From contig NW_026614703.1 in NCBI RefSeq assembly GCF_030052815.1, positions 62,001 to 126,000 of the forward strand: a stretch of 64,000 nt of DNA, given 5' to 3'. A program made the position numbers and the translations under genes. The first letter of the stretch is position 1. Each line of letters starts with the position of its first letter. Below the pieces are notes generated by a model. The model was not told the DNA's origin. It did not search any database and saw only the letters and a list, made by a program, of their open reading frames with translations. Positions 1 through 64,000 of this stretch are shown piece after piece. This stretch comes from Hevea brasiliensis (taxonomy: Eukaryota; Streptophyta; Magnoliopsida; Malpighiales; Euphorbiaceae).

Positions 1-378
1 CTCATGAACACCAAAAGGGAAATTGACTGCAATACCAGCAAGAAAATCAACACTCATGTTTGCTTCTCCCCATATATGAGAGATACAAATAATCCTACTC
101 CTTAGAACCAAACTCTGGATAGAAAAAACCAAGCGAGGTAGCATGAATAATAGGCAGCAAAACACCATTCACAAGCTGAATAACAAGCAAATTATCCCAC
201 TCAATCAAAAGATTCATAAAGCACTAAGCCTCCTTGCTAATTTAAGACCTTCAAAGAGAGCCCAAAGCTAATAACATTGAGTACCTTCCTATTGGGCAAC
301 AAAAGTACCCTATCATCTACCATAACCATCATGAACTAGACACACCCCCCCCTCTACCCCCCAACTCTAACTAGTTAA

Positions 379-837
379 TTAGCCATCACAAGCCATAACA
401 CCATCCATATTTAACTGCAACCAATTAGACACAGGAGTTTGCCACGAAACCCAGCAATCTTGTTGCCTCCCCACCCCATTGCGCAAAGCATCTATCTCAC
501 TAAACACTGCAACATAGTTTCTAGCAGTAAAATAAATTTCATTAACTAAACTTGAAGTCTTAGCCATCACATTTTCAAAGAGGAATTGATTTCTACTATT
601 CCAAAATTTCCAGATAGCTACACCAAACAATAAGGGCCAAGACAAACCCTTACTACTAATATCCCTAAATTTCAAATTTTTCTCTCGCCAAACAGTAATA
701 GGAATCAAGGTATCAAAGAAATTACTAATTAGACCACTAGGAACAAAACAACGCCATACTGTATCGACATGCCTGCAATCATGAAGAGCATGGAGAGAAG
801 ATTTAGAGAAACCCAAGCAAAAAGGGCACTCTCCCAT
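379..837 (-). pseudogene. LINE zf-RVT zinc-binding domain plus RNase H start
   Basis: The 152-residue open stretch begins GECPFC and carries a C-x2-C...H...C pattern (residues 4-20), the zinc-binding domain found between RT and RNase H in plant L1 elements. The middle holds the ATxxFWxSRNxFLFEN-like block (WKFWNSRNQFLFEN), and the end (WLQLNMDG) is the first strand of an RNase H domain. Decayed RNase H continues to the window start. There is no independent gene here. Confidence 0.8.
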
Positions 838-2124
838 AGAGTTAATATGCCGAAGAACTCTCTCCTCATTTGTTAAAATCCTATTGTGGCTTGCAAGCCA
901 TAAGAAAGTCTAGATGCGTTAAGGACCCATCCATTGCCAAATATATTTCCAAATAGTAGGACCATGAGGGGAGGCAGTAAGAGAATTATAAGCTAATTTG
1001 ACTGAAAAGTTTCCCTAAGAAGAAAACTTTTAATAACATATATCCGTACCTTGAGAAGTAGAAGGAGGAAAGGTAGTTGTGACAAGGTCAACCATCTTAG
1101 GGGAAAGGAACGAAGCAAACTTATCCCAAATCGACACTCCATTATCATTAATATAATCAACCACAACTTCATACGACAATAAAGTAGGAACATGATACAA
1201 GCCACATTTACCAAACAAAAATTATTTAGCAACCAACAATGACGCCAAAAGCGAGCTCTTCGACTATTACTAATCGACCATGCTAAACCAAGAAGAAAAT
1301 CTTTCTAAACCCCATGAATACCCTTCAAAGAACTGAACAATTAAAACTCAGATTGCCCATTGATTACCCTTCCAAATCCATATGATATTTGGAAAAAAGT
1401 GCCTGAACCCATAAAGTTTTGGGGAAGAGATCATAGTCTAACCCAATTTTAGCAAGAAAGCCTTAACCCAAACCACTTGTCTCTTTAGGCTGATGAACCT
1501 TGTCCCACTTAATAAGAGGCATGCATTTCTTACCCTCCACTGAGCCCTAAATGAAACTATGACAGAGTTTATCAACATCATTATAGATATAAGTAGGTAG
1601 CTTGGTTGTCTGCAAAGCATAATATGGAATAGAAATAATTACAGAGTGGGGTAGAGTAATCCTACTAGCAAAAAAAAGGTCAGCATTTCACTCCGATAAA
1701 TGCTTTTGTTCTTTTTGGAGAATATAATCATAAGTACTTTTGCGAACTCTCGAATGAAAGAGAGGCACACCCATATATTTACCTAAATCATTAGTGACCT
1801 AAAACCCTTGCATCCTACTCATAGAATTGTAGAGTTGAGAACTAACATTATTGGAGAAAAATATTTGAGATTTACGCACACTGGCCTTCTAACCTGAACA
1901 AAAGCAAAAATCATTAAGGAAATTCTTAATAACAGTCAAGTGATCCACACTCGCTTCAGCAAAGAGGATGAGATCATTCGTAAAGAATAAGTGGGAAAGC
2001 TTAGGTCCTCCCCTATTTAGTTTAATAGGCCACCATATATTCAAATTAACAGCTCTTGATATGGCATGGGAGAGTTGCTCTTTATAAAGAACAAATAAAG
2101 AAGGAGACAGGGGGTCATCTTGGT

Positions 2125-2361
2125 TTAAACCTCTAGCAGGATAAAAAGGAATACAGACATTGCCATTCCACTAAATCTGTGTAGAGTTGTAAGACACACA
2201 GTGTATGATGACAAATGACACAAAGTGCCTGCTTCAATTAGAGAGTCAAACATGAAATTCCATAAAATTTGATCATAAGTTTTTTTCATATCAATCTTTA
2301 TAGCCATGAAACCAAACCTAATTGTCTTCCTTCTCATCGAGTGAAACACCTCCTGGGCCAC
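2125..2361 (-). pseudogene. LINE reverse transcriptase fragment
   Basis: A 78-residue open stretch matches the fingers/palm region of plant L1 RT: VAQEVFHSMRRK, then AIKIDMKKTYDQILWNFM, where the first catalytic aspartate of motif A (KIDxxKxYD) is kept. Upstream residues in the same frame (HITKNIIVAQE) show that the domain originally began earlier. After about 50 residues the protein match becomes poor and the frame closes. It belongs to the LINE covering 1-2400. Confidence 0.8.
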
Positions 2362-2400
2362 AATAATATTTTTAGTAATATGCCTGCCAAGACTACAGCT

Positions 2401-3520
2401 TGTTTAAATAATTTTTTATTTTATAAATCTAATATATATATATAATATATATATATAAAACACAACACGTACACACACAAATATAAAAGCAAAAGACTCA
2501 AAAACTATTAACCACAATTTTATGGGTGTTTTCATCATTTATTGACACTTGGCATAATTAAAAAATAATAATTTTATTTAAAAAATATCAATTAATCTAA
2601 ATGATAGGGATAGTCTAAATGTAACTATCTATATCCTTTTGTAATAGATATGTGTTTGTTGTTAGTCTAATCTTATTAATAAATTTGAGTTTTATCACCT
2701 CTTTTGGGAAGATTTGGTGTCTCCTCTTCTGTGACGATTTGGTGTTAGCCAAATACATAATCACACACTTGTACTATTTAGTTATTGCCTAACACACTCT
2801 TGAACTAAATTTTGAACCTATTAGACACCTCAAGTTAAAAAAAAAAAAAAAAAAACCATAACATTTAGACACAAAATTGCATAGTAATCAAGTTGCATGA
2901 TTTCACATGGAAAGAGGTGAGTGAATAAGATATTGTTTGTCTATGTTGAACCTATAATGGCTAGTTGGCACCCATCTTTAAAACGATGCTCATTTCTTAC
3001 CTATAAACTCTTTCTTCTTTCTTGCAAGTGCATTTTCTTCTTCACCTTAAGAAGCTACAGATTACAAACAATTTAAGTAATTTAAATCTAAAATAAAGCA
3101 TGCACAATGTCATCAAAATAACCCAAACTCATATGTTCTCCAACCAACGGCTATTTTCCTCTGCCACTTTTACCACCTCACCTTACCTAGGAGTAAGAAC
3201 ATACAATCATGGTTGTTGCACTTAATAGGCACAAGCTATGAAGAATATGGGCAAAGAAAATCAAGAACGCATGGCTTAAAGCTCAAAGAAATAAAAATAA
3301 ATCAATTTTATTAAAAAAAATCACATTATTTATTAATGAGAAATTGAGAATTGAGTTCAAAGGTTGAATCTCTGTGTAATAATTTATAATCAATGGGCAT
3401 TGTTACATTGATGAAATACAACATTTAAATGATTTGTGATTTTCCGTAAGTTTTTTTGATAAAAAATAGTAACATTTTAATGAAGATAAACAACTCAATA
3501 TGTTGGACAAAAAAATGCAT
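2401..3520. other. Gene-free AT-rich spacer
   Basis: I see no coding region here. It holds an imperfect (AT)n tract near 2429-2460, a poly-A run near 2837-2854, and one copy (about 2554-2625) of a short repeat that recurs at about 4884-4955. Confidence 0.6.
2554..2625 (+). repeat. Short dispersed repeat, copy 1
   Basis: The segment starting with taattaaaaaataataatt and running through tcaattaatctaaatgat recurs with a few changes at about 4884-4955. The two copies bracket the SDR pseudogene and about 0.9 kb of spacer. Confidence 0.6.
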
Positions 3521-3521
3521 T

Positions 3522-4360
3522 TTCAATCAAGAGGAAAAAAAGTAGAAAAGAGAAGGTTAATTTGCTCAATATAGTTGCTTACCAAGATCAAATCCATTCT
3601 TACTAATTCCTTCATCAACAGAAATATCTGTTTAGTAATGTATGAAGCAACAAGTAGGCAAAGGCATACAACCAGCAATGAGAATTCTTTTGGTTCTCTA
3701 ACGTGTTGAAGAGGAGTTTGAGATACTATTTTATTCAAGAACTCTTTGTTACTAAGAAAAATTTCCATAAGCGAGGTTTTGATAACACCACGGTGCAACA
3801 CTATTTGTCCTAACATTGTTTTTTGCACACTCACAAGCCAAATTCTTTGTAAGTTGATTAATTGTGTAGCTTTGGTCGATGCATAATTTGATCCACCATT
3901 AAATTGTTAAAGACCTACGCCTGAGGAAATGAATATAATGCTTCCTGCTTCTGACACTTTTAGAATAGTATGTGCAAGTTGGCACAAATGGTATGTAGAT
4001 TCAAAGTTAGTTGTCATGAGTTTTGAAAATTCTTCAACAGAGTACTCAATAGTTGACTTCTTGATATTTGTGCCAACATTATTCACAAGAATGTTGAGAC
4101 TACCATTAAAAATAGAACCCATTTTCTCAATTAGCTTCTCTCTCTAGGCTGGTGATGTTGCATCACAAATTGACCCAATGCCCACAACCCCTTAGCGTCC
4201 CACTTTTTCAAGCACTTATTTAGCTCTGCTTCATTTTCTTGAACATGTGTGCAATCTAACTTCTAGCCCAACAAGCTCTTCCATCATTGCTTTCCCAATT
4301 CTGCGAGTGCCACCAATGTTAAGAGTGTTAATTCCCTAAAGAGACCATCTTGGCTGCTTG
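3522..4360 (-). pseudogene. Tropinone-reductase-like short-chain dehydrogenase pseudogene
   Basis: Minus-strand pieces line up in order with plant tropinone-reductase-like SDR proteins (NADPH-dependent oxidoreductases with a Rossmann fold). Near 4290-4330 is the cofactor loop (GGTRRIG). At 3907-4122 lies NNVGTNI followed by [13 protein letters not shown] and the strand IIFISS. Near 3870 is the catalytic pair as YASTK (Y-x3-K), and at 3523-3834 is the C-terminal region (VIKTSLME...TPLQHVREPKE...SSYIT-like). Stops and small indels separate these blocks and the loop after the ISS strand is shortened, so it cannot make an enzyme. The blocks are contiguous without intron-sized gaps, whereas genes of this family usually have introns. 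A retrocopy is therefore likely, although I see no clear poly-A tail. The family call is confident; substrate cannot be inferred. Confidence 0.85.
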
Positions 4361-4784
4361 AAACTGCTTTCTGCCTCTACCATTATTCCATTATGTGTTG
4401 CAAGGAAGATGAAGATTGTGATTTTCTTTAATTTGAAGAATACTCAAGTTCCATATAAGTTGTTTGATAAAATGCTTAACCTTTACTTGTCCAAACCATT
4501 GGCCCAAGGTTATATGTGTGCCAACTCAACTTTTTCCCTTTCCATTTGGTAGTCCTTTTACTTGTTAGCGTGAGATCTAAGTTTGATGGTTTCAAAATCA
4601 GGCTCGTAGGTGGAGCATGCTTCCCGTCAAATGGCCAAATTAAGCTAATTACTATTATATTTTATATAAGTAGTTTATCTTAAATTTTCTTATGTAAAAT
4701 TGTAGTAGTATGAAATTTTGTACTTCAGAATTGTATTCTATCTCTATTTAATGAAAGCACTATCTTTTATTTTCTAAAAAAAAT

Positions 4785-5062
4785 GTTATCATATGTAATC
4801 ATAAAATTCTATCATTTGAAAATAAATAAGGCCAACAAACATTGTCATGTAATCTATATTTATATCAGTTACATAATAGAGAAAATTAAAAAATAATAAT
4901 TTTATTTAACAATATCAATTAATCTAAATGATGGGGATAATGTAAACATAACCATCTGTAACTATAAAATTCTATCATTTGTAAATAAAATAGCTTTAGA
5001 TAAGGCTAACAAACCTTATCGTGTAATCTATATTTATATTAGTCACATATTAGAGAAATATA
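4785..5062 (+). repeat. Tandem AT-rich repeat, two diverged copies
   Basis: A unit containing ataaaattctatcatttg and later tgtaatctatatttatat appears at about 4785-4875 and again at about 4962-5055. Between them lies the second copy (about 4884-4955) of the short repeat also present at 2554-2625. Confidence 0.6.
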
Positions 5063-6374
5063 GTTGATCATACCCTCATATAGAATCACCTGCAATAAGT
5101 TTCTTGTAATTCACAAATGTGCACCACCTTGTAATTAGAAGATGCCTCTTTGGTATCCCTTTACAGATATGCCTAAACTCTTATGAATCTCCATGAACAT
5201 CCTTAGTAAGAATGGTTTGTATCGGTGAATTCACAAAGTAATCCAATGGTGAAAAAATGATTTCCGCGCAATATCTTGGAATAGAGAAGCCTTCACTACT
5301 GTCTCGGCACTCCAAGTTCAAGACCAAATTGTATGCTACAGTTATCTATCTCTCTTTATTTTTTGATATTTTTATTTATTTCTTCCTTATCTATATAAAA
5401 TTTTCATATTTTGTCATTACTAGAGTGTATATACTCACACAAACATATATATTAGAGTTTTAATTAATAATTTAAAATCTTTTATAAATTATAATTCATT
5501 TTTTATCATGGATATTGATAATTTTCTCTTTCAGTATTTGTGGGTCTAATTATATAAGTAGTTCCTTGAAAAATTTACTATTGAAAAACAATAACTTTTA
5601 TATATCCCAATTCCAATGGTAATTCAATTCTTTAAGGGTTCAAATATTGTTCATTAATTATTATGAATATATTCTTTTAAATCATACATGTTCTTTTTTT
5701 TTTTTTAAATTACATTTATGTTGTAAGTATATTATATTGTTACATTATAATAAAATAATATTTTATAAAATAATTAATAACCATTTAAAAATGTAAATTT
5801 AATTTGACTGAGATAAATATATAAACATATAAAATTTTAATAACACTTAAATTGCATTTACTATATTTACGAAGATAATATGATTTTGAAATTATAAAAT
5901 ATAAGAATATTAAATTATATTATTAAAATAACATAATAAATTATTCACGCAATGCGTGTGCAAGATGATTAGTTTAACTCTAAATAGAGTGCTATACTTT
6001 TATTATGATTTCAAATTCAAAATTATCTTTACTTATCCTCATGTTTAAAACTTTAAATAGGGTATTTGTCACTCACAATTACTCAATTTTATGTTTTTTT
6101 TTTAGTTTTATTGCTTGATTTCAATTTCTTTCTTAAAACTCGCTCAATTTCAATTTGAATATTTAAAATTATTGTAATTGAATATTATAAATTTCTCTGT
6201 TAACTGATTGATTTTCATTCACTATCACTCTACTATAAGTATTTTTTCAGTATCATCACTTAACTTCAATTTCTATCCTAAAACTCAGGACCCCTTAATT
6301 TTGATTTGAGTAAACTTAAAGTCCATACTGCATGAAAATGTAGGTTTACATGTTATCATAAATTAAAAAAAAAA
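5063..6374. other. AT-rich spacer, nothing recognised
   Basis: Short open stretches exist, but their composition is that of random AT-rich DNA. I see no domain, RNA gene or terminal repeat. Confidence 0.5.
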
Positions 6375-6459
6375 AAAAAATCTCTCTCTTCACATCTCTC
6401 CTAATTTTACATTTTCTAATCAAAATTTAATAATTTTTAAATATTTACACTAATAACAA

Positions 6460-6505
6460 TATATTGTTAGTGTGTGTCTATATATATAGACACACACACT
6501 AACGA
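6460..6505. repeat. Short near-perfect palindrome
   Basis: The sequence gttagtgtgtgtctatata followed by its complement tagacacacacactaac forms a near-perfect inverted repeat, with one arm a dinucleotide longer. It lies in the left arm of the foldback element. Confidence 0.75.
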
Positions 6506-6728
6506 CATGTAATACTCTAGAAATTTAAGAAATATATAATTTATTTATTTAACTATTTTAATATTTTTAAATACATTTTGAGATTTATTTTGAAAATTTT
6601 GAATTTAAATTTTTTACTATTGAATTTGGTGGCGGCCTAGTTGCCAGTTGGAGCAATGAAAAACAGAAAGGGAAGGAGGCGTTGAGAAAGGGAGGAAGGG
6701 GGGCTGTCATGCGATTTTCAAAATATTC

Positions 6729-6773
<45 letters not shown>
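6729..6773. repeat. (ATT)n microsatellite
   Basis: About fifteen uninterrupted trinucleotide units lie inside the foldback core. Confidence 0.95.
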
Positions 6774-6775
<2 letters not shown>

Positions 6776-7102
6776 CTCAACTAAAAATTAAATATTCTTA
6801 ATAATAATAATAATATAGAAAATATAATTATTTTAATTTATTCTTTCAAATTACAAACAAACAGCATTTCACTAAATACACCCAAATTCATTAATAAAAT
6901 TAAATTTTAAAATTTAAAATAAATCTCAAAATGTATTAAAAATATTAAAATAATCAAATTAATAAATTATATATACCTTAAATTTTTGGGTATTACATGG
7001 TGTTGTTAGTGTAAAACAAATATATATTGTTTTTAATGAGAATATTTGAAATTTATTAAATTGTGATTAGAAAAGGTAAAACTAGGAGAGACACGAGGAA
7101 GA

Positions 7103-7106
<4 letters not shown>

Positions 7107-7181
<75 letters not shown>
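7107..7181. repeat. (AT)n microsatellite
   Basis: An uninterrupted AT dinucleotide run of about 75 bp lies between the foldback element and an old LTR fragment. Confidence 0.97.
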
Positions 7182-7190
<9 letters not shown>

Positions 7191-7200
7191 AGTAACCTAA

Positions 7201-8213
7201 ATGTAATATGCCTTACCATAGTGTGCCGGATTAAGCTTTCAGGGAATGGATTCTTCTCTGGACTTAAATAATATGAAACCTAGCTTGAACCAATGAAAGT
7301 GTAAACTACATATAATAAACAAACTATGGTAATAATTAACCAACTTAAGGAGGGAATTCTAGAGTATTTAAAAGAAGAGCATCTTTAACTGCAAAAGAAT
7401 TTAGTTTCGGTTGCTGAATGTATAGAGACAAAAGTATAAAAAATGAGAGAACATAAGATATTTTCCATAACACACCTTCCTTTTCATTCTCTAGAAGCTT
7501 CCCTATTCTCTTATTTCTCTTTCTCTTCTCTCCCTACATTCTCTCTTCTCACTTTTTCTGAATCTTTGCAAATAGAGAAATCAAATGAAGTATAACCTTA
7601 AGAACACTAGCAGAATAACAGATAAGAAGAAACCAATGCTAAGGAAAGGAATACAAAAAAAAAAGAAAAAAGAAAAAGAACCCTTGGAGTACATTAAGTA
7701 AGTGTTTCTTACACTAATGTTTCCTTTAATAGTGATTGGAATAGTTATATATAACTAGGTTAAATTTCCTAAACTTGATTTGTGAATTAGGGATTAAAGA
7801 GATTAAATAATAAACGTTTTTATGAAAGTAATTGGTTAAATGAATTTTATCAAATAGCAAGGATAAAGTTTAACTGAGCTAAAATGGTAATAAAATGATC
7901 GAGAATGAATAAAAAGATTAAATGAGTAGAAACAAGGATAAAAAGTAAACTGGGAGCTTTGAGGAACTCAGGTTCGACAAGCAAAGCATCAAACTTCAAC
8001 AGTCGAACTACGTTAACAATAAGGTATACAGTGCATGTAACTTCGGATGCCAAAAGCTTTACATTGAATTGTTGAAGGTTGCCTATTTCATAAAATATGT
8101 TTTAACCTTATCTTAATGAAGTTGTTAATAAAATATACTCTATATGCTCTCTTTGTAGGCCCAAGGACAAGGTCACAAAGATTAGAACAAAAAGGGATAA
8201 ACCTAATTAGAAG
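7201..8213 (+). mobile_element. Truncated old LTR, 5' part, in tandem with a full LTR
   Basis: This kilobase resembles, at lower identity, the 5' part of the LTR that starts at 8214 (its homologous remainder continues at 11750-12720, after the nested solo LTR). Both begin with tgtaata followed by a cttaccatag / cttcaccatag block. Both carry a TATA box (7435-7441 and 11915-11921) followed by a pyrimidine-rich stretch. Both end near the same point. The presence of a TATA box supports U3/R identity. No TSD is visible. Confidence 0.55.
7435..7441 (+). promoter_or_regulatory. LTR TATA box (truncated copy)
   Basis: A tataaaa sequence sits at the same relative place as the TATA box of the neighbouring LTR copy at 11915. 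Confidence 0.5.
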
Positions 8214-8281
8214 TGTAATACCCTTCACCATAGTTAGTTGGAATATGCCTTGGGGAATGGAATATTCTCTTGGGACTTGGT

Positions 8282-8286
8282 GACTA
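8282..8286 (+). repeat. TSD GACTA (left)
   Basis: GACTA immediately precedes the solo LTR and is repeated exactly at 11750-11754. Confidence 0.93.
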
Positions 8287-11200
8287 TGTCACACCTTACC
8301 CCTCTGTAAGGCATAACATGATCCCGTAGAATACTTAATGAACTACCGAACTTCACTTACCGATAACTCATTAAGTACCCTACAAGGGATTTTAAAACAA
8401 TTTTCTTACATTTTGGAAGTGGTGACCATTTTGGTAGGAATTAAAAACCATTTATTCAAAATTTAAATACTAGTAAAAATTTTTGTCCATTTTAATTTTG
8501 CCGCAAATTTTATAAAAATTTTGACAGAGTTCCGTTTGTATTTGGAGAAAATAGTTCTTCAAATACCTGAAAAAAAAACACTTACAATAATTTTCTCAAC
8601 TCCCAACCTTCAATTAATCTCAAGTCAACTCAATTCAATTCACTTCAAAATAATTCTACAATCCAAATCAAAATTTATCATCTCAAAGTATTTAATAACT
8701 TCAATCACAATGCATAAAGTATGAAATTCACATGTAGAAATATTAATTTACAGAAGGAAATCCAAAAATAATATTATTACAATTTATTTTACAACTGCTG
8801 AACTTTACTTTGATACATAAAGCGTTATAATATTTACATCAAAATTAACTACAAGGGTATAAAATAATACCCGTATAAAAGATCAGTGTGGTCCACAATT
8901 CAATAGCAACTCACTCTGCTGCTTTTTCCTTGCTCTTATCTGCGACAGCAAAATAAGCTATCACTGAGTATAAAAATACTCAGTGGTGCACAATAAAAAT
9001 TTAAAATACAATACATAAATCATTCATTGATGAAACACAATTTAAATATTTCTCAATCACATTTCACAAATTATCAAAGCTCATAATAACACAATTTAGT
9101 CAAATAATTTAATAAACACAATGTTGCCAAAATCATACACAACTTAAGCCATGACACAAAATTTCTGATCAATACCGTATTGTACACCACGACAAAGCAA
9201 TCTACAACCCCATTAATCGAAATCAATGAGGGAGGTGGCTAGCTAGCTAATGAGTACTCATCCGATCTCAACCTCAACTGGCAAGCCAGAGAGTGAGGAA
9301 AATAAACGATCTCAACCCCAAAAATGGAGGAGGAATAATGTGATACTGTCATGCTAAGTGTGAACACAAAATCAATTCAAAACAATTTATTTAAATAATT
9401 TATGAGAAATCTGATCAATTTTCAAAGTCATATTTGCGATTATAAAATGGCAACACAGTACATAATTAATCAGAGGAGTCAAATTTTTGAGAATAAAATA
9501 TTTAAACAAGAATTATTGTGCACAGACCTGACGTGAGTCGCCTCTAGGCCTTGACTCAGTCTCTCAGAGCTTCCAAGCCTTTTTCAGCTGAAACACACAG
9601 TTTCATAGTGTTTCCGTACCATAACTTAGCATAAATCCAAAAATAAATTTAACTTCACTTTTATCTAGCTTTAATGTGCTAATTTCGACGTTCTCGAAGT
9701 TTTTGTGTTTTGGGTTACTATTCACTACACTATTCAAGTCAAATTGTTGACTTTTTAAGGCTTAATAGGTATGGAAACTCCAACTTCACCCACATACCAC
9801 ATTTTGGTCATTAAATTTTTTGGTTTTGGTCATTTTCTTAGAGCTTAAGTCCTTTAGGTAAAATTGTCAAATTTTCAGTTTTGGTGTCCCTAGTTGCACT
9901 GTTCCATTGGTCATTCTCACGTTAGAATTTGGCAAACCTTTCTTCATAGAAAATATTCCCTATTGTCGTAAATTTATTCTCCTTTTTGAATCACTCCAAT
10001 TGGAGTTTTGTAACTCAAGTTATGGCCATTTGAACCATGGCTGCCGGATTGGACACAACCTAGATTTTCTGGGCAATTTTGGTGCTGGCAGTTTTGGGTC
10101 ATCAACTTTGGGTGGCCAAATGACTTAGTTGCTGGCAGAATTTGGGTTTGTGTTCTTCATGAAAGTTTTAGGTCTATATCTCATCTAACCACTAGTAAAA
10201 GTTCAAGTCATTTTGAACTGCCTAGCTCGAGTTATGACCAAATGAACAAACACTGTTCATTTGGTCAGTTTGTACAGGGTAGCCTGCAATTTTTCAACTT
10301 TGGTCAATTTGTTCACTAGGTTTTGGTCACTTTTTGGGCATGCTTCCTAAATGAAAATTGTGTCATTTAATGTCTATTTTCATCCCCAATTGGTCCCATA
10401 CCAATTGGACTTGTAAAATTTCATTTTTGGTCCTTCAAAGTTGACTTGGTCATGCTGCCAGCAGCATGACCATACTCCCTTCGAATTTAACTTTAATTCC
10501 AACCATTCCAACACAACTCATTTGGTCACAAATGACCATTTTTCACTTCACAATAGGTCAAAGACATCATTTACTCATTTCTCACATTTTTGGTCCATAA
10601 ACCCTAATGTTCAAAATCTTAATTCACTAACCTCATGCATTTAACTAATTCAAAACATTTAATCATGATCATTCAACACCAATAAGCTCACATACACCTT
10701 TAAATTCACCAAGTTCATGCATACACATCCTCAAACCCTAGTTGACTAAAATTTAGGTTTGGTCCTTCAACAATTTATTTCATTTCATTTTTCCATAATT
10801 TCTAGTATAATTCAACTACTTAATTATGAATTTAAACATAATATTAAAAACTAACCACTCACCTCTTTTGTTGAATTTCTCCCTCTTCAAATCTTCTTTC
10901 TTTCCTCTTCTTTTTGTTGTCAAGATGCTTGTCAAAGTCCAAGAACAAGATTTACTTAAAGGAGTTAGGGAGTTTATAAAATAAAATCAAGCTTTTGAAA
11001 GCTTGAAATGGGTGTTAATGGTGGAAAGGAAATGAGAGAAATGAGAGAGAAAGGGTTGACGGGAATAGAGGAGAAGTAATTAAATTTTTTTTTTCTTTTT
11101 GTTATTTTATGCTCTTTTAATAGATAGTTATCCCACAATTTTCAATTTCTTAAATTAGTAAGTTTATTGCATCATGCATGTGTCAAGCATGATGTAATCA

Positions 11201-11749
11201 ACCTTTTTCAACTTTTTCTTTTTCCTCTTTTTTTTTATTTTTTTTATTAGTTCTTTAATTTAATTCTCGATTCCGAAAATTTCTTTTCTCCAATTTTATT
11301 TGACATTTATGTCAGTAGTCACTCTGGTCAATTGACCAAATTGCCCCTCATCGGTTCATCCCAGTTTGCAAATAATTCAATATTTCTTTCGGCTCTCTGA
11401 CCTAATTATTTGACTGACTTAACAGTTCTTTTTCGTGATTTTTTCTTTTCCACTGTGTTCATAAGGGTCCTAAGGATCGCAGCGTCACATTTTACAGTTC
11501 GAAATTTAAGTTTAAAATGGCTTCGCAGTCGTTCCCGAGACGGTCACCCATCGCTATGACTCTCGGCTCGTTTAACTTCTTATATTCTGTTTTTCTTATT
11601 TATATTTAACTAATTGGCAATTACTAATTATTTGTATTTATAACTTCTCTAGTTGTCTTAAATGTGGTTCTAATCCCCTTAATTGTTTGGATCGACACCG
11701 GTCACCGGAACAGTGAAATATACCAGGCTATTCAAATAGGGGTGTTACA
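8287..11749 (-). mobile_element. Giant solo LTR, Tekay-type gypsy family A (copy A1)
   Basis: This 3,463-bp unit begins TGTCACACCTTACCCC and ends GGGGTGTTACA. It matches the LTR of the gypsy element at 56841 and the solo LTR at 41051 along its whole length. It is flanked by GACTA on both sides with no internal retroelement sequence. That makes it a solo LTR left by recombination between the two LTRs of one element. Orientation is taken from the coding element at 56841, where transcription runs on the minus strand. It sits inside the older LTR that starts at 8214. Confidence 0.93.
10236..10266. repeat. Conserved hairpin in family A LTR
   Basis: GACCAAATGAACA and its exact complement TGTTCATTTGGTC are separated by 5 bases. 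Equivalent, slightly mutated stems occur near 43050 and 58803 in the other family A LTRs. Confidence 0.75.
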
Positions 11750-11754
11750 GACTA
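11750..11754 (+). repeat. TSD GACTA (right)
   Basis: Exact copy of the left duplication at 8282-8286. Confidence 0.93.
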
Positions 11755-11914
11755 GGAACCAAACCTAACATATAACACAATAAAAGATTAATTAAAATGC
11801 TAACTAAAATAGTAATTAATAAATTAAAATGGGAAATTTTGGAGTATTTGATGAAAAGGCACCTTCAGTTGCCGAAGAACTTAACTTCGACTCCTGAATA
11901 TGGAGAGACAGGAG

Positions 11915-11921
11915 TATAAAA
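11915..11921 (+). promoter_or_regulatory. LTR TATA box
   Basis: A tataaaa in ggagtataaaaggagag lies upstream of a pyrimidine-rich leader in the old LTR. Confidence 0.5.
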
Positions 11922-12595
11922 GGAGAGAAATTCAGATATTTTTCATAAACCAACTTCTTCTATACTTTAAAACCTTCCCATATCTCCTTCCATTCCCTTT
12001 TCATTTCCCTCACACCCTTTTCTCTTACTTTCTCCAAACCTTTACAAATAAAGAGAAATCTAAATATACCACAACCTTAATAACTTCTGGAAAAGAGCAA
12101 AGGGGGAGAATCTAAAGCTAAGGAGAAGGATATAGAAAAGAAAAACCCTAGGAGCATAATAAGTAAGTACTGTCTATGTTTATATTCTTCCAAATAGAGA
12201 TTAGAATAGTATTATAAATGAGTAGGATTATCTAAAATTGATGCATAATATTAGGGTTTAAATAAATTAGCTAATTAAGGAAGGGTTGGATAATCTACTT
12301 AATGGAAAATGAATATTATAAATATAAAAGCCTACCTGAGTTAAAAATGTTGAGAATGATCTTTTGAATGTATGATAGAGTGATTGAATAAGTAGAATAA
12401 AGGAATAAACATAAAATGAATATTTTGGAAAATACAGGTTCAACAACTGAGATATTAAGTTTCGGCAATCAAATTATGTATACTGTAAGGAACGCTATTT
12501 GTGAGTTAAAGGTCCCATGTTTAGCTATTGAAAGCTGTTTGTCTTGAAAGAAATGCAGTATAGCCTAATCTCACTAGAATTGTTAATTAAATATA

Positions 12596-12598
<3 letters not shown>

Positions 12599-12653
<55 letters not shown>
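12599..12653. repeat. (AT)n microsatellite
   Basis: Uninterrupted AT run inside the old LTR. Confidence 0.97.
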
Positions 12654-12654
<1 letters not shown>

Positions 12655-13846
12655 TCTTCTTATGGAATGGGGATAGAGTTATCAGGGCTAGAGTTCAAGG
12701 GAATTAATACATCCAATTAGATGTAAGTGTCAAGTTAAAAGGGACTATTGTCAAAGTGAGTGAAAATTACCAACTACTTTCTTAAATATTATTTTACCTT
12801 GCATATGTACTCATGTATCATTTAAGGTTTATTTTATTTAGCTATATTGCATATAGGATTTGTATATATGATAATGTATGTATTTAACTCATGAAGATAC
12901 TACATTATGTAATTGTGTTGTGTGGCAGCTATAGGTGACCTAATGGTACTTAATGGGAAAGTAAAGAAAAGGCATGCATGCATATGAGCTCATATGTTAT
13001 GATATGGGATGTTTAGGTAAGACAATTTTGTATCTCTGGCTCCATTTGTATGATATAAAATGATAAGAGGAAGCCCTGAGGAGCTTCTACAATGGGTCAG
13101 ACACATTGGACATATGAAATGAACGGGTAAGGGGAACTTTTGTTGATATAGCTTCCTTGTTATGAAACTTTTGTGTTGTGGAACATTCATTTGAATGGTG
13201 CATCCATGTGCTTGAACTTTATTTTAATAATATATTTTTCATCCCCATGTAATTCTCTACTTACTGGGTTTATATACTCACTCTCCTTCTTCTGTCTATC
13301 TCCTTTGGGGACATGAATAAAGGCAACAGTCAACAGATTTTTGATAAATAAGTTCTCAGGTTTGTTATAGTCAAGTTTGTGTATTTTACACCATTTTGTG
13401 AAGCTATTTTGACACATGTATAATTTTGTTCATTTTGACACTGTGCTTGCTAGTATACATTTTTTGATGGAAACACATTAAAGAGCTTTTGTTACTTTAT
13501 GAAATATTATATATTTTCACAATGAACTATGAAAATATCAATGAATAGGAAGTCCCAATTAAATGTTCCATTTTCAAATAAAAAGAACGTGAATGTTTAT
13601 GATTAAAGGTTGTGCCCAGACCCTAGGAGATGAGCTCCATGAAATGGAAGTAGAAATATATTAGTAAGTTGGGAAAGTATAAATAAAATAATACTTATGA
13701 ATAGTATATCAATGGGTCCATCCTAGATATAAAGATATGTTATAAAAGATAAAAGAAAAGTCAAGGTTAGGCTTACTACGGGTTCTGATGGACTTATGCC
13801 TTCCAGTGCTCTAACATTGGTAACTACCTGGATTTGGGTCATTACA

Positions 13847-15828
13847 AATTAAGTTGGTATCAAGATGTTGAAATGGGACGTAGTTGCCAAGACTGCAAAG
13901 TATGAAAATAGTAGAGTTAAGTCACATAAAAAATCAAAATTTTGTTATGCAAGTATGGTGAAATTTTGAATACATATTTGATGATTTTAGTAATGATTTA
14001 CTAATTGCAATTTTAGTTTTTTGGTCCCTTCTTATAAGTTTCTGGTATAAGCTAATCTGTCTATGTATGATTAGAGTTGTGTCAGGATATCTCAAGTTAG
14101 TAAATGTCTTTACCAGTTAAGTCAAGAGTAAATAATTTAGAAAGATTCCTTACTTGTGTTGAGGTCTGAATTTGCGTCCATAATGAGTATGAATGGAAAG
14201 GAAAAACAAAAAAAGCAACAGAATGATGAAAGGGTTTGGAACGTAGTAAAGGCTGCCAAATATGAGCTTAGCAGCAAAATTAAATGAAATGAAATTGAAA
14301 GAAAGTGAATGATAATTTTCGACCCTCGGAAAGATTGATGAAAATGAATGTGAAACCCTGTTCAAAATCCAACACTAGGGGGAGTAAAAATTGGAAATAT
14401 GAAAGTTTTATGTGTCAAAGAATTAAAATGCAAGAAAAATTTATGATTGTGTGGTTGCACTAAAGGAGAGCACAGTTGCCCAATATGGGTATAGTTGATG
14501 GTTGAATGTTATACTAGAGCATGTGTTCTAGTTAAATGGTAAGAAGGATTAGAAAGTTGAAGTTCATTGTTAGTGTAATGATGGTGCAATACCCTACCAT
14601 TGTTTGAGCGCTGGTATTATAAGGTGCAAATTACAATGCATACACAAGGCAATTAGGTAGAGCTATTAAGGGCCTGGTTATGCTCTTATGTGAAAGTTAA
14701 AATTTCTAGTAAGAGTTTTAGCTCCTAAGTAGAGAACTAGAAATAATAAAAGGGTAAAAGAAGTAATGTGTACTATACAACTATCCCCAAGTGGAAATAC
14801 CTAATTCTAGAGATTAAATAGTTACACTTTTATAAAGTTTAGATATCAAGTGTGATACAACTAAAAGCAAGAGTGCGAAGTAACTTTTTAGGTAAAGATT
14901 AGGATTGAAAAGATATATTTCAGTTTTTCTTTATAAATAGTAAAATATTTATTCATTTTTAAAATTAAAAATAATTAAATTAAAAATTTTGGCAATAAAA
15001 GTTTAAAAAAATTCTGGCAATAAAATGAAATTTTATCAACTTTCTTTTCAACTCCTCTGTAAATTACAGAAAAAATAAATTGTCTCACTTATTATTTTCT
15101 ACCTTTATTTTCTTTTCCCCTCAAATTTTCTCTCTCTTTTGAATAAGATAAGAACAAAATACTTTTATTTTATTTTTTAATTTTCTTTCCTTCTTTATTT
15201 TTCACCATTCCAAACAAAGGTTCAAAATTTCCATTGAGTTTTGGTGGCTAATTATTTGGATTATAATTTGGTGGTCATGACTTAAATTGAGAACAATAAT
15301 ATTTGACTGATGATTCAATTGGAACAATTTAAAATTTAAAGAAAAACTAGCATTTAATGAAATTTAAATTTTATTTATTGGTTAATTATTAGAAATATAA
15401 CAATTATGAGATTTATTTCCTTAAAAGAACTCCCATAAGTAAATTTTCCTTAAAAATAAAATTTATAATTCATAAGATAGTATTTCACTTAAAAATTTTG
15501 TCTATGCAAATAAATAATAGACAAAATTTTCATACGCAGATATAATAATTTTTTTTAGATTAATTATATAGATATAATCAATTTTTTCAAAAAAATTGAT
15601 CATCGAGTTCCCGCATGGATATTATTTTTATTTTTTTTTTTTAAAGTTAAATATGTGATTTCTCTATACTTAGGTTGAGTGTGATATTTAAGCAAAAATT
15701 CCTAACAATGATAATTTTGAAATTTTAAAAAAATTATAAAAATATTTATATAGAAGAAAAGAGAAAAAATATGAATAATATTAATTAAAATAATAATATT
15801 ATTACTCAATTTATAAAATATAAATAAT

Positions 15829-15832
<4 letters not shown>
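13847..15832 (+). other. Possible internal remnant of the old LTR element
   Basis: Just after the LTR end at 13846 a primer-site-like tggtatcaaga lies at 13855-13865. The following 2 kb are AT-rich, and I could not recognise gag or pol in any frame. A tgcaataccctaccat string near 14584 faintly resembles the LTR start at 8214, so a second LTR remnant may begin there, but the resemblance fades quickly. No other feature is supported. Confidence 0.35.

Positions 15833-15833
<1 letters not shown>

Positions 15834-15890
<57 letters not shown>
15834..15890. repeat. (AT)n microsatellite
   Basis: AT run directly abutting the TRIM-like unit. Confidence 0.95.
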
Positions 15891-15892
<2 letters not shown>

Positions 15893-16213
15893 TTAGCCCG
15901 AAAAGGATATCCTGTCCGGGTAGCGCACCAAATTCCTCATAAGCTCTCAGTCTCCATGGGCCGCGCACGGCCAAGGCCCAAGCCCACCACGACTCCACTT
16001 GCGCAGACTCTGGGTTCGCCAGGCCCACTCTTAGCGCAGAGCTGTTTTTTACGCAGGGGCGAGACTCGAACCCGAGACCCCCGGAACGTTACGAGGCTCT
16101 GATACCACTTAGCCCGAAAAGGATATCCTGTCCGGGTAGCGCACCAAATTCCTCATAAGCTCTCAGTCTCCATGGGCCGCGCACGGCCAAGGCCCAAGCC
16201 CACCACGACTCCA
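15891..16213 (-). mobile_element. TRIM-like element (two 107-bp direct repeats around a 109-bp core)
   Basis: Positions 15891-15997 and 16107-16213 appear identical by eye (107 bp each, GC-rich). The 109-bp core between them carries, next to the high-coordinate repeat, GCTCTGATACCA (16096-16107), the complement of the plant tRNA-Met primer site TGGTATCAGAGC. Short LTRs, a tRNA-Met primer site and a non-coding core are the defining layout of terminal-repeat retrotransposons in miniature. Weak points are that the polypurine tract is not obvious and no TSD is seen: the left side is an (AT)n run and the right side joins the viral insertion. The repeat lacks the 5S-like box of Cassandra. Confidence 0.6.
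16096..16107 (-). promoter_or_regulatory. Primer binding site of the TRIM-like element
   Basis: The minus strand reads TGGTATCAGAGC, complementary to the 3' end of plant initiator tRNA-Met, directly beside the repeat at 16107. Confidence 0.7.
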
Positions 16214-16276
16214 GGAAGTTTGTACTGTTCCATCAGGGTTCCGTCTGAAGGAAGATTCTGTGATCTGGATAGGCTG

Positions 16277-17161
16277 TTAGGTTGAATGAAGCCTTTCGTA
16301 ATTGGTTAACCAATCCTTTGGGATGAGCTGTTCAAGCTCATTTCTAGGCAGTTGCCTAGGTATCTGGACAATTGTTGGGGTGGTCTCAGTATCAGCCAAT
16401 ACAAGCAGAGCATCATTGGAAACAGATGGCTGTGAGAGATCTACAGCATGATCCTGCAATCTGTAGATAATTTGATGGTGTAAGGTGGCCATCATCGAAG
16501 AGGTCACCTGAGCGGCGCCAGTGAGTTGAACCTGAACTTTAAGGGCAGTGCTAAGATGTGGATCTCTTAGCGAGAGATTATAGTTTGGGAAGAATGTCAG
16601 CACCACACTTCCAGCATGTAAGGTGGTGAGGCAGGTTCCTATAACCGCATGTTCATACTGCAAGAACCGTGTATCAAGGAGAGACACTCTGGCTGTAACT
16701 GGAAGCCCTCGTCTCCCATGTAGACTGAGGATAAGTCGAACAGCTCCAAAGTGAAGATGAGAAAACCCTTCTTGTCTCCATCTAGGAATGAGTTGAGGAG
16801 GGATTTCTAAAGTCACATATTGTTCAGCAGATGAACTCTGGAGAGAGCATTGATCCATCCTGGAGGCCTGAACATATTCTTTTGACAAAGATCTTCTAGA
16901 TGAAATGAGAGATCTGATAGATCTGGTTAAAGATCCAGATCGTCTGTAGATGTTGTATGGACTGAGAAGAGGAAGGAGAGATTCTCCAACCTGAACATCT
17001 TCAGGTAAAGTGGATATTTCTACGGGATTATCAATTCTGGAGGATAGTGTTCTTCGAAGTGGTGAAAAGAAAGAAAGAGAAGAGGTGAGGTTAACAATCT
17101 CAGAGGGAGAAGGGGTTTGGATATGAGTTTCAGAAACAGGGTTAGGTGTTTGGCAAGCCAT
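16277..17161 (-). CDS. Caulimovirid movement protein (30K superfamily), endogenous copy
   Basis: This 294-residue open frame starts at an ATG about 190 bases after the primer site. Residues about 115-220 hold the 30K movement-protein core: a YVTLEIP strand, then LLDTRF with the conserved aspartate, then AVIGTCLTTLHAG and FPNYNLSLRD. Such proteins line plasmodesmata and carry virus between plant cells. The N-terminal 110 residues are Ser/Pro/Arg-rich and probably unstructured. The frame stops shortly after the core. In a neighbouring frame the viral sequence continues about 60 bases to the TRIM-like repeat, so the stop may reflect a frameshift in what was once a longer polyprotein. Identification is good; activity today is doubtful. 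Confidence 0.82.
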   Translation of the reverse strand: MACQTPNPVSETHIQTPSPSEIVNLTSSLSFFSPLRRTLSSRIDNPVEISTLPEDVQVGESLLPLLSPYNIYRRSGSLTRSIRSLISSRRSLSKEYVQASRMDQCSLQSSSAEQYVTLEIPPQLIPRWRQEGFSHLHFGAVRLILSLHGRRGLPVTARVSLLDTRFLQYEHAVIGTCLTTLHAGSVVLTFFPNYNLSLRDPHLSTALKVQVQLTGAAQVTSSMMATLHHQIIYRLQDHAVDLSQPSVSNDALLVLADTETTPTIVQIPRQLPRNELEQLIPKDWLTNYERLHST

Positions 17162-17354
17162 ATTTGGTACGTGGCGTTGTGGCCAGAGATCGCTCTACCT
17201 TCTAGGAAGGAATTAAAGCCATCGGTTTCAGTAGATATACCAAGGTAAGAGAAGATGGCAGAAAACAGGGATACAGAGATTAAGAGAAAATACCAGGGTT
17301 GGAAAAGTTCTCCCCTACTCGCCAATGAAGTATGTATAATACAAACATAACCAG

Positions 17355-17366
17355 GCTTTGATACCA
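17355..17366 (-). promoter_or_regulatory. tRNA-Met primer binding site of the endogenous pararetrovirus
   Basis: The minus strand reads TGGTATCAAAGC, one base off the caulimovirid consensus TGGTATCAGAGC. It lies between the promoter region and the movement protein, as expected for the start of minus-strand DNA synthesis and the zero point of the circular genome. Confidence 0.85.
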
Positions 17367-17827
17367 AGATAAGCCGGGAGCCCTTACCACTCATAGAATG
17401 AACTCATGCTGTGCCTCTTCCCTATCCATAGGTACTCTTTGGCTGTGCCCTTTTGTTCATTATACAAGTGATAATGGGACCGTCGCACCTTAATGTCAAA
17501 ACAAAGATATTTCTGATACACAGGATCCTCTTAAAGAGGCAAGTGTAGAGCATACGTATCTCTGATTATAAGAGTATGATACACATTCAAAGATTTTCAG
17601 AGAGAAGGAGAAGAGTTTAGAAAGCCATAGAAGAGAACTTCAGAGAATATTATTGAAAGAAAAACTGAGTCTGAGCACAACTGAAGAGAGCAACTCCTTA
17701 TATAGGCGAGGATGCTCTTAACATTACAGGCAACCGGTTAGAAACTGGCTACCGACACTCTTAAAGCAACATAAAGAAAAGCAAAATAAAGACAGATACA
17801 TCATTACATTATTGACTGTCAAACTTT
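17367..17827 (-). promoter_or_regulatory. Intergenic promoter/leader region of the pararetrovirus
   Basis: This non-coding stretch separates the end of the pol-side reading region from the primer site. It holds the TATA box at 17697-17705, followed downstream by a pyrimidine-rich leader. No as-1-type element is evident upstream of the TATA box. Confidence 0.65.
17697..17705 (-). promoter_or_regulatory. Viral TATA box
   Basis: The minus strand reads CTATATAAG in a GC-richer context, about 330 bases upstream of the primer site. This matches the pregenomic-RNA promoter position of caulimovirids. Confidence 0.7.
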
Positions 17828-18700
17828 TTAACTTTTATCATGGAGTGGCAGACAGATTAAGGGTGTCAAAGTCAGAGTCATCAGAGTCGATTCCAAAAAA
17901 GTCCTTTGGCCACTGTCGGTGTACAGGAGATGGTGGGTCAGCACTCTGAATGGCATCTCGTGACTCTGTGTCCATCGAATCCTGGGAATCTTACCACATG
18001 GGATGGGTCCAGTCAATGGGCTCATCAGTGAGAGACTGGATGGGACCAAGTGATGTACAATTCACATGGGGAGGCACCAGACAATAATAGATGTTGATTT
18101 CACAGAGGTACTCAGCTAGTTGCTTTCTCAAGGGTCCCATGGCATCTTTGTCAATAATTGACCCCTCATAAGTCCTCCACTCATATTCAGTATTCTGGGT
18201 CCAGAGGAGTCCATCAGGCCTTCTAGAGAAAGGCCTGTGAAAAATGAACAAGGTTCTGATGTTGAAAGCGGAATGGGCCATCTTCTATTCCATGGGTGTC
18301 TATGATGCGTTTCAGGCTGTAGCGCCATGCCGAAATGGGCTTGAACCATTCTAGAAACCTGGACAGGAGAGTCCTGTTAGTATTGTTCATAACATACCGT
18401 CTGAGGCCATGAGCGGAATTCCATTCTATGGAATAGAGTGTAACCATGCACCGGAGGAGCCATAGTTCTTCTAGGATGAGTTCTCTGCAAAGTTGGATAT
18501 CAAACAGAGGAAAGGGTTGTCGTGATAAAGACAATGAGGAGGAGTAATCCCCTTAGGGTGTTTCTTGCACTCGTAGTGAAACAGATGATCTCTTGCGAAC
18601 TTAGCCATCTTTGTGATAGGCTAGTTGGGTGAGCATCCAGAGGAAAACTGCAGGTAGGAACCAGGAAATTGTGCATTGGAGAAGGAGTATGTGGAGAGGA
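17828..18700 (-). pseudogene. Unrecognised pararetrovirus reading region downstream of pol
   Basis: Three overlapping minus-strand open stretches (18223-18534, 17991-18281, 17828-18049) in different frames give protein-like text with many aromatic residues (for example WFKPISAW, RPDGLLWTQN, DWTHPMW). They look like one former gene split by frameshifts. Its place between RNase H and the promoter corresponds to the second ORF of florendoviruses or the transactivator position of caulimoviruses. I cannot match it to either, so function is left open. Confidence 0.5.
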
Positions 18701-18759
18701 AGAGGATGATGCCATAAGGATCAAAAGAAGTGTGGAGAAAGACTGAATCAGGTGGAGGT

Positions 18760-19069
18760 TTTTGGGCTTGGATAGGAGGTCAGGAACCAAGTTGTGTTTT
18801 CCTTTGATATGCTGAACTGAGAATTTATACTTGGCGAACCAGTCCTTAAGCCTCAGTAATTGCGGTTCAGGAAGAGACTTGTTTTTGAAGTCTAGAACCT
18901 TTGGGAAGGATGAGCTGTCCATAACCACAGTGAAGTGGTGGCCAATCAGATGAAATTCGAATCTCTTTATCCCATTTTTGACAGCTAATATCTCTTTATA
19001 GACTGAATGATAATGTTTCTGAGGTTCTGGGAACTCTCCACTAGCATGTCCACATATATGCTTTTCTCC
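18760..19069 (-). pseudogene. Pararetrovirus RNase H domain
   Basis: In the same frame as the RT but separated from it by an in-frame TAA at about 19067-19069. It retains a strand with VVMDSSSF near 18910 and the terminal block HIKGKHNLVPDLLSK, the typical end of retroelement RNase H. It would degrade RNA in RNA:DNA hybrids during replication. Confidence 0.75.
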
Positions 19070-19786
19070 TTAAATTTCTTCGATGAGGACTGCACCCCAG
19101 TGGGTGTCACTAGCATCAGTCTGAAGGATGCGGTGTCCAATACTGGGAATCTGTAGTGGTGGCGGGTTTAAAGCCACTTCTTTTAATTTTTGATCGCATA
19201 TGTCCTGTTCTTCCCTCCATGGTGGGGAATCCTTTTTAAGCATCTTTGACAGCTGGCAAGTGTGGGCGGCCACATGCGGGATAAACTTCCTGATGTAATT
19301 GATAATACCAAGGAACTGTTGTATTTGTTTTACTGTCAAGTCCTTATCAGGAAACTTCAGTAATTCTTCTGCAATGTGAGGTCCCGGTTGGTATTTTCCA
19401 TCCTTGAATCTCATTCCAAGGAAGTCGATATCAGTTTGGGCCAGTGAGCTCTTCTTTTCTGATAGCATAATTCCATAGGAATCCACCAATTGTTGGAATG
19501 TGGAGAGGAGTGCCCTATGGGTTGTAACATCTTTGGAGAAAAGAAGGATATCGTCTATATAAATAAGAGCACTATGCAGTATGGGCTCGAATATCCTTGT
19601 CATGGCCTTTTGGAAAACTGATGGGGCCGTCTTAAGGCCGAATGGAAGGACTGTCCATTGGTATTGGGCCGTAGGAATGCAGAAGGCAGTCTTGGGCCTA
19701 TCAGAGGGATTAATACCCAATTGCCAAAAACTGGCTTTAAGGTCAAACTTGGAGAAAATATGGGCTTCGTGTAGTTGAGTGAACAA
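19070..19786 (-). pseudogene. Pararetrovirus reverse transcriptase
   Basis: A 238-residue open stretch shows consecutive RT motifs: FSKFDLKASFWQLGI (motif A, catalytic D), VLPFGLKTAPSVFQ (motif B), YIDDILLFS (motif C with both aspartates), LGMRF (motif E-like), and then the connection QQFLGIINYIRKFIP. The 3' end runs into TDASDTHWGAVL, the first RNase H strand. The RT core itself is unbroken, but its N-terminal part (about 19790-19940) is in another frame and the C-terminal side meets a stop. This is therefore a fragment of a once larger polyprotein. Confidence 0.88.
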
Positions 19787-19935
19787 GGCTTCAGGCTTTG
19801 GTAATGGGAACTTGTTATCTTGGAGGAAATGATTCAGAGGCTTGTAATCTATGACAAGCCTTTTCTTCCCTTTTAGTCGTTCCGATCTTTTTTCAACATA
19901 AAAGGCCTGGCAGGCCCATTGGGAGGAAGTGGGTT

Positions 19936-20532
19936 CTATGAGGCCTTGTTGGAGAAGTCGTCAGACTCTTCTTGGGCTAAAGCCAAGTCTGTAGGATTCA
20001 TTCCCGGGTGTGATGCCTTTGTCGGATTGATATCTTCATTGAGTTTGAATGGAAGACTGACAAAGAATTCCGGGTTTTTCCATAGGGGATGGTGATGGTA
20101 AAAATGTGCATGGGAGTCAGCACAGGACCTTAAAAGGAGCTCCTTGTGCTCTTGGAATTCAGCTGAGGCATCAGCCAGAGAATATAACCTTGGGACAAAA
20201 GTAAATGGCTGAAAATTTCTCTTATATTTCAATCCTATGGGGAGGATCTTCAAATGCTTCGCCTGTTGATACAAGTCAAAGCCTATCAGCAAATCTTTGT
20301 CAGGAAGATCCGACCCGATGACCTTAGTCCAAAGGATACAAGTGGGGAAGAACTGGATTCCAATTGGGTGCTTAGTGATAAGGCTATTTTTGAAAACATT
20401 TCCATCTGCAGCCTTAAAGTATTCTTCATGAGGGACCCAGTATTCTGAGGGTAAGATGGCTGGGTTCATCATACTTTTGTGAGCCTCGATATCCAGGAAG
20501 CCAATGACACTAATGGGCCGTTCATACTTCAT
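19936..20532 (-). pseudogene. Pararetrovirus protease and RT N-terminal linker
   Basis: This 198-residue open stretch starts at an ATG that overlaps the preceding stop as ATGA (20532-20529). The retropepsin active site, normally D-T/S-G, reads FLDIEAHKSM, so both the hydroxyl residue and the glycine are lost. The flap-side block LLIGFDLYQQ is still present. Residues 140-190 (HPLWKNPEFFVSLPFK, then NPTKASHPGM) are the linker entering the RT of the petuvirus/florendovirus group. The frame ends at a shift near 19940, just before the RT fingers. Confidence 0.75.
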
Positions 20533-20906
20533 CGAAGAATATGAATCGGGACTAAAGGAATTGGAATAGTGTCTGGGCCATAAGTGGGTTGGGAAGATTG
20601 GATATGTTGGGCCAGGTAAGACGGGTAATGGGCTTCAGTATCCGAACTGGATTCTTCTGAAGTGATTGAGTAATCTTCTTCTGTTCCAGTGTCCATTCCA
20701 AGGGCAAAGACTGTATCTTCATCGGGCTCATCCTGTTCAGAGAACAAGGATTCGACATCATCATGCTCCAGGGAGATGTGAGAAGCCTGTTGTATGTGTT
20801 GTAATAGCTTAACTGCCTTATTGGGGTTCTTAGGGCAGTTCTTGGCATAGTGGCCTCGGTTGCCACAGATATAGCATCTGTCAGACTTCTTTGTACCCGT
20901 CCTTTT
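20529..20906 (-). pseudogene. Coat-protein zinc knuckle and acidic tail
   Basis: Downstream of a stop at 20907-20909 the coat/gag frame continues with a CCHC zinc knuckle (C-x2-C-x4-H-x4-C, 20835-20876), an RNA-binding module. It is followed by an acidic Glu/Asp/Ser-rich tail (EDYSITSEESSSD). It ends at TGA overlapping the protease start. Confidence 0.78.
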
Positions 20907-20909
20907 CTT

Positions 20910-21770
20910 TCAGAAGTATCTTACGGACCTTCTTCCTTTCTTTTGCTTGAAAGGGGGTTTGAATCTAGAGGGATGCTTCTTGTAATGTGCTTTCTTCTTT
21001 GGTTTGCATTCACAGTTCTTTTCCTTGCATTTAATGGCAAGGTGAGACTTCTGGCATACATTCTTCAAAGCTTTGCTGTTGTCAATGATATCTTTGAACA
21101 ACTTCTGTTGTTCACACATTTTGTCAAGACAGGCCAGAGTCATTTGATGAATTTCCCCTATAGTGATAGCATTCATTGCTCTTCTGGTAGCAGCAATACT
21201 TCTGTGGAGTTCTGGTTGTAATGCTTTTGGCAATGAGGCAATGTAGGTATGCCTGAGGTTGACATCATTATATCCAGTAAGCAGATAATAGCGTTGAGTC
21301 ATGCGCTGGTAGTGTCTCTCAATGTCTGATCTTTTTAAAGAACAGCAGCGCATATCAAAGAACTCTTGTCTTAACTGCTTGCTGTATAAAGATGCATCTC
21401 CGAGAAACTCAGCAAAGAGAGCGTTGATTGCTTGTAAGGGAGTCAGGTGGCAAAATTGGGCTTTCTGATATTCTCCAATGGAGGAGAACCAATCTTGTAA
21501 TGTGCCAACAGTTCGAGAGATGAATTCTCTGAGTATAGTGTGGGAGTCAGCACATTCCCGGAGCATTTGAACATCAAGCCAAGCTTTAAATTCTGCAAGG
21601 CGATCTCTCCACCTTGATGGGGAAACATCATCTAAGGTGAACCATGGGCCTGAACTGGGCCTGGGCTGTTGTGGAGCGCCTGGTAGTCCAAAGTCTAGAA
21701 TTGGTTCATCATCTGGGATTTCAACATGAGGGTCTTGGGGAGGTCCTGTAGGGCCTGTAGTAAATTAGTA
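20910..21770 (-). pseudogene. Pararetrovirus coat protein (gag-like) core
   Basis: The open part (20910-21566) contains the capsid core (FFDMRCCSLKRSDIERHYQR, then a GYNDVNLRHTYIASLP-type block) and a lysine/cysteine-rich end that precedes the zinc knuckle. Coding text continues upstream in pieces to about 21770 (DEPILDFGLPGAPQQPRP), where the AT-rich flank begins. The N-terminus and its connection to the movement protein are absent. Confidence 0.75.
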
Positions 21771-22680
21771 AAAAATTTTAATTTACCATCTTTTACATAA
21801 TAATTATTGAAAAGATCTCCACTCACATTTGTAAGAAATCACTCAATTATTTTTTAAATTAATTTCTCTTCTGTTTCCTAATTAATAAATAAAATTTCAC
21901 CTATTTTAAATAAAAAACTTCTCGACTAATTCTAAGTTGATTTCTTTTTCTTTCTTAATTAGAAAATTTCTCAACAATTCGTAACAGATTTCCTTTATTA
22001 ATAAATTTTATAAGTAGATGAGATTATATTATAAAAAAATATCTTATTTAATTTTTAAATTATTTTTTTTTACTTATATTAATGGAAAAAATTGATTTCC
22101 TGTATGCATAAGATTTATTATATATTATAATGGATCTAAAATTAATTTAAAATTTTAATCCTTCATTCTTAAAAGAAAATAAAACGTTATGCTTTATTTT
22201 ATTATCTATTTTACATTTCACATAATCATTGATAATATCATTTTCTTTTCTTCTTTATAATTTAGAATATACTATATTTAGTTAATATAAAAATAGGTCA
22301 TAAAAGTAAAATATTAAGTAATTAATTAAAAATAAAAAACATATTTTTAAATATGTTAATATGTATATAATAGAATAATTAAAATTAAATATAAAAAATA
22401 AATTATTAATTATGATACAAAGAATAAAAATTTAAATATATATATATAAAATACAATTTGACAAAATAAAATTCAAAAATATTATTTAATTTTATAATTT
22501 ATTGTTACTTTTGCTAAATATAAAATTTAAAGTTTATTCATTAAAATTATTTAGAGAATAAATTTAATTAATGTATATAAATTAACTTTAAAATATATTT
22601 AAATACATGTAAAATATAATTAAAAAAATTATATACACACACGCAGCAATCGAGTAGCTTTGAATAGCAATTAAAATAGG

Positions 22681-23160
22681 GTGGAATTTTTATTACACGT
22701 ACCTAAATTTTATCTTATATTTTATTTTTACCTTTTAAATTTAGTTTATTATTAAAAAATTTATGAATTTTAATTTTATTTCATAAAAATCTCTTTAACT
22801 TGTAATAGTAAGTTTTCATATTAAAAAAATCTTTTTAAATTATAGTTTAATATTTATAAATACAATTTTAATACTTTTCGGTGAATAATAAATCCTTATC
22901 TTTCCTAAAAATTAGATCATTGTGATAATATTTATAGTTTTTAATAGAAATGGCTTGTGTTTTTTTGAATGTAAGAGGAAAAAAGGAAAAAAAAAGTAAA
23001 TTTATTATTTTTTTTAACCTAAAAATTTACTATAATAAGTTAGAGAGAATTTTGAAAAATAAAACTAAAGTTCAGAATTTTTTAATAATAAATTAAAATT
23101 AAAGGATTAAAATAAAATACGAAACAAAATTTAGAGGCAAATTATAAAAATTACCTTGAA
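22681..23160. mobile_element. Foldback element 1 of the 22-27 kb cluster
   Basis: The left arm (about 22698-22820) and right arm (about 23015-23160) are inverted copies: for example tttattattaaaaaattt on the left against the complement of aattttttaataataaat on the right, and tctctttaacttgtaatag against the complement of ataagttagagagaattt. No coding capacity. Confidence 0.6.
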
Positions 23161-23612
23161 ATAGGGGTTGAATATTAAACAATATTTTTTTAACCCTGGG
23201 TTAAATAATTTTTTAAAAAATTCTTTTGGTTGAAAGGTTCCAAATTTGATGCGTTTCTATTATTATGATCTGCTGTTTATGTTCCAAAGTAAGCTGTTTG
23301 GCTTTCACTAATAGGACTCGTGGAGAATTTATTTATATTTTTTAGTGGGAGAAAATACTTTTAAATTCGATGAGTGATTATTTTTCATATCGTTTATGAA
23401 TTTTATTTCAGAATTATTTTTTTAATTGAGTGAAATTTTTATTCAAATTAAAATTAAGAGAATCAATTATATAAAGAGAAATAAATGTGATAAATTAGTC
23501 GAGTTAGCAAATTCAGTATATTTTGGTGTGCAAATTCTAAAATAGTTTATGGACTTATTTAATATATTTTTAAAATTTAAAGGATTTATTATCCATTAAG
23601 ATTTATTTGATT

Positions 23613-23968
23613 GAGGTTCCGTTTACTTCACAGAAACTAATTTGTATATAAAAAATATTTTTTAGAGAAAATATTTTTCAAAAGAATATTTTTTATGAAC
23701 ATATTTTTCGTTATTTAATTGTAATGTTAAATTAATAATATGTATTTATTTCATATATATATATATGTATGTGTATTTATATTTTAATAATATTATTAAA
23801 ATTTAGAAAATAAAAAATAATTTCTTTTTTTAAAAAATATAAGTAATTTTCTTTAAATAATTTAATTTTCTCTTCGATCAGAAAAATATTTTTCATTAAC
23901 CAATTTTCTTGAGTGTCTCAAATATCAAAACATGAGAAAAATATTTTTCATGAAACAAACGGACCCTT
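23613..23968. mobile_element. MITE-like element with terminal inverted repeats
   Basis: The left end aggttccgtttacttcacag and the right end, read on the minus strand (aagggtccgtttgtttcatg), form imperfect terminal inverted repeats, with matching aaaatattttt blocks just inside. About 355 bp, non-coding, no certain TSD. Confidence 0.6.
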
Positions 23969-24940
23969 AATTTTAAAATTCACTTAACTTATTTGATTTC
24001 TTTTTTAATTTAAAGAGTTTATTCAAATTCTGAAAAAGTTTAAAGGCCTATGACGCAAAGACTTAATTTTCACAATAAACAAATAGTAATAGCTATATGA
24101 ACTAATACACTAAAGAAGAAAGTCTAATAATACAAAAGATTAGAGATCTTCATTCACATTAGAATTAATAATCATAGTGTGAATGGTACAAAATTTTCTA
24201 ACAAAATGTCTTTTGTCAACTTGAAAAGTCTGCAAAGCTAACCCCACATTCAATCCAATCCCAACAATATTGTCCAAGTTATTCCAGAAATTGAATGACA
24301 TTGAAGGAATAAATTATTAATTATTTATCATATAATTTCAATATGTAATTATCCTAATTAATCTAGAATTTAGGTTAGTTGGCACTTTGATAGTCATTGA
24401 AAATGGGCGGTTTGGCTTGAAGTATGACAAGAGAAGATGTGAAATTTGGAAAGATGACAAACATGCAAAGCACAATCACTACCCAACAATATTCCAATCA
24501 CTTTCATGTTTCTGGATTTTTATTAGATTTTATTACTGTCATTTATTATTAATTATTGAGTGAAATTATTATAATATCTATCTTGTATAAAAATAAATTT
24601 AATAATTATTAAATTAAATATTTAAATATTAAAATTTATATATTCATTATATTCATTTTAATTAATTTTATATAAATTTTAATATAAATATTTAATTTAA
24701 CAGTTATAAAATTCATTTTCATATGAAATTTAGTTTAAAAAAAATATTCTTTCAGATTTATATAACTTTAATATCACTTAATTAAAATTTATTTATAAGT
24801 TAGTAATTTATTTATATATGTACTTTTGTGATATTTATTATATTTATGTTTATCTATTAATAAATTTGTAATTCAAATATTTGAGCTGCAGGCTCAACAT
24901 TGATTATAATAAACATCTAATAAATTTTAACAAATAAAAA

Positions 24941-25665
24941 AAGGTAAAAAGCCTATTTAGATATTTAAGTTATGTCAAATAGTCTTACAAATTTTAAAAT
25001 ATTTTGAGATTCAATTAAATCCTTCAACTTTTAAAATGATTAAATAAACCTTTAAGGGTAAATAAATCCTTTAATCTAAAAAAAATAATAAAAAATATAA
25101 TTTACCTTTAATGTAAATATAGTCAAGATCGTGTATAAATTTTCTTTTAGTACACGAGATCTTCACTAATAATTTTACAATAACTTTTCAATGATATCTT
25201 CTGCATTCTCAGAACAAATCGATAAGTTGCTTTTTATCAAATTATTGAAGAAATTTCTCTACATAAATTATAATGAAAATAATGAAACCGAAGAAAAGCT
25301 TATTGAATCATTTGATAAAAAGTAACTTATCAATTTACTTTATGATACAGTTGATATTTATTAGAATATTATAAATTAGATATAGAGGATTGCATTAGAA
25401 GATTTTCGTGCATGATATTAGCTGAATTTATTTTAGAGGTAATTTATAATTCAATCTTTTTTATTTATTTTTTAAAATTAAAGGTTTTATTTGTGTCCAA
25501 AATGATAAAAAGATTTATTTGATTCTTTTAAAATTTGAGAGATCTATTTAATATATTTTTTTTAAAATTTAAAGAATTTATTTGACTCTAAAATATTTTA
25601 AAAATTTATATAATTATGAACTATATTTTAAAAATTAAAATAGGCCTTTTATCGATTAAAAAAGG
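24941..25665. mobile_element. Large foldback element 2
   Basis: The outer arms (about 24941-25125 and 25440-25665) and an inner pair are both inverted. In the inner pair gataagttgctttttatcaa (from 25221) faces ttgataaaaagtaacttatc (from 25312). The whole unit is thus a decayed palindrome of about 725 bp centred near 25290. Confidence 0.6.
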
Positions 25666-26539
25666 TCATGGTTATACTTTTATGAATGGCAAAATTTTCA
25701 CCTTAAATAATAAGAAAAATAAGAGAAACAAATTAGATAAAATGAAAATAATATGTTTATTCTAATTTTTTTTAATATAAAATTAAAGGAGTGGCTGAAA
25801 TTATTAAATAAGTTGAGCGCGTTTACTACAACGTTGAAGTAGCAGTGGTTGACCCATTTTCCCAGGTGTGGAAGTTTCCAGGATACTTCCTGCGCTAGGA
25901 AGAACTTTGTGAATTCGGACTCCTATTTTATGTCACCGCGTTTTGGGGCCCAGTTGGATGTCCACACATTTATGTTTATGTCTAATTAAAATGAATTTTT
26001 TTTAATATATATTTGAATGGAATAATTTCATATGAGAGTTTTAAAATATAATTTTAGTTTAAATTATTTTAATAAAAATTCATTTATTTTGATTAATTAG
26101 ATTTGTAAACGAACCTTAATTGAATTTATAAACTAGTTATCAAATTCACATTTTAATTGGATAATTTTATTAATTTTAGTGATTATATATGTATTTATTA
26201 AATTAAAATGTTAAATAATATTTAAACTCAGATTTTTTTTTTAAATTTAAATATAAAATTAAAATATTTTAGAGCTGAAATATAATCTTAATTAGTTATT
26301 ATTATAGTCAAGAAAATTAAATACTAATGGTTCATTGTTAAAAGTCACATCGAATTTATTGGCATAATTTATATCCTACGGTGTCTTAAATAAATATAAT
26401 CAAGTCAGTTTTCAAGATTGTAAGCTTTTAAGTTGGAATTTTAATCAAAATTAATTACATAATAAAAAACTATATGCGTTTACTCATAACTTAATATTTA
26501 AATTTGGGCCATTCGAATCACAAGGTTCTAAATTTTTAA

Positions 26540-26803
26540 ATAAATTTTTCATGTCTAAACTTCATTCATCATAAATTTAAGATATAAAATATATGATGTA
26601 ATTTACCTATTAAAAATATAAATTTTATATATTTTTACTTAGATCTATGATGAATTCAGAAAATTATTACTTAGATTTGATTTACAATGAATGCAAGATA
26701 TAAACATATAAATTCTATATATTTAATAAATGAATCTCACGATATATCTTGTATGTTAAATTTATAATAAATCAAGTTTGAATAAGAAAAATTCATTAAA
26801 TAG
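26540..26803. mobile_element. Foldback element 3
   Basis: A block with cataaatttaagatataaa on the left faces the complement of tgttaaatttataataaat on the right, and aatttttcatgtctaaac faces the complement of gtttgaataagaaaaatt. Almost no spacer separates the arms. Non-coding. Confidence 0.55.
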
Positions 26804-27757
26804 GACTTCTTAATAACACTAAAACCTATAGTAAAATACAAGAGTATGAAGAGATAAGCTTGTTTATGCAATAAAATTATTATTTTAAAAAATAGTTTAT
26901 ATTATTGCTTTCTATTTAAACTTACTATTTTTTAAGAATAAAGGTAAAATCTATCCATTATATTTATATGCAAATTAAGTTTTGTATTTAATTCAATTTA
27001 GTCATGAAATAATAATCGTCAATAATAAAAAATAATTTTATATTTTAACATAATTAAAAATTTTCACTATATCAAAAAAAAAAATAAAATTAGAATAATA
27101 AAATAGTAATTTATCATGCTTTTAATAATAAAAATTTCATGTTTTTAATATAAAAAATTACTTTTACCATTTCAAAATTTTAGAAATAAATTAAATAATA
27201 ATTTTTCATATTTTTGAATACTGCAAAAATTATTTATCATATTTTTAAAATAATGAAAATGTTCAATTTTTCCTTCTTTACATAGAAATATTTTTGAAAA
27301 TATGAAAATTATTATTAATTTTTAAGAATATGAAAACAATTATTTATTTTGTTTCACCATAAATCTTAATTGAATTTGAAACTGCAAATTGTCCTAAATT
27401 GACCCATACCTACAAGAAAAACCAGATTTAGGCAAGAATTTTCCATTAAGCTCTTAGCAATTCGCCATCAGCCAGCTATTAACAACGATTGTTAGCCATC
27501 AATTATGACCAAAAGCTAAAAACATGCCCACAGAGACGCACAATAGCTATTCAATCAACTGGCGGCTTCCAATGAAAACTTAAGTATCATCTTCTTGATC
27601 TCTAATATTTAATCTAATCATTTTTACTTTCCAAAGTATTTCTCCTTCTGTTTTCTTTTTAAAGTACTATTTTACAAGCAATACTAGAACAAGATATGCA
27701 AATTAAAGATCTTGATGCTGGCTGTTTATGTTTGATCAATTTCCTCATGGTCCACTA

Positions 27758-28104
27758 TCATGTTCCATGCTTTTGACAGTGGTGATACGTAACTTGTACA
27801 AGCTCATCATAAATTTCGCTATGAACTCTGCAAAGGGAAACAAAGATGAACTTTAATTTATGAAAAGAAGATGGGAATCTCTGTAATTATTGATGCATAT
27901 GTTTTCACAGGCATCTAATATTATTTCATGGTATTTTACCTTTAATGTTCTTATATTTCCAAAATTTCTGTTTTGAAGAATCACTAGGCCTTTTACCACC
28001 TTCTAACAGCAGTTTATCTCCTAAACTGTGATCCTTATACAATTTATCAAGTTGCTGCTGGCAGAAGATATGCAAATTGCATTTCAGTTCTTCAACCAGG
28101 GTCT
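27758..28104 (-). CDS. Two 3'-terminal exons of an unrecognised host gene
   Basis: On the minus strand an exon (about 28104-27940) reads IQTLVEELKCNLHIFCQQQ and onward through KQKFWKYKNIK. It ends in AAAG followed by a GT donor (27939). A 112-base AT-rich intron ends in a pyrimidine stretch and two close AG acceptors (27828 and 27826). Using the second keeps a protein-like frame (HSEIYDELVQVTYHHCQKHG) to a TGA at 27760-27758. The first acceptor gives a less convincing tail. The upstream side of the exon meets the RTE LINE exactly where a 3' splice site (…TCTAATAGATTCAG, complement of 39299-39312) lies on the far side of the insertion. I do not recognise the protein. It could be a disrupted gene or a gene tolerating a very large intron. 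Confidence 0.42.
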
Positions 28105-28804
28105 GTATCATCTATCTCTCCCAATCAATTTGGTTTCATGCCCCGTCGTTCAACTATGGAAGCGATCTTTCTCATTAGAAGCTTGATAGAGAAATATAGA
28201 GATGTGAAGAAAGATCTACACATGGTTTTTATTGATTTGGAGAAGGCTTATGATAGTGTTCCAAGAGATGTCTTATGGAATGTGTTAGAACAAAAGAAGG
28301 TATCTATTAGGTACATACAAGTGTTGAAAGATATGTATGAAGGAGCAACTACTATTGTGCTCACAGTGAGAGGGGAAACAAGAGATTTTTCGATCTCAAT
28401 TGGATTACACCAAGGATCAGCCATAAGCCCTTACCTTTTTACATTAGTTTTAGATGAATTAACGAAATATATACAAGAGAGTATTTCTTGGTGCATGATG
28501 TTTGCGGATGATATTGTTCTGATAGATGAGACACGAGAAGGAGTCAATAGAAAGCTAGAGTTTTGGAGAAGTACTCTAGAGTCAAAGGGTTTTAAGTTAA
28601 GTAGAATGAAGACAGAATACATGCATTGCAAGTTCAGTGAAGGCCAAACTGGTGATAGGAAAGGAGTTAGTTTGAATGGAGTGGTACTGTCCCAAAGTAA
28701 TCACTTTAAATATCTAGGCTCAGTCCTTCAAGTAGATGGGGGATGTGAGGAGGATGTTAGTCATAGGATTAAAGCCGGATGGTTGAAGTGGAGACGTGCC
28801 ATGG
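28105..28804 (+). pseudogene. RTE-type LINE, part 1 (reverse transcriptase)
   Basis: Coding begins without a proper start (5' truncation near 28105) at NQFGFMPRRSTMEAIFLIR, the standard plant RTE/LINE RT block. It then shows FIDLEKAYDSV (motif A), GLHQGSAISPYLF (motif B) and MMFADDIVLI (motif C, FADD intact), followed by the FKYLGSVLQ and DVSHRIKAGWLKWR blocks of the thumb. The frame is open right up to the Copia insertion at 28805 and continues in register at 38783 beyond it. It lacks the N-terminal endonuclease, so it is an incomplete copy. Confidence 0.9.
28800..28804 (+). repeat. TSD CATGG (left)
   Basis: CATGG directly before the Copia 5' LTR and again at 38783-38787. Confidence 0.95.
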
Positions 28805-30902
28805 TGTTAGTAGTATGCCCTAAAGCATATCATTTAGTATGTATCTTGTACATATTTTTAATAATAAAAGGCATTTCCACTTTTCCGTTTACATAATATA
28901 TTTATGTGTAATAGAAAAGGTCCATTGATATTTTGTTAGAAATATTATTCTTAAGTTGTTAAGAATATGAGTGACAATATTTCTAGCACAAAGTATCATA
29001 AATAGGTTCACAATCGAGGATACTTCATAATAAGGACATGACTTATCCAGAAAGATTGTATTCATGTTTGTTCCCAAGTTATTTATATGAGATATAAATA
29101 AGATGGAATGGTGAGTCTCATGCCATATAACAAACTTGATAGGCACTTATAAATGATAAGTAGGCCGAACCAGTGACACTTATGACAAGCACATGGAGTT
29201 TACTCTTGTCAATGTTTTGTCATAAATCATATCAGTGCATATAATCTTTAGACCGAGATAGCAGATTATCTTGTATATAGGTAGTTTGAGTTTGATATCG
29301 CTTTCATACTTGTACTATGTATAGGTATATGGGCATGTGTTGGCTCTGCTAGTTATATATGGAGGTAGGTGTTGATCAAGAAGGAATCTGTTCCTCTAAG
29401 TAAATAGAGATAAAATCCTATGTTCATTTAATTGTTCTTGATGTTTCAAGTTCTGGCAGACAGATAGATTTATTCGTAAAATAGTTTCGATGAGAAAAAT
29501 CTTTTAATTAAGAACTGGAATTAAAAGAGAACATAATATTCATAGCAAATGGAGTTTGACATAAACCATGACTCTAGCTTGAGTTGGGATTTTGTAATGA
29601 GAGATTCTAGTGCATGGTAACATATGATTATAGGTTCATTTAAGGTAAATCTTATTACTAATTGGGTGGCCATGGCATGCTATGCTAGGTGTTAACCATG
29701 GTCTATGAGGTTCATAAAATGATTTAGAGAAATCATTTATGGTAAGAAAGAGTTCTGATGATATTAAGAGTTGATATCATGTCTCATTGCCAATTAGTGA
29801 TGAGCCTAGTAAGTCACACACATACACAAGTTATCACCTATTTAAATATGATTTAATTAATTAATTAAAGAGTTTAATTGATTAATTAAATAGGTTTGGT
29901 TTGCAATTAAATTGCAAAGTCCCTAGCATGACTTGAAACCAAATCTAGATTATTGGATGTGTAGTCTAAATTAAAATTATACTTAAAGTGTTTAAATATG
30001 AATTTAATTGATGAGAAATTAATTAATAGAGATTAATTAATTAATTTATATTTGTTATAAATTAATTAGAAGAAGAAAATAATTATTTTGGGTTAAGAAC
30101 TCAAAATTAAGACACAGGGGCATTTTGGTCATTTCATAGTGTGACACGTAGCACCATGAGATGGTGACACATGGCATAACACATAAGCTTGCCAAATGTT
30201 TTTTAATCATATAAGATGATTAAAATCAAGATTAAATATAGGTTTGACACTTGGCACAATGTGATTGGGTCACTTAAACCTAGAGCTAATCAAAAGGTGA
30301 CATGTGGCTAGGGTTTAATGTGTTAACCTAGCTATTTAAGTGTGGTTATGAAAAGAAAATATAACCAGCAGCCTCCTCTCTCAATTTTCACGCCACTTTG
30401 AGCCTCTCCAGCTATTTCTCTTCATCTCTCATCAATTCAAAGAGATTAGCCATCAATCTCTTGAATTAAGAACACTAGAAATTGTTTCTAGTGTCCTGTT
30501 TACATCTTTAATCTCTTAAAAGGTAGAACTTGATTTTCTAATTAATAGAAAAAGCTTTAGAAGCTATTCAAGGGCTGCCATAGGTGTTCTTGGTGTGGAC
30601 AAGCTAGAGGGACAACATCTGGTGTCCTGAAGACGAATCTCAAAGGCGCAGACACTGCAAAGACATCAAGAGGTTAGTGTAATCGTTCTTGATTTAATCT
30701 AGGGTTCTAAAATTAATCTGATTAATTTTAAAATCTTAAATGGCAAATACAGATCCAAAAACATATTAAAAGAGTTTTAATATGTTGTTTATCATTGAAA
30801 TCAAATAGATAAAAATAAATCTTGCATGGTGCATGTGACCCTAGGTGAAAATTTTTGAATTCAATGGTATAATCTTGTGTTTTTCACGCTTCCGTTCCTT
30901 CA
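28805..30902 (+). repeat. Copia 5' LTR
   Basis: Starts TGTTAG, ends CTTCA, and is paired with 36679-38782. Confidence 0.95.
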
Positions 30903-30904
30903 AT

Positions 30905-30916
30905 TGGTATCAGAGC
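30905..30916 (+). promoter_or_regulatory. Copia primer binding site
   Basis: TGGTATCAGAGC, complementary to plant initiator tRNA-Met, begins two bases after the 5' LTR. Confidence 0.93.
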
Positions 30917-31162
30917 CACTATATTTGCCATTTAGATTGTTGATTATATAATTTAATTGTGTGTTTGATCATGAGATCAAGAGCTTCATTGCTGGTTGGA
31001 TCATGAGGTGTGGCGTCACACATGGTGAAGCCACCATTGGTGGCGGCAACAATGGTTCCTTGGGTGGTTCAAGGTTTGGCTTTTAATTCTGCAATTGTTG
31101 TATGGTCTAAGGCCTATTTTTTGACTAATTAAAGTGTTTAATTAGTTGTTTTAATCACACAA

Positions 31163-31510
31163 TTAAATTATGATTCAAATCAGATTTTTAAAAATTGTTT
31201 GAATGTGATTCAAATCTGAATTTTAAAAGTTGTTTGAATGTGATTCAAATCTGAATTTTTAAAATTGTTTGAACCATATTTAAATCTGATTTTTTAAAAT
31301 TGATTCAATAAAATTCATATCTGATTTTTTTAAAAATATTTGAATGTGATTCAAATCTGTTTTTTTAAAAAAATGTTTGAATGTGATTCAAATCTGAATT
31401 TTTGAAGTTGTTTGAATGTGATTCAAATCTGAATTTTTAAATTTGTTTGAATGAGATTCAAATCTGAATTTTTAAATTTATTTGAATCATATTCAAATCT
31501 GGATTTTTAA
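31163..31510 (+). repeat. 35-bp hairpin-bearing tandem array in the Copia leader
   Basis: About nine to ten units with a period of 35-37 bp. Units start near 31198, 31233, 31268, 31303, 31339, 31376, 31411, 31446 and 31481, with a degenerate one before. The best-kept units contain TTTGAATGTGATTCAAA, a perfect 7-bp inverted repeat around a GTG loop, followed by TCTGAATTTTT. It lies in the untranslated leader between the primer site and gag. Confidence 0.85.
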
Positions 31511-32271
31511 GTTGAATATGAGATATTTAATTTAATTTAAGTATGTATGTTTTATTTAATTGTTAAATAGTAATATGCATGATGGATGATCATGGACTAT
31601 AAAAGACCAATGTGATTGGATTTATTTCTTTTATGTTTCTTTGGGATTGTAAATTAATTAATTTATTTTAATTTATTTTGGGCATGTATTATTAAGTTTG
31701 TAATATTTTTGGGTTGTAATTTCATTTATTTAAGTTCTTGTAAATTCGCCTTGGTATGCCAAGGATTACTATGTAATATTGGATTGCAAGAAGTTCAAGA
31801 AGGTCAAGAGCATTGGTGGGACCAGTGGGAGGAATTCAATATCAAGTGTTGATTATGTACTCCTTCAGCAACTCTTGTAAAATGAATGAATGAAATGCAC
31901 CTAGGAATGCCCTGATTCAATTCTTGGTGGCTCGATTGAATCCCTTAGAAAGTCCATGATCATACCATATTTCGCTTATCCATGAATGCATGAGATGTAT
32001 GGGAATGTATGCAATTATATGATATATGCATGCTAAATGGATAATGTGCAAAGTGAGACCTTAATAGTAATTAGGATGGCTATAAAATCTTCCAAACAAA
32101 TGATTAAGTTGGAAATGGTATAATTAAAGTAATTATAACATAAGCCCTCCATTGGGGCAATTATTTTAAGAAATTTTAAAATAGTTGCATGAGATGCAAT
32201 TAATTTAAGAGATTTTCTTAAGAATAATTGTTAAGCATGAGATGTTGTAAATATGTAAATGGTTTGGTGGC

Positions 32272-32485
32272 CAATATTGGATGTACCTGAGGACATTAAA
32301 ATTATTTGCATAATTACTGGCTCAATGGGATCAACTTAACTAATGCAAGATAAGTCAATAATGGATGTACCTGAGATTTTGAGTATTAGGGGCTAGGTAA
32401 AGGATTGAACCTCACATGAGATGTGATGGGCAAGGAGTTGCTCACTTATAGTTTATTGTAATTCCAATAATGGATGTACCTGAGG
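32272..32485 (+). repeat. Three spaced copies of a leader motif
   Basis: The string tggatgtacctgag, preceded by caata or caatat, occurs at about 32272, 32355 and 32463 in the Copia leader, 80-110 bases apart, shortly before gag. Confidence 0.7.
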
Positions 32486-32686
32486 ATGATCAATAGAATT
32501 ATAAGAATTCAATCACCCACTAGAAATCCATCCAACTAGGATTTTCGTTTTCTACTTTGGAAGTATAGGATTCGCTAAGTTAGTGGGAGGACCAATTTGA
32601 TTAAAAGACCATAATCATTTTGGTTAATTACATGATACATTTACTAATTAATCTGGTTATTTTTTGCAGTTAATTTTCTGATAAAA

Positions 32687-33490
32687 ATGAGCACAAAACA
32701 ACCACCACCATATATTCTTGCAAAGATACTTAATCGCAATAGGTTGACAGGACCTAATCTCTATGATTGGCTAAAAAATTTGAAACTTGTCCTGAACCTT
32801 GAACATATAGGATATGTTCTAGACTCAAATGTTCCTGGTCCCTTACCTCCAGAGGCCACACAAGAGGAACATGAAACTTTGGATAAGTGGAAGGAGCATA
32901 ATATGAGAGCTAAGTGTTACATGCTTGCTTCCATGAGTAATGAGTTACAGAAGCAGCATGGAAACATACAGAGTGCAAGAGAGATCCTCCTTCACCTACA
33001 AGAGTTGTATGGTGAGCACAGCAGAAATGCTAGGTATGAGATATCTAGGCAGCTATTCCGCATGAGGATGTCTGAGGGACAGAATGTTGGAGATCATGTC
33101 TACAAGATGATTCGGCTGATTGAGCAGTTGGAACATCTTGACTTCCACATGCATTTCCAACTACTAACGGATTTGATCCTTCAGTCCCTTCCTGAGTCTT
33201 TTGGGAAATTTGTGACAAATTTTCATATGACTAAACAGGAATGCACCTTAGCTGAATTACTCAACATGCTGGTTATTGCCCAAAAGAATATGCCAGGCAA
33301 TAAAGGAAAAGAGGTAGCTTTGGTTGCATCTTCTTCTGCTGGAAAGTCCAACAAGAAGAAGGGCAATAAGAAAAAGAAACCTCAGATTCCTGGTCCTTCC
33401 AAGAAAATAGCTAAACAAAAAGGGAAGACTAAAGCTGATGAAAGGCAAAGGAAAGTGTTTCCACTGCCAAAAGGATGGGCACTGGAATAG
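32687..33490 (+). pseudogene. Copia gag
   Basis: An ATG-started frame of 267 residues carries the Copia gag core: YDWLKNLKLVLNLEHIGYVL, then KCYMLASMSNELQ, REILLHLQELYG and the ISRQLFRMRMSEG block. A lysine-rich tail follows. The frame slips by one base near 33440, so the CCHC zinc knuckle (33456-33497, C-x2-C-x4-H-x4-C) is in the next frame. Gag would form the particle that packages element RNA. The start codon is chosen because the core motif follows after about 25 residues, as in related elements. Confidence 0.9.
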
Positions 33491-33497
33491 GAACTGC

Positions 33498-34590
33498 CCA
33501 GAGTATCTTGCTTCTCTGAAGGACAAGAAGGATACACCTTCGGAAGGTATGTCCATATCTTGTTATTTAGATTCTGATGATACTCATAGTTCATCTACTT
33601 GGGTTTTAAATCATCGTGCGCTTCACATTTCTAATGATATGCAGAACTAGCAAACAATGGCGACTTGCGTTATCAAGATATTAGAGTCCGGATTGGCAAT
33701 GGCTCAATCATGAAGCTTTAGCCATAGGATCTAAATCTTTTTACATGTTTGGACATGTTTTGTGTTTGGATAATATTTTATATGTACCTGATGCTTTTAA
33801 GAACATCATTTCTATATCTAGTTTGACTAGAAATGGCTAAGAATTTCAGTTCACAGATGATGTTTGCAATATTTATTTTGGAAATAAATATGTTGGTTCG
33901 GGTTATATGAATGATGGTCTTTATTATTTGGATAATAATAATGAACACAAATTGAATGCAAGTGATCTAAAAGAATACAATGCCATGGTGAAAACCAACT
34001 CAAGTTCAAAATATATTTGGCACTTAAGGTTATGTCATGTTGTAGAAGATAGGATTGCAAAATTGGAGAAAATGGGGATTCTATCCTCATTGGGCTCTGA
34101 GCCTACTCCAACTTGTGAATCTTGCCTTCAAGGCAAAATGACTAGATCACCATTTGTTGGACAAGGGCTAAGAGCTGAAAATATTTTGGAACTAATACAT
34201 AGTGATGTATGTGGTCCGTTTAAAGAAATGGTTAGAGGGGGCTTTCATTATTTTATTACCTTTACTGATAATAAATCAAGGTTTGGGTATTTGTATTTGA
34301 TGAAATACAAGCATGAATCCTTTGAAAAGTTCAAAGAATTTAAATCTGAAGTAGAAAATCAAACAGGAAAAAATATTGAAGCTCTTCGATCAGATCGTGG
34401 AGGTGAATATTTGAGTACTGAATTTGATGAATACTTGAGAGAGCATGGCATTGTTTCTCAGCTGACTCCTCCAGGAACGCCACAGCTGAATGGTGTATCT
34501 GAAAGGAGAAATCGTACCCTATTGGATATGGTACATAATATGATGAGCTACACTGATATGCCAATCTCTTTTTTTGGGGATTTGCATTAG
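33498..34590 (+). pseudogene. Copia protease remnant, GAG-pre-integrase and integrase
   Basis: After the zinc knuckle the protease region (about 33540-33850) is reduced and crossed by several stops; SSSTWVLNHRALHISNDM is recognisable but DSG/DTG is lost. From 33907 a 227-residue open stretch gives the zinc-binding HLRLCH...CESC module, then the integrase core with HSDVCGPF, FTDNKSRFG, LRSDRGGEY and LNGVSERRNR. This keeps the D, D and E of the catalytic triad. The frame breaks at 34590 (a one-base slip), and the C-terminal integrase part continues in another frame to about 34943. Confidence 0.88.
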
Positions 34591-34943
34591 AATCAGCTTT
34601 ATATATTCTGAATAGGATTCCATCAAAATCAGTTTCTTCCACACCTTATGAGATATGGCATGGAAGAAAACCAAGTCTTAAGCATGTTAAGATTTGAGGT
34701 TGTCCAGTTTATATCAAAAAGCTGAACACTGATAAATTGGAGACCAGATCAGAAAGAGGTCGATTTGTTGGATATCCAAAAGATAGTTTTGGATATTATT
34801 TTTATTTGCCTACTTCACAAAAGGTTGTGATAAGTAGAGATGCCACATTTCTTGAACAACAGTTTGTTCAAGAAGGAGGCAAAGGAAGGCAAATAGAGTT
34901 AGAATTGGAGAATTCTGACCAACCAATGCATCGATGGATATAG
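34591..34943 (+). pseudogene. Copia integrase C-terminal region
   Basis: The segment 34737-34943 reads ETRSERGRFVGYPKDSFGYY, the usual block between integrase and RT in Copia polyproteins. It is separated by a frame change and an internal stop (near 34694) from the integrase core, and by another slip from the RT. Confidence 0.8.
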
Positions 34944-35869
34944 ATCCATCTAGTCAACCTATACCCATTGATGAAACATCTAAAGTCGTTCTTCGTAGAA
35001 CAACTGTGGTATCTCACCCACCGGTGAGATATGGTTTTCTTCATGAAGAAGAACAAGAGTTGTCTACTCATGAAGAAGTAGATCATGGAGATGATCCACT
35101 TACCTATGAAGAAGCTATATCAGATATAGACTCTTCAAAATGGATTGATGCTATGAAATCCGAGATTGATTCCATGTATAAGAATCAAGTTTGGGATCTT
35201 GTTGACCCACCTGAAGGTATTGTACCTATAGGGAACAAATGGGTTTTCAAGAAGAAAATTGGTTCTGATGGAAAGGTAGAGACCTATAAGGCAAGGCTAG
35301 TAGCGAAAGGGTTTCGCCAAAGGCAAGGAATAGACTATGAGGAGACTTTCTCGCCTGTTGCCATACTTAAATCAATTAGGATTTTATTAGCAATAGCTGC
35401 ATACTATGATTATGAGATTTGGCAGATGGATGTCAAAACAGCTTTTCTCAATGGATACATTGAAGAAAACATTTTCATGGAACAACCTAGGGGATTTGAA
35501 TCTCAAGATGGTTCCAAGGTATGCAAGCTAAAGCGATCCATTTATGGGTTGAAACAAGCTTCGAGGAGTTGGAACATCCGTTTTGATGAAGCCATTAAAT
35601 CTTTTGCTTTTATCAAAAATGAGGATGAGCCATGTGTATATAAGAAGGTTAGTGACAGTGCTATCACTTTCCTTGTCTTATATGTGGATGACATACTATT
35701 GATGGGTAATGATACATGTATGTTGACGACTATAAAGGTATGGTTGTCAAATACATTCTCCATGAAAGACTTAGGGGAGGCAACCTATATTCTTGGGATT
35801 CACATCTATAGAGATAGAGCGAAAAGAATAATTGGTTTATCCAAAGTCTATACTTGGAAAAGGTGTTAA
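34934..35869 (+). pseudogene. Copia reverse transcriptase
   Basis: A 311-residue open stretch carries the Copia RT (RVT_2). It includes WVFKKKIGSDGKVETYKARL, VAKGFRQRQGIDYEETFSPV, WQMDVKTAFLNGYI (motif A, catalytic D), KLKRSIYGLKQASRSWN and VLYVDDILLMG (YVDD with both aspartates). All key residues are present. The frame ends in a shift at about 35850, just before the RNase H connection. Confidence 0.93.
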
Positions 35870-36492
35870 AGAGGTTTAACATGCTTGATTCCAAGAGAGG
35901 ATTGTTACCAGTGAGACATGGTATCCACCTTTCTAAAGAGATGTCTCCAAAGACACCTGAAGAAAGAGATAAGATGGCCAAGATTCCATATGCTTCGGCT
36001 ATTGGAAGTTTAATGTATGCAATGTTGTGTACTAGGCCGGACATCGCATATGCTGTTAGTTTGACTAGCAGGTATCAATCCAATCCAGGTTTGGAACACT
36101 GGATAGCTGTTAAGAATATCCTTAAGTACTTGAGAAGAACTAAGGATTTATTCTTGATTTATGGAGGTGGAGACTTGCAATTGGATGGTTATACTGATTC
36201 TGATTTCCAATCAGATATCGATGATAGAAAGTCTACCTCTGGATATGTGTTCATTTGTAATGGAGGTGCACTCAGTTGGAAGAGTTCCAAACAGAGCACG
36301 ACTGCAGATTCCACTACGAGGTCGAGTATATTGCCGCATCGATGTCGCAAAGAAGTTGTTTGGATAAAGAAGTTCGTAACAGAACTTACAATAGTTCCTT
36401 CCATTGAGTCAGCAGTTCCACTACATTGTGACAACAATGGGCAATCATACAAGCTAAGGAACCAAGGTCTCACAAAAAATCCAAACACATAG
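35854..36492 (+). pseudogene. Copia RNase H
   Basis: The 212-residue stretch starts in the RT connection (LKRFNMLDSKRG), shows ASAIGSLMYAMLCTRPDIAY and then the RNase H domain with GYTDSDFQSDIDDRKSTSGY. The block that normally supplies catalytic Glu in EAEYIA is out of frame (near 36318), and the later strand (CDNNG) is again in frame. The end is lost after NPNT by another slip, and the remaining tail sits in other frames to about 36600. Confidence 0.88.
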
Positions 36493-36662
36493 AAAGGCAC
36501 TATCACATTATCAGAGATATAGTTGGGCAAGGCGATATAGTCATGCAGAAAAATAACATCAGCTGGAAAATTCAGCTGATCCATTCACTAAGCCTTTTTC
36601 ATAAGCTCAGTTAGACTGACATCTTGAGAAGATAGGTCTAAGGTATTGTAATGAATGGCTCT

Positions 36663-36678
36663 AGTGCTAGTGGGAGAT
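36663..36678 (+). promoter_or_regulatory. Copia polypurine tract
   Basis: A purine-rich stretch (agtgctagtgggagat) directly precedes the 3' LTR, the position required for plus-strand priming. Confidence 0.75.
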
Positions 36679-38782
36679 TGTTAGTAGTATGCCCTAGAGC
36701 ATATCATTTAGTATGTATCTTGTACATATTTTTAATAATAAAAGGCATTTCCACTTTTCCGTTTACATAATATATTTATGTGTAATAGAAAAGGTCCATT
36801 GATATTTTGTTAGAAATATTATTCTTAAGTTGTTAAGAATATGAGTGACAATATTTCTAGCACAAAGTATCATAAATAGGTTCACAATCGAGGATACTTC
36901 ATAATAAGGACATGACTTATCCAGAAAGATTGTATTCATGTTTGTTCCCAAGTTATTTATATGAGATATAAATAAGATGGAATGGTGAGTCTCATGCCAT
37001 ATAACAAACTTGATAGGCACTTATAAATGATAAGTAGGCCGAACCAGTGACACTTATGATAAGCACATGGAGTTTACTCTTGTCAATGTTTTGTCATAAA
37101 TCATATCAGTTCATATAATTTTTAGACCTGAGATAGCACAGTTATCTTGTATATAGGTAGTTTGAGTTTGATAATGCTTTCATACTTGTACTATGTATGG
37201 GTATATGGGCATGTGTTGGCTCCTGCTAGTTATATATGGAGGTAGGTGTTGATCAAGAAGGAATCTGTTCCTCTAAGTAAATAGAGATAAAATCCTATGT
37301 TCATTTAATTGTTCTTGATGTTTCAAGTTCTGGCAGAGACAGATAGATTTATTCAGAAAAGAGTTTCTGATGAGAAAAATCTTTTAATCAAGAACTGGAA
37401 TTAAAAGAGAACATAATATTCATAGCAAATGGAGTTTGACATAAACCATGACTCCAGCTTGAGTTGGGATTTTGTAACAGAGAGATTCTAGTGCATGGTA
37501 ACATATGATTATAGGTTCATTTAAGGTAAATCTTATTACTAATTGGGTGGCCATGGCATGCTATGCTAGGTGTTAACCATAGTCTATGAGGTTCATAAAA
37601 TGATTTAGAGAAATCATTTATGGTAAGAAAGAGTTCTGATGATATTAAGAGTTGATATCATGTCTCATTGCCAATTAGTGATGAGCCTAGTAAGTCACAC
37701 ACATACACAAGTTATCACCTATTTAAATATGATTTAATTAATTAATTAAAGAGTTTAATTGATTAATTAAATAGGTTTGGTTTGTAATTAAATTGCAAAG
37801 TCCCTAGCATGACTTGAAACCAAATCTAGATTATTGGATATGTAGTCTAAATTAAATTTATACTTAAAGTGTTTAAATATGAATTTAATTGATGAGAAAT
37901 TAATTAATAGAGATTAATTAATTAATTTATATTTGATATAAATTAATTAGAAGAAGAAAATAATTATTTTGGGTTAAGAACTCAAAATTAACACACAGGG
38001 GCATTTTGATCATTTCATAGTGTGACACGTGGCACCATGAGATGGTGACACATGGCATAACACATAAGCTTGTCAAATATTTTTTAATAATGTAAGATGA
38101 TTAAAATCAAGATTAAATATAGGTTTGACACTTGGCACAATGTGATTGGGTCACTTAAACCTAGAGCTAATCAAAAGGTGACATGTGGCTAGGGTTTAAT
38201 GTGTTAACCTAGCTATTTAAGTGTGGTTATGAAAAGAAAATATAACCAGCAGCCTCCTCTCTCAATTGTCACGCCACTTTGAGCCTCTCCAGCTATTTCT
38301 CTTCATCTCTCATCAATTCAAAGAGATTAGCCATCAATCTCTTGAATTAAGAACACTAGAAATTGTTTCTAGTGTCCTGTTTACATCTTTAATCTCTTAA
38401 AAGGTAGAACTTGATTTTCTAATTAATAGAAAAAGCTTTAGAAGCTATTCAAGGGCTGCCATAGGTGTTCTTGGTGTGGACAAGCTAGAGGGACAACATC
38501 TGGTGTCCTGAAGACGAATCTCAAAGCGCAGACACGCCTGAGACATCAAGAGGTTAGTGTAATCGTTCTTGATTTAATCTAGGGTTCTAAAATTAATCTG
38601 ATTAATTTTAAAATCTTAAATGGCAAATACAGATCCAAAAACATATTAAAAGAGTTTTAATATGTTGTTTATCATTGAAATCAAATAGATAAAAATAAAT
38701 CTTGCATGGTGCATGTGACCCTAGGTGAAAATTTTTGAATTCAATGGTATAATCTTGTGTTTTTCACGCTTCCGTTCCTTCA
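36679..38782 (+). repeat. Copia 3' LTR
   Basis: Pairs with 28805-30902, with small differences such as gccctagagc against gccctaaagc. Confidence 0.95.
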
Positions 38783-38787
38783 CATGG
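38783..38787 (+). repeat. TSD CATGG (right)
   Basis: Exact copy of 28800-28804. Confidence 0.95.
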
Positions 38788-39275
38788 GAGTTTTATGTGA
38801 TCGTAAGATTCCCAATAAGTTGAAAGGAAAATTTTATCGTTCAGCCAAACGTCTGGCTATGTTATATGGTAGTGAGTGTTGGGCACTGAAAGAGTCGTGT
38901 GCGTCTAAGATAAGAGTTGCAGAGATAAGAATGTTAAGGTGGATGAGTAGCCATACTAGACTAGATAAAGTCCGTAATGAGAGTATTACAGAAAAGGTAG
39001 GAGTGGTGCCAATTGAAGATAAGTTGAGGGAAAGGAGATTGAGGTAGTTTGGTCATGTGAAGCGTAGACATACGGAGGCCTCAGTTAGATAAGTAGAGCA
39101 CATTAGGTTAGAGGATAGAAAGAAAAAAAAGGGGTAGACCTAAATTGACTTGGAGGAGAGTAGTACAAAATGACCTAGAAGCATTACACATTTCTGAGGA
39201 TTTAACCCAAAATCGTTTAGAGTGGAGAAAGCGAATCCATATAGCCGACCCTAAATTTTTGGGACAAAGGCTTAG

Positions 39276-39298
39276 TTGAGTTGAGTTGAGTTGAGTTG
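39276..39298 (+). repeat. (TTGAG)4 3' tail of the RTE LINE
   Basis: Four perfect TTGAG units end the element. RTE elements typically end in a short microsatellite instead of poly-A. Confidence 0.88.
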
Positions 39299-39542
39299 CT
39301 GAATCTATTAGAAGAACAGATAAAAGTACAAGGACAGTATAGCTTTTACATTGAAAACAAAGTCAGGTGATACATCATGCTCCATTAGATTTTGAAGCTT
39401 CGCGCAAATGATATATAGCCCGCAAAGATACAAGTAAATTACAACTTAAAATTTATGGAATGCTCACAAAAATATATATGGGACATCCATGCTCAAAATT
39501 GGTAATGGGGAAACTATTTATTTCAAGACAGTAAGATAGGAT
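39299..39542 (-). other. Probable intron remnant upstream of the interrupted exon
   Basis: On the minus strand this stretch is AT-rich and ends in a pyrimidine-rich TTTTATCTGTTCTTCTAATA then GATTCAG, a good 3' splice site, exactly at the LINE boundary. The exon continuing at 28104 follows it if the insertion is ignored. No exon is recognised within it. Confidence 0.4.
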
Positions 39543-40005
39543 TGTAAGATTTTACCCGGTAATTAATATTATCATTTAGGTTAAAGTTAATTTCTTTAAT
39601 GTGGCCTAACATTAATTGATGTTTATTTTAATTAAAACAAATCCTAATTCTAATTGTATAAAGATACTTGATAGACATATAAAATTAAATTTTAAAGATA
39701 TATTTAGATTGATCCTCTCTCTACCTATAAGGTCACACACATTCTCTTTCATAAAGTTAGAGATATTATAGTCGTCTTAAGAAAGTCTTCCACCACTAAA
39801 TTTTGCGTGTGAATCGAAAAGAGTTAAGAGGGAGAAATCAGTTTATTGAATCAAGGGTCTCTCAATTATTACTATGGCTCAATTAAACTCCATATTAGGT
39901 ACGCTTTCTAGATCTGTGAGAATTTATTTGTTCAAAATCCATTATTAGGGCGATAGTTTATTCTTATGTTTATGATTGTTATGGTCTATTAAGAATTATT
40001 TTACA
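39543..40005 (+). mobile_element. Candidate 5' LTR of an older Copia element
   Basis: A 463-bp segment begins TGTAAGATTTTACCC and ends ATTATTTTACA, followed at once by a degenerate primer site (tagtatctgaac, three changes from tggtatcagagc). A Copia gag on the same strand lies downstream, which supports the reading. No second LTR is in the window. Confidence 0.5.
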
Positions 40006-41050
40006 TATAGTATCTGAACACTAGGTTTTGAACAATTAAATTTCTCCATTGAATTTATGATGATGAACATGATGCTGATGTTCTTGCTTGTAGTTTGATC
40101 TTGGTAGAATTAAAGTGTAGATCATGAAAGTTTAATAATTATGATTAATGATTAAAATAATAATAATAATAATAATAATAAAATTTAGCCAAATTAAGTC
40201 CTATGCATGAGGATTATTAACATGATAAAAAATCGTGTTATGCAGAAATTGAAGTTTGGGATCAAGTTCTCTCAAAATGAAGAATTTAAAAAAAAGAAAA
40301 TAATAAATAAAAATATCAAAGTGTCTTAATTGTTTTGGCCATGAATTTCAAACCACGTGAAAATGTGTTTGTAATGGAAAATGTTTAAAATTAATTAATT
40401 AATAAATTAAAGTTTTGGCCCAAATTTAATTAGGTCATGAAAGTTCAACACGATGAAGAAAGCGAGTTAGAAAGAATACTTTTTGGGAACATGTTTTCCA
40501 AAAAAAAAAAATTTTAATTATGTTTTCTACCCTTCTAATTAAGATTTATAATTAAACCTAATGATTGAACAAATATTAGGTTTATTAAAATACAACATTT
40601 AAATGCATACATTATGATATTTGTTTTAGTTTGTTAGTCACTAAAGTGGCCAAACTAAAATAAAATAAAATTAATAGTTTGTTGGTTACCAAAGTAGTCG
40701 AACTATGGATAATGTTTATAAGCATATAAAATTATCAATTATCCATACTAATAGATGCCTATGATAAAAAAATTGATTAATTGATACCTACTAATCATCC
40801 GAACTTAAGGATTTTACTCAAAAGTAAATAAGTTATTATATGAATAGTGAGAATTATGAGGATAATAATATTTTATCAAATATGTATTAGATGTCTAAAG
40901 ACAACATGTATATTTGATGTAAGTTAATTATTGTCGAATCAAGTTTAAAATCTTTTAATTTAGGATAGTATATTATAGTATTCCTAAAGGAGAATTATAG
41001 TATGCTCTAACAATTTAAATTATTTGAATATATTTTGAGCATATAAATAA
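40006..41050 (+). other. Leader of the older Copia element, non-coding
   Basis: AT-rich sequence between the candidate primer site and the solo LTR, with an (AAT)n microsatellite at about 40157-40182. No open frame of note. Confidence 0.45.
41046..41050 (+). repeat. TSD AATAA (left)
   Basis: AATAA before the solo LTR is repeated at 44569-44573. Confidence 0.9.
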
Positions 41051-44000
41051 TGTCACACCTTACCCCTCTGTAAGGCATAACATGATTCCGTAGAATACCT
41101 AATGAACTACCGAACTTCACTTACTGATAACTCATTAGGTACCCTACAGGGGATTTTAAAACAATTTTCTTACTTTTTATAAGTGGTGAGCATTTTCTAA
41201 TAGGTATCAAAACATTTAATTAGAGTTTGAAAACTAGTTAAGATTTTTGTCCCATTTTATTTTTTCGCAAATTTTATAAAAATTTCGGCAGAGTGCCGTC
41301 TGTATTTTGAGAAAATAGTTCTTCAAATACCTGTAAAAAGCACTTTCAATAATTTATCTCATCAACTTCATCAAATCAACATCCATCACAACCAATTTCA
41401 ACATCATTTCTCAAATTCCAAAAATTCAAATCAGTAATTTCCAATTCAAATAATATCCAAAATAATACTAAGTAATTTCATTCAAATTAAAACAAAATAC
41501 TTTCATTCATACTTTATTAAAATAAAAACAAATTAAATTCATCCAAAATTTACATTAGAAAAATCCAAACTAATATTATTACAAACTTTATACAACTGCT
41601 CATGACCATTTTCTACATTTACATACATCAAAATAATTTTTACAATCAGGGTATAAAATATACCCGATAGAACTTCAGGGAAGGTAGCTCCACAATCCTT
41701 AGCAACTCACTTTGCTGCTCTTCTAGTCTCTATATCTGCGACAGCAATAACAGCCATTGCTGAGTACTATGACTCAGTGGTGCACAACATACTAAAATAA
41801 TATTTACGCAGAATTTAAATCATACTTATTCAAAAATTAAACTAAATATGAAAAATAAATACAAAATATGATTTATATGCATTTAATCCAAACAATTTCA
41901 TTTCGAAAGTCTCAAAACAAATTTCATAAAAACACACAGTTATATCATGCCATTCGAAATAAATATCATCTCAATAGCCAGAGGCTAAGGAAAAGTCACA
42001 TCACAAGGCTAGCTAGCTCAAATATATGAGAACCTATTCTTTTTCTTCTTCTACTAGCACACACTTCAACACTTCAGCCAGAGAAGGAATCAAAATTCAA
42101 AACTGATTTCCCCCACTAGTCATGCTAGTGAGGTATTCAAATATATGGTCATGACATTGTGGTTTCAAAACTATCTTAACAATTTACTAAACATTTATTG
42201 CCATTTCAAATACAAACAATTAATCTTTCAACAATTTAAATCAAAAGCATAATAAACTTTTCAATTCAATTGTGTCACAATTTCATATCTCAATTCATTC
42301 AAAACAATGTGCAGAAGAAAATTTACAAAAATTCTATGTTGTGCACAAACCTTATACGAGTTGCCTCTTGGCCTTGACTCAACGCCTCGGGTTCTTTCCC
42401 AGTATTCTTTTCCACTGAAACACACAGTTTCACAGCGTTTCAGTATTACAATTATCATAATTCCAAAAATGAATTCAAATTCACTTATACCTAGCTTTAA
42501 AATGCTAAACTTAATGTTCTTTAAAATATGTGTTTCGGGGTTACTATTCACGATACTATTCAAGTCAATTTGTTGACTTTCTAATGCTTAATAGGTATGA
42601 AAATTTCAATTTCACCCACATACCACATTTTGGTTACCTAATTTGTTAGTTTTGGTTGTTTTCTCAAATTTTAAGTCTTTTAGGCAAAATTGCAAATTTT
42701 CAATTTTGGTGTCCTATTTTCCACTGTTTCATTGGTCATGTTGCTGTTAGAATTTGGCTAAGTTTTCTTCATAGAAATTGTTCCTTATTGTCTTAAATTT
42801 ATTTTCCTTTTTGAATCACTCAATTTGGAGTTTTGTAGCTCAAGTTATAGCCATTTGAACATGGCTGGCCGGATTGGCCTAACCCAGATTTTCTGGGCAC
42901 CAACTTGGTTCTGGCAGTTTTAGGTCACTAAATGACTTGGTTAAGGGTATAATTTGGAATTTTTTTCTTCATAAAAGTTGTAGGGCTATATCGCAAATAT
43001 CTAATGGTAAAATTTTAGGTCTTTTGGACTTGCCTAGCCCAAGTTATGGCCAAATGAACAAATACTGTTTATTTGGTCATTTTTGTACAGGTCATATTGC
43101 CTAATCCAGTTTGGCCAATTTGTTCACTAAGTTATGGTCACTTTTTGGGCATGATTCGTAAATAAAAAATGTGCCATTTTCTGTATAGTTTCATTCCCAA
43201 TTGGTCTCACACCAATTGGGTTGGTAAATTTTCAGTTTTGGTCCCTGAAAGGGACCTTGGTCATACTGCCTGCAGAATGTCCATAACCAATCCGAATTTC
43301 CATTATGTTCCAACACTTCCAACACACCACAATTGGTCACACATGACCATTTTTCAGCTCAAACAAGGTCAAACACACCATTTGACCAATTCTCAAAATT
43401 TTAGCTCCTAAACCCTAGGTGCCAAAACCCTAACTCACAAATTGTTACATTTTACTAAATCAAAGCATATAAACATAATCACTCAACTCATTCAAGCTCA
43501 TATTCACCTTTAATTCAATCAAACTCATGCATTCTCAACTTAAACCCTAGCTGGCCGAATTCACACCTAGTTCTCCAAAGTTGTTTTCATTTCATTTTAA
43601 GTATATTTCTAGGTTTATTCAACTATAAACACAATTAATTCAACTAGAAATTCAAGTTTAGCTTACTAACCTTGATATAGCTTTTCAATCTTCACTTCTT
43701 ACAACTATTTCTTCTTTCTTTCTCCTTTAATCTTCTTCTCTAGTTGCCCAAACAAAGTTTAATCATGGTAAGTGAATTTTCTATGGTGGGATTTTGGTTT
43801 CTTCAAGCTCACAAATGAGCTTTCATGGAGGTTTTAGAGAGGGAGAGAAGAGAGAGAGAGGTCACGGCAAGAATGGAAGACAACTTCTTTTTTTTTTTTT
43901 TTTCCTTTTCTTTTATAAATTTTAACTAAATTAATATATAATTATCTATAATTTTTTTTAAATTTTTAATTATTAAGTTTATTGCATCATGCATGATGTC

Positions 44001-44568
44001 ATGCATGATGTAATAACTTTTTCACTTTTTCTTTCACTTTTTTTTTCCATTTATTTTTCCATTAGTTCTTTAATTTAATTCTCGATTCTGAAATTTTCTT
44101 TTCTTTGATTTTATTTGACAGTCAGGTCAGGAGTTAGCTCTAGGGGCCAATTGACCAAATTGCCCCTCGCCAATTCGACCCTGTTTGCAAATAATTCAAT
44201 ATTTCTTCCAGATCCCTAACCTAATTATTTGACTTGCTTAACAATTCTTTTTCATGGTTTTCTCTTTTCCACTGTGTTCGCAATAGTCCTAAGGACCGCG
44301 GCGTCACATTTTACGATTTGAAATTTGAGTTTAAATCGACTTCACAGTCCTTCCCGAGAAGGTCACCCATCGCTGTGACTCTCGGCTCATTTAACTTCTT
44401 ATGTTCTGTTTTTCTTATTTATACTTAACTAATTGACAATTAATAATTATTTGTGTTTAGGGCTTATCTAGTTGTCTCAAGTGTGGTTCTAATCCTCTTA
44501 CTTAGCTAGACCGATACCGGTCACCGGAATAGTGAAATATACCAAGCTATACAAATAGGGGTGTTACA
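41051..44568 (-). mobile_element. Giant solo LTR, Tekay-type gypsy family A (copy A2)
   Basis: A 3,518-bp unit with the same ends as the LTR at 8287 (TGTCACACCTTACCCC ... GGGGTGTTACA) and the same internal order of blocks. It has no internal retroelement sequence and a perfect AATAA duplication, so it is a solo LTR. It sits in the leader of the older Copia element. Confidence 0.93.
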
Positions 44569-44573
44569 AATAA
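44569..44573 (+). repeat. TSD AATAA (right)
   Basis: Exact copy of 41046-41050. Confidence 0.9.
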
Positions 44574-45135
44574 CATATTGTAGAGCTTAATCTGTTGTTG
44601 TTTTAATGGGTTGAACTTCTGTGAATGGTGTGAGCAAGTCAAGTTCCATTTAAGTGTCTTGGACCTTGACTTGGCATTATTGGAAGACTAACTCACTAGT
44701 ATTATGGATAGAAATAGTGAGGAAGAGAAGTTATACCATAAGCAATGGGAACGGTTAAACAGATTAAGCCTTATATTTTTGCGAATGACTATTGCTAATA
44801 ACATTAGGATTACAATTCCCCAAACTAAAAGTGCAAAAAAATACCACAAACTTATGAACTTTAAAGTTATGAAAGATACGTTCCATTTTGAAGTTAAGTC
44901 ACTCACTGATATTCTAATGGCATAACTCACGACTATGAAGTATGATGAGTCGAAGAGTATGCAAGAGCATATAATTGGAATAAGTGATATTGCATCAAAA
45001 CTAGAAACCTTAAGGGTGATGGTTGATGATTCCTTCATGATGTAGTTCATTTTGAACTCATTAGCTCCTGAATATGGGCCATTTCAAATTAATTACAACA
45101 CTATTAAGGATAAGTAGAATGGTAATGAATTAGCC
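44574..45135 (+). pseudogene. Copia gag fragment (UBN2 type), left part
   Basis: Plus-strand text reads MDRNSEEEKLYHKQWERLNR, then LRMTIANNIRITIPQT, LTTMKYDESKSMQEHI and FILNSLAPEYGPFQI. This is a common Copia gag distinct from the one at 32687. An N-terminal block (44600-44690) is in a broken frame. Stops near 44923, 45043 and 45116 show decay. The frame runs into the gypsy element at 45136 and resumes at 56143 on its far side. Confidence 0.82.
45131..45135 (+). repeat. TSD TAGCC (left)
   Basis: TAGCC precedes the 3' LTR of the gypsy element and is repeated at 56138-56142. Confidence 0.95.
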
Positions 45136-47800
45136 TGTCACACCTTATCCCTACATAAGGCATGACATGATCCCGTAATATATCTAATGAATTACCAAAC
45201 TTCGCCTACCGATAATTCATTAAATATATTACAAGAGATTTTAAACAATTTCAATCCCTTTTAAAGTGAAAAGAAATGATAAATAACCATTAAAGAACTT
45301 ATTATTGGGGTTTCTATCATAACGATAATTTTTGATCTTTTCGAAATTTCTAGGATTTTTATAGAAATTTTGACAGAGTCCGTCTATCAATTGAGAAAAC
45401 AATTCTTCAAAACCTGTTAAAAACACTCCCAATATATGTCTTAACCACGACTCTAATAATTTCAACACAATTCAATCTCATCAACTCAATTAGAGTTAGC
45501 AATTCATTATTTGAAAAATTCAAAAAGAACTTAAGCATTTCATTAATAAGAAATAACATGTCTACATTACAAATATTTACATTGATAAAAAATAAAATTC
45601 CAAAATCTTTATACAACTGCTCAAGTTTTTCATGTACATACACACAGATACATATACATTAAAAGAAAATTCACAATGGTATAATCTATATACCAGGTAA
45701 CGACTCCAAAATAATGATCACTCCTCATCACAAGCAGCATACTCTATTGCTTTATCTGCCTCTTTACCTGCGATAACATAAATAAGCTATCGCTGAGCCA
45801 AAGACTCAATAGTGCACAACTAAAAAAAATAATATTTTACACATCAATATAAATCACAATTTTCCAAACTAAATCAATTGAAATGTTAACGCATATAAAA
45901 TCATGCTTTATTTTTGAAGCCAGATAATCACTTAACAAAAATAAATTTTATTCTATCAATCATAAAATAAAAATTTTGAAAAGTCACACAGTTTTAATCA
46001 TGACACGATTATCCAATTCGTCCAAATAATCAAAGGCTAATGCGGAATGCAAAGGCTAGTTAGCACATCTATATGAGTACTCATTCAATTCGTCCTCAAC
46101 TGGCACACACCTCAACACTTCAGCCAGAGAAGGAATACAAATCCAATTAGTCCCACTAGACAGGCTAGTGAGGAATTCAAAACACATAGTTATGTCAACT
46201 GTGGTTTCAAACCATTTTAATAATTTTTCATTCATCAAATGCATTTGTCAATTCACAATCATTTTCCATTCAAACAATTACCCAAAATTGGGCTAGCAAT
46301 ACATAATTTCTCAATTAGGATTTTCAATGCAACAAAGGTCATAAATCATTCATATAATTCATTCAAAACAAAAATTAAATTTGAAAACAAATTGGTAGTG
46401 GTTGTTGTGTACAAGCCTCTTTAATTAGTCTTGACTTGATCCAACTTTTTCTCTTTCTTTGGATGGCTCCTTTCCAATTGAAACACATAATTAAAGTGTT
46501 TCAATACCCATCCAAATTATTTCTAATAATTAATTCAACAATTGAATTTTACATACTTAATTTACTTATAAAGTCTCATAAGGTTAGGTTCTTTGCATTT
46601 GATGTTATTGTGGTTACTATTCACATTACTATTCACACAAATTTTTTGACTATTTCATAAATAATAATTATACAAATTCTAATTTCATGCTAGTACCACA
46701 TTTTGGATTATAAACTTGTTGGCATTAGTTGCCAATTGCAATTCAAGTGTTCCTAGAAGTAATTTCAAATTTAAATTGAACACATCAAAACCCTTAAATC
46801 CCATGGCTGGCTGAAAATTAAATTTAGGGTTCATGCAAAATTTCTTTCATTTCTTCATTAATTTCCACTTATTCAACTTAATTTCAACCAATTATACAAA
46901 AAGAAAAGCTTGGAATCACTTGCCTCTAATGGAGCTTTTCCTCACTCTTCTAATCTTCACTATCTTTAGTTTCTTTTGCTCTTAATATTCTTCTCAAGCT
47001 TAGTTATCAAGTTTTTAGTAAGGTAGACATAGATTTTATGAGGTAAAACTAGGGATTATAAGCTTGGTTTGGCCATTAATGGAGGATTTTTGGAGAGGAA
47101 TTGAGAGAGAGGGACGGCTACATGAAGAAGAAAAAGCTAAATTATTTCTTTTTAATTTTTTTTTGTCTCTATTTATGTATAATTATCCCCACATTTATGT
47201 AATTTAAAATTATAAATTTTATTATGTCCTGCTTAGGTAATGCTTATGTCATAAAGCACTTTAAAAATTGAATTTTTCTTTTCTTTTTCTCTTCTTTCAC
47301 TATACCTATTCACTTTTAATTTATTTTTCAATATTTTAATTTTACACATTTTAATAGACATTTAGGTTAAAAGTCACCTCTAAGGGTGAATTGACCAAAA
47401 TACTCCTTTTCGGGTCTGATCGATTTTTCTAATAGCACTAGGTCACTTCCTTAACTCTGATTCAATTATTTGAACTTGTTTTCTATTCCTTTCTGTGGTT
47501 TTCACATTACCATTAGTTTCACAATTATCCCTAGGTCATAGGGTCTCACACGAATTTAGGGTAGCAACTGAGCTCGCAGTCACTTCCCGGTTCAGTCACC
47601 CATCGCTGGGACCTCGGTTCATTTAACCGATTATGCTTTGTTTTTCTTATTTCCATTTCACCTTCATGTGATTTCTATTAGTTTTTATTTGTGGCTTTTC
47701 TAGATGACATAGATATAGCTCTAGACATCCTGACTGTCCGAACAGACACTAGTCACCGGAATAGTAGAATGTATAGACTACTTAGTATGGGGGCATTATA
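45136..47800 (-). repeat. Family B 3' LTR (with internal deletion)
   Basis: Low-coordinate end TGTCACACCTTATCCC; the other end is mutated to ...GGGGGCATTATA from the expected GGGGGTGTTACA. Relative to the 5' LTR, about 0.83 kb is missing at about 46768 (54207-55034 in the partner). Confidence 0.93.
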
Positions 47801-47816
47801 ATTTTTCCCCCCTTAA
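47801..47816 (-). promoter_or_regulatory. Family B polypurine tract
   Basis: The minus strand reads TTAAGGGGGGAAAAAT directly before the 3' LTR. Confidence 0.85.
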
Positions 47817-49170
47817 AAGAAATTTCTTCCCAAAATTTTACTTGATATTAGTCTCTGAATAATTGTGGGTGCTGCCTCCTCATGTCTTCCTCGCACTCCT
47901 AAGTATCCTCCTAGCCTGAGTGATGGTTCCACAACACCTTGACCAGTGGTATTTGCTTATTCCTTAGTTGCTTCACCTCATGTGCCAAGATCTCTATAGG
48001 CTCTTCCTCATAAGTGAGGTCTGGATTCACTTCAATCTCTTTTATTGGTGGAATGTGAGATGGGTCTGATCTGTACCTCCTTAATATAGATACGTGGAAG
48101 ACATTGTGAATCATTTCTTGCTCTGGAGGTAGTACCAATTTATATGCTAAAGGACTCACTCTTTTTAGAACCTCATACGGCCCGATAAAGCGAGGACTCA
48201 GCTTCCCCTTTTTGCCAAATCTCATAATTTTCTTCTAAGGAGAAACCTTGAGGAATACCTTGCCACCCACAGCATGCTCAATGTCTCTTCTTTTTAGATC
48301 AATGTAGGACTTTTGATGGTCTGATGCAGCCTTGAGTCTATATCTGATAAGCTTAATTTTCTCCTTAGTTTGTTGAAGAATTTCTGGGCCAATCAGTTTC
48401 CTTTCACCCACTTCATCCCAACACAAAGGAGTTCTGCACTTTCTGTGATACAAAGCTTCATATGGAGGCATCCCAATGCTTGATTGATAACTATTATTGT
48501 TGGTAAATTCAATCAAAGGCAAGTGTGTGTCCCAACTACCTTTAAACTCAATCACACAAGCCCATAACATATCCTTCAAGATGTAAATTACCCTCTCAGA
48601 CTGGCCATCTGTTTGTGGATGGAATACAGTACTAAAGTTCAATCTAGTTCCTAGGGCTTTTTGCAAATTACCCCAGAATCTAAAAGTGAACCTCAGATCT
48701 CTGTCTAACATAATAGATACCGACACTCCATGAAGTCTCATTATCTCATCAATGTACAGTTTAGCCAATTTGTCCAGGCTATAGTCCATCTTCACTGGCA
48801 GAAAGTGAGCAAACTTGGTCAATCCATCCACAATGACCTATACTACATTATGATTCTTCTGTGTTCTAGGAAGTCCCAACACAAAATCCATCGTGATTCG
48901 TTCCCATTTTCACTTGGAAATTGGCAATGGCTGTAGCAAACCAGCTGGCACTTAGTGTTCGGCCATTACTTATTGATAAGTTAGGCATTTAGATACATAA
49001 TCAGCTATATCCTTCTTCATACCCATCCACCAATAGTGCTTTTTTACCGTTCTATACATTTTAGTCCCACTAGGGTGCATAGCAAAAGGAGAGTCATGTG
49101 TTTCCTTCATAATGATTTTTCGTAATTCCACCTCCTTTCGGAACGCACACTTTGCTCTAGTGTAACTTTA
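47817..49170 (-). pseudogene. Family B integrase with C-terminal chromodomain
   Basis: The integrase core (48235-48831) keeps FAHFLPVKMDYSLDKLAK, HGVSVSIMLDRDLRF (second catalytic D), FHPQTDGQSER (catalytic E) and the FTNNNSYQSSIGM block. The zinc-binding N-terminal part upstream is in pieces. Downstream, 47911-48225 shows the GPYEVLKRVSPLAYKLVLP domain and HNVFHVSILRRY. It then has a chromodomain-like end (LTYEEEPIEILAHEVKQLRN, then VKVLWNHH), the hallmark of chromoviruses and thought to direct insertion to heterochromatin. A stop separates the core from the C-terminal region near 48233. Confidence 0.88.
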
Positions 49171-49199
49171 AGCCATCATCATTCATTGAAAATCCAGGT

Positions 49200-50470
49200 T
49201 TCTTGCCATCTCAAACTTCTTCCATCAATTTCTGATACTTTTCATCATTTTGTGCTACCGTTTTAATCTAATCAGTTAGCAATGGCTTCACTTGCCAAGT
49301 AGCTATCATCTGTCCCTCATCATCTATCTCTAGATTAGCATGCAGTGCCCTCAACTCATATACCATAGACAAAGGAGAAACCTTTAAACTAGCCATAGTC
49401 TTGTGACTTAAGGCATCAGATACTACATTTGCTTTCCCTGGCTGATAATCTATTAAACAGTCATATTCTTTGATCAGTTCTAGCCATCTCCTCTATTTCA
49501 AATTCAACTCCTTTTGTGTGCCCAGATATTTCAAGCTCTTGTGATCTGTGTAAATATAACATTTCTCCCCATACAAATAGTGTCTTTAGATCTTCAGAGC
49601 AAATACAATGGTAGCAAGCTCCAAGTCATGTGTAGGGTAGTTCCTCTCATGTGGTTTCAACTGAAGTGATGCATAAGCAATGACATTTTGGTCTTGCATC
49701 AATACACAACCTAGCCCATTGTGAGAAGCATCGCTATAGATGGTATATTCCTTACCTAGAGTAGGTAAAGTCAGGACTGGAGCTTCAGTCAAACATTTTT
49801 TAACTCACCAAAGCTTTGCTAGCATTTATCAGTCTACTAAAATTTTACTTCTTTCCGAAGTAGCTTGGTCAGTGGAGATACTAACATAGAAAACCTCTTT
49901 ACAAAACGGCGGTAGTAACCAGCTAAGCACAGAAAACTGCAAACTTTTGTGACATTTCTGGGTGGCTTCCAATTAAGGATAGCTTCTACCTTGCTAGGAT
50001 CTACCTTAATGCCTTCAGCTAACACAATATGCCCCAAGAATGCAATTTTCTTTAGCCAAAATTCACACTTTGATAGCTTGGCATACAGCTATTTCTCCTT
50101 TAAGGTTTGTAGCACAATCCTCAGGTGCCTATCATGCTCTTCTTCACTCTTCAAATACACCAAAATATCGTCAATGAATACCACAATAAACTAATCTAAA
50201 TATAGCCTGAAGATAGTGTTCATCAGGTCCATAAAAGTAGCTGGAGCATTGCTTAACCCGAATGGCATAACCAGAAACTCATAAATGCCATATCGAGTTC
50301 TAAAAGCAATTTTTGGAATACTCTGCTCTTGTACCCTCAACTGATAATAACCTGATCTCAAGTCAATTTTAGAGAACACAGCTGCACCCTTCAACTGATC
50401 AAACAAGTCATCTATGTGACGTAATGGATATCTAATTTTTATGGTCACCTTGTTCAACTATATATAGTCA
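49200..50470 (-). pseudogene. Family B reverse transcriptase and RNase H
   Basis: RT motifs appear in order: [16 protein letters not shown] (motif A), [18 protein letters not shown] (motif B), then after a stop the FIDDIL box (near 50165) in the same frame. 49837-50037 gives [12 protein letters not shown] and GYYRRFVK, and the RNase H starts at 49586-49792 with [16 protein letters not shown]. At least four stops or frameshifts interrupt it. The overall order and spacing are those of plant Tekay pol. Confidence 0.88.
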
Positions 50471-51180
50471 ATACATAGGCAGAGAGTACCATCTTTCTTC
50501 TTAACAAACAATTCCTTCAACTCAGCAGGTGCCATTCTATACGGAGTAATGGAGATTGGTTCCACATCATGCATAACCTCTATTTCGAACTGCACCTTTC
50601 TTTTCGGAGGAAATCTTGGCAATTCTTCAGGAAATATATCCGAAAAGTCACATACAGTAGGAATATCCCTCAATACTGGACTCCCTACTTGGGTATCTAT
50701 CATGTGAGCCAAATATGCTTCACACCCCTTCCGAATCATTTTTCTAGCCAGTGCAGCTGAAATGAGATTTGATGGTAATAACTGCCTCTCCCCATGTATT
50801 ACCACATCACCATATTGAGGGAGGCCAAAAGCGGTTGTCTTCAGTCTACAGTCAATCATGGTATGATGCCTGGCTAACCAATCCATGCCCAAGATGATGT
50901 CATAATCTCTGAAGGGCATTTCAATCAAATTAGATAGGAAAGTATGTCCTTGGATCACCAAAAGACAATCCTTATACATTCTGTTTACCCTAACCTCTTA
51001 TCCTAATGGACTAGTTACTAGCACCTCAAAATCCATTTTCACATAAGGAACAAAAATAAAACAAGTGATGCTAGCGCTAACATAGGAGTGAGTAGACCTG
51101 GGATCAAATAACACATACACATCTTGTTCACAGATAGAGAATGTACTAGCTACAATATCAGATGTTTCTACTCTTCTCTC
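50471..51180 (-). pseudogene. Family B protease
   Basis: The open part 50458-50979 contains LIEMPFRDYDIILGMDWLAR, the conserved strand after the protease flap in gypsy elements, and ends in the linker to RT ([16 protein letters not shown]). Upstream the active-site loop reads FDPRSTHS, where the glycine of the family's DPGSTHS is replaced by arginine. Confidence 0.8.
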
Positions 51181-52381
51181 TATCGTATAGTGTATACTCT
51201 AGCTGGAGCACTACCTTGCTCTGACTGATTAACTGTACCCTGACTACCTGAGGTACTGCCCCTACCTCTACCTCTGCCTCTACTAGCTAGCTGTGAACCT
51301 CTGGTGGAAGAACTCCGAACAGATCCTTCTGCTATGGTAGTAAGTGGCCCAAATCTACGGGCACTAGTCCAATCTTTAGCAAAGTGTCCTGTACCACCGC
51401 AATTATAACAGGCACTGGTAGCCTTATAGCATACCCCACCATGGTTCTTATCGCATTTCTCACAAAGACGGGGAGGGAAGGAACTTCTGGTCATCTGCTG
51501 GCCAGATCTAGGTGGTCTCTGTCCCAAAAATCTTCCCCTACCAGATTTTCTACTACTCTGTCCCCTGAAGTTCTTCGTCTTACCAGTATTACCACTGGAA
51601 CTCTGATTCACTGGCTTTCCACTATTCTCTTTTTCTGTTTTCTCTTTCTCAGGTGCCCCTTCTGATTCTATCCTCTCTAGCTCTAGGGCTTGAGATATGA
51701 ATTCAAAAAAGTTGTCATGCCAAAATTCGACCACTTGCATTCTTAAACTAGGCTTCAACCCAGCTCAAATTGTTTACATCTTTTTCTGCTGGCAGTGAGT
51801 AGGCTCCCGGCGTAGTGGCTCAGGAGGGAGAATTCCCTTTTATACTCGGCCACTGTTCGGCTTCCCTCTTTCAGACTTAAAAATTCTTGCAGTTTCATGT
51901 CCACATCGGTGTCTGGGACGTATTTCTGTCTGAACTCTCTGAGGAAGTCATCCCATGTCAGTACCAGGGGTTCCACCAAACTATGGGGGATGGTTTTCCA
52001 CCAATCATATGCATCTCCCTGTAGTAGTGAGATTGAGTATTCAAACTATAATTCGTCTGTGCAGTGTAGCTTTTTAAATACTCTCTCCATTCTTTCTAAC
52101 CACTGCTCTGTTTCTAAAGGGTCCACTGCACCCTTAAACTCAGTAGCCCCATATTTGATCAGCTTATCATACTGCTTGGCTGAAGGTAGGGGTTGCACTA
52201 CTAGTGCTTGAATTGGGGCTTGGGTTGGCATGTTCTCAGCCATTTGTGGAGCAAACTGTGTAGGGAACTACTGCATGGGTGGAGCTGGTGTAGCTGACCC
52301 ACTAGCATTCTGAAGAGCTGGGACTTCCCCCTGTCCCTCAGCCTCAACTGATTGCTCAACTGAGCGATCTCCTTCCTCCAT
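51181..52381 (-). pseudogene. Family B gag
   Basis: Starts at an ATG (52381-52379) followed by an acidic N-terminus. The capsid core shows ATEFKGAVDPLETEQWLERM, then WDDFLREFRQKYVPD and FLSLKEGSRTVAEYKREF. A CCHC knuckle (CYNCGGTGHFAKD, final cysteine changed to tryptophan) follows at about 51370-51410, then an Arg/Gly-rich tail. Stops occur near 52284, 52048 and 51754. Confidence 0.85.
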
Positions 52382-52551
52382 ATTCAATTAGAGGATATTC
52401 TATCTCCTGAACAAACAACACAAGGAGATTTCCCTCCGTCAGTTCATATTCATAATGTAATGCACTGTATGTATCAATCAATGACATTGAGCTGTTGTAC
52501 TTATCAAGAAAAATATTCAAATTCATAGTTCAAAACATGCTTTCAAAACTA

Positions 52552-52563
52552 GCTCTGATACCA
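52552..52563 (-). promoter_or_regulatory. Family B primer binding site
   Basis: The minus strand reads TGGTATCAGAGC (tRNA-Met), eight bases from the 5' LTR end. Confidence 0.92.
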
Positions 52564-52571
52564 CTAAAACA

Positions 52572-55500
52572 TGTCACACCTTATCCCTACATAAGGCATG
52601 ACATGATCCCGTAATATATCTAATAAATTACTGAACTTCGCCTACCGATAATCCATTAAATATATTACAAGAGATTTTAAACAATTTCAATCCCTTTTAA
52701 AGTGAAAAGAAATGATAAATAACCATTAAAGAATTTTTTATTGGGGTTTATATCATAATGATAATTTTTGATCTTTTCAGAATTTCTAGGATTTTTACAG
52801 AAATTTTGACCAAGTTCTGTCTATAAATTAAGAAAACAGTTCTTCAAAACCTGTTAAAAATACTCCCAATATATGTCTTAACCACAACTCTAATAATTTT
52901 AACACAATTCAATCTCATCAACTCAATTAGAGGTAGCAATTCATTATTTGAAAAATTCAAAACGAACTTAAGCATTTCATTAATAAGAAATAACAGGTTT
53001 ACATTATAAATATTTACACTGATCAAAAATAAAATTCCAAAATCTTTATACAACTGCTCATGCCTGTCATGTACATACACACAGATATATATACATTAAA
53101 AGAAAATTCTCAAGGGTATAATCTATATACCCGGCAACGACTCTAAAATAATGATCACTCCTCGTTACAAGCAGCCTACTCTGCTGCTTTATCTGCCTCT
53201 TTTCTTGCGACAGCATAAACAAGCTATCGCTGAGCCAAAGACTCAGTGGTGCACAAAAAAAAAAAAAAAATTTTACACATCAATATAAATCACAAATTTC
53301 TAAGCTAAATCAATTGAAATGTTAATGCATATAAAATCATGCTTTATTTCTGAAGCTAGAGAATCACTTAACAAAAACAAATTTTATTCCATCAATCATA
53401 AAATAAAAATTTTGAGAAGTCATATAATTTTGATCATGACACGATTATCCAATTCGTCCCAATAACCAAAGGCTAGTGGGGAATGCGAAGGCTAGCTAGC
53501 ACATATATATGAGTACTCATTCAATTCGTCCTCAACTAGCACATACCTCAACACTTCAGCCAAAGACGAAATAGAAATCCAATTCGTCCCACTAGGTAGG
53601 TTAGTGAGGAATTCAAAACACATAGTCATGTCAATTGTGGTTTCAAACCATTTTAATAATTTTTCATACATCAAATGCATTTGTCAATTCACAATCATTT
53701 TCCATCCAAACAATTACCCAAAATTGGGCTAGCAATACATAATTTCTCAATTAGGATTTTCAATGCAACAAAGGTCATAAATCATTCATACAATTCATTC
53801 AAAATAAAAATTAAATTTGAAAACAAATTGGTAGTGGTTGTTGTGCACAAACCTCTTTAACTAGTCTTGACTTGATCCAACTTTTCCTCATTCCTTGGAT
53901 GTCTCCTTTCCAACTGAAACACATAATGAAAGTGTTTCAATACCCATCCAAATCATTTCTAATAATTAATCTAACAATTGAATTTTGCTTACTTAATTTA
54001 CTTATAAAGTCTCATAAGGTTGGGTTCTTTACATTTGATGTTATTGTGGTTACTATTCACATTGCTATTCACACAAATTTTGACTATTTCATAAATAATA
54101 ATTATACAAATTGTAATTTCATGCTGGTACCACATTTTGGGTTATAAACGTGTTGGCATTAGTCGCCAATTGCAATTCAAGTGTTCTTAGAAGTAATTTC
54201 AAATTTTTAGTTTTTGTTACCAATATTTACTATTCCATCGGACCAATTTAAAGTGGAAATTTGGCTAACATTTCTTCAACAAAGTTGTTTCTTAATGTCT
54301 CCAATTTAATGCCCCTTTTGAATCACTCCATTTGGAGTTTTGTAGCTCAAGTTATGGCATTTTTACCATAACTTGCTGGATTGGTCCATGTCTAGAATTT
54401 ATGGGCAAATTTGGTTCTGGCAGTTTTAATGAGCTAATTTTGGTTAGCAATTTGATTATGTTATGGTCAGAATTTGAGTTTCTGTTCTTCATGAAAGTTG
54501 TTATAATAGCTCTAAGCTTTTCATGAGTTCAAGAATCAGGTCATTTTGACCTCTCTACACAAAGTTATGGCCAATTGAACATGTACTATTCATTTGGTTA
54601 ATTCTATCCAGAATCAAACTACCAATTCCGGATTCAAGCAAATTTTGGATCAACTTCGGTTCAGTTTTTGGGCAAGGTTTCTTCATAAAAAATGAGACAT
54701 TATGACCCTATTTCATCTCCAATTGGCCTCACACTAATTGGAGGAACTCAATTCAATGTATAGCCATTTAAACTTGCTGGACTCATTGGTCCAGAATTCA
54801 GCCATTCAACATCCACAACTTATCTCAATTCCATTCATCAATTTACACTTATAAGCACACTAATTGACCATAATTGAGCATCACAACAACAATTGGTCAA
54901 CAATTCTAAAAAATCTCCAATTTCTTCTAAAACCTTAACCACCATAAACCCTAATTCTCCAATGTCACAATTCATGCAATTCACTCCATCAATCATACAT
55001 ACAAATTTCTTTAGGTTTAATTTCATGTTCAATTTAAATTGAACACATCAAAACCCTTAAATCCCAAGGCTGGCCAAAAATTAAATTTAGGGTTCATGTA
55101 AAGTTTCTTTCATTTCTTCATTAATTTCCACTTATTCAACTTAATTTTAAATTTAGGGTTCATGCAAAATTTTTTCCATTTCTTCATTAATTTCCACTTA
55201 TTCAACTTAATTTCAACCAATTATACAAAAAGAAAAGCTTGAAATCACTTACCTCTAATGGAGCTTTTCTTCACTCTTCTAATCTTCACTATCTTTAGTT
55301 TTTTTTGCTCCTAATATTCTTATTAAGCTTAGTTATCAAGTTTTTAGTAAGGTAGCTATAGATTTTATGAGGTAAAACTAGGGATTATAAGCTTGGTTTG
55401 GCCATTAATGGAGGATTTTTGGAGAGGAATTGAGAGAGAGGGACGGCAACATGAAGAAGAAAAAGCTAAATTATTTCTTTTTAATTTTTTTGTCTCTATT

Positions 55501-56137
55501 TATGTATAGTTATCCCCACATTTATGTAATTTAAAATTTTAAATTTTATTATGTCATGCTTAGGTAATGCTTACGTCATAAAGCACTTTAAAAATTAAAT
55601 TTTTTCTTTTCTTTTTCTCTTCTTTCACTATACCTCTTCACTTTTAATTTATTTTTCAATATTTCAATTTTACACATTTTAATGGACATTTAGGTTAAAA
55701 GTCACTTCTAAGGGTGAATTGACCAAAATGCTCATTATCGGGTCTGATCGATTTTTCTAATAACACTAGGTTACTTCCTGAACTCTGATTCAATTATTTG
55801 AACTTGTTCTCTATTCCTTTCTGTAGTTTTCACATTACCATTAGTTTCACAATTATCCCTAGGTCTAGGGTGTCATAGGGTCCCGCACGAATTTAGGGTA
55901 GCAACTGAGCTCGCAATCACTTCCCAGTTCGGTCACCCATCACTGGGACCTCGGTTTATTTAACGGATTATGCTTTATTTTTCTTATTTCCATTTCGCCT
56001 TCATGTGATTTCTATTAATTTTTATTTATGGCTTTTCTAGATGACATAGATATAGTTCTAGACATCCTGACTGTCTAGACAGACACTAGTCACTGAAACA
56101 GTAAAATGTATAGACTACTTAGTATGGGGGTGTTACA
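52572..56137 (-). repeat. Family B 5' LTR
   Basis: 3,566 bp with intact ends (TGTCACACC ... GGTGTTACA on the plus strand). It contains a 70-bp-class tandem duplication at about 55080-55215 (taaatttagggttcatg repeated), absent from the 3' LTR. Confidence 0.94.
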
Positions 56138-56142
56138 TAGCC
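56138..56142 (+). repeat. TSD TAGCC (right)
   Basis: Exact copy of 45131-45135. Confidence 0.95.
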
Positions 56143-56176
56143 AGTAAGCTAGTTTAGGAGGAAACAAGAATGAAGA
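56143..56176 (+). pseudogene. Copia gag fragment, right part
   Basis: Continues the gag at 44574-45135 in frame across the gypsy insertion (ELA, then SKLV, stop, EETRMK), matching the QEETRLK block expected at this point in that gag. It is cut by the LTR fragment at 56177. Confidence 0.7.
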
Positions 56177-56840
56177 TGAAGGAGCGGAAGCATGAAAAAC
56201 ACAAGTTTATATCACTGAATTAAAAAATTTTTCACCTAGGGTCACATGCATCATGCAAGATTCATTTTTATCTATTTGATTTTAATGATAAACAGCATAT
56301 TAAAACTCTTTTAATATGTTTTGGATCTAGATTTGCCTTTTAAGATTTTAGAATTAATTAGATTAATTCATTAGAACCCTAGATTAGATTAAGAACAAGT
56401 GCACTAACCTTTTGATGCATTGTAGTGTGTTTAGCACCTTTGGGATGTGCCTTAGGACACTAGGTGTTGTCTCTCTAGCTTGTCCACACCAAGATCACCA
56501 ATGGCAGCCCTTGAACAGCTTCTAAAGCTTTCCCAATCAATTAGAAAATCAAGTTTTGCCTTTTGAGCGATTACAAATGTAAACAGGACACTAGAAACGA
56601 TTTCTAGTATTTTTAATTCAAGAGATTGTTGTCTAATCTCTTTGAAATGGTGAGAGATGAAGAAGAGGAGAGGATAAAGCACTCAAAGGTGGCGGCACCA
56701 AAGAAGAACAGCAGCTTATAGTTTTTGTTCTTCCATCCTTACACTTATATAGCTAGGTCATCACTTAAAACCCTTGCCACATGTCACCTTTTGATTGGCT
56801 CTAGGTTTAATTGACCCAATCACATTGTGCCAAGTGTCAA
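56177..56840 (-). mobile_element. Copia LTR fragment (same family as 28805), inverted
   Basis: The minus strand matches the 3' part of the Copia LTR at 38100-38782, from the TTGACACTTGGCACAATG block to its terminal CTTCA (here complement of tgaaggagcggaag at 56177). It is cut at 56840 by the gypsy LTR. The rest of the LTR should lie beyond the right end of the window. Confidence 0.9.
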
Positions 56841-59800
56841 TGTTACACCTTACCCCTCTGTAAGGCACAACATGATCCCGTAGAATACCTAATGAACTAC
56901 CGAACTTCACCTACCGATAATTCATTAAGTACACTACAAGGGATTTTGAAACCATTTTCTTACAATTTTGAAGTGGTGAGCATTTTGGTAGGAATTAAAA
57001 TCATTTATTCAAAGCTTAAAAAACTAGTAAAAATTTTTGTCTATTTTTATTTTTCCCCAAATTTTATAAAAATTTCGGCAGAGTGCCGTCTGTATTTTGA
57101 GAAAACAGTTCTTCAAATACCTGAGAAAAACACTTCCAATAAATTTTCCATAACTCCCAACCTTCAAAAATTCTCAAGTCAACACAATTCAATTCATTCC
57201 ACAATTCAACCAAAAATTTATCAACTCAAGATATTTTATAACTTCATTCACAGTGCATATAGTATGAAATTCACAAATACAAATCTTAAATTACAAAAAA
57301 AAAATCCAAAAATAATATTATTACAATTTATTATACAACTGCTCAACTTTACATTGATGCATAAAACATTATAATATTTACATCAAAATAACTATAAGGA
57401 TATAAAACAATACCCATACAAAAATATCAGTGTAGTCCTCAATATCAGTAGCAGCTCACTCTACTGCTTTCTCTTTGCTCTTATCTGCGACAGCAAAATA
57501 AGCTATCGCTGAGTATAAAAATACTCAGTAGTGCACAATAAAAATTTAAAATACAATACATAAATCATTCATTGACAAAACACAATTTAAATGTTGCACA
57601 ATTATATTTCACCAATTATCAAAACTCATTATAGCAAAATTTTTGGGTCAAATAATTTAATAAACACAGTGTTGCCAATTCATATACAACTTAAGCCATG
57701 ACACAAAATTTCTGATCAATACCGTGTTGTACACCACGACAAAGCAATCTACAACCCAATAAATCAAAATCAATAAGGAAGGTGGCTAGCTAGCTAATGA
57801 GTACTCATCCGATCTATAACCTCAACTGGTAAACCAGAGAGGGAGGAAAAATAATCGATCTCACCCTATGAATGGAGGAGGAATAATAAGGCACTGTCAT
57901 GGTAAGTGTGAATAAAAAATCTATTTCAAACATTTTATTCAAATAATTCATGAGAAATCCGATAGATTTTCAAAGTCATAATTTCATACACAAAGTGGCA
58001 ACACAATTCATGATTAACAACAAATTTTTATAAATCATATCAAATCAATTTTTTTCAATGACAAAATGTTCAAGTAAGGTTTATTGTGCACAAACCTGAC
58101 GTGAGTCGCCTCTAGGCCTTGACTCAGTCTCTCAGACCTTCCAAGTCTTTTTTAGCTGAAACACACAGTTTCATAGTGTTTCAGTACCATAACTTAGCAT
58201 AAATCCAAAAATAAATTCAAATTCACTTTTATCTAGCTTATATCTGCTAAACTTGACGTTCTTTAAAATTTGTGTTTCGGGGTTACTATTCACTACACTA
58301 TTTAAGTCAATTTGTTGACTTTCTAAAGTTTAATAGGTATGGGAACTCCAACTTCACCCACATACCACATTTTGATCACTAAACTTATTGGTTTTGGTCA
58401 TTTTCTCAAAACTTAAGTCTTTTAGGCAAAATTGCCAATTTTCAGTTTTGGTGTCTTAGGTTGCACTGTTCCATTGATCATTTTTCTGTTAGAATTTGAT
58501 AAAACTTCCTTCATAGAAAATGTTCCCTATTGTCTTAAGTTTATTATCCTTATTGAATCACTCCAATTGGAGTTTTGTAGCTCAAGTTATAGCCATTTGA
58601 ACCATGGTTGCCGGATTGGACTTAACTTAGATTTTTGGGCAAATTTTGGTTTTGGCAGTTTTAGGTCACCAACTTTGGGTGGCCAAATGACTTAGTTAAT
58701 GGCATAATTTGGGTTTGTGTTTTTCATAAAAGTTTTAGGTCTATATCTCATCTGTCCACTGGTAAAATTTCAGATCATTTAGACCTGCCTAGCTCAAGTT
58801 ATGGCCAAATGAACAAACACTATTCATTTGGTCAGTTTGTACAGGGCAGACTGAGAATTTTCGGATTTGGTCAATTTATTCACTAGGTTTTGATCACTTT
58901 TTGGGAATGCTTCCTAAATGAAAATTGTGTCATTTGGTGTCTATTTTCATTCCCAATTGGTCTCATACCAATTGGACTTGTAAATTTTTAGTTTTGGTCC
59001 CTCAAAAGGACCTTGGTCCTGCTGCCAGCAGCATGACCACATTGAATTTGAATTTAACCTTAACTCCGACACTTCCAACTCACTTCATTTGGTCACAAAT
59101 GACCATTTCTCACTTCAAACTAGGTCAAAAACATCATTTACCAATTTCTTAAATTTCCTCTCAAAACCCTAAGGGTCAAGAACCCTAATTCCTCAATTTT
59201 CTTAATTCATGAATTCTAAGTGTACAAGTCTCACTTACTTACTCAATCAAGCATGAGTACCTCTTTAATTCCAACAATTTCTATCAAACCCTAATTAATT
59301 TCATGCTGACCAAATTTCATAAAGCTTCATACATGAGTGATTTCTTGAGTTTCTATGTAATTTCCTACTTATTCAAGCTCATTTCTATGCATTTTACTCA
59401 AATTAAGTTAGAAAGAGGGACTTACTTGTTGAGCAGAATTTGTAATTCCAAATTTTCACTTCTTTTTGATCTTTCTTATTTCTAATCTCTCTATCAAAGC
59501 CAAAGAGCAAGACCTTACTTTGGTGAGTATGAAATTTATGAAGAAATAATAGGGTTTAAGAAGCTTAAATGACCATTAATGGAGGAAATTGAAAAGAAAA
59601 AGAGAGAAAAAAATGGGAGCCGACTGAATTTTTTTAGGGAAGAAGAAATGACTTTTCCTTTTAATTTTTTAGGTGTTTTAAGTGTAATTTTATGTATTTG
59701 ACTTGGTCAAAAAAGTTGGGACATTAAAATTGATTTTTGACATCACAATGATGTCATCCACATGATGCAATAAACCTTTTTCTTTTCTTTTTCAATTTTC

Positions 59801-60320
59801 TTAAATTTTTCATTAGTTTTTTAATCTAATCCTTGATTCAAAAATTTTTATTTCTCTGATTTTATTGGACAGTTAGGTCAAGAGTGAGCTCTCGGGGTCA
59901 ATTGACCAAATTGCCCCCTCGCCGGTTCGACCCGGTTTGCAAATAATTCAATATTTCTTCCAGATCCCTGACCTAATTATTTGACTGGCTTAACAATTCT
60001 TTGTCGTGATTTTCTCTTTTTCACTGTGTTCGTAATAGTCCTAAGGATCGCAGCATCACATTTTACGGTTCGAAATTTGAGTTTAAATCGACTTTGCAGT
60101 CCTTCCCGATAAGGTCACCCATCGTTGTGATTCTCGGCTCATTTAACTTCTTATGTTATGTTTTTCTTATTTATGCTTAACTAATTGGAAATTACTAATT
60201 ATTTGTGTTCAGGGCTTATCTAGTTGTCTTAAGTGTGGTTCTAATCCCCTTAATAGTCCAGAGCGACACCGATAACCGGAATAGTGAAATATACCAGGCT
60301 ATACAAATAGGGGTGTTACA
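56841..60320 (-). repeat. Family A 3' LTR (3,480 bp)
   Basis: Begins TGTTACACCTTACCCC and ends GGGGTGTTACA, and matches 8287-11749 and 41051-44568. The flank before it is GTCAA (56836-56840). Confidence 0.93.
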
Positions 60321-60340
60321 ATTCTGCCCCCTTTAAAATA
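60321..60340 (-). promoter_or_regulatory. Family A polypurine tract
   Basis: The minus strand reads TTTTAAAGGGGGCAGAAT directly before the 3' LTR. Confidence 0.85.
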
Positions 60341-60359
60341 AATTTCATCTTGAAATTTT

Positions 60360-60535
60360 ACCTGGTATCAATCTCTGAATAGTTGTGGGTGCTGTTTTCT
60401 CATGTCCTCCTCTCGTTCCCAAGTAGCCTCCTGACCCGAATGATGGTTCCACAGTACTTTTACCAACGGTATCTACTTGTTTCATAACTGCTTTAACTCA
60501 TAGTCAGAATCTCTATGGGTTCTTCCTCATATGTG
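60360..60535 (-). pseudogene. Family A chromodomain end, frameshifted
   Basis: The integrase frame runs through LTYEEEPIEIL and then leaves register (ending TMS). The chromodomain text (VKVLWNHHSG-like, then the EEDMR block) continues in another frame, with an additional TGA where the related element has an arginine codon. Confidence 0.75.
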
Positions 60536-61635
60536 AGGTTTGGATTCACTTCAATTTCTTCGACTGGTAGTATATGAGATGGGTCTGATCGATACCTCCT
60601 CAATATAGACACATGGAAGACATTATGTATCTTCTCTAACTCTAGAGGTAGTGCCAACCGATATGCCAAAGGACCCACTCTTTCCAGAACCTCATATGGT
60701 CCAATGAAGTAAGGACTCAGTTTCCCCTTCCTGTCGAATCTCATAATTCTCTTCCAAGGAGAAACCTTAAGGAACACTTTCTCACCCATTGCATACTCAA
60801 TATCCCTTCTCTTCAGATCAATGTAGGACTTCTGATGGTCTGATACAGTCTTAAGTCGATCTCTGATCACCCTGATCTTCTCTTCAGTTTGCTGAACAAT
60901 TTCAGGTTCAATCATCTTTCTTTCACCCACATCATCCCAACACAATGGGGTTCTACATTTTCTGCCATACAAAGCTTCATATAGAGGCATCTCAATGCTT
61001 GATTGGTAACTATTGTTATAAGCAAACTCAATTAAAGGCAAGTGTATGTCCCAACTGCCCTCAAACTCAATCACACAAGCCCGTAGCATGTCCTCTAAGA
61101 TCTGAATTACCCTCTCAGATTGGCCATCTGTCTGTGGGTGGAAAGCAGTACTGAAGTTCAATTTAGTTCCTAGGGCTCTCTGAAGACTACCCCAGAATCT
61201 AGAAGTGAACCTAGGATCTCTGTCTAATACGATGGATACTGGCACTCCATGCAGTCTCACAATCTCATCAATGTATAACTTGGCCAATCTTTCTAAACTG
61301 TAGTCCATCCAGACAGGCAAAAAATGAGCAGACTTGGTCAGTCTGTCAACAATGATCCATACTGCATCATGACTCTTATGTGTCCTCGGAAGTCCCATCA
61401 CAAAATCCATAGTTATTCTCTCCCATTTCCATTCTGGCACTGGTAGTGGATGTAATAACCCAGTTGGTACTTGGTGTTCTACCTTTACTTGCTGACAAGT
61501 TAGGCATTTTGAAACAAATTCTGCCACATCTCTCTTCATACCCATCCACCAGTAATGCTCCTTTAGCCCTCTATACATTTTTGTGCCACCAGGGTGCATG
61601 GCAAAAGGAGACTCATGTGCTTCCTTAAAAATGAT
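60493..61635 (-). pseudogene. Family A integrase
   Basis: A 368-residue open stretch starts at MHPGGTKMYRGLKEHYWWMG and includes the zinc-binding CLTCQQVK. The catalytic core has MDFVMGLPRTHKSHD (first D), VSIVLDRDPRFTSRF (second D) and FHPQTDGQSERVI (E), so the triad is complete. It then carries the C-terminal GPYEVLERVGPLAYRLALP and HVSILRRYRSDP blocks. A TAG near 61634 separates it from RNase H. It integrates element DNA into host chromosomes. Confidence 0.93.
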
Positions 61636-63216
61636 CTACCTCAAATCAACATCATTAGGAACACACATTCTGCTCTGGTGTAGCAGTAGACCATCATCTC
61701 TTATCGAGAATTTTGGTTTCTTGCCCTGTCTGACTTCTTCCAATAGCTTTTGATACTTCTGATCATTCTGAGCAGCCATTCTGATCTGATCAATCAACAC
61801 TGGCTGAACATGCCATGCAACTGCTGTCTGCCCTTCATCATTAATCTCTAAACTGGCATGTAATGATCTCAACTCATGTACCATAGACAAAGTAGTAACC
61901 CGTAGACTTGCCATAGTCTTACGACTTAAGGCATCAGCCACAACATTAGCTTTCCCTGGCTGATAGTCTATCAGACAATCATAGTCTTTTATCAACTCTA
62001 ACCATCTCCTTTGTCTAAAATTCAACTCTTTCTGGGTGCCCAAATACTTTAAACTCTTATGATCTGTGTAGATGTAACATTTCTCCCCATACAAATAGTG
62101 CCTCCAGATCTTAAGAGCAAACACAATAGCTGCAAGCTCCAAGTCATGTGTCGGATAATTCCTCTCATGCGATTTCAGCTGGCGTGATGCATAGGCAACG
62201 ACATTTCGATCTTGCATCAATACACAACCTAACCCATTGTGAGAAGCATCACTATAAACTGTGTATTCTTTACTCGGAGTAGGTAAAGTCAGGACTGGAG
62301 CTTCAGTCAAACATTTCTTCAATTCATCAAAACTCTGTTGGCATTTATCCATCCACTGAAATTTCACATCTTTTCTAAGCAGCTTGGTCAATGGATATGC
62401 CAACATGGAGAATCCCTTCACAAATCGACGGTAGTATCCAGCTAAACCCAGAAAACTGCGAATCTCTGTGATATTTCTGGGTGGCTTCCAATTAAGGATA
62501 GTTTCTATCTTACTTGGATCTACCTTGATGCCCTCTTCTGATACTACATGCCCCAAGAAAGACATTTCCTTTAGCCAAAATTCACACTTCGACAATTTGG
62601 CATATAATTGTTTCTCCCTTAAAGTCTGTAGTACAATCCGCAGATGTCTATCATGCTCTTTTGCATTCCTCGAATAGATTAATATATCATCAATAAATAC
62701 CACAACAAAATGGTCGAGGTATGGTCTGAAGATAGTGTTCATCAGATCCATAAAAGCGGCCGAAGCATTAGTTAACCCGAATGGTATGACCAAGAACTCA
62801 TAATGGCCATAGCGGGTTCTAAAGGCAGTTTTAGGAATACTCTGCTCTTATACTTTCAACTGATAATAACCTGATCTCAGGTCAATTTTGAAGAACACAG
62901 CTGCAACCTTTAACTGATCAAATAAGTCATCAATGCGGGGCAATGGGTATCTGTTCTTTATTGTCACCTTATTCAACTGTCGATAGTCAATGTATAATCG
63001 AAGAGTGTCATCCTTCTTCTTAACAAATAACACTGGCGCTCCCCAAGGTGACACACTGGGGCGGATAAAGCCCTTGTCAAGTAGCTCTTGCAACTGCACT
63101 TTCCATTCTTTTAGTTCTGCTGGTGCCATTCTATATGGTGTTATAGAGATTGGGTCCACACCAGGCATAACATCAATTTCAAACTGCACTTCTCTTTCTG
63201 GAGGAAATCCTGGCAA
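61636..63216 (-). pseudogene. Family A reverse transcriptase and RNase H
   Basis: The RT N-terminal half (62848-63216) shows [35 protein letters not shown] and [13 protein letters not shown] (motif A). A TAA at about 62845 interrupts, after which the same frame continues with [16 protein letters not shown] (motif B), [11 protein letters not shown] (motif C, both aspartates), [15 protein letters not shown] and an RNase H with [29 protein letters not shown] and YTDHKSL. Further on comes the [15 protein letters not shown] end and a linker to integrase. Catalytic residues are all present. Confidence 0.94.
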
Positions 63217-63780
63217 TTAATCAGGAAACACATCTAGAAAGTCACATACTGTGGGAATGTCCCTCAATGCTGGACTACCCACTTGGGTGTCTATCACATG
63301 TGCCAAGTACGCCTCACACCCCTTCCTAATCATTTTTCTGGCCAGTGCAGCAATGATGTTTGAAGGCAATAACTACGTCTCCCCATGTATTACTACATCA
63401 TCATACTGAGGGAGACTAAAAGTGACTGTCTTCAATCTATAGTCAATCATCGCATGATGCCTGGCTAACCAATCCATGCCCAAGATAATGTCATAATCTC
63501 TGAAGGGCATTTCAATCAAATCAGACAGAAAAGTGTGTCCTTGGATCACCAAAGGACAATCCCTATATAGTCTATTTACCCTGACCTCCTGGCCTAATGG
63601 ACTAGTTACTAGCACATCATAGTCCATTGGTACACACTGAATAGCAGTAGAACACATCACACTAGCACTAATATACGAATGTGTGGAGCCAGGATCAAAT
63701 AACACATTTACATCTTGGTCAAGGATGGAGAAAATACCAGCTACTACGTCTGATGTTTCAGCCTCCTCCCTCTGACGCAT
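63217..63780 (-). pseudogene. Family A protease
   Basis: The stretch 63373-63780 gives VNVLFDPGSTHSYIS, the active-site loop in the form usual for this lineage, and DYDIILGMDWLARHHAMIDY. Stops at 63372 (CAG to TAG by comparison with family B) and near 63217 divide it from the RT. Confidence 0.87.
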
Positions 63781-64000
63781 GGTATATACTCTGACTGGTG
63801 CGCCACTGGATACTGGCTGGTTAACAGTGCTTTGACTCCCATTAGTGTTACCAGGACCCCTACCTCTGCCTCTACCTCTACCAGCTGGCTGTGATCCTCT
63901 AGGTGCAGAGACTTGGGCTGATCCTTTTGATGTAGCAGAAGGTCCAGACTAGTGTGAACTAGTACAATCGTTAGCGAAATGTCCACTCCCTCCACAGTTA
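63781..64000 (-). pseudogene. Family A gag, C-terminal end
   Basis: In the protease frame, an Arg/Gly-rich tail (AGRGRGRGRG) follows a CCHC knuckle (NCGGSGHFANDC) at the window edge. A stop occurs near 63950. The rest of gag is outside the window. Confidence 0.82.

What the first reader, a model, noticed from the sequence alone, without database searches (positions are those of the whole stretch)
16214..21770. Circularly permuted endogenous pararetrovirus
Read on the minus strand, coat protein comes first and movement protein last, with promoter, TATA box and tRNA-Met primer site in between. A linearised circular genome opened between movement and coat protein explains this. The missing junction (roughly 1.5-2 kb by comparison with usual genome sizes) fixes the break point. 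RT motifs look Petuvirus/Florendovirus-like, but the movement protein stands alone in its frame, so the genus is open.
Basis: partly seen in the sequence, partly recalled or inferred. Interest (0 to 1): 0.75.

Follow-up and report, generated by a model that had tools for sequence, protein, structure and literature searches.

The report
Decayed pararetrovirus fused to miniature retrotransposon
This is the dead remains of a plant DNA virus built into what is probably a rubber-tree chromosome, an ordinary kind of fossil except that one of its two broken ends meets the end of a tiny retrotransposon, which may hint at how such viruses get stuck in plant genomes.

Summary
On the minus strand, 16214 to about 21761, lie coat protein with zinc knuckle, protease, RT, RNase H, a TATA box, a tRNA-Met primer site and movement protein (MP): the circular caulimovirid order, opened in the MP-CP linker. 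MP is 97-98% identical to three Hevea brasiliensis gene models, so the host is probably rubber tree. RT lies outside Ty3 (100/99), with caulimovirids, probably Petuvirus; genus references were not at hand.

Corrections. (1) MP does not stand alone: four Hevea relatives read on where this copy has a stop. (2) The missing piece is linker, at least 446 codons (1.34 kb). (3) 'Permuted' is only a convention for a circle. (4) The left break is not virus to host: viral frame runs to 16214 and meets, base to base, a 323-bp TRIM-like element (two identical 107-bp repeats, tRNA-Met site, no target-site duplication), which abuts (TA)29.

Fragmented caulimovirids beside (TA)n and LTR elements are well documented, so this is a new member of a known kind. 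The exact virus/TRIM/(TA)n joint suggests co-capture of retrotransposon cDNA and viral DNA at one break, or later TRIM recombination. I could not separate these: the genome search did not complete.

The parts
15834..15891 (.). (TA)29 microsatellite at the outer edge of the TRIM-like element
   Evidence: last base shared with the 107-bp repeat
15891..16213 (-). TRIM-like element, 323 bp, 107-bp direct repeats at 16107-16213 and 15891-15997 (0 of 107 differences)
   Evidence: 59.4% GC; no 4-6 bp duplication found at its ends
16095..16107 (-). exact TGGTATCAGAGCC (tRNA-Met primer site) of the TRIM-like element, overlapping the inner edge of its first repeat by one base
16214..16276 (-). start of the MP-CP linker; viral frame runs to 16214 and stops at the TRIM-like element
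   Evidence: tblastn of four Hevea proteins; identity ends at 16214, printed alignments end one residue later at 16211
16277..17161 (-). movement protein, interrupted by a stop at 16277-16279 where Hevea relatives read on
17354..17366 (-). tRNA-Met primer site of the virus, 12 of 13
17697..17704 (-). TATA box TATATAAG
17838..18552 (-). decayed tail after RNase H, in several short frames
   Evidence: no homologue tested
18500..19069 (-). RNase H region, same frame as RT behind an in-frame stop at 19070-19072
19070..19960 (-). reverse transcriptase, open for 296 codons
19936..20634 (-). protease region in another frame than CP and RT; catalytic motif degraded
20529..20909 (-). zinc knuckle end of the coat protein
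20910..21761 (-). coat protein and last part of the MP-CP linker; in-frame stop at 20910-20912; viral similarity ends about 21761

Best explanation
A non-functional endogenous caulimovirid, most likely of the Petuvirus clade, in a Hevea genome. Shown: domain order, decay, and the two viral ends. Inferred: viral DNA opened in the MP-CP linker, with at least 1.34 kb of linker missing, was joined passively (the virus has no integrase) into a break at a (TA)n tract, as described for other caulimovirids. The left viral end is joined directly to an apparently complete TRIM-like element whose other end meets (TA)29 with no target-site duplication. For this joint my first choice (about 0.35, level with later TRIM recombination at 0.35; 0.15 for a pre-existing TRIM, 0.15 for assembly error) is that linear TRIM cDNA and viral DNA were ligated together into one break. 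The confidence below is for the virus and its passive integration, not for the TRIM step.
For: Domains; order and ends; RT with caulimovirids and outside Ty3 at 100/99; CaMV RT closer (E 1.2e-62) than Ty3 RT (E 3.3e-46); tRNA-Met site and TATA in the right place; seven Hevea gene models of the same family; (TA)29 and exact TRIM-like unit with no duplication; (TA)n bias and capture models in print (PMC4241990 section 9; PMC10377300 section 12).
Against: No reference petuvirus or florendovirus sequence was in the tree. The right border (about 21761) has no TA repeat next to it. The host genome could not be searched, so neither the empty site nor other TRIM copies were seen. None of the names shown for the 120 listed RT relatives is Hevea.
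Confidence: 0.85

Rival explanations
1. The virus integrated first; the TRIM-like element then inserted into the viral linker, and ectopic recombination with another copy standing beside a (TA)n tract removed the rest of the virus and the target-site duplication.
For: The viral frame meets the TG end of the repeat exactly, as integrase-made insertions do; the duplication is missing, as recombination between copies would leave it.
Against: Needs a second copy beside a (TA)n tract; none was seen in the window and the genome could not be searched. Only 3.4% of the window lies within 330 bp of a (TA)10+ tract.
Confidence: 0.35
2. The TRIM-like element stood beside the (TA)n tract before, and viral DNA was joined to its outer end during repair of a break.
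For: Caulimovirid junctions often adjoin LTRs (tomato, PMC1899175, passages).
Against: A break exactly at the end of the repeat is a coincidence; no duplication is left.
Confidence: 0.15
3. The virus/TRIM/(TA)n joint is an assembly error at repeated sequence.
For: TRIM copies and long TA tracts are places where assemblies misjoin (general knowledge); coverage is unknown.
Against: No direct evidence of a misjoin was found.
Confidence: 0.15
4. It is a Ty3/gypsy (Metaviridae) element.
For: Ty3 RT matches at E 3.3e-46.
Against: CaMV RT matches better; tree split 100/99; MP domain; no LTRs of its own; the Ty3 elements of this window match the viral relatives P0001 and P0002 at only 28-32%.
Confidence: 0.01

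Closest known systems
Petuvirus and petuvirus-like endogenous viruses (petunia vein clearing virus; Aristotelia chilensis virus 1; citrus EPRVs)
   Same: Order MP-CP-PR-RT-RH on a circle, tRNA-Met primer site before MP, genome of about 7 kb (7,205-7,206 bp and 7,122 bp reported, PMC4411674, passages; here at least 6.9 kb by lengths).
   Different: Decayed, lacks most of the MP-CP linker; not compared with labelled sequences.
Florendovirus (endogenous)
   Same: Single-polyprotein plan and frequent (TA)n flanks (PMC4241990, section 9 and passages).
   Different: A 2026 survey puts it on another branch than Petuvirus (PMC13308828, passages); not tested here with sequences.
Tomato EPRVs with LTR junctions (LycEPRV)
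   Same: Truncated viral DNA whose junctions mostly adjoin retrotransposon LTRs (PMC1899175, passages).
   Different: There mainly Ty3-gypsy LTR pieces; here an apparently whole TRIM-like unit met at its exact end.
SMART and other TRIMs
   Same: Very short LTR-type unit with primer site (SMART: 292 bp, 85-bp repeats, PMC3281118, passages).
   Different: No 5-bp duplication here, no clear polypurine tract, no TG...CA pair; one copy seen.

Membership tests
Caulimoviridae (endogenous) | RT outside Ty3/Metaviridae and with caulimovirids | tested here: met
   35-row tree, 100/99; one CaMV row and two Ty3 rows as references
Caulimoviridae (endogenous) | 30K-type movement protein | tested here: met
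   PF01107 E 2.2e-13
Caulimoviridae (endogenous) | tRNA-Met primer site in the non-coding region | tested here: met
   12 of 13 at 17366
Caulimoviridae (endogenous) | no LTRs and no integrase | tested here: met
   no repeat brackets the element; no integrase among Pfam hits of the pieces scanned; not every short frame was scanned
Petuvirus | RT grouping with petunia vein clearing virus | not tested
Petuvirus | MP to RH in one polyprotein | tested here: inconclusive
   Hevea P0161 (MP and linker), Citrus P0170 (MP and CP) and Sesamum P0002 (PR, RT, RH) each hold adjacent parts in one frame; no full frame seen
Petuvirus | genome of about 7.2 kb | tested here: inconclusive
   at least 6.9 kb by lengths
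Florendovirus | RT grouping with florendoviruses | not tested
   no labelled reference sequence available
TRIM (miniature LTR retrotransposon) | two terminal direct repeats, short, primer site next to the first | tested here: met
TRIM (miniature LTR retrotransposon) | target-site duplication | tested here: not met
   no 4-6 bp match at the two ends; hence called TRIM-like
TRIM (miniature LTR retrotransposon) | at least two copies with different duplications | not tested
   one copy in the window; genome search unanswered

The most novel reading that the evidence does not exclude
The locus is a snapshot of joint capture: reverse-transcribed linear TRIM cDNA with intact ends and pararetroviral DNA were ligated together into one break at a (TA)n tract, without integrase, so that retrotransposon cDNA and caulimovirid DNA share one repair route into plant chromosomes.
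Probability: 0.3. Interest if true: 0.6.

Novelty: new member of a known kind. Interest (0 to 1): 0.4.

Why it matters
How caulimovirids, which have no integrase, enter plant chromosomes is described as speculative, with two main hypotheses: break repair at (TA)n, or the retrotransposon machinery (PMC10377300 section 12). A junction where (TA)n, an LTR-type end and viral coding sequence touch bears on both and can be tested in related Hevea genomes. The fossil also documents a petuvirus-like lineage in what is probably Hevea; two searches listed no paper on it by title and abstract (1 paper, 4 papers; open-licence library only).

Tried and rejected
Metaviridae: rejected by the tree. LTRs of the virus: none; the 107-bp repeats lie on one side only. 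Other viral pieces in the window: three viral slices hit only themselves by blastn; tblastn of 15 chosen proteins hit the locus and two Ty3 stretches. RNA families in 15500-22000: one match, E 0.2 and far below its cut-off, over the TA tract; no tRNA called in the window. Viral contigs: three scans, 2, 73 and 56 pattern matches, none confirmed. Helenus-type TRIM with a tRNA-like LTR (PMC10886601, abstract and passages): the GGTTCGAGTC box-B-like stretch here lies in the internal part, not in the repeat, so not filed there. Structure models were of middling confidence (pLDDT 67.1 and 68.3) and were used as support only. In the structural second look at MP the 50 entries shown are viral capsids and two BcsB entries, no solved movement protein among them; a sequence search of solved structures with MP found nothing at E up to 1. 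Coat protein: only weak, implausible Pfam hits.

Full report
What is there. On the minus strand, from about 21761 down to 16214, the window holds in order: the end of a linker and a coat protein (20913-21761), its zinc knuckle (20532-20909), a protease region (19939-20634), reverse transcriptase (19073-19960), RNase H (18503-19069), a decayed tail (17838-18552), a TATA box (17704), a tRNA-Met primer site (17366) and a movement protein (16280-17161). RVT_1 E 2.1e-27, MP E 2.2e-13, RNase H E 3.3e-10, zinc knuckle E 4.3e-6. The coat-protein piece has only implausible Pfam hits but matches six proteins, three of them Hevea. On a circle this order is the usual caulimovirid one (established knowledge). 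The break is in the linker between MP and CP, so 'circularly permuted' says only where the circle was opened.

Host. Of 220 MP relatives 120 are listed, and four of those bear the name Hevea brasiliensis: P0121 (97% over 66% of the query), P0144 (98% over 54%), P0240 (98% over 38%) and P0161 (77% over 66%, its alignment spanning a gap). Three of the six CP relatives are Hevea. These seven gene models lie on records of five different lengths, 59 to 116 Mb, so the family is multi-copy. Of the 438 RT relatives 120 are listed; none of the names shown is Hevea, and many rows have no name. The window is therefore probably Hevea or a close relative; this is inferred, since its genome could not be searched.

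Which virus. CaMV RT (E 1.2e-62) is closer than Ty3 RT (E 3.3e-46). In a 35-row tree (window RT, 31 relatives chosen from the 120 listed, none of the 31 dropped, CaMV, Ty3 and a Ty3 element of this same window) the Ty3 pair splits off with 100/99; the window RT lies in a 13-row set (97/95) whose named rows are angiosperms; a Ginkgo row and one unnamed row stand outside the 30-row set (98/99). The root is at the midpoint, for drawing only. A 2026 survey places Petuvirus beside a group that includes Ginkgoaceae, and Florendovirus on another branch (PMC13308828, passages), which favours Petuvirus; but the same survey names other Ginkgo lineages too, and no labelled petuvirus or florendovirus sequence was at hand, so this is inference. 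The best BFVD matches are ORF1 of a 'Caulimovirus sp.' (MP, 40% identity) and an unnamed viral protein (RT, 68%); a second unnamed protein has 45%, and Rose yellow vein virus, a Vaccinivirus, Banana streak OL virus and Soybean chlorotic mottle virus have 34-40%.

Decay. In-frame stops interrupt MP-linker (16277-16279), RT-RNase H (19070-19072) and CP-zinc knuckle (20910-20912); the protease lies in another frame than CP and RT, and its catalytic motif is degraded. RT itself is open for 296 codons. The copy is non-functional.

MP does not stand alone. Hevea P0121, P0144, P0161 and P0240 read on where this copy stops, for 141 to 269 residues beyond the last shared motif (the ends of some of these models look frame-shifted by eye). 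Similarity of the window to them continues past the stop to 16214. A Citrus protein, P0170, carries MP and CP in one frame. So the separate MP frame is a lesion, not a genus character.

The missing piece. P0161 continues 269 residues beyond the last viral residue here, and P0246 shows 177 residues before the first one on the CP side, so at least 446 codons (1,338 nt) are absent; an unknown stretch between the two is not counted. P0246 is a predicted gene model that joins distant parts of the viral frame, so the figure is approximate. With 5,548 bp present the genome was at least 6.9 kb, near the 7,205-7,206 bp reported for petunia vein clearing virus (PMC4411674, passages).

The left junction. 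The viral frame runs to 16214. The next base is the first of a 107-bp repeat (16107-16213) that recurs at 15891-15997 with 0 of 107 differences. An exact TGGTATCAGAGCC starts on the last base of the first repeat. The unit is 323 bp and 59.4% GC, against 43.7% in the virus and 25.7% and 16.9% in the 2-kb flanks. It looks like a TRIM (compare SMART, PMC3281118, passages; TRIM criteria, PMC4717578, passages), but no polypurine tract is evident and no 4-6 bp duplication was found, so I call it TRIM-like. Its far end meets (TA)29 (15834-15891). With one reference frame and one element copy, the joint is exact to about one base.

How it may have formed. In print: florendovirus loci are frequently flanked by (TA)n that was there before insertion in the rice cases inspected, 14-51% of loci by species (PMC4241990 section 9); capture as filler DNA and the retrotransposon machinery are the two main hypotheses (PMC10377300 section 12); [quoted passage not shown] joint integration with retrotransposons by template switching has been suggested (PMC8256270, passages). 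An apparently complete retrotransposon with no duplication, virus on one side and (TA)n on the other, fits ligation of linear cDNA together with viral DNA into one break. It fits equally an insertion into the virus followed by recombination with another copy. Only 3.4% of the window lies within 330 bp of a (TA)10+ tract, which mildly favours models that explain the tract; the right border, however, has no TA repeat beside it. I give co-capture about 0.35, later recombination 0.35, a pre-existing TRIM 0.15 and assembly error 0.15; the novel case as worded, with a shared repair route, 0.3.

Verdict. The virus is an ordinary endogenous caulimovirid; the junction is the part worth a second look. 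Searches for Hevea with endogenous pararetrovirus or Caulimoviridae listed 1 and 4 papers, none on this by title and abstract (listings only, in a library that lacks most subscription papers). A search for TRIM with pararetrovirus terms found 13 papers and listed 10; by the term counts shown only one of the ten, a sugar-beet repeat reference paper (PMC11603912), holds both kinds of term. So I cannot say that such a junction is undescribed.

Noticed in passing
28805-38782: Copia-type LTR element on the + strand with 2.1-kb LTRs 98.1% identical, exact tRNA-Met primer site two bases after the first LTR and gag/integrase/RT-like frames at 32648-36492 (domains judged by eye).
   Followed up: partly
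49849-50490 and 60493-63948: Ty3/gypsy-type coding pieces on the minus strand, part of diverged repeated units.
   Followed up: partly
15998-16106: Internal part of the TRIM-like element holds a GGTTCGAGTC stretch like a pol III B box after the primer site; no tRNA was called.
   Followed up: no
window matches of P0241, P0242, P0246 (20682-21761, 17072-17161): Pieces of this viral family are carried in public databases as Hevea host genes ('uncharacterized protein', 'extensin-like').
   Followed up: no
7108-7179 and 12598-12653: Two further long (TA)n tracts in the window, with no viral similarity next to them.
   Followed up: partly
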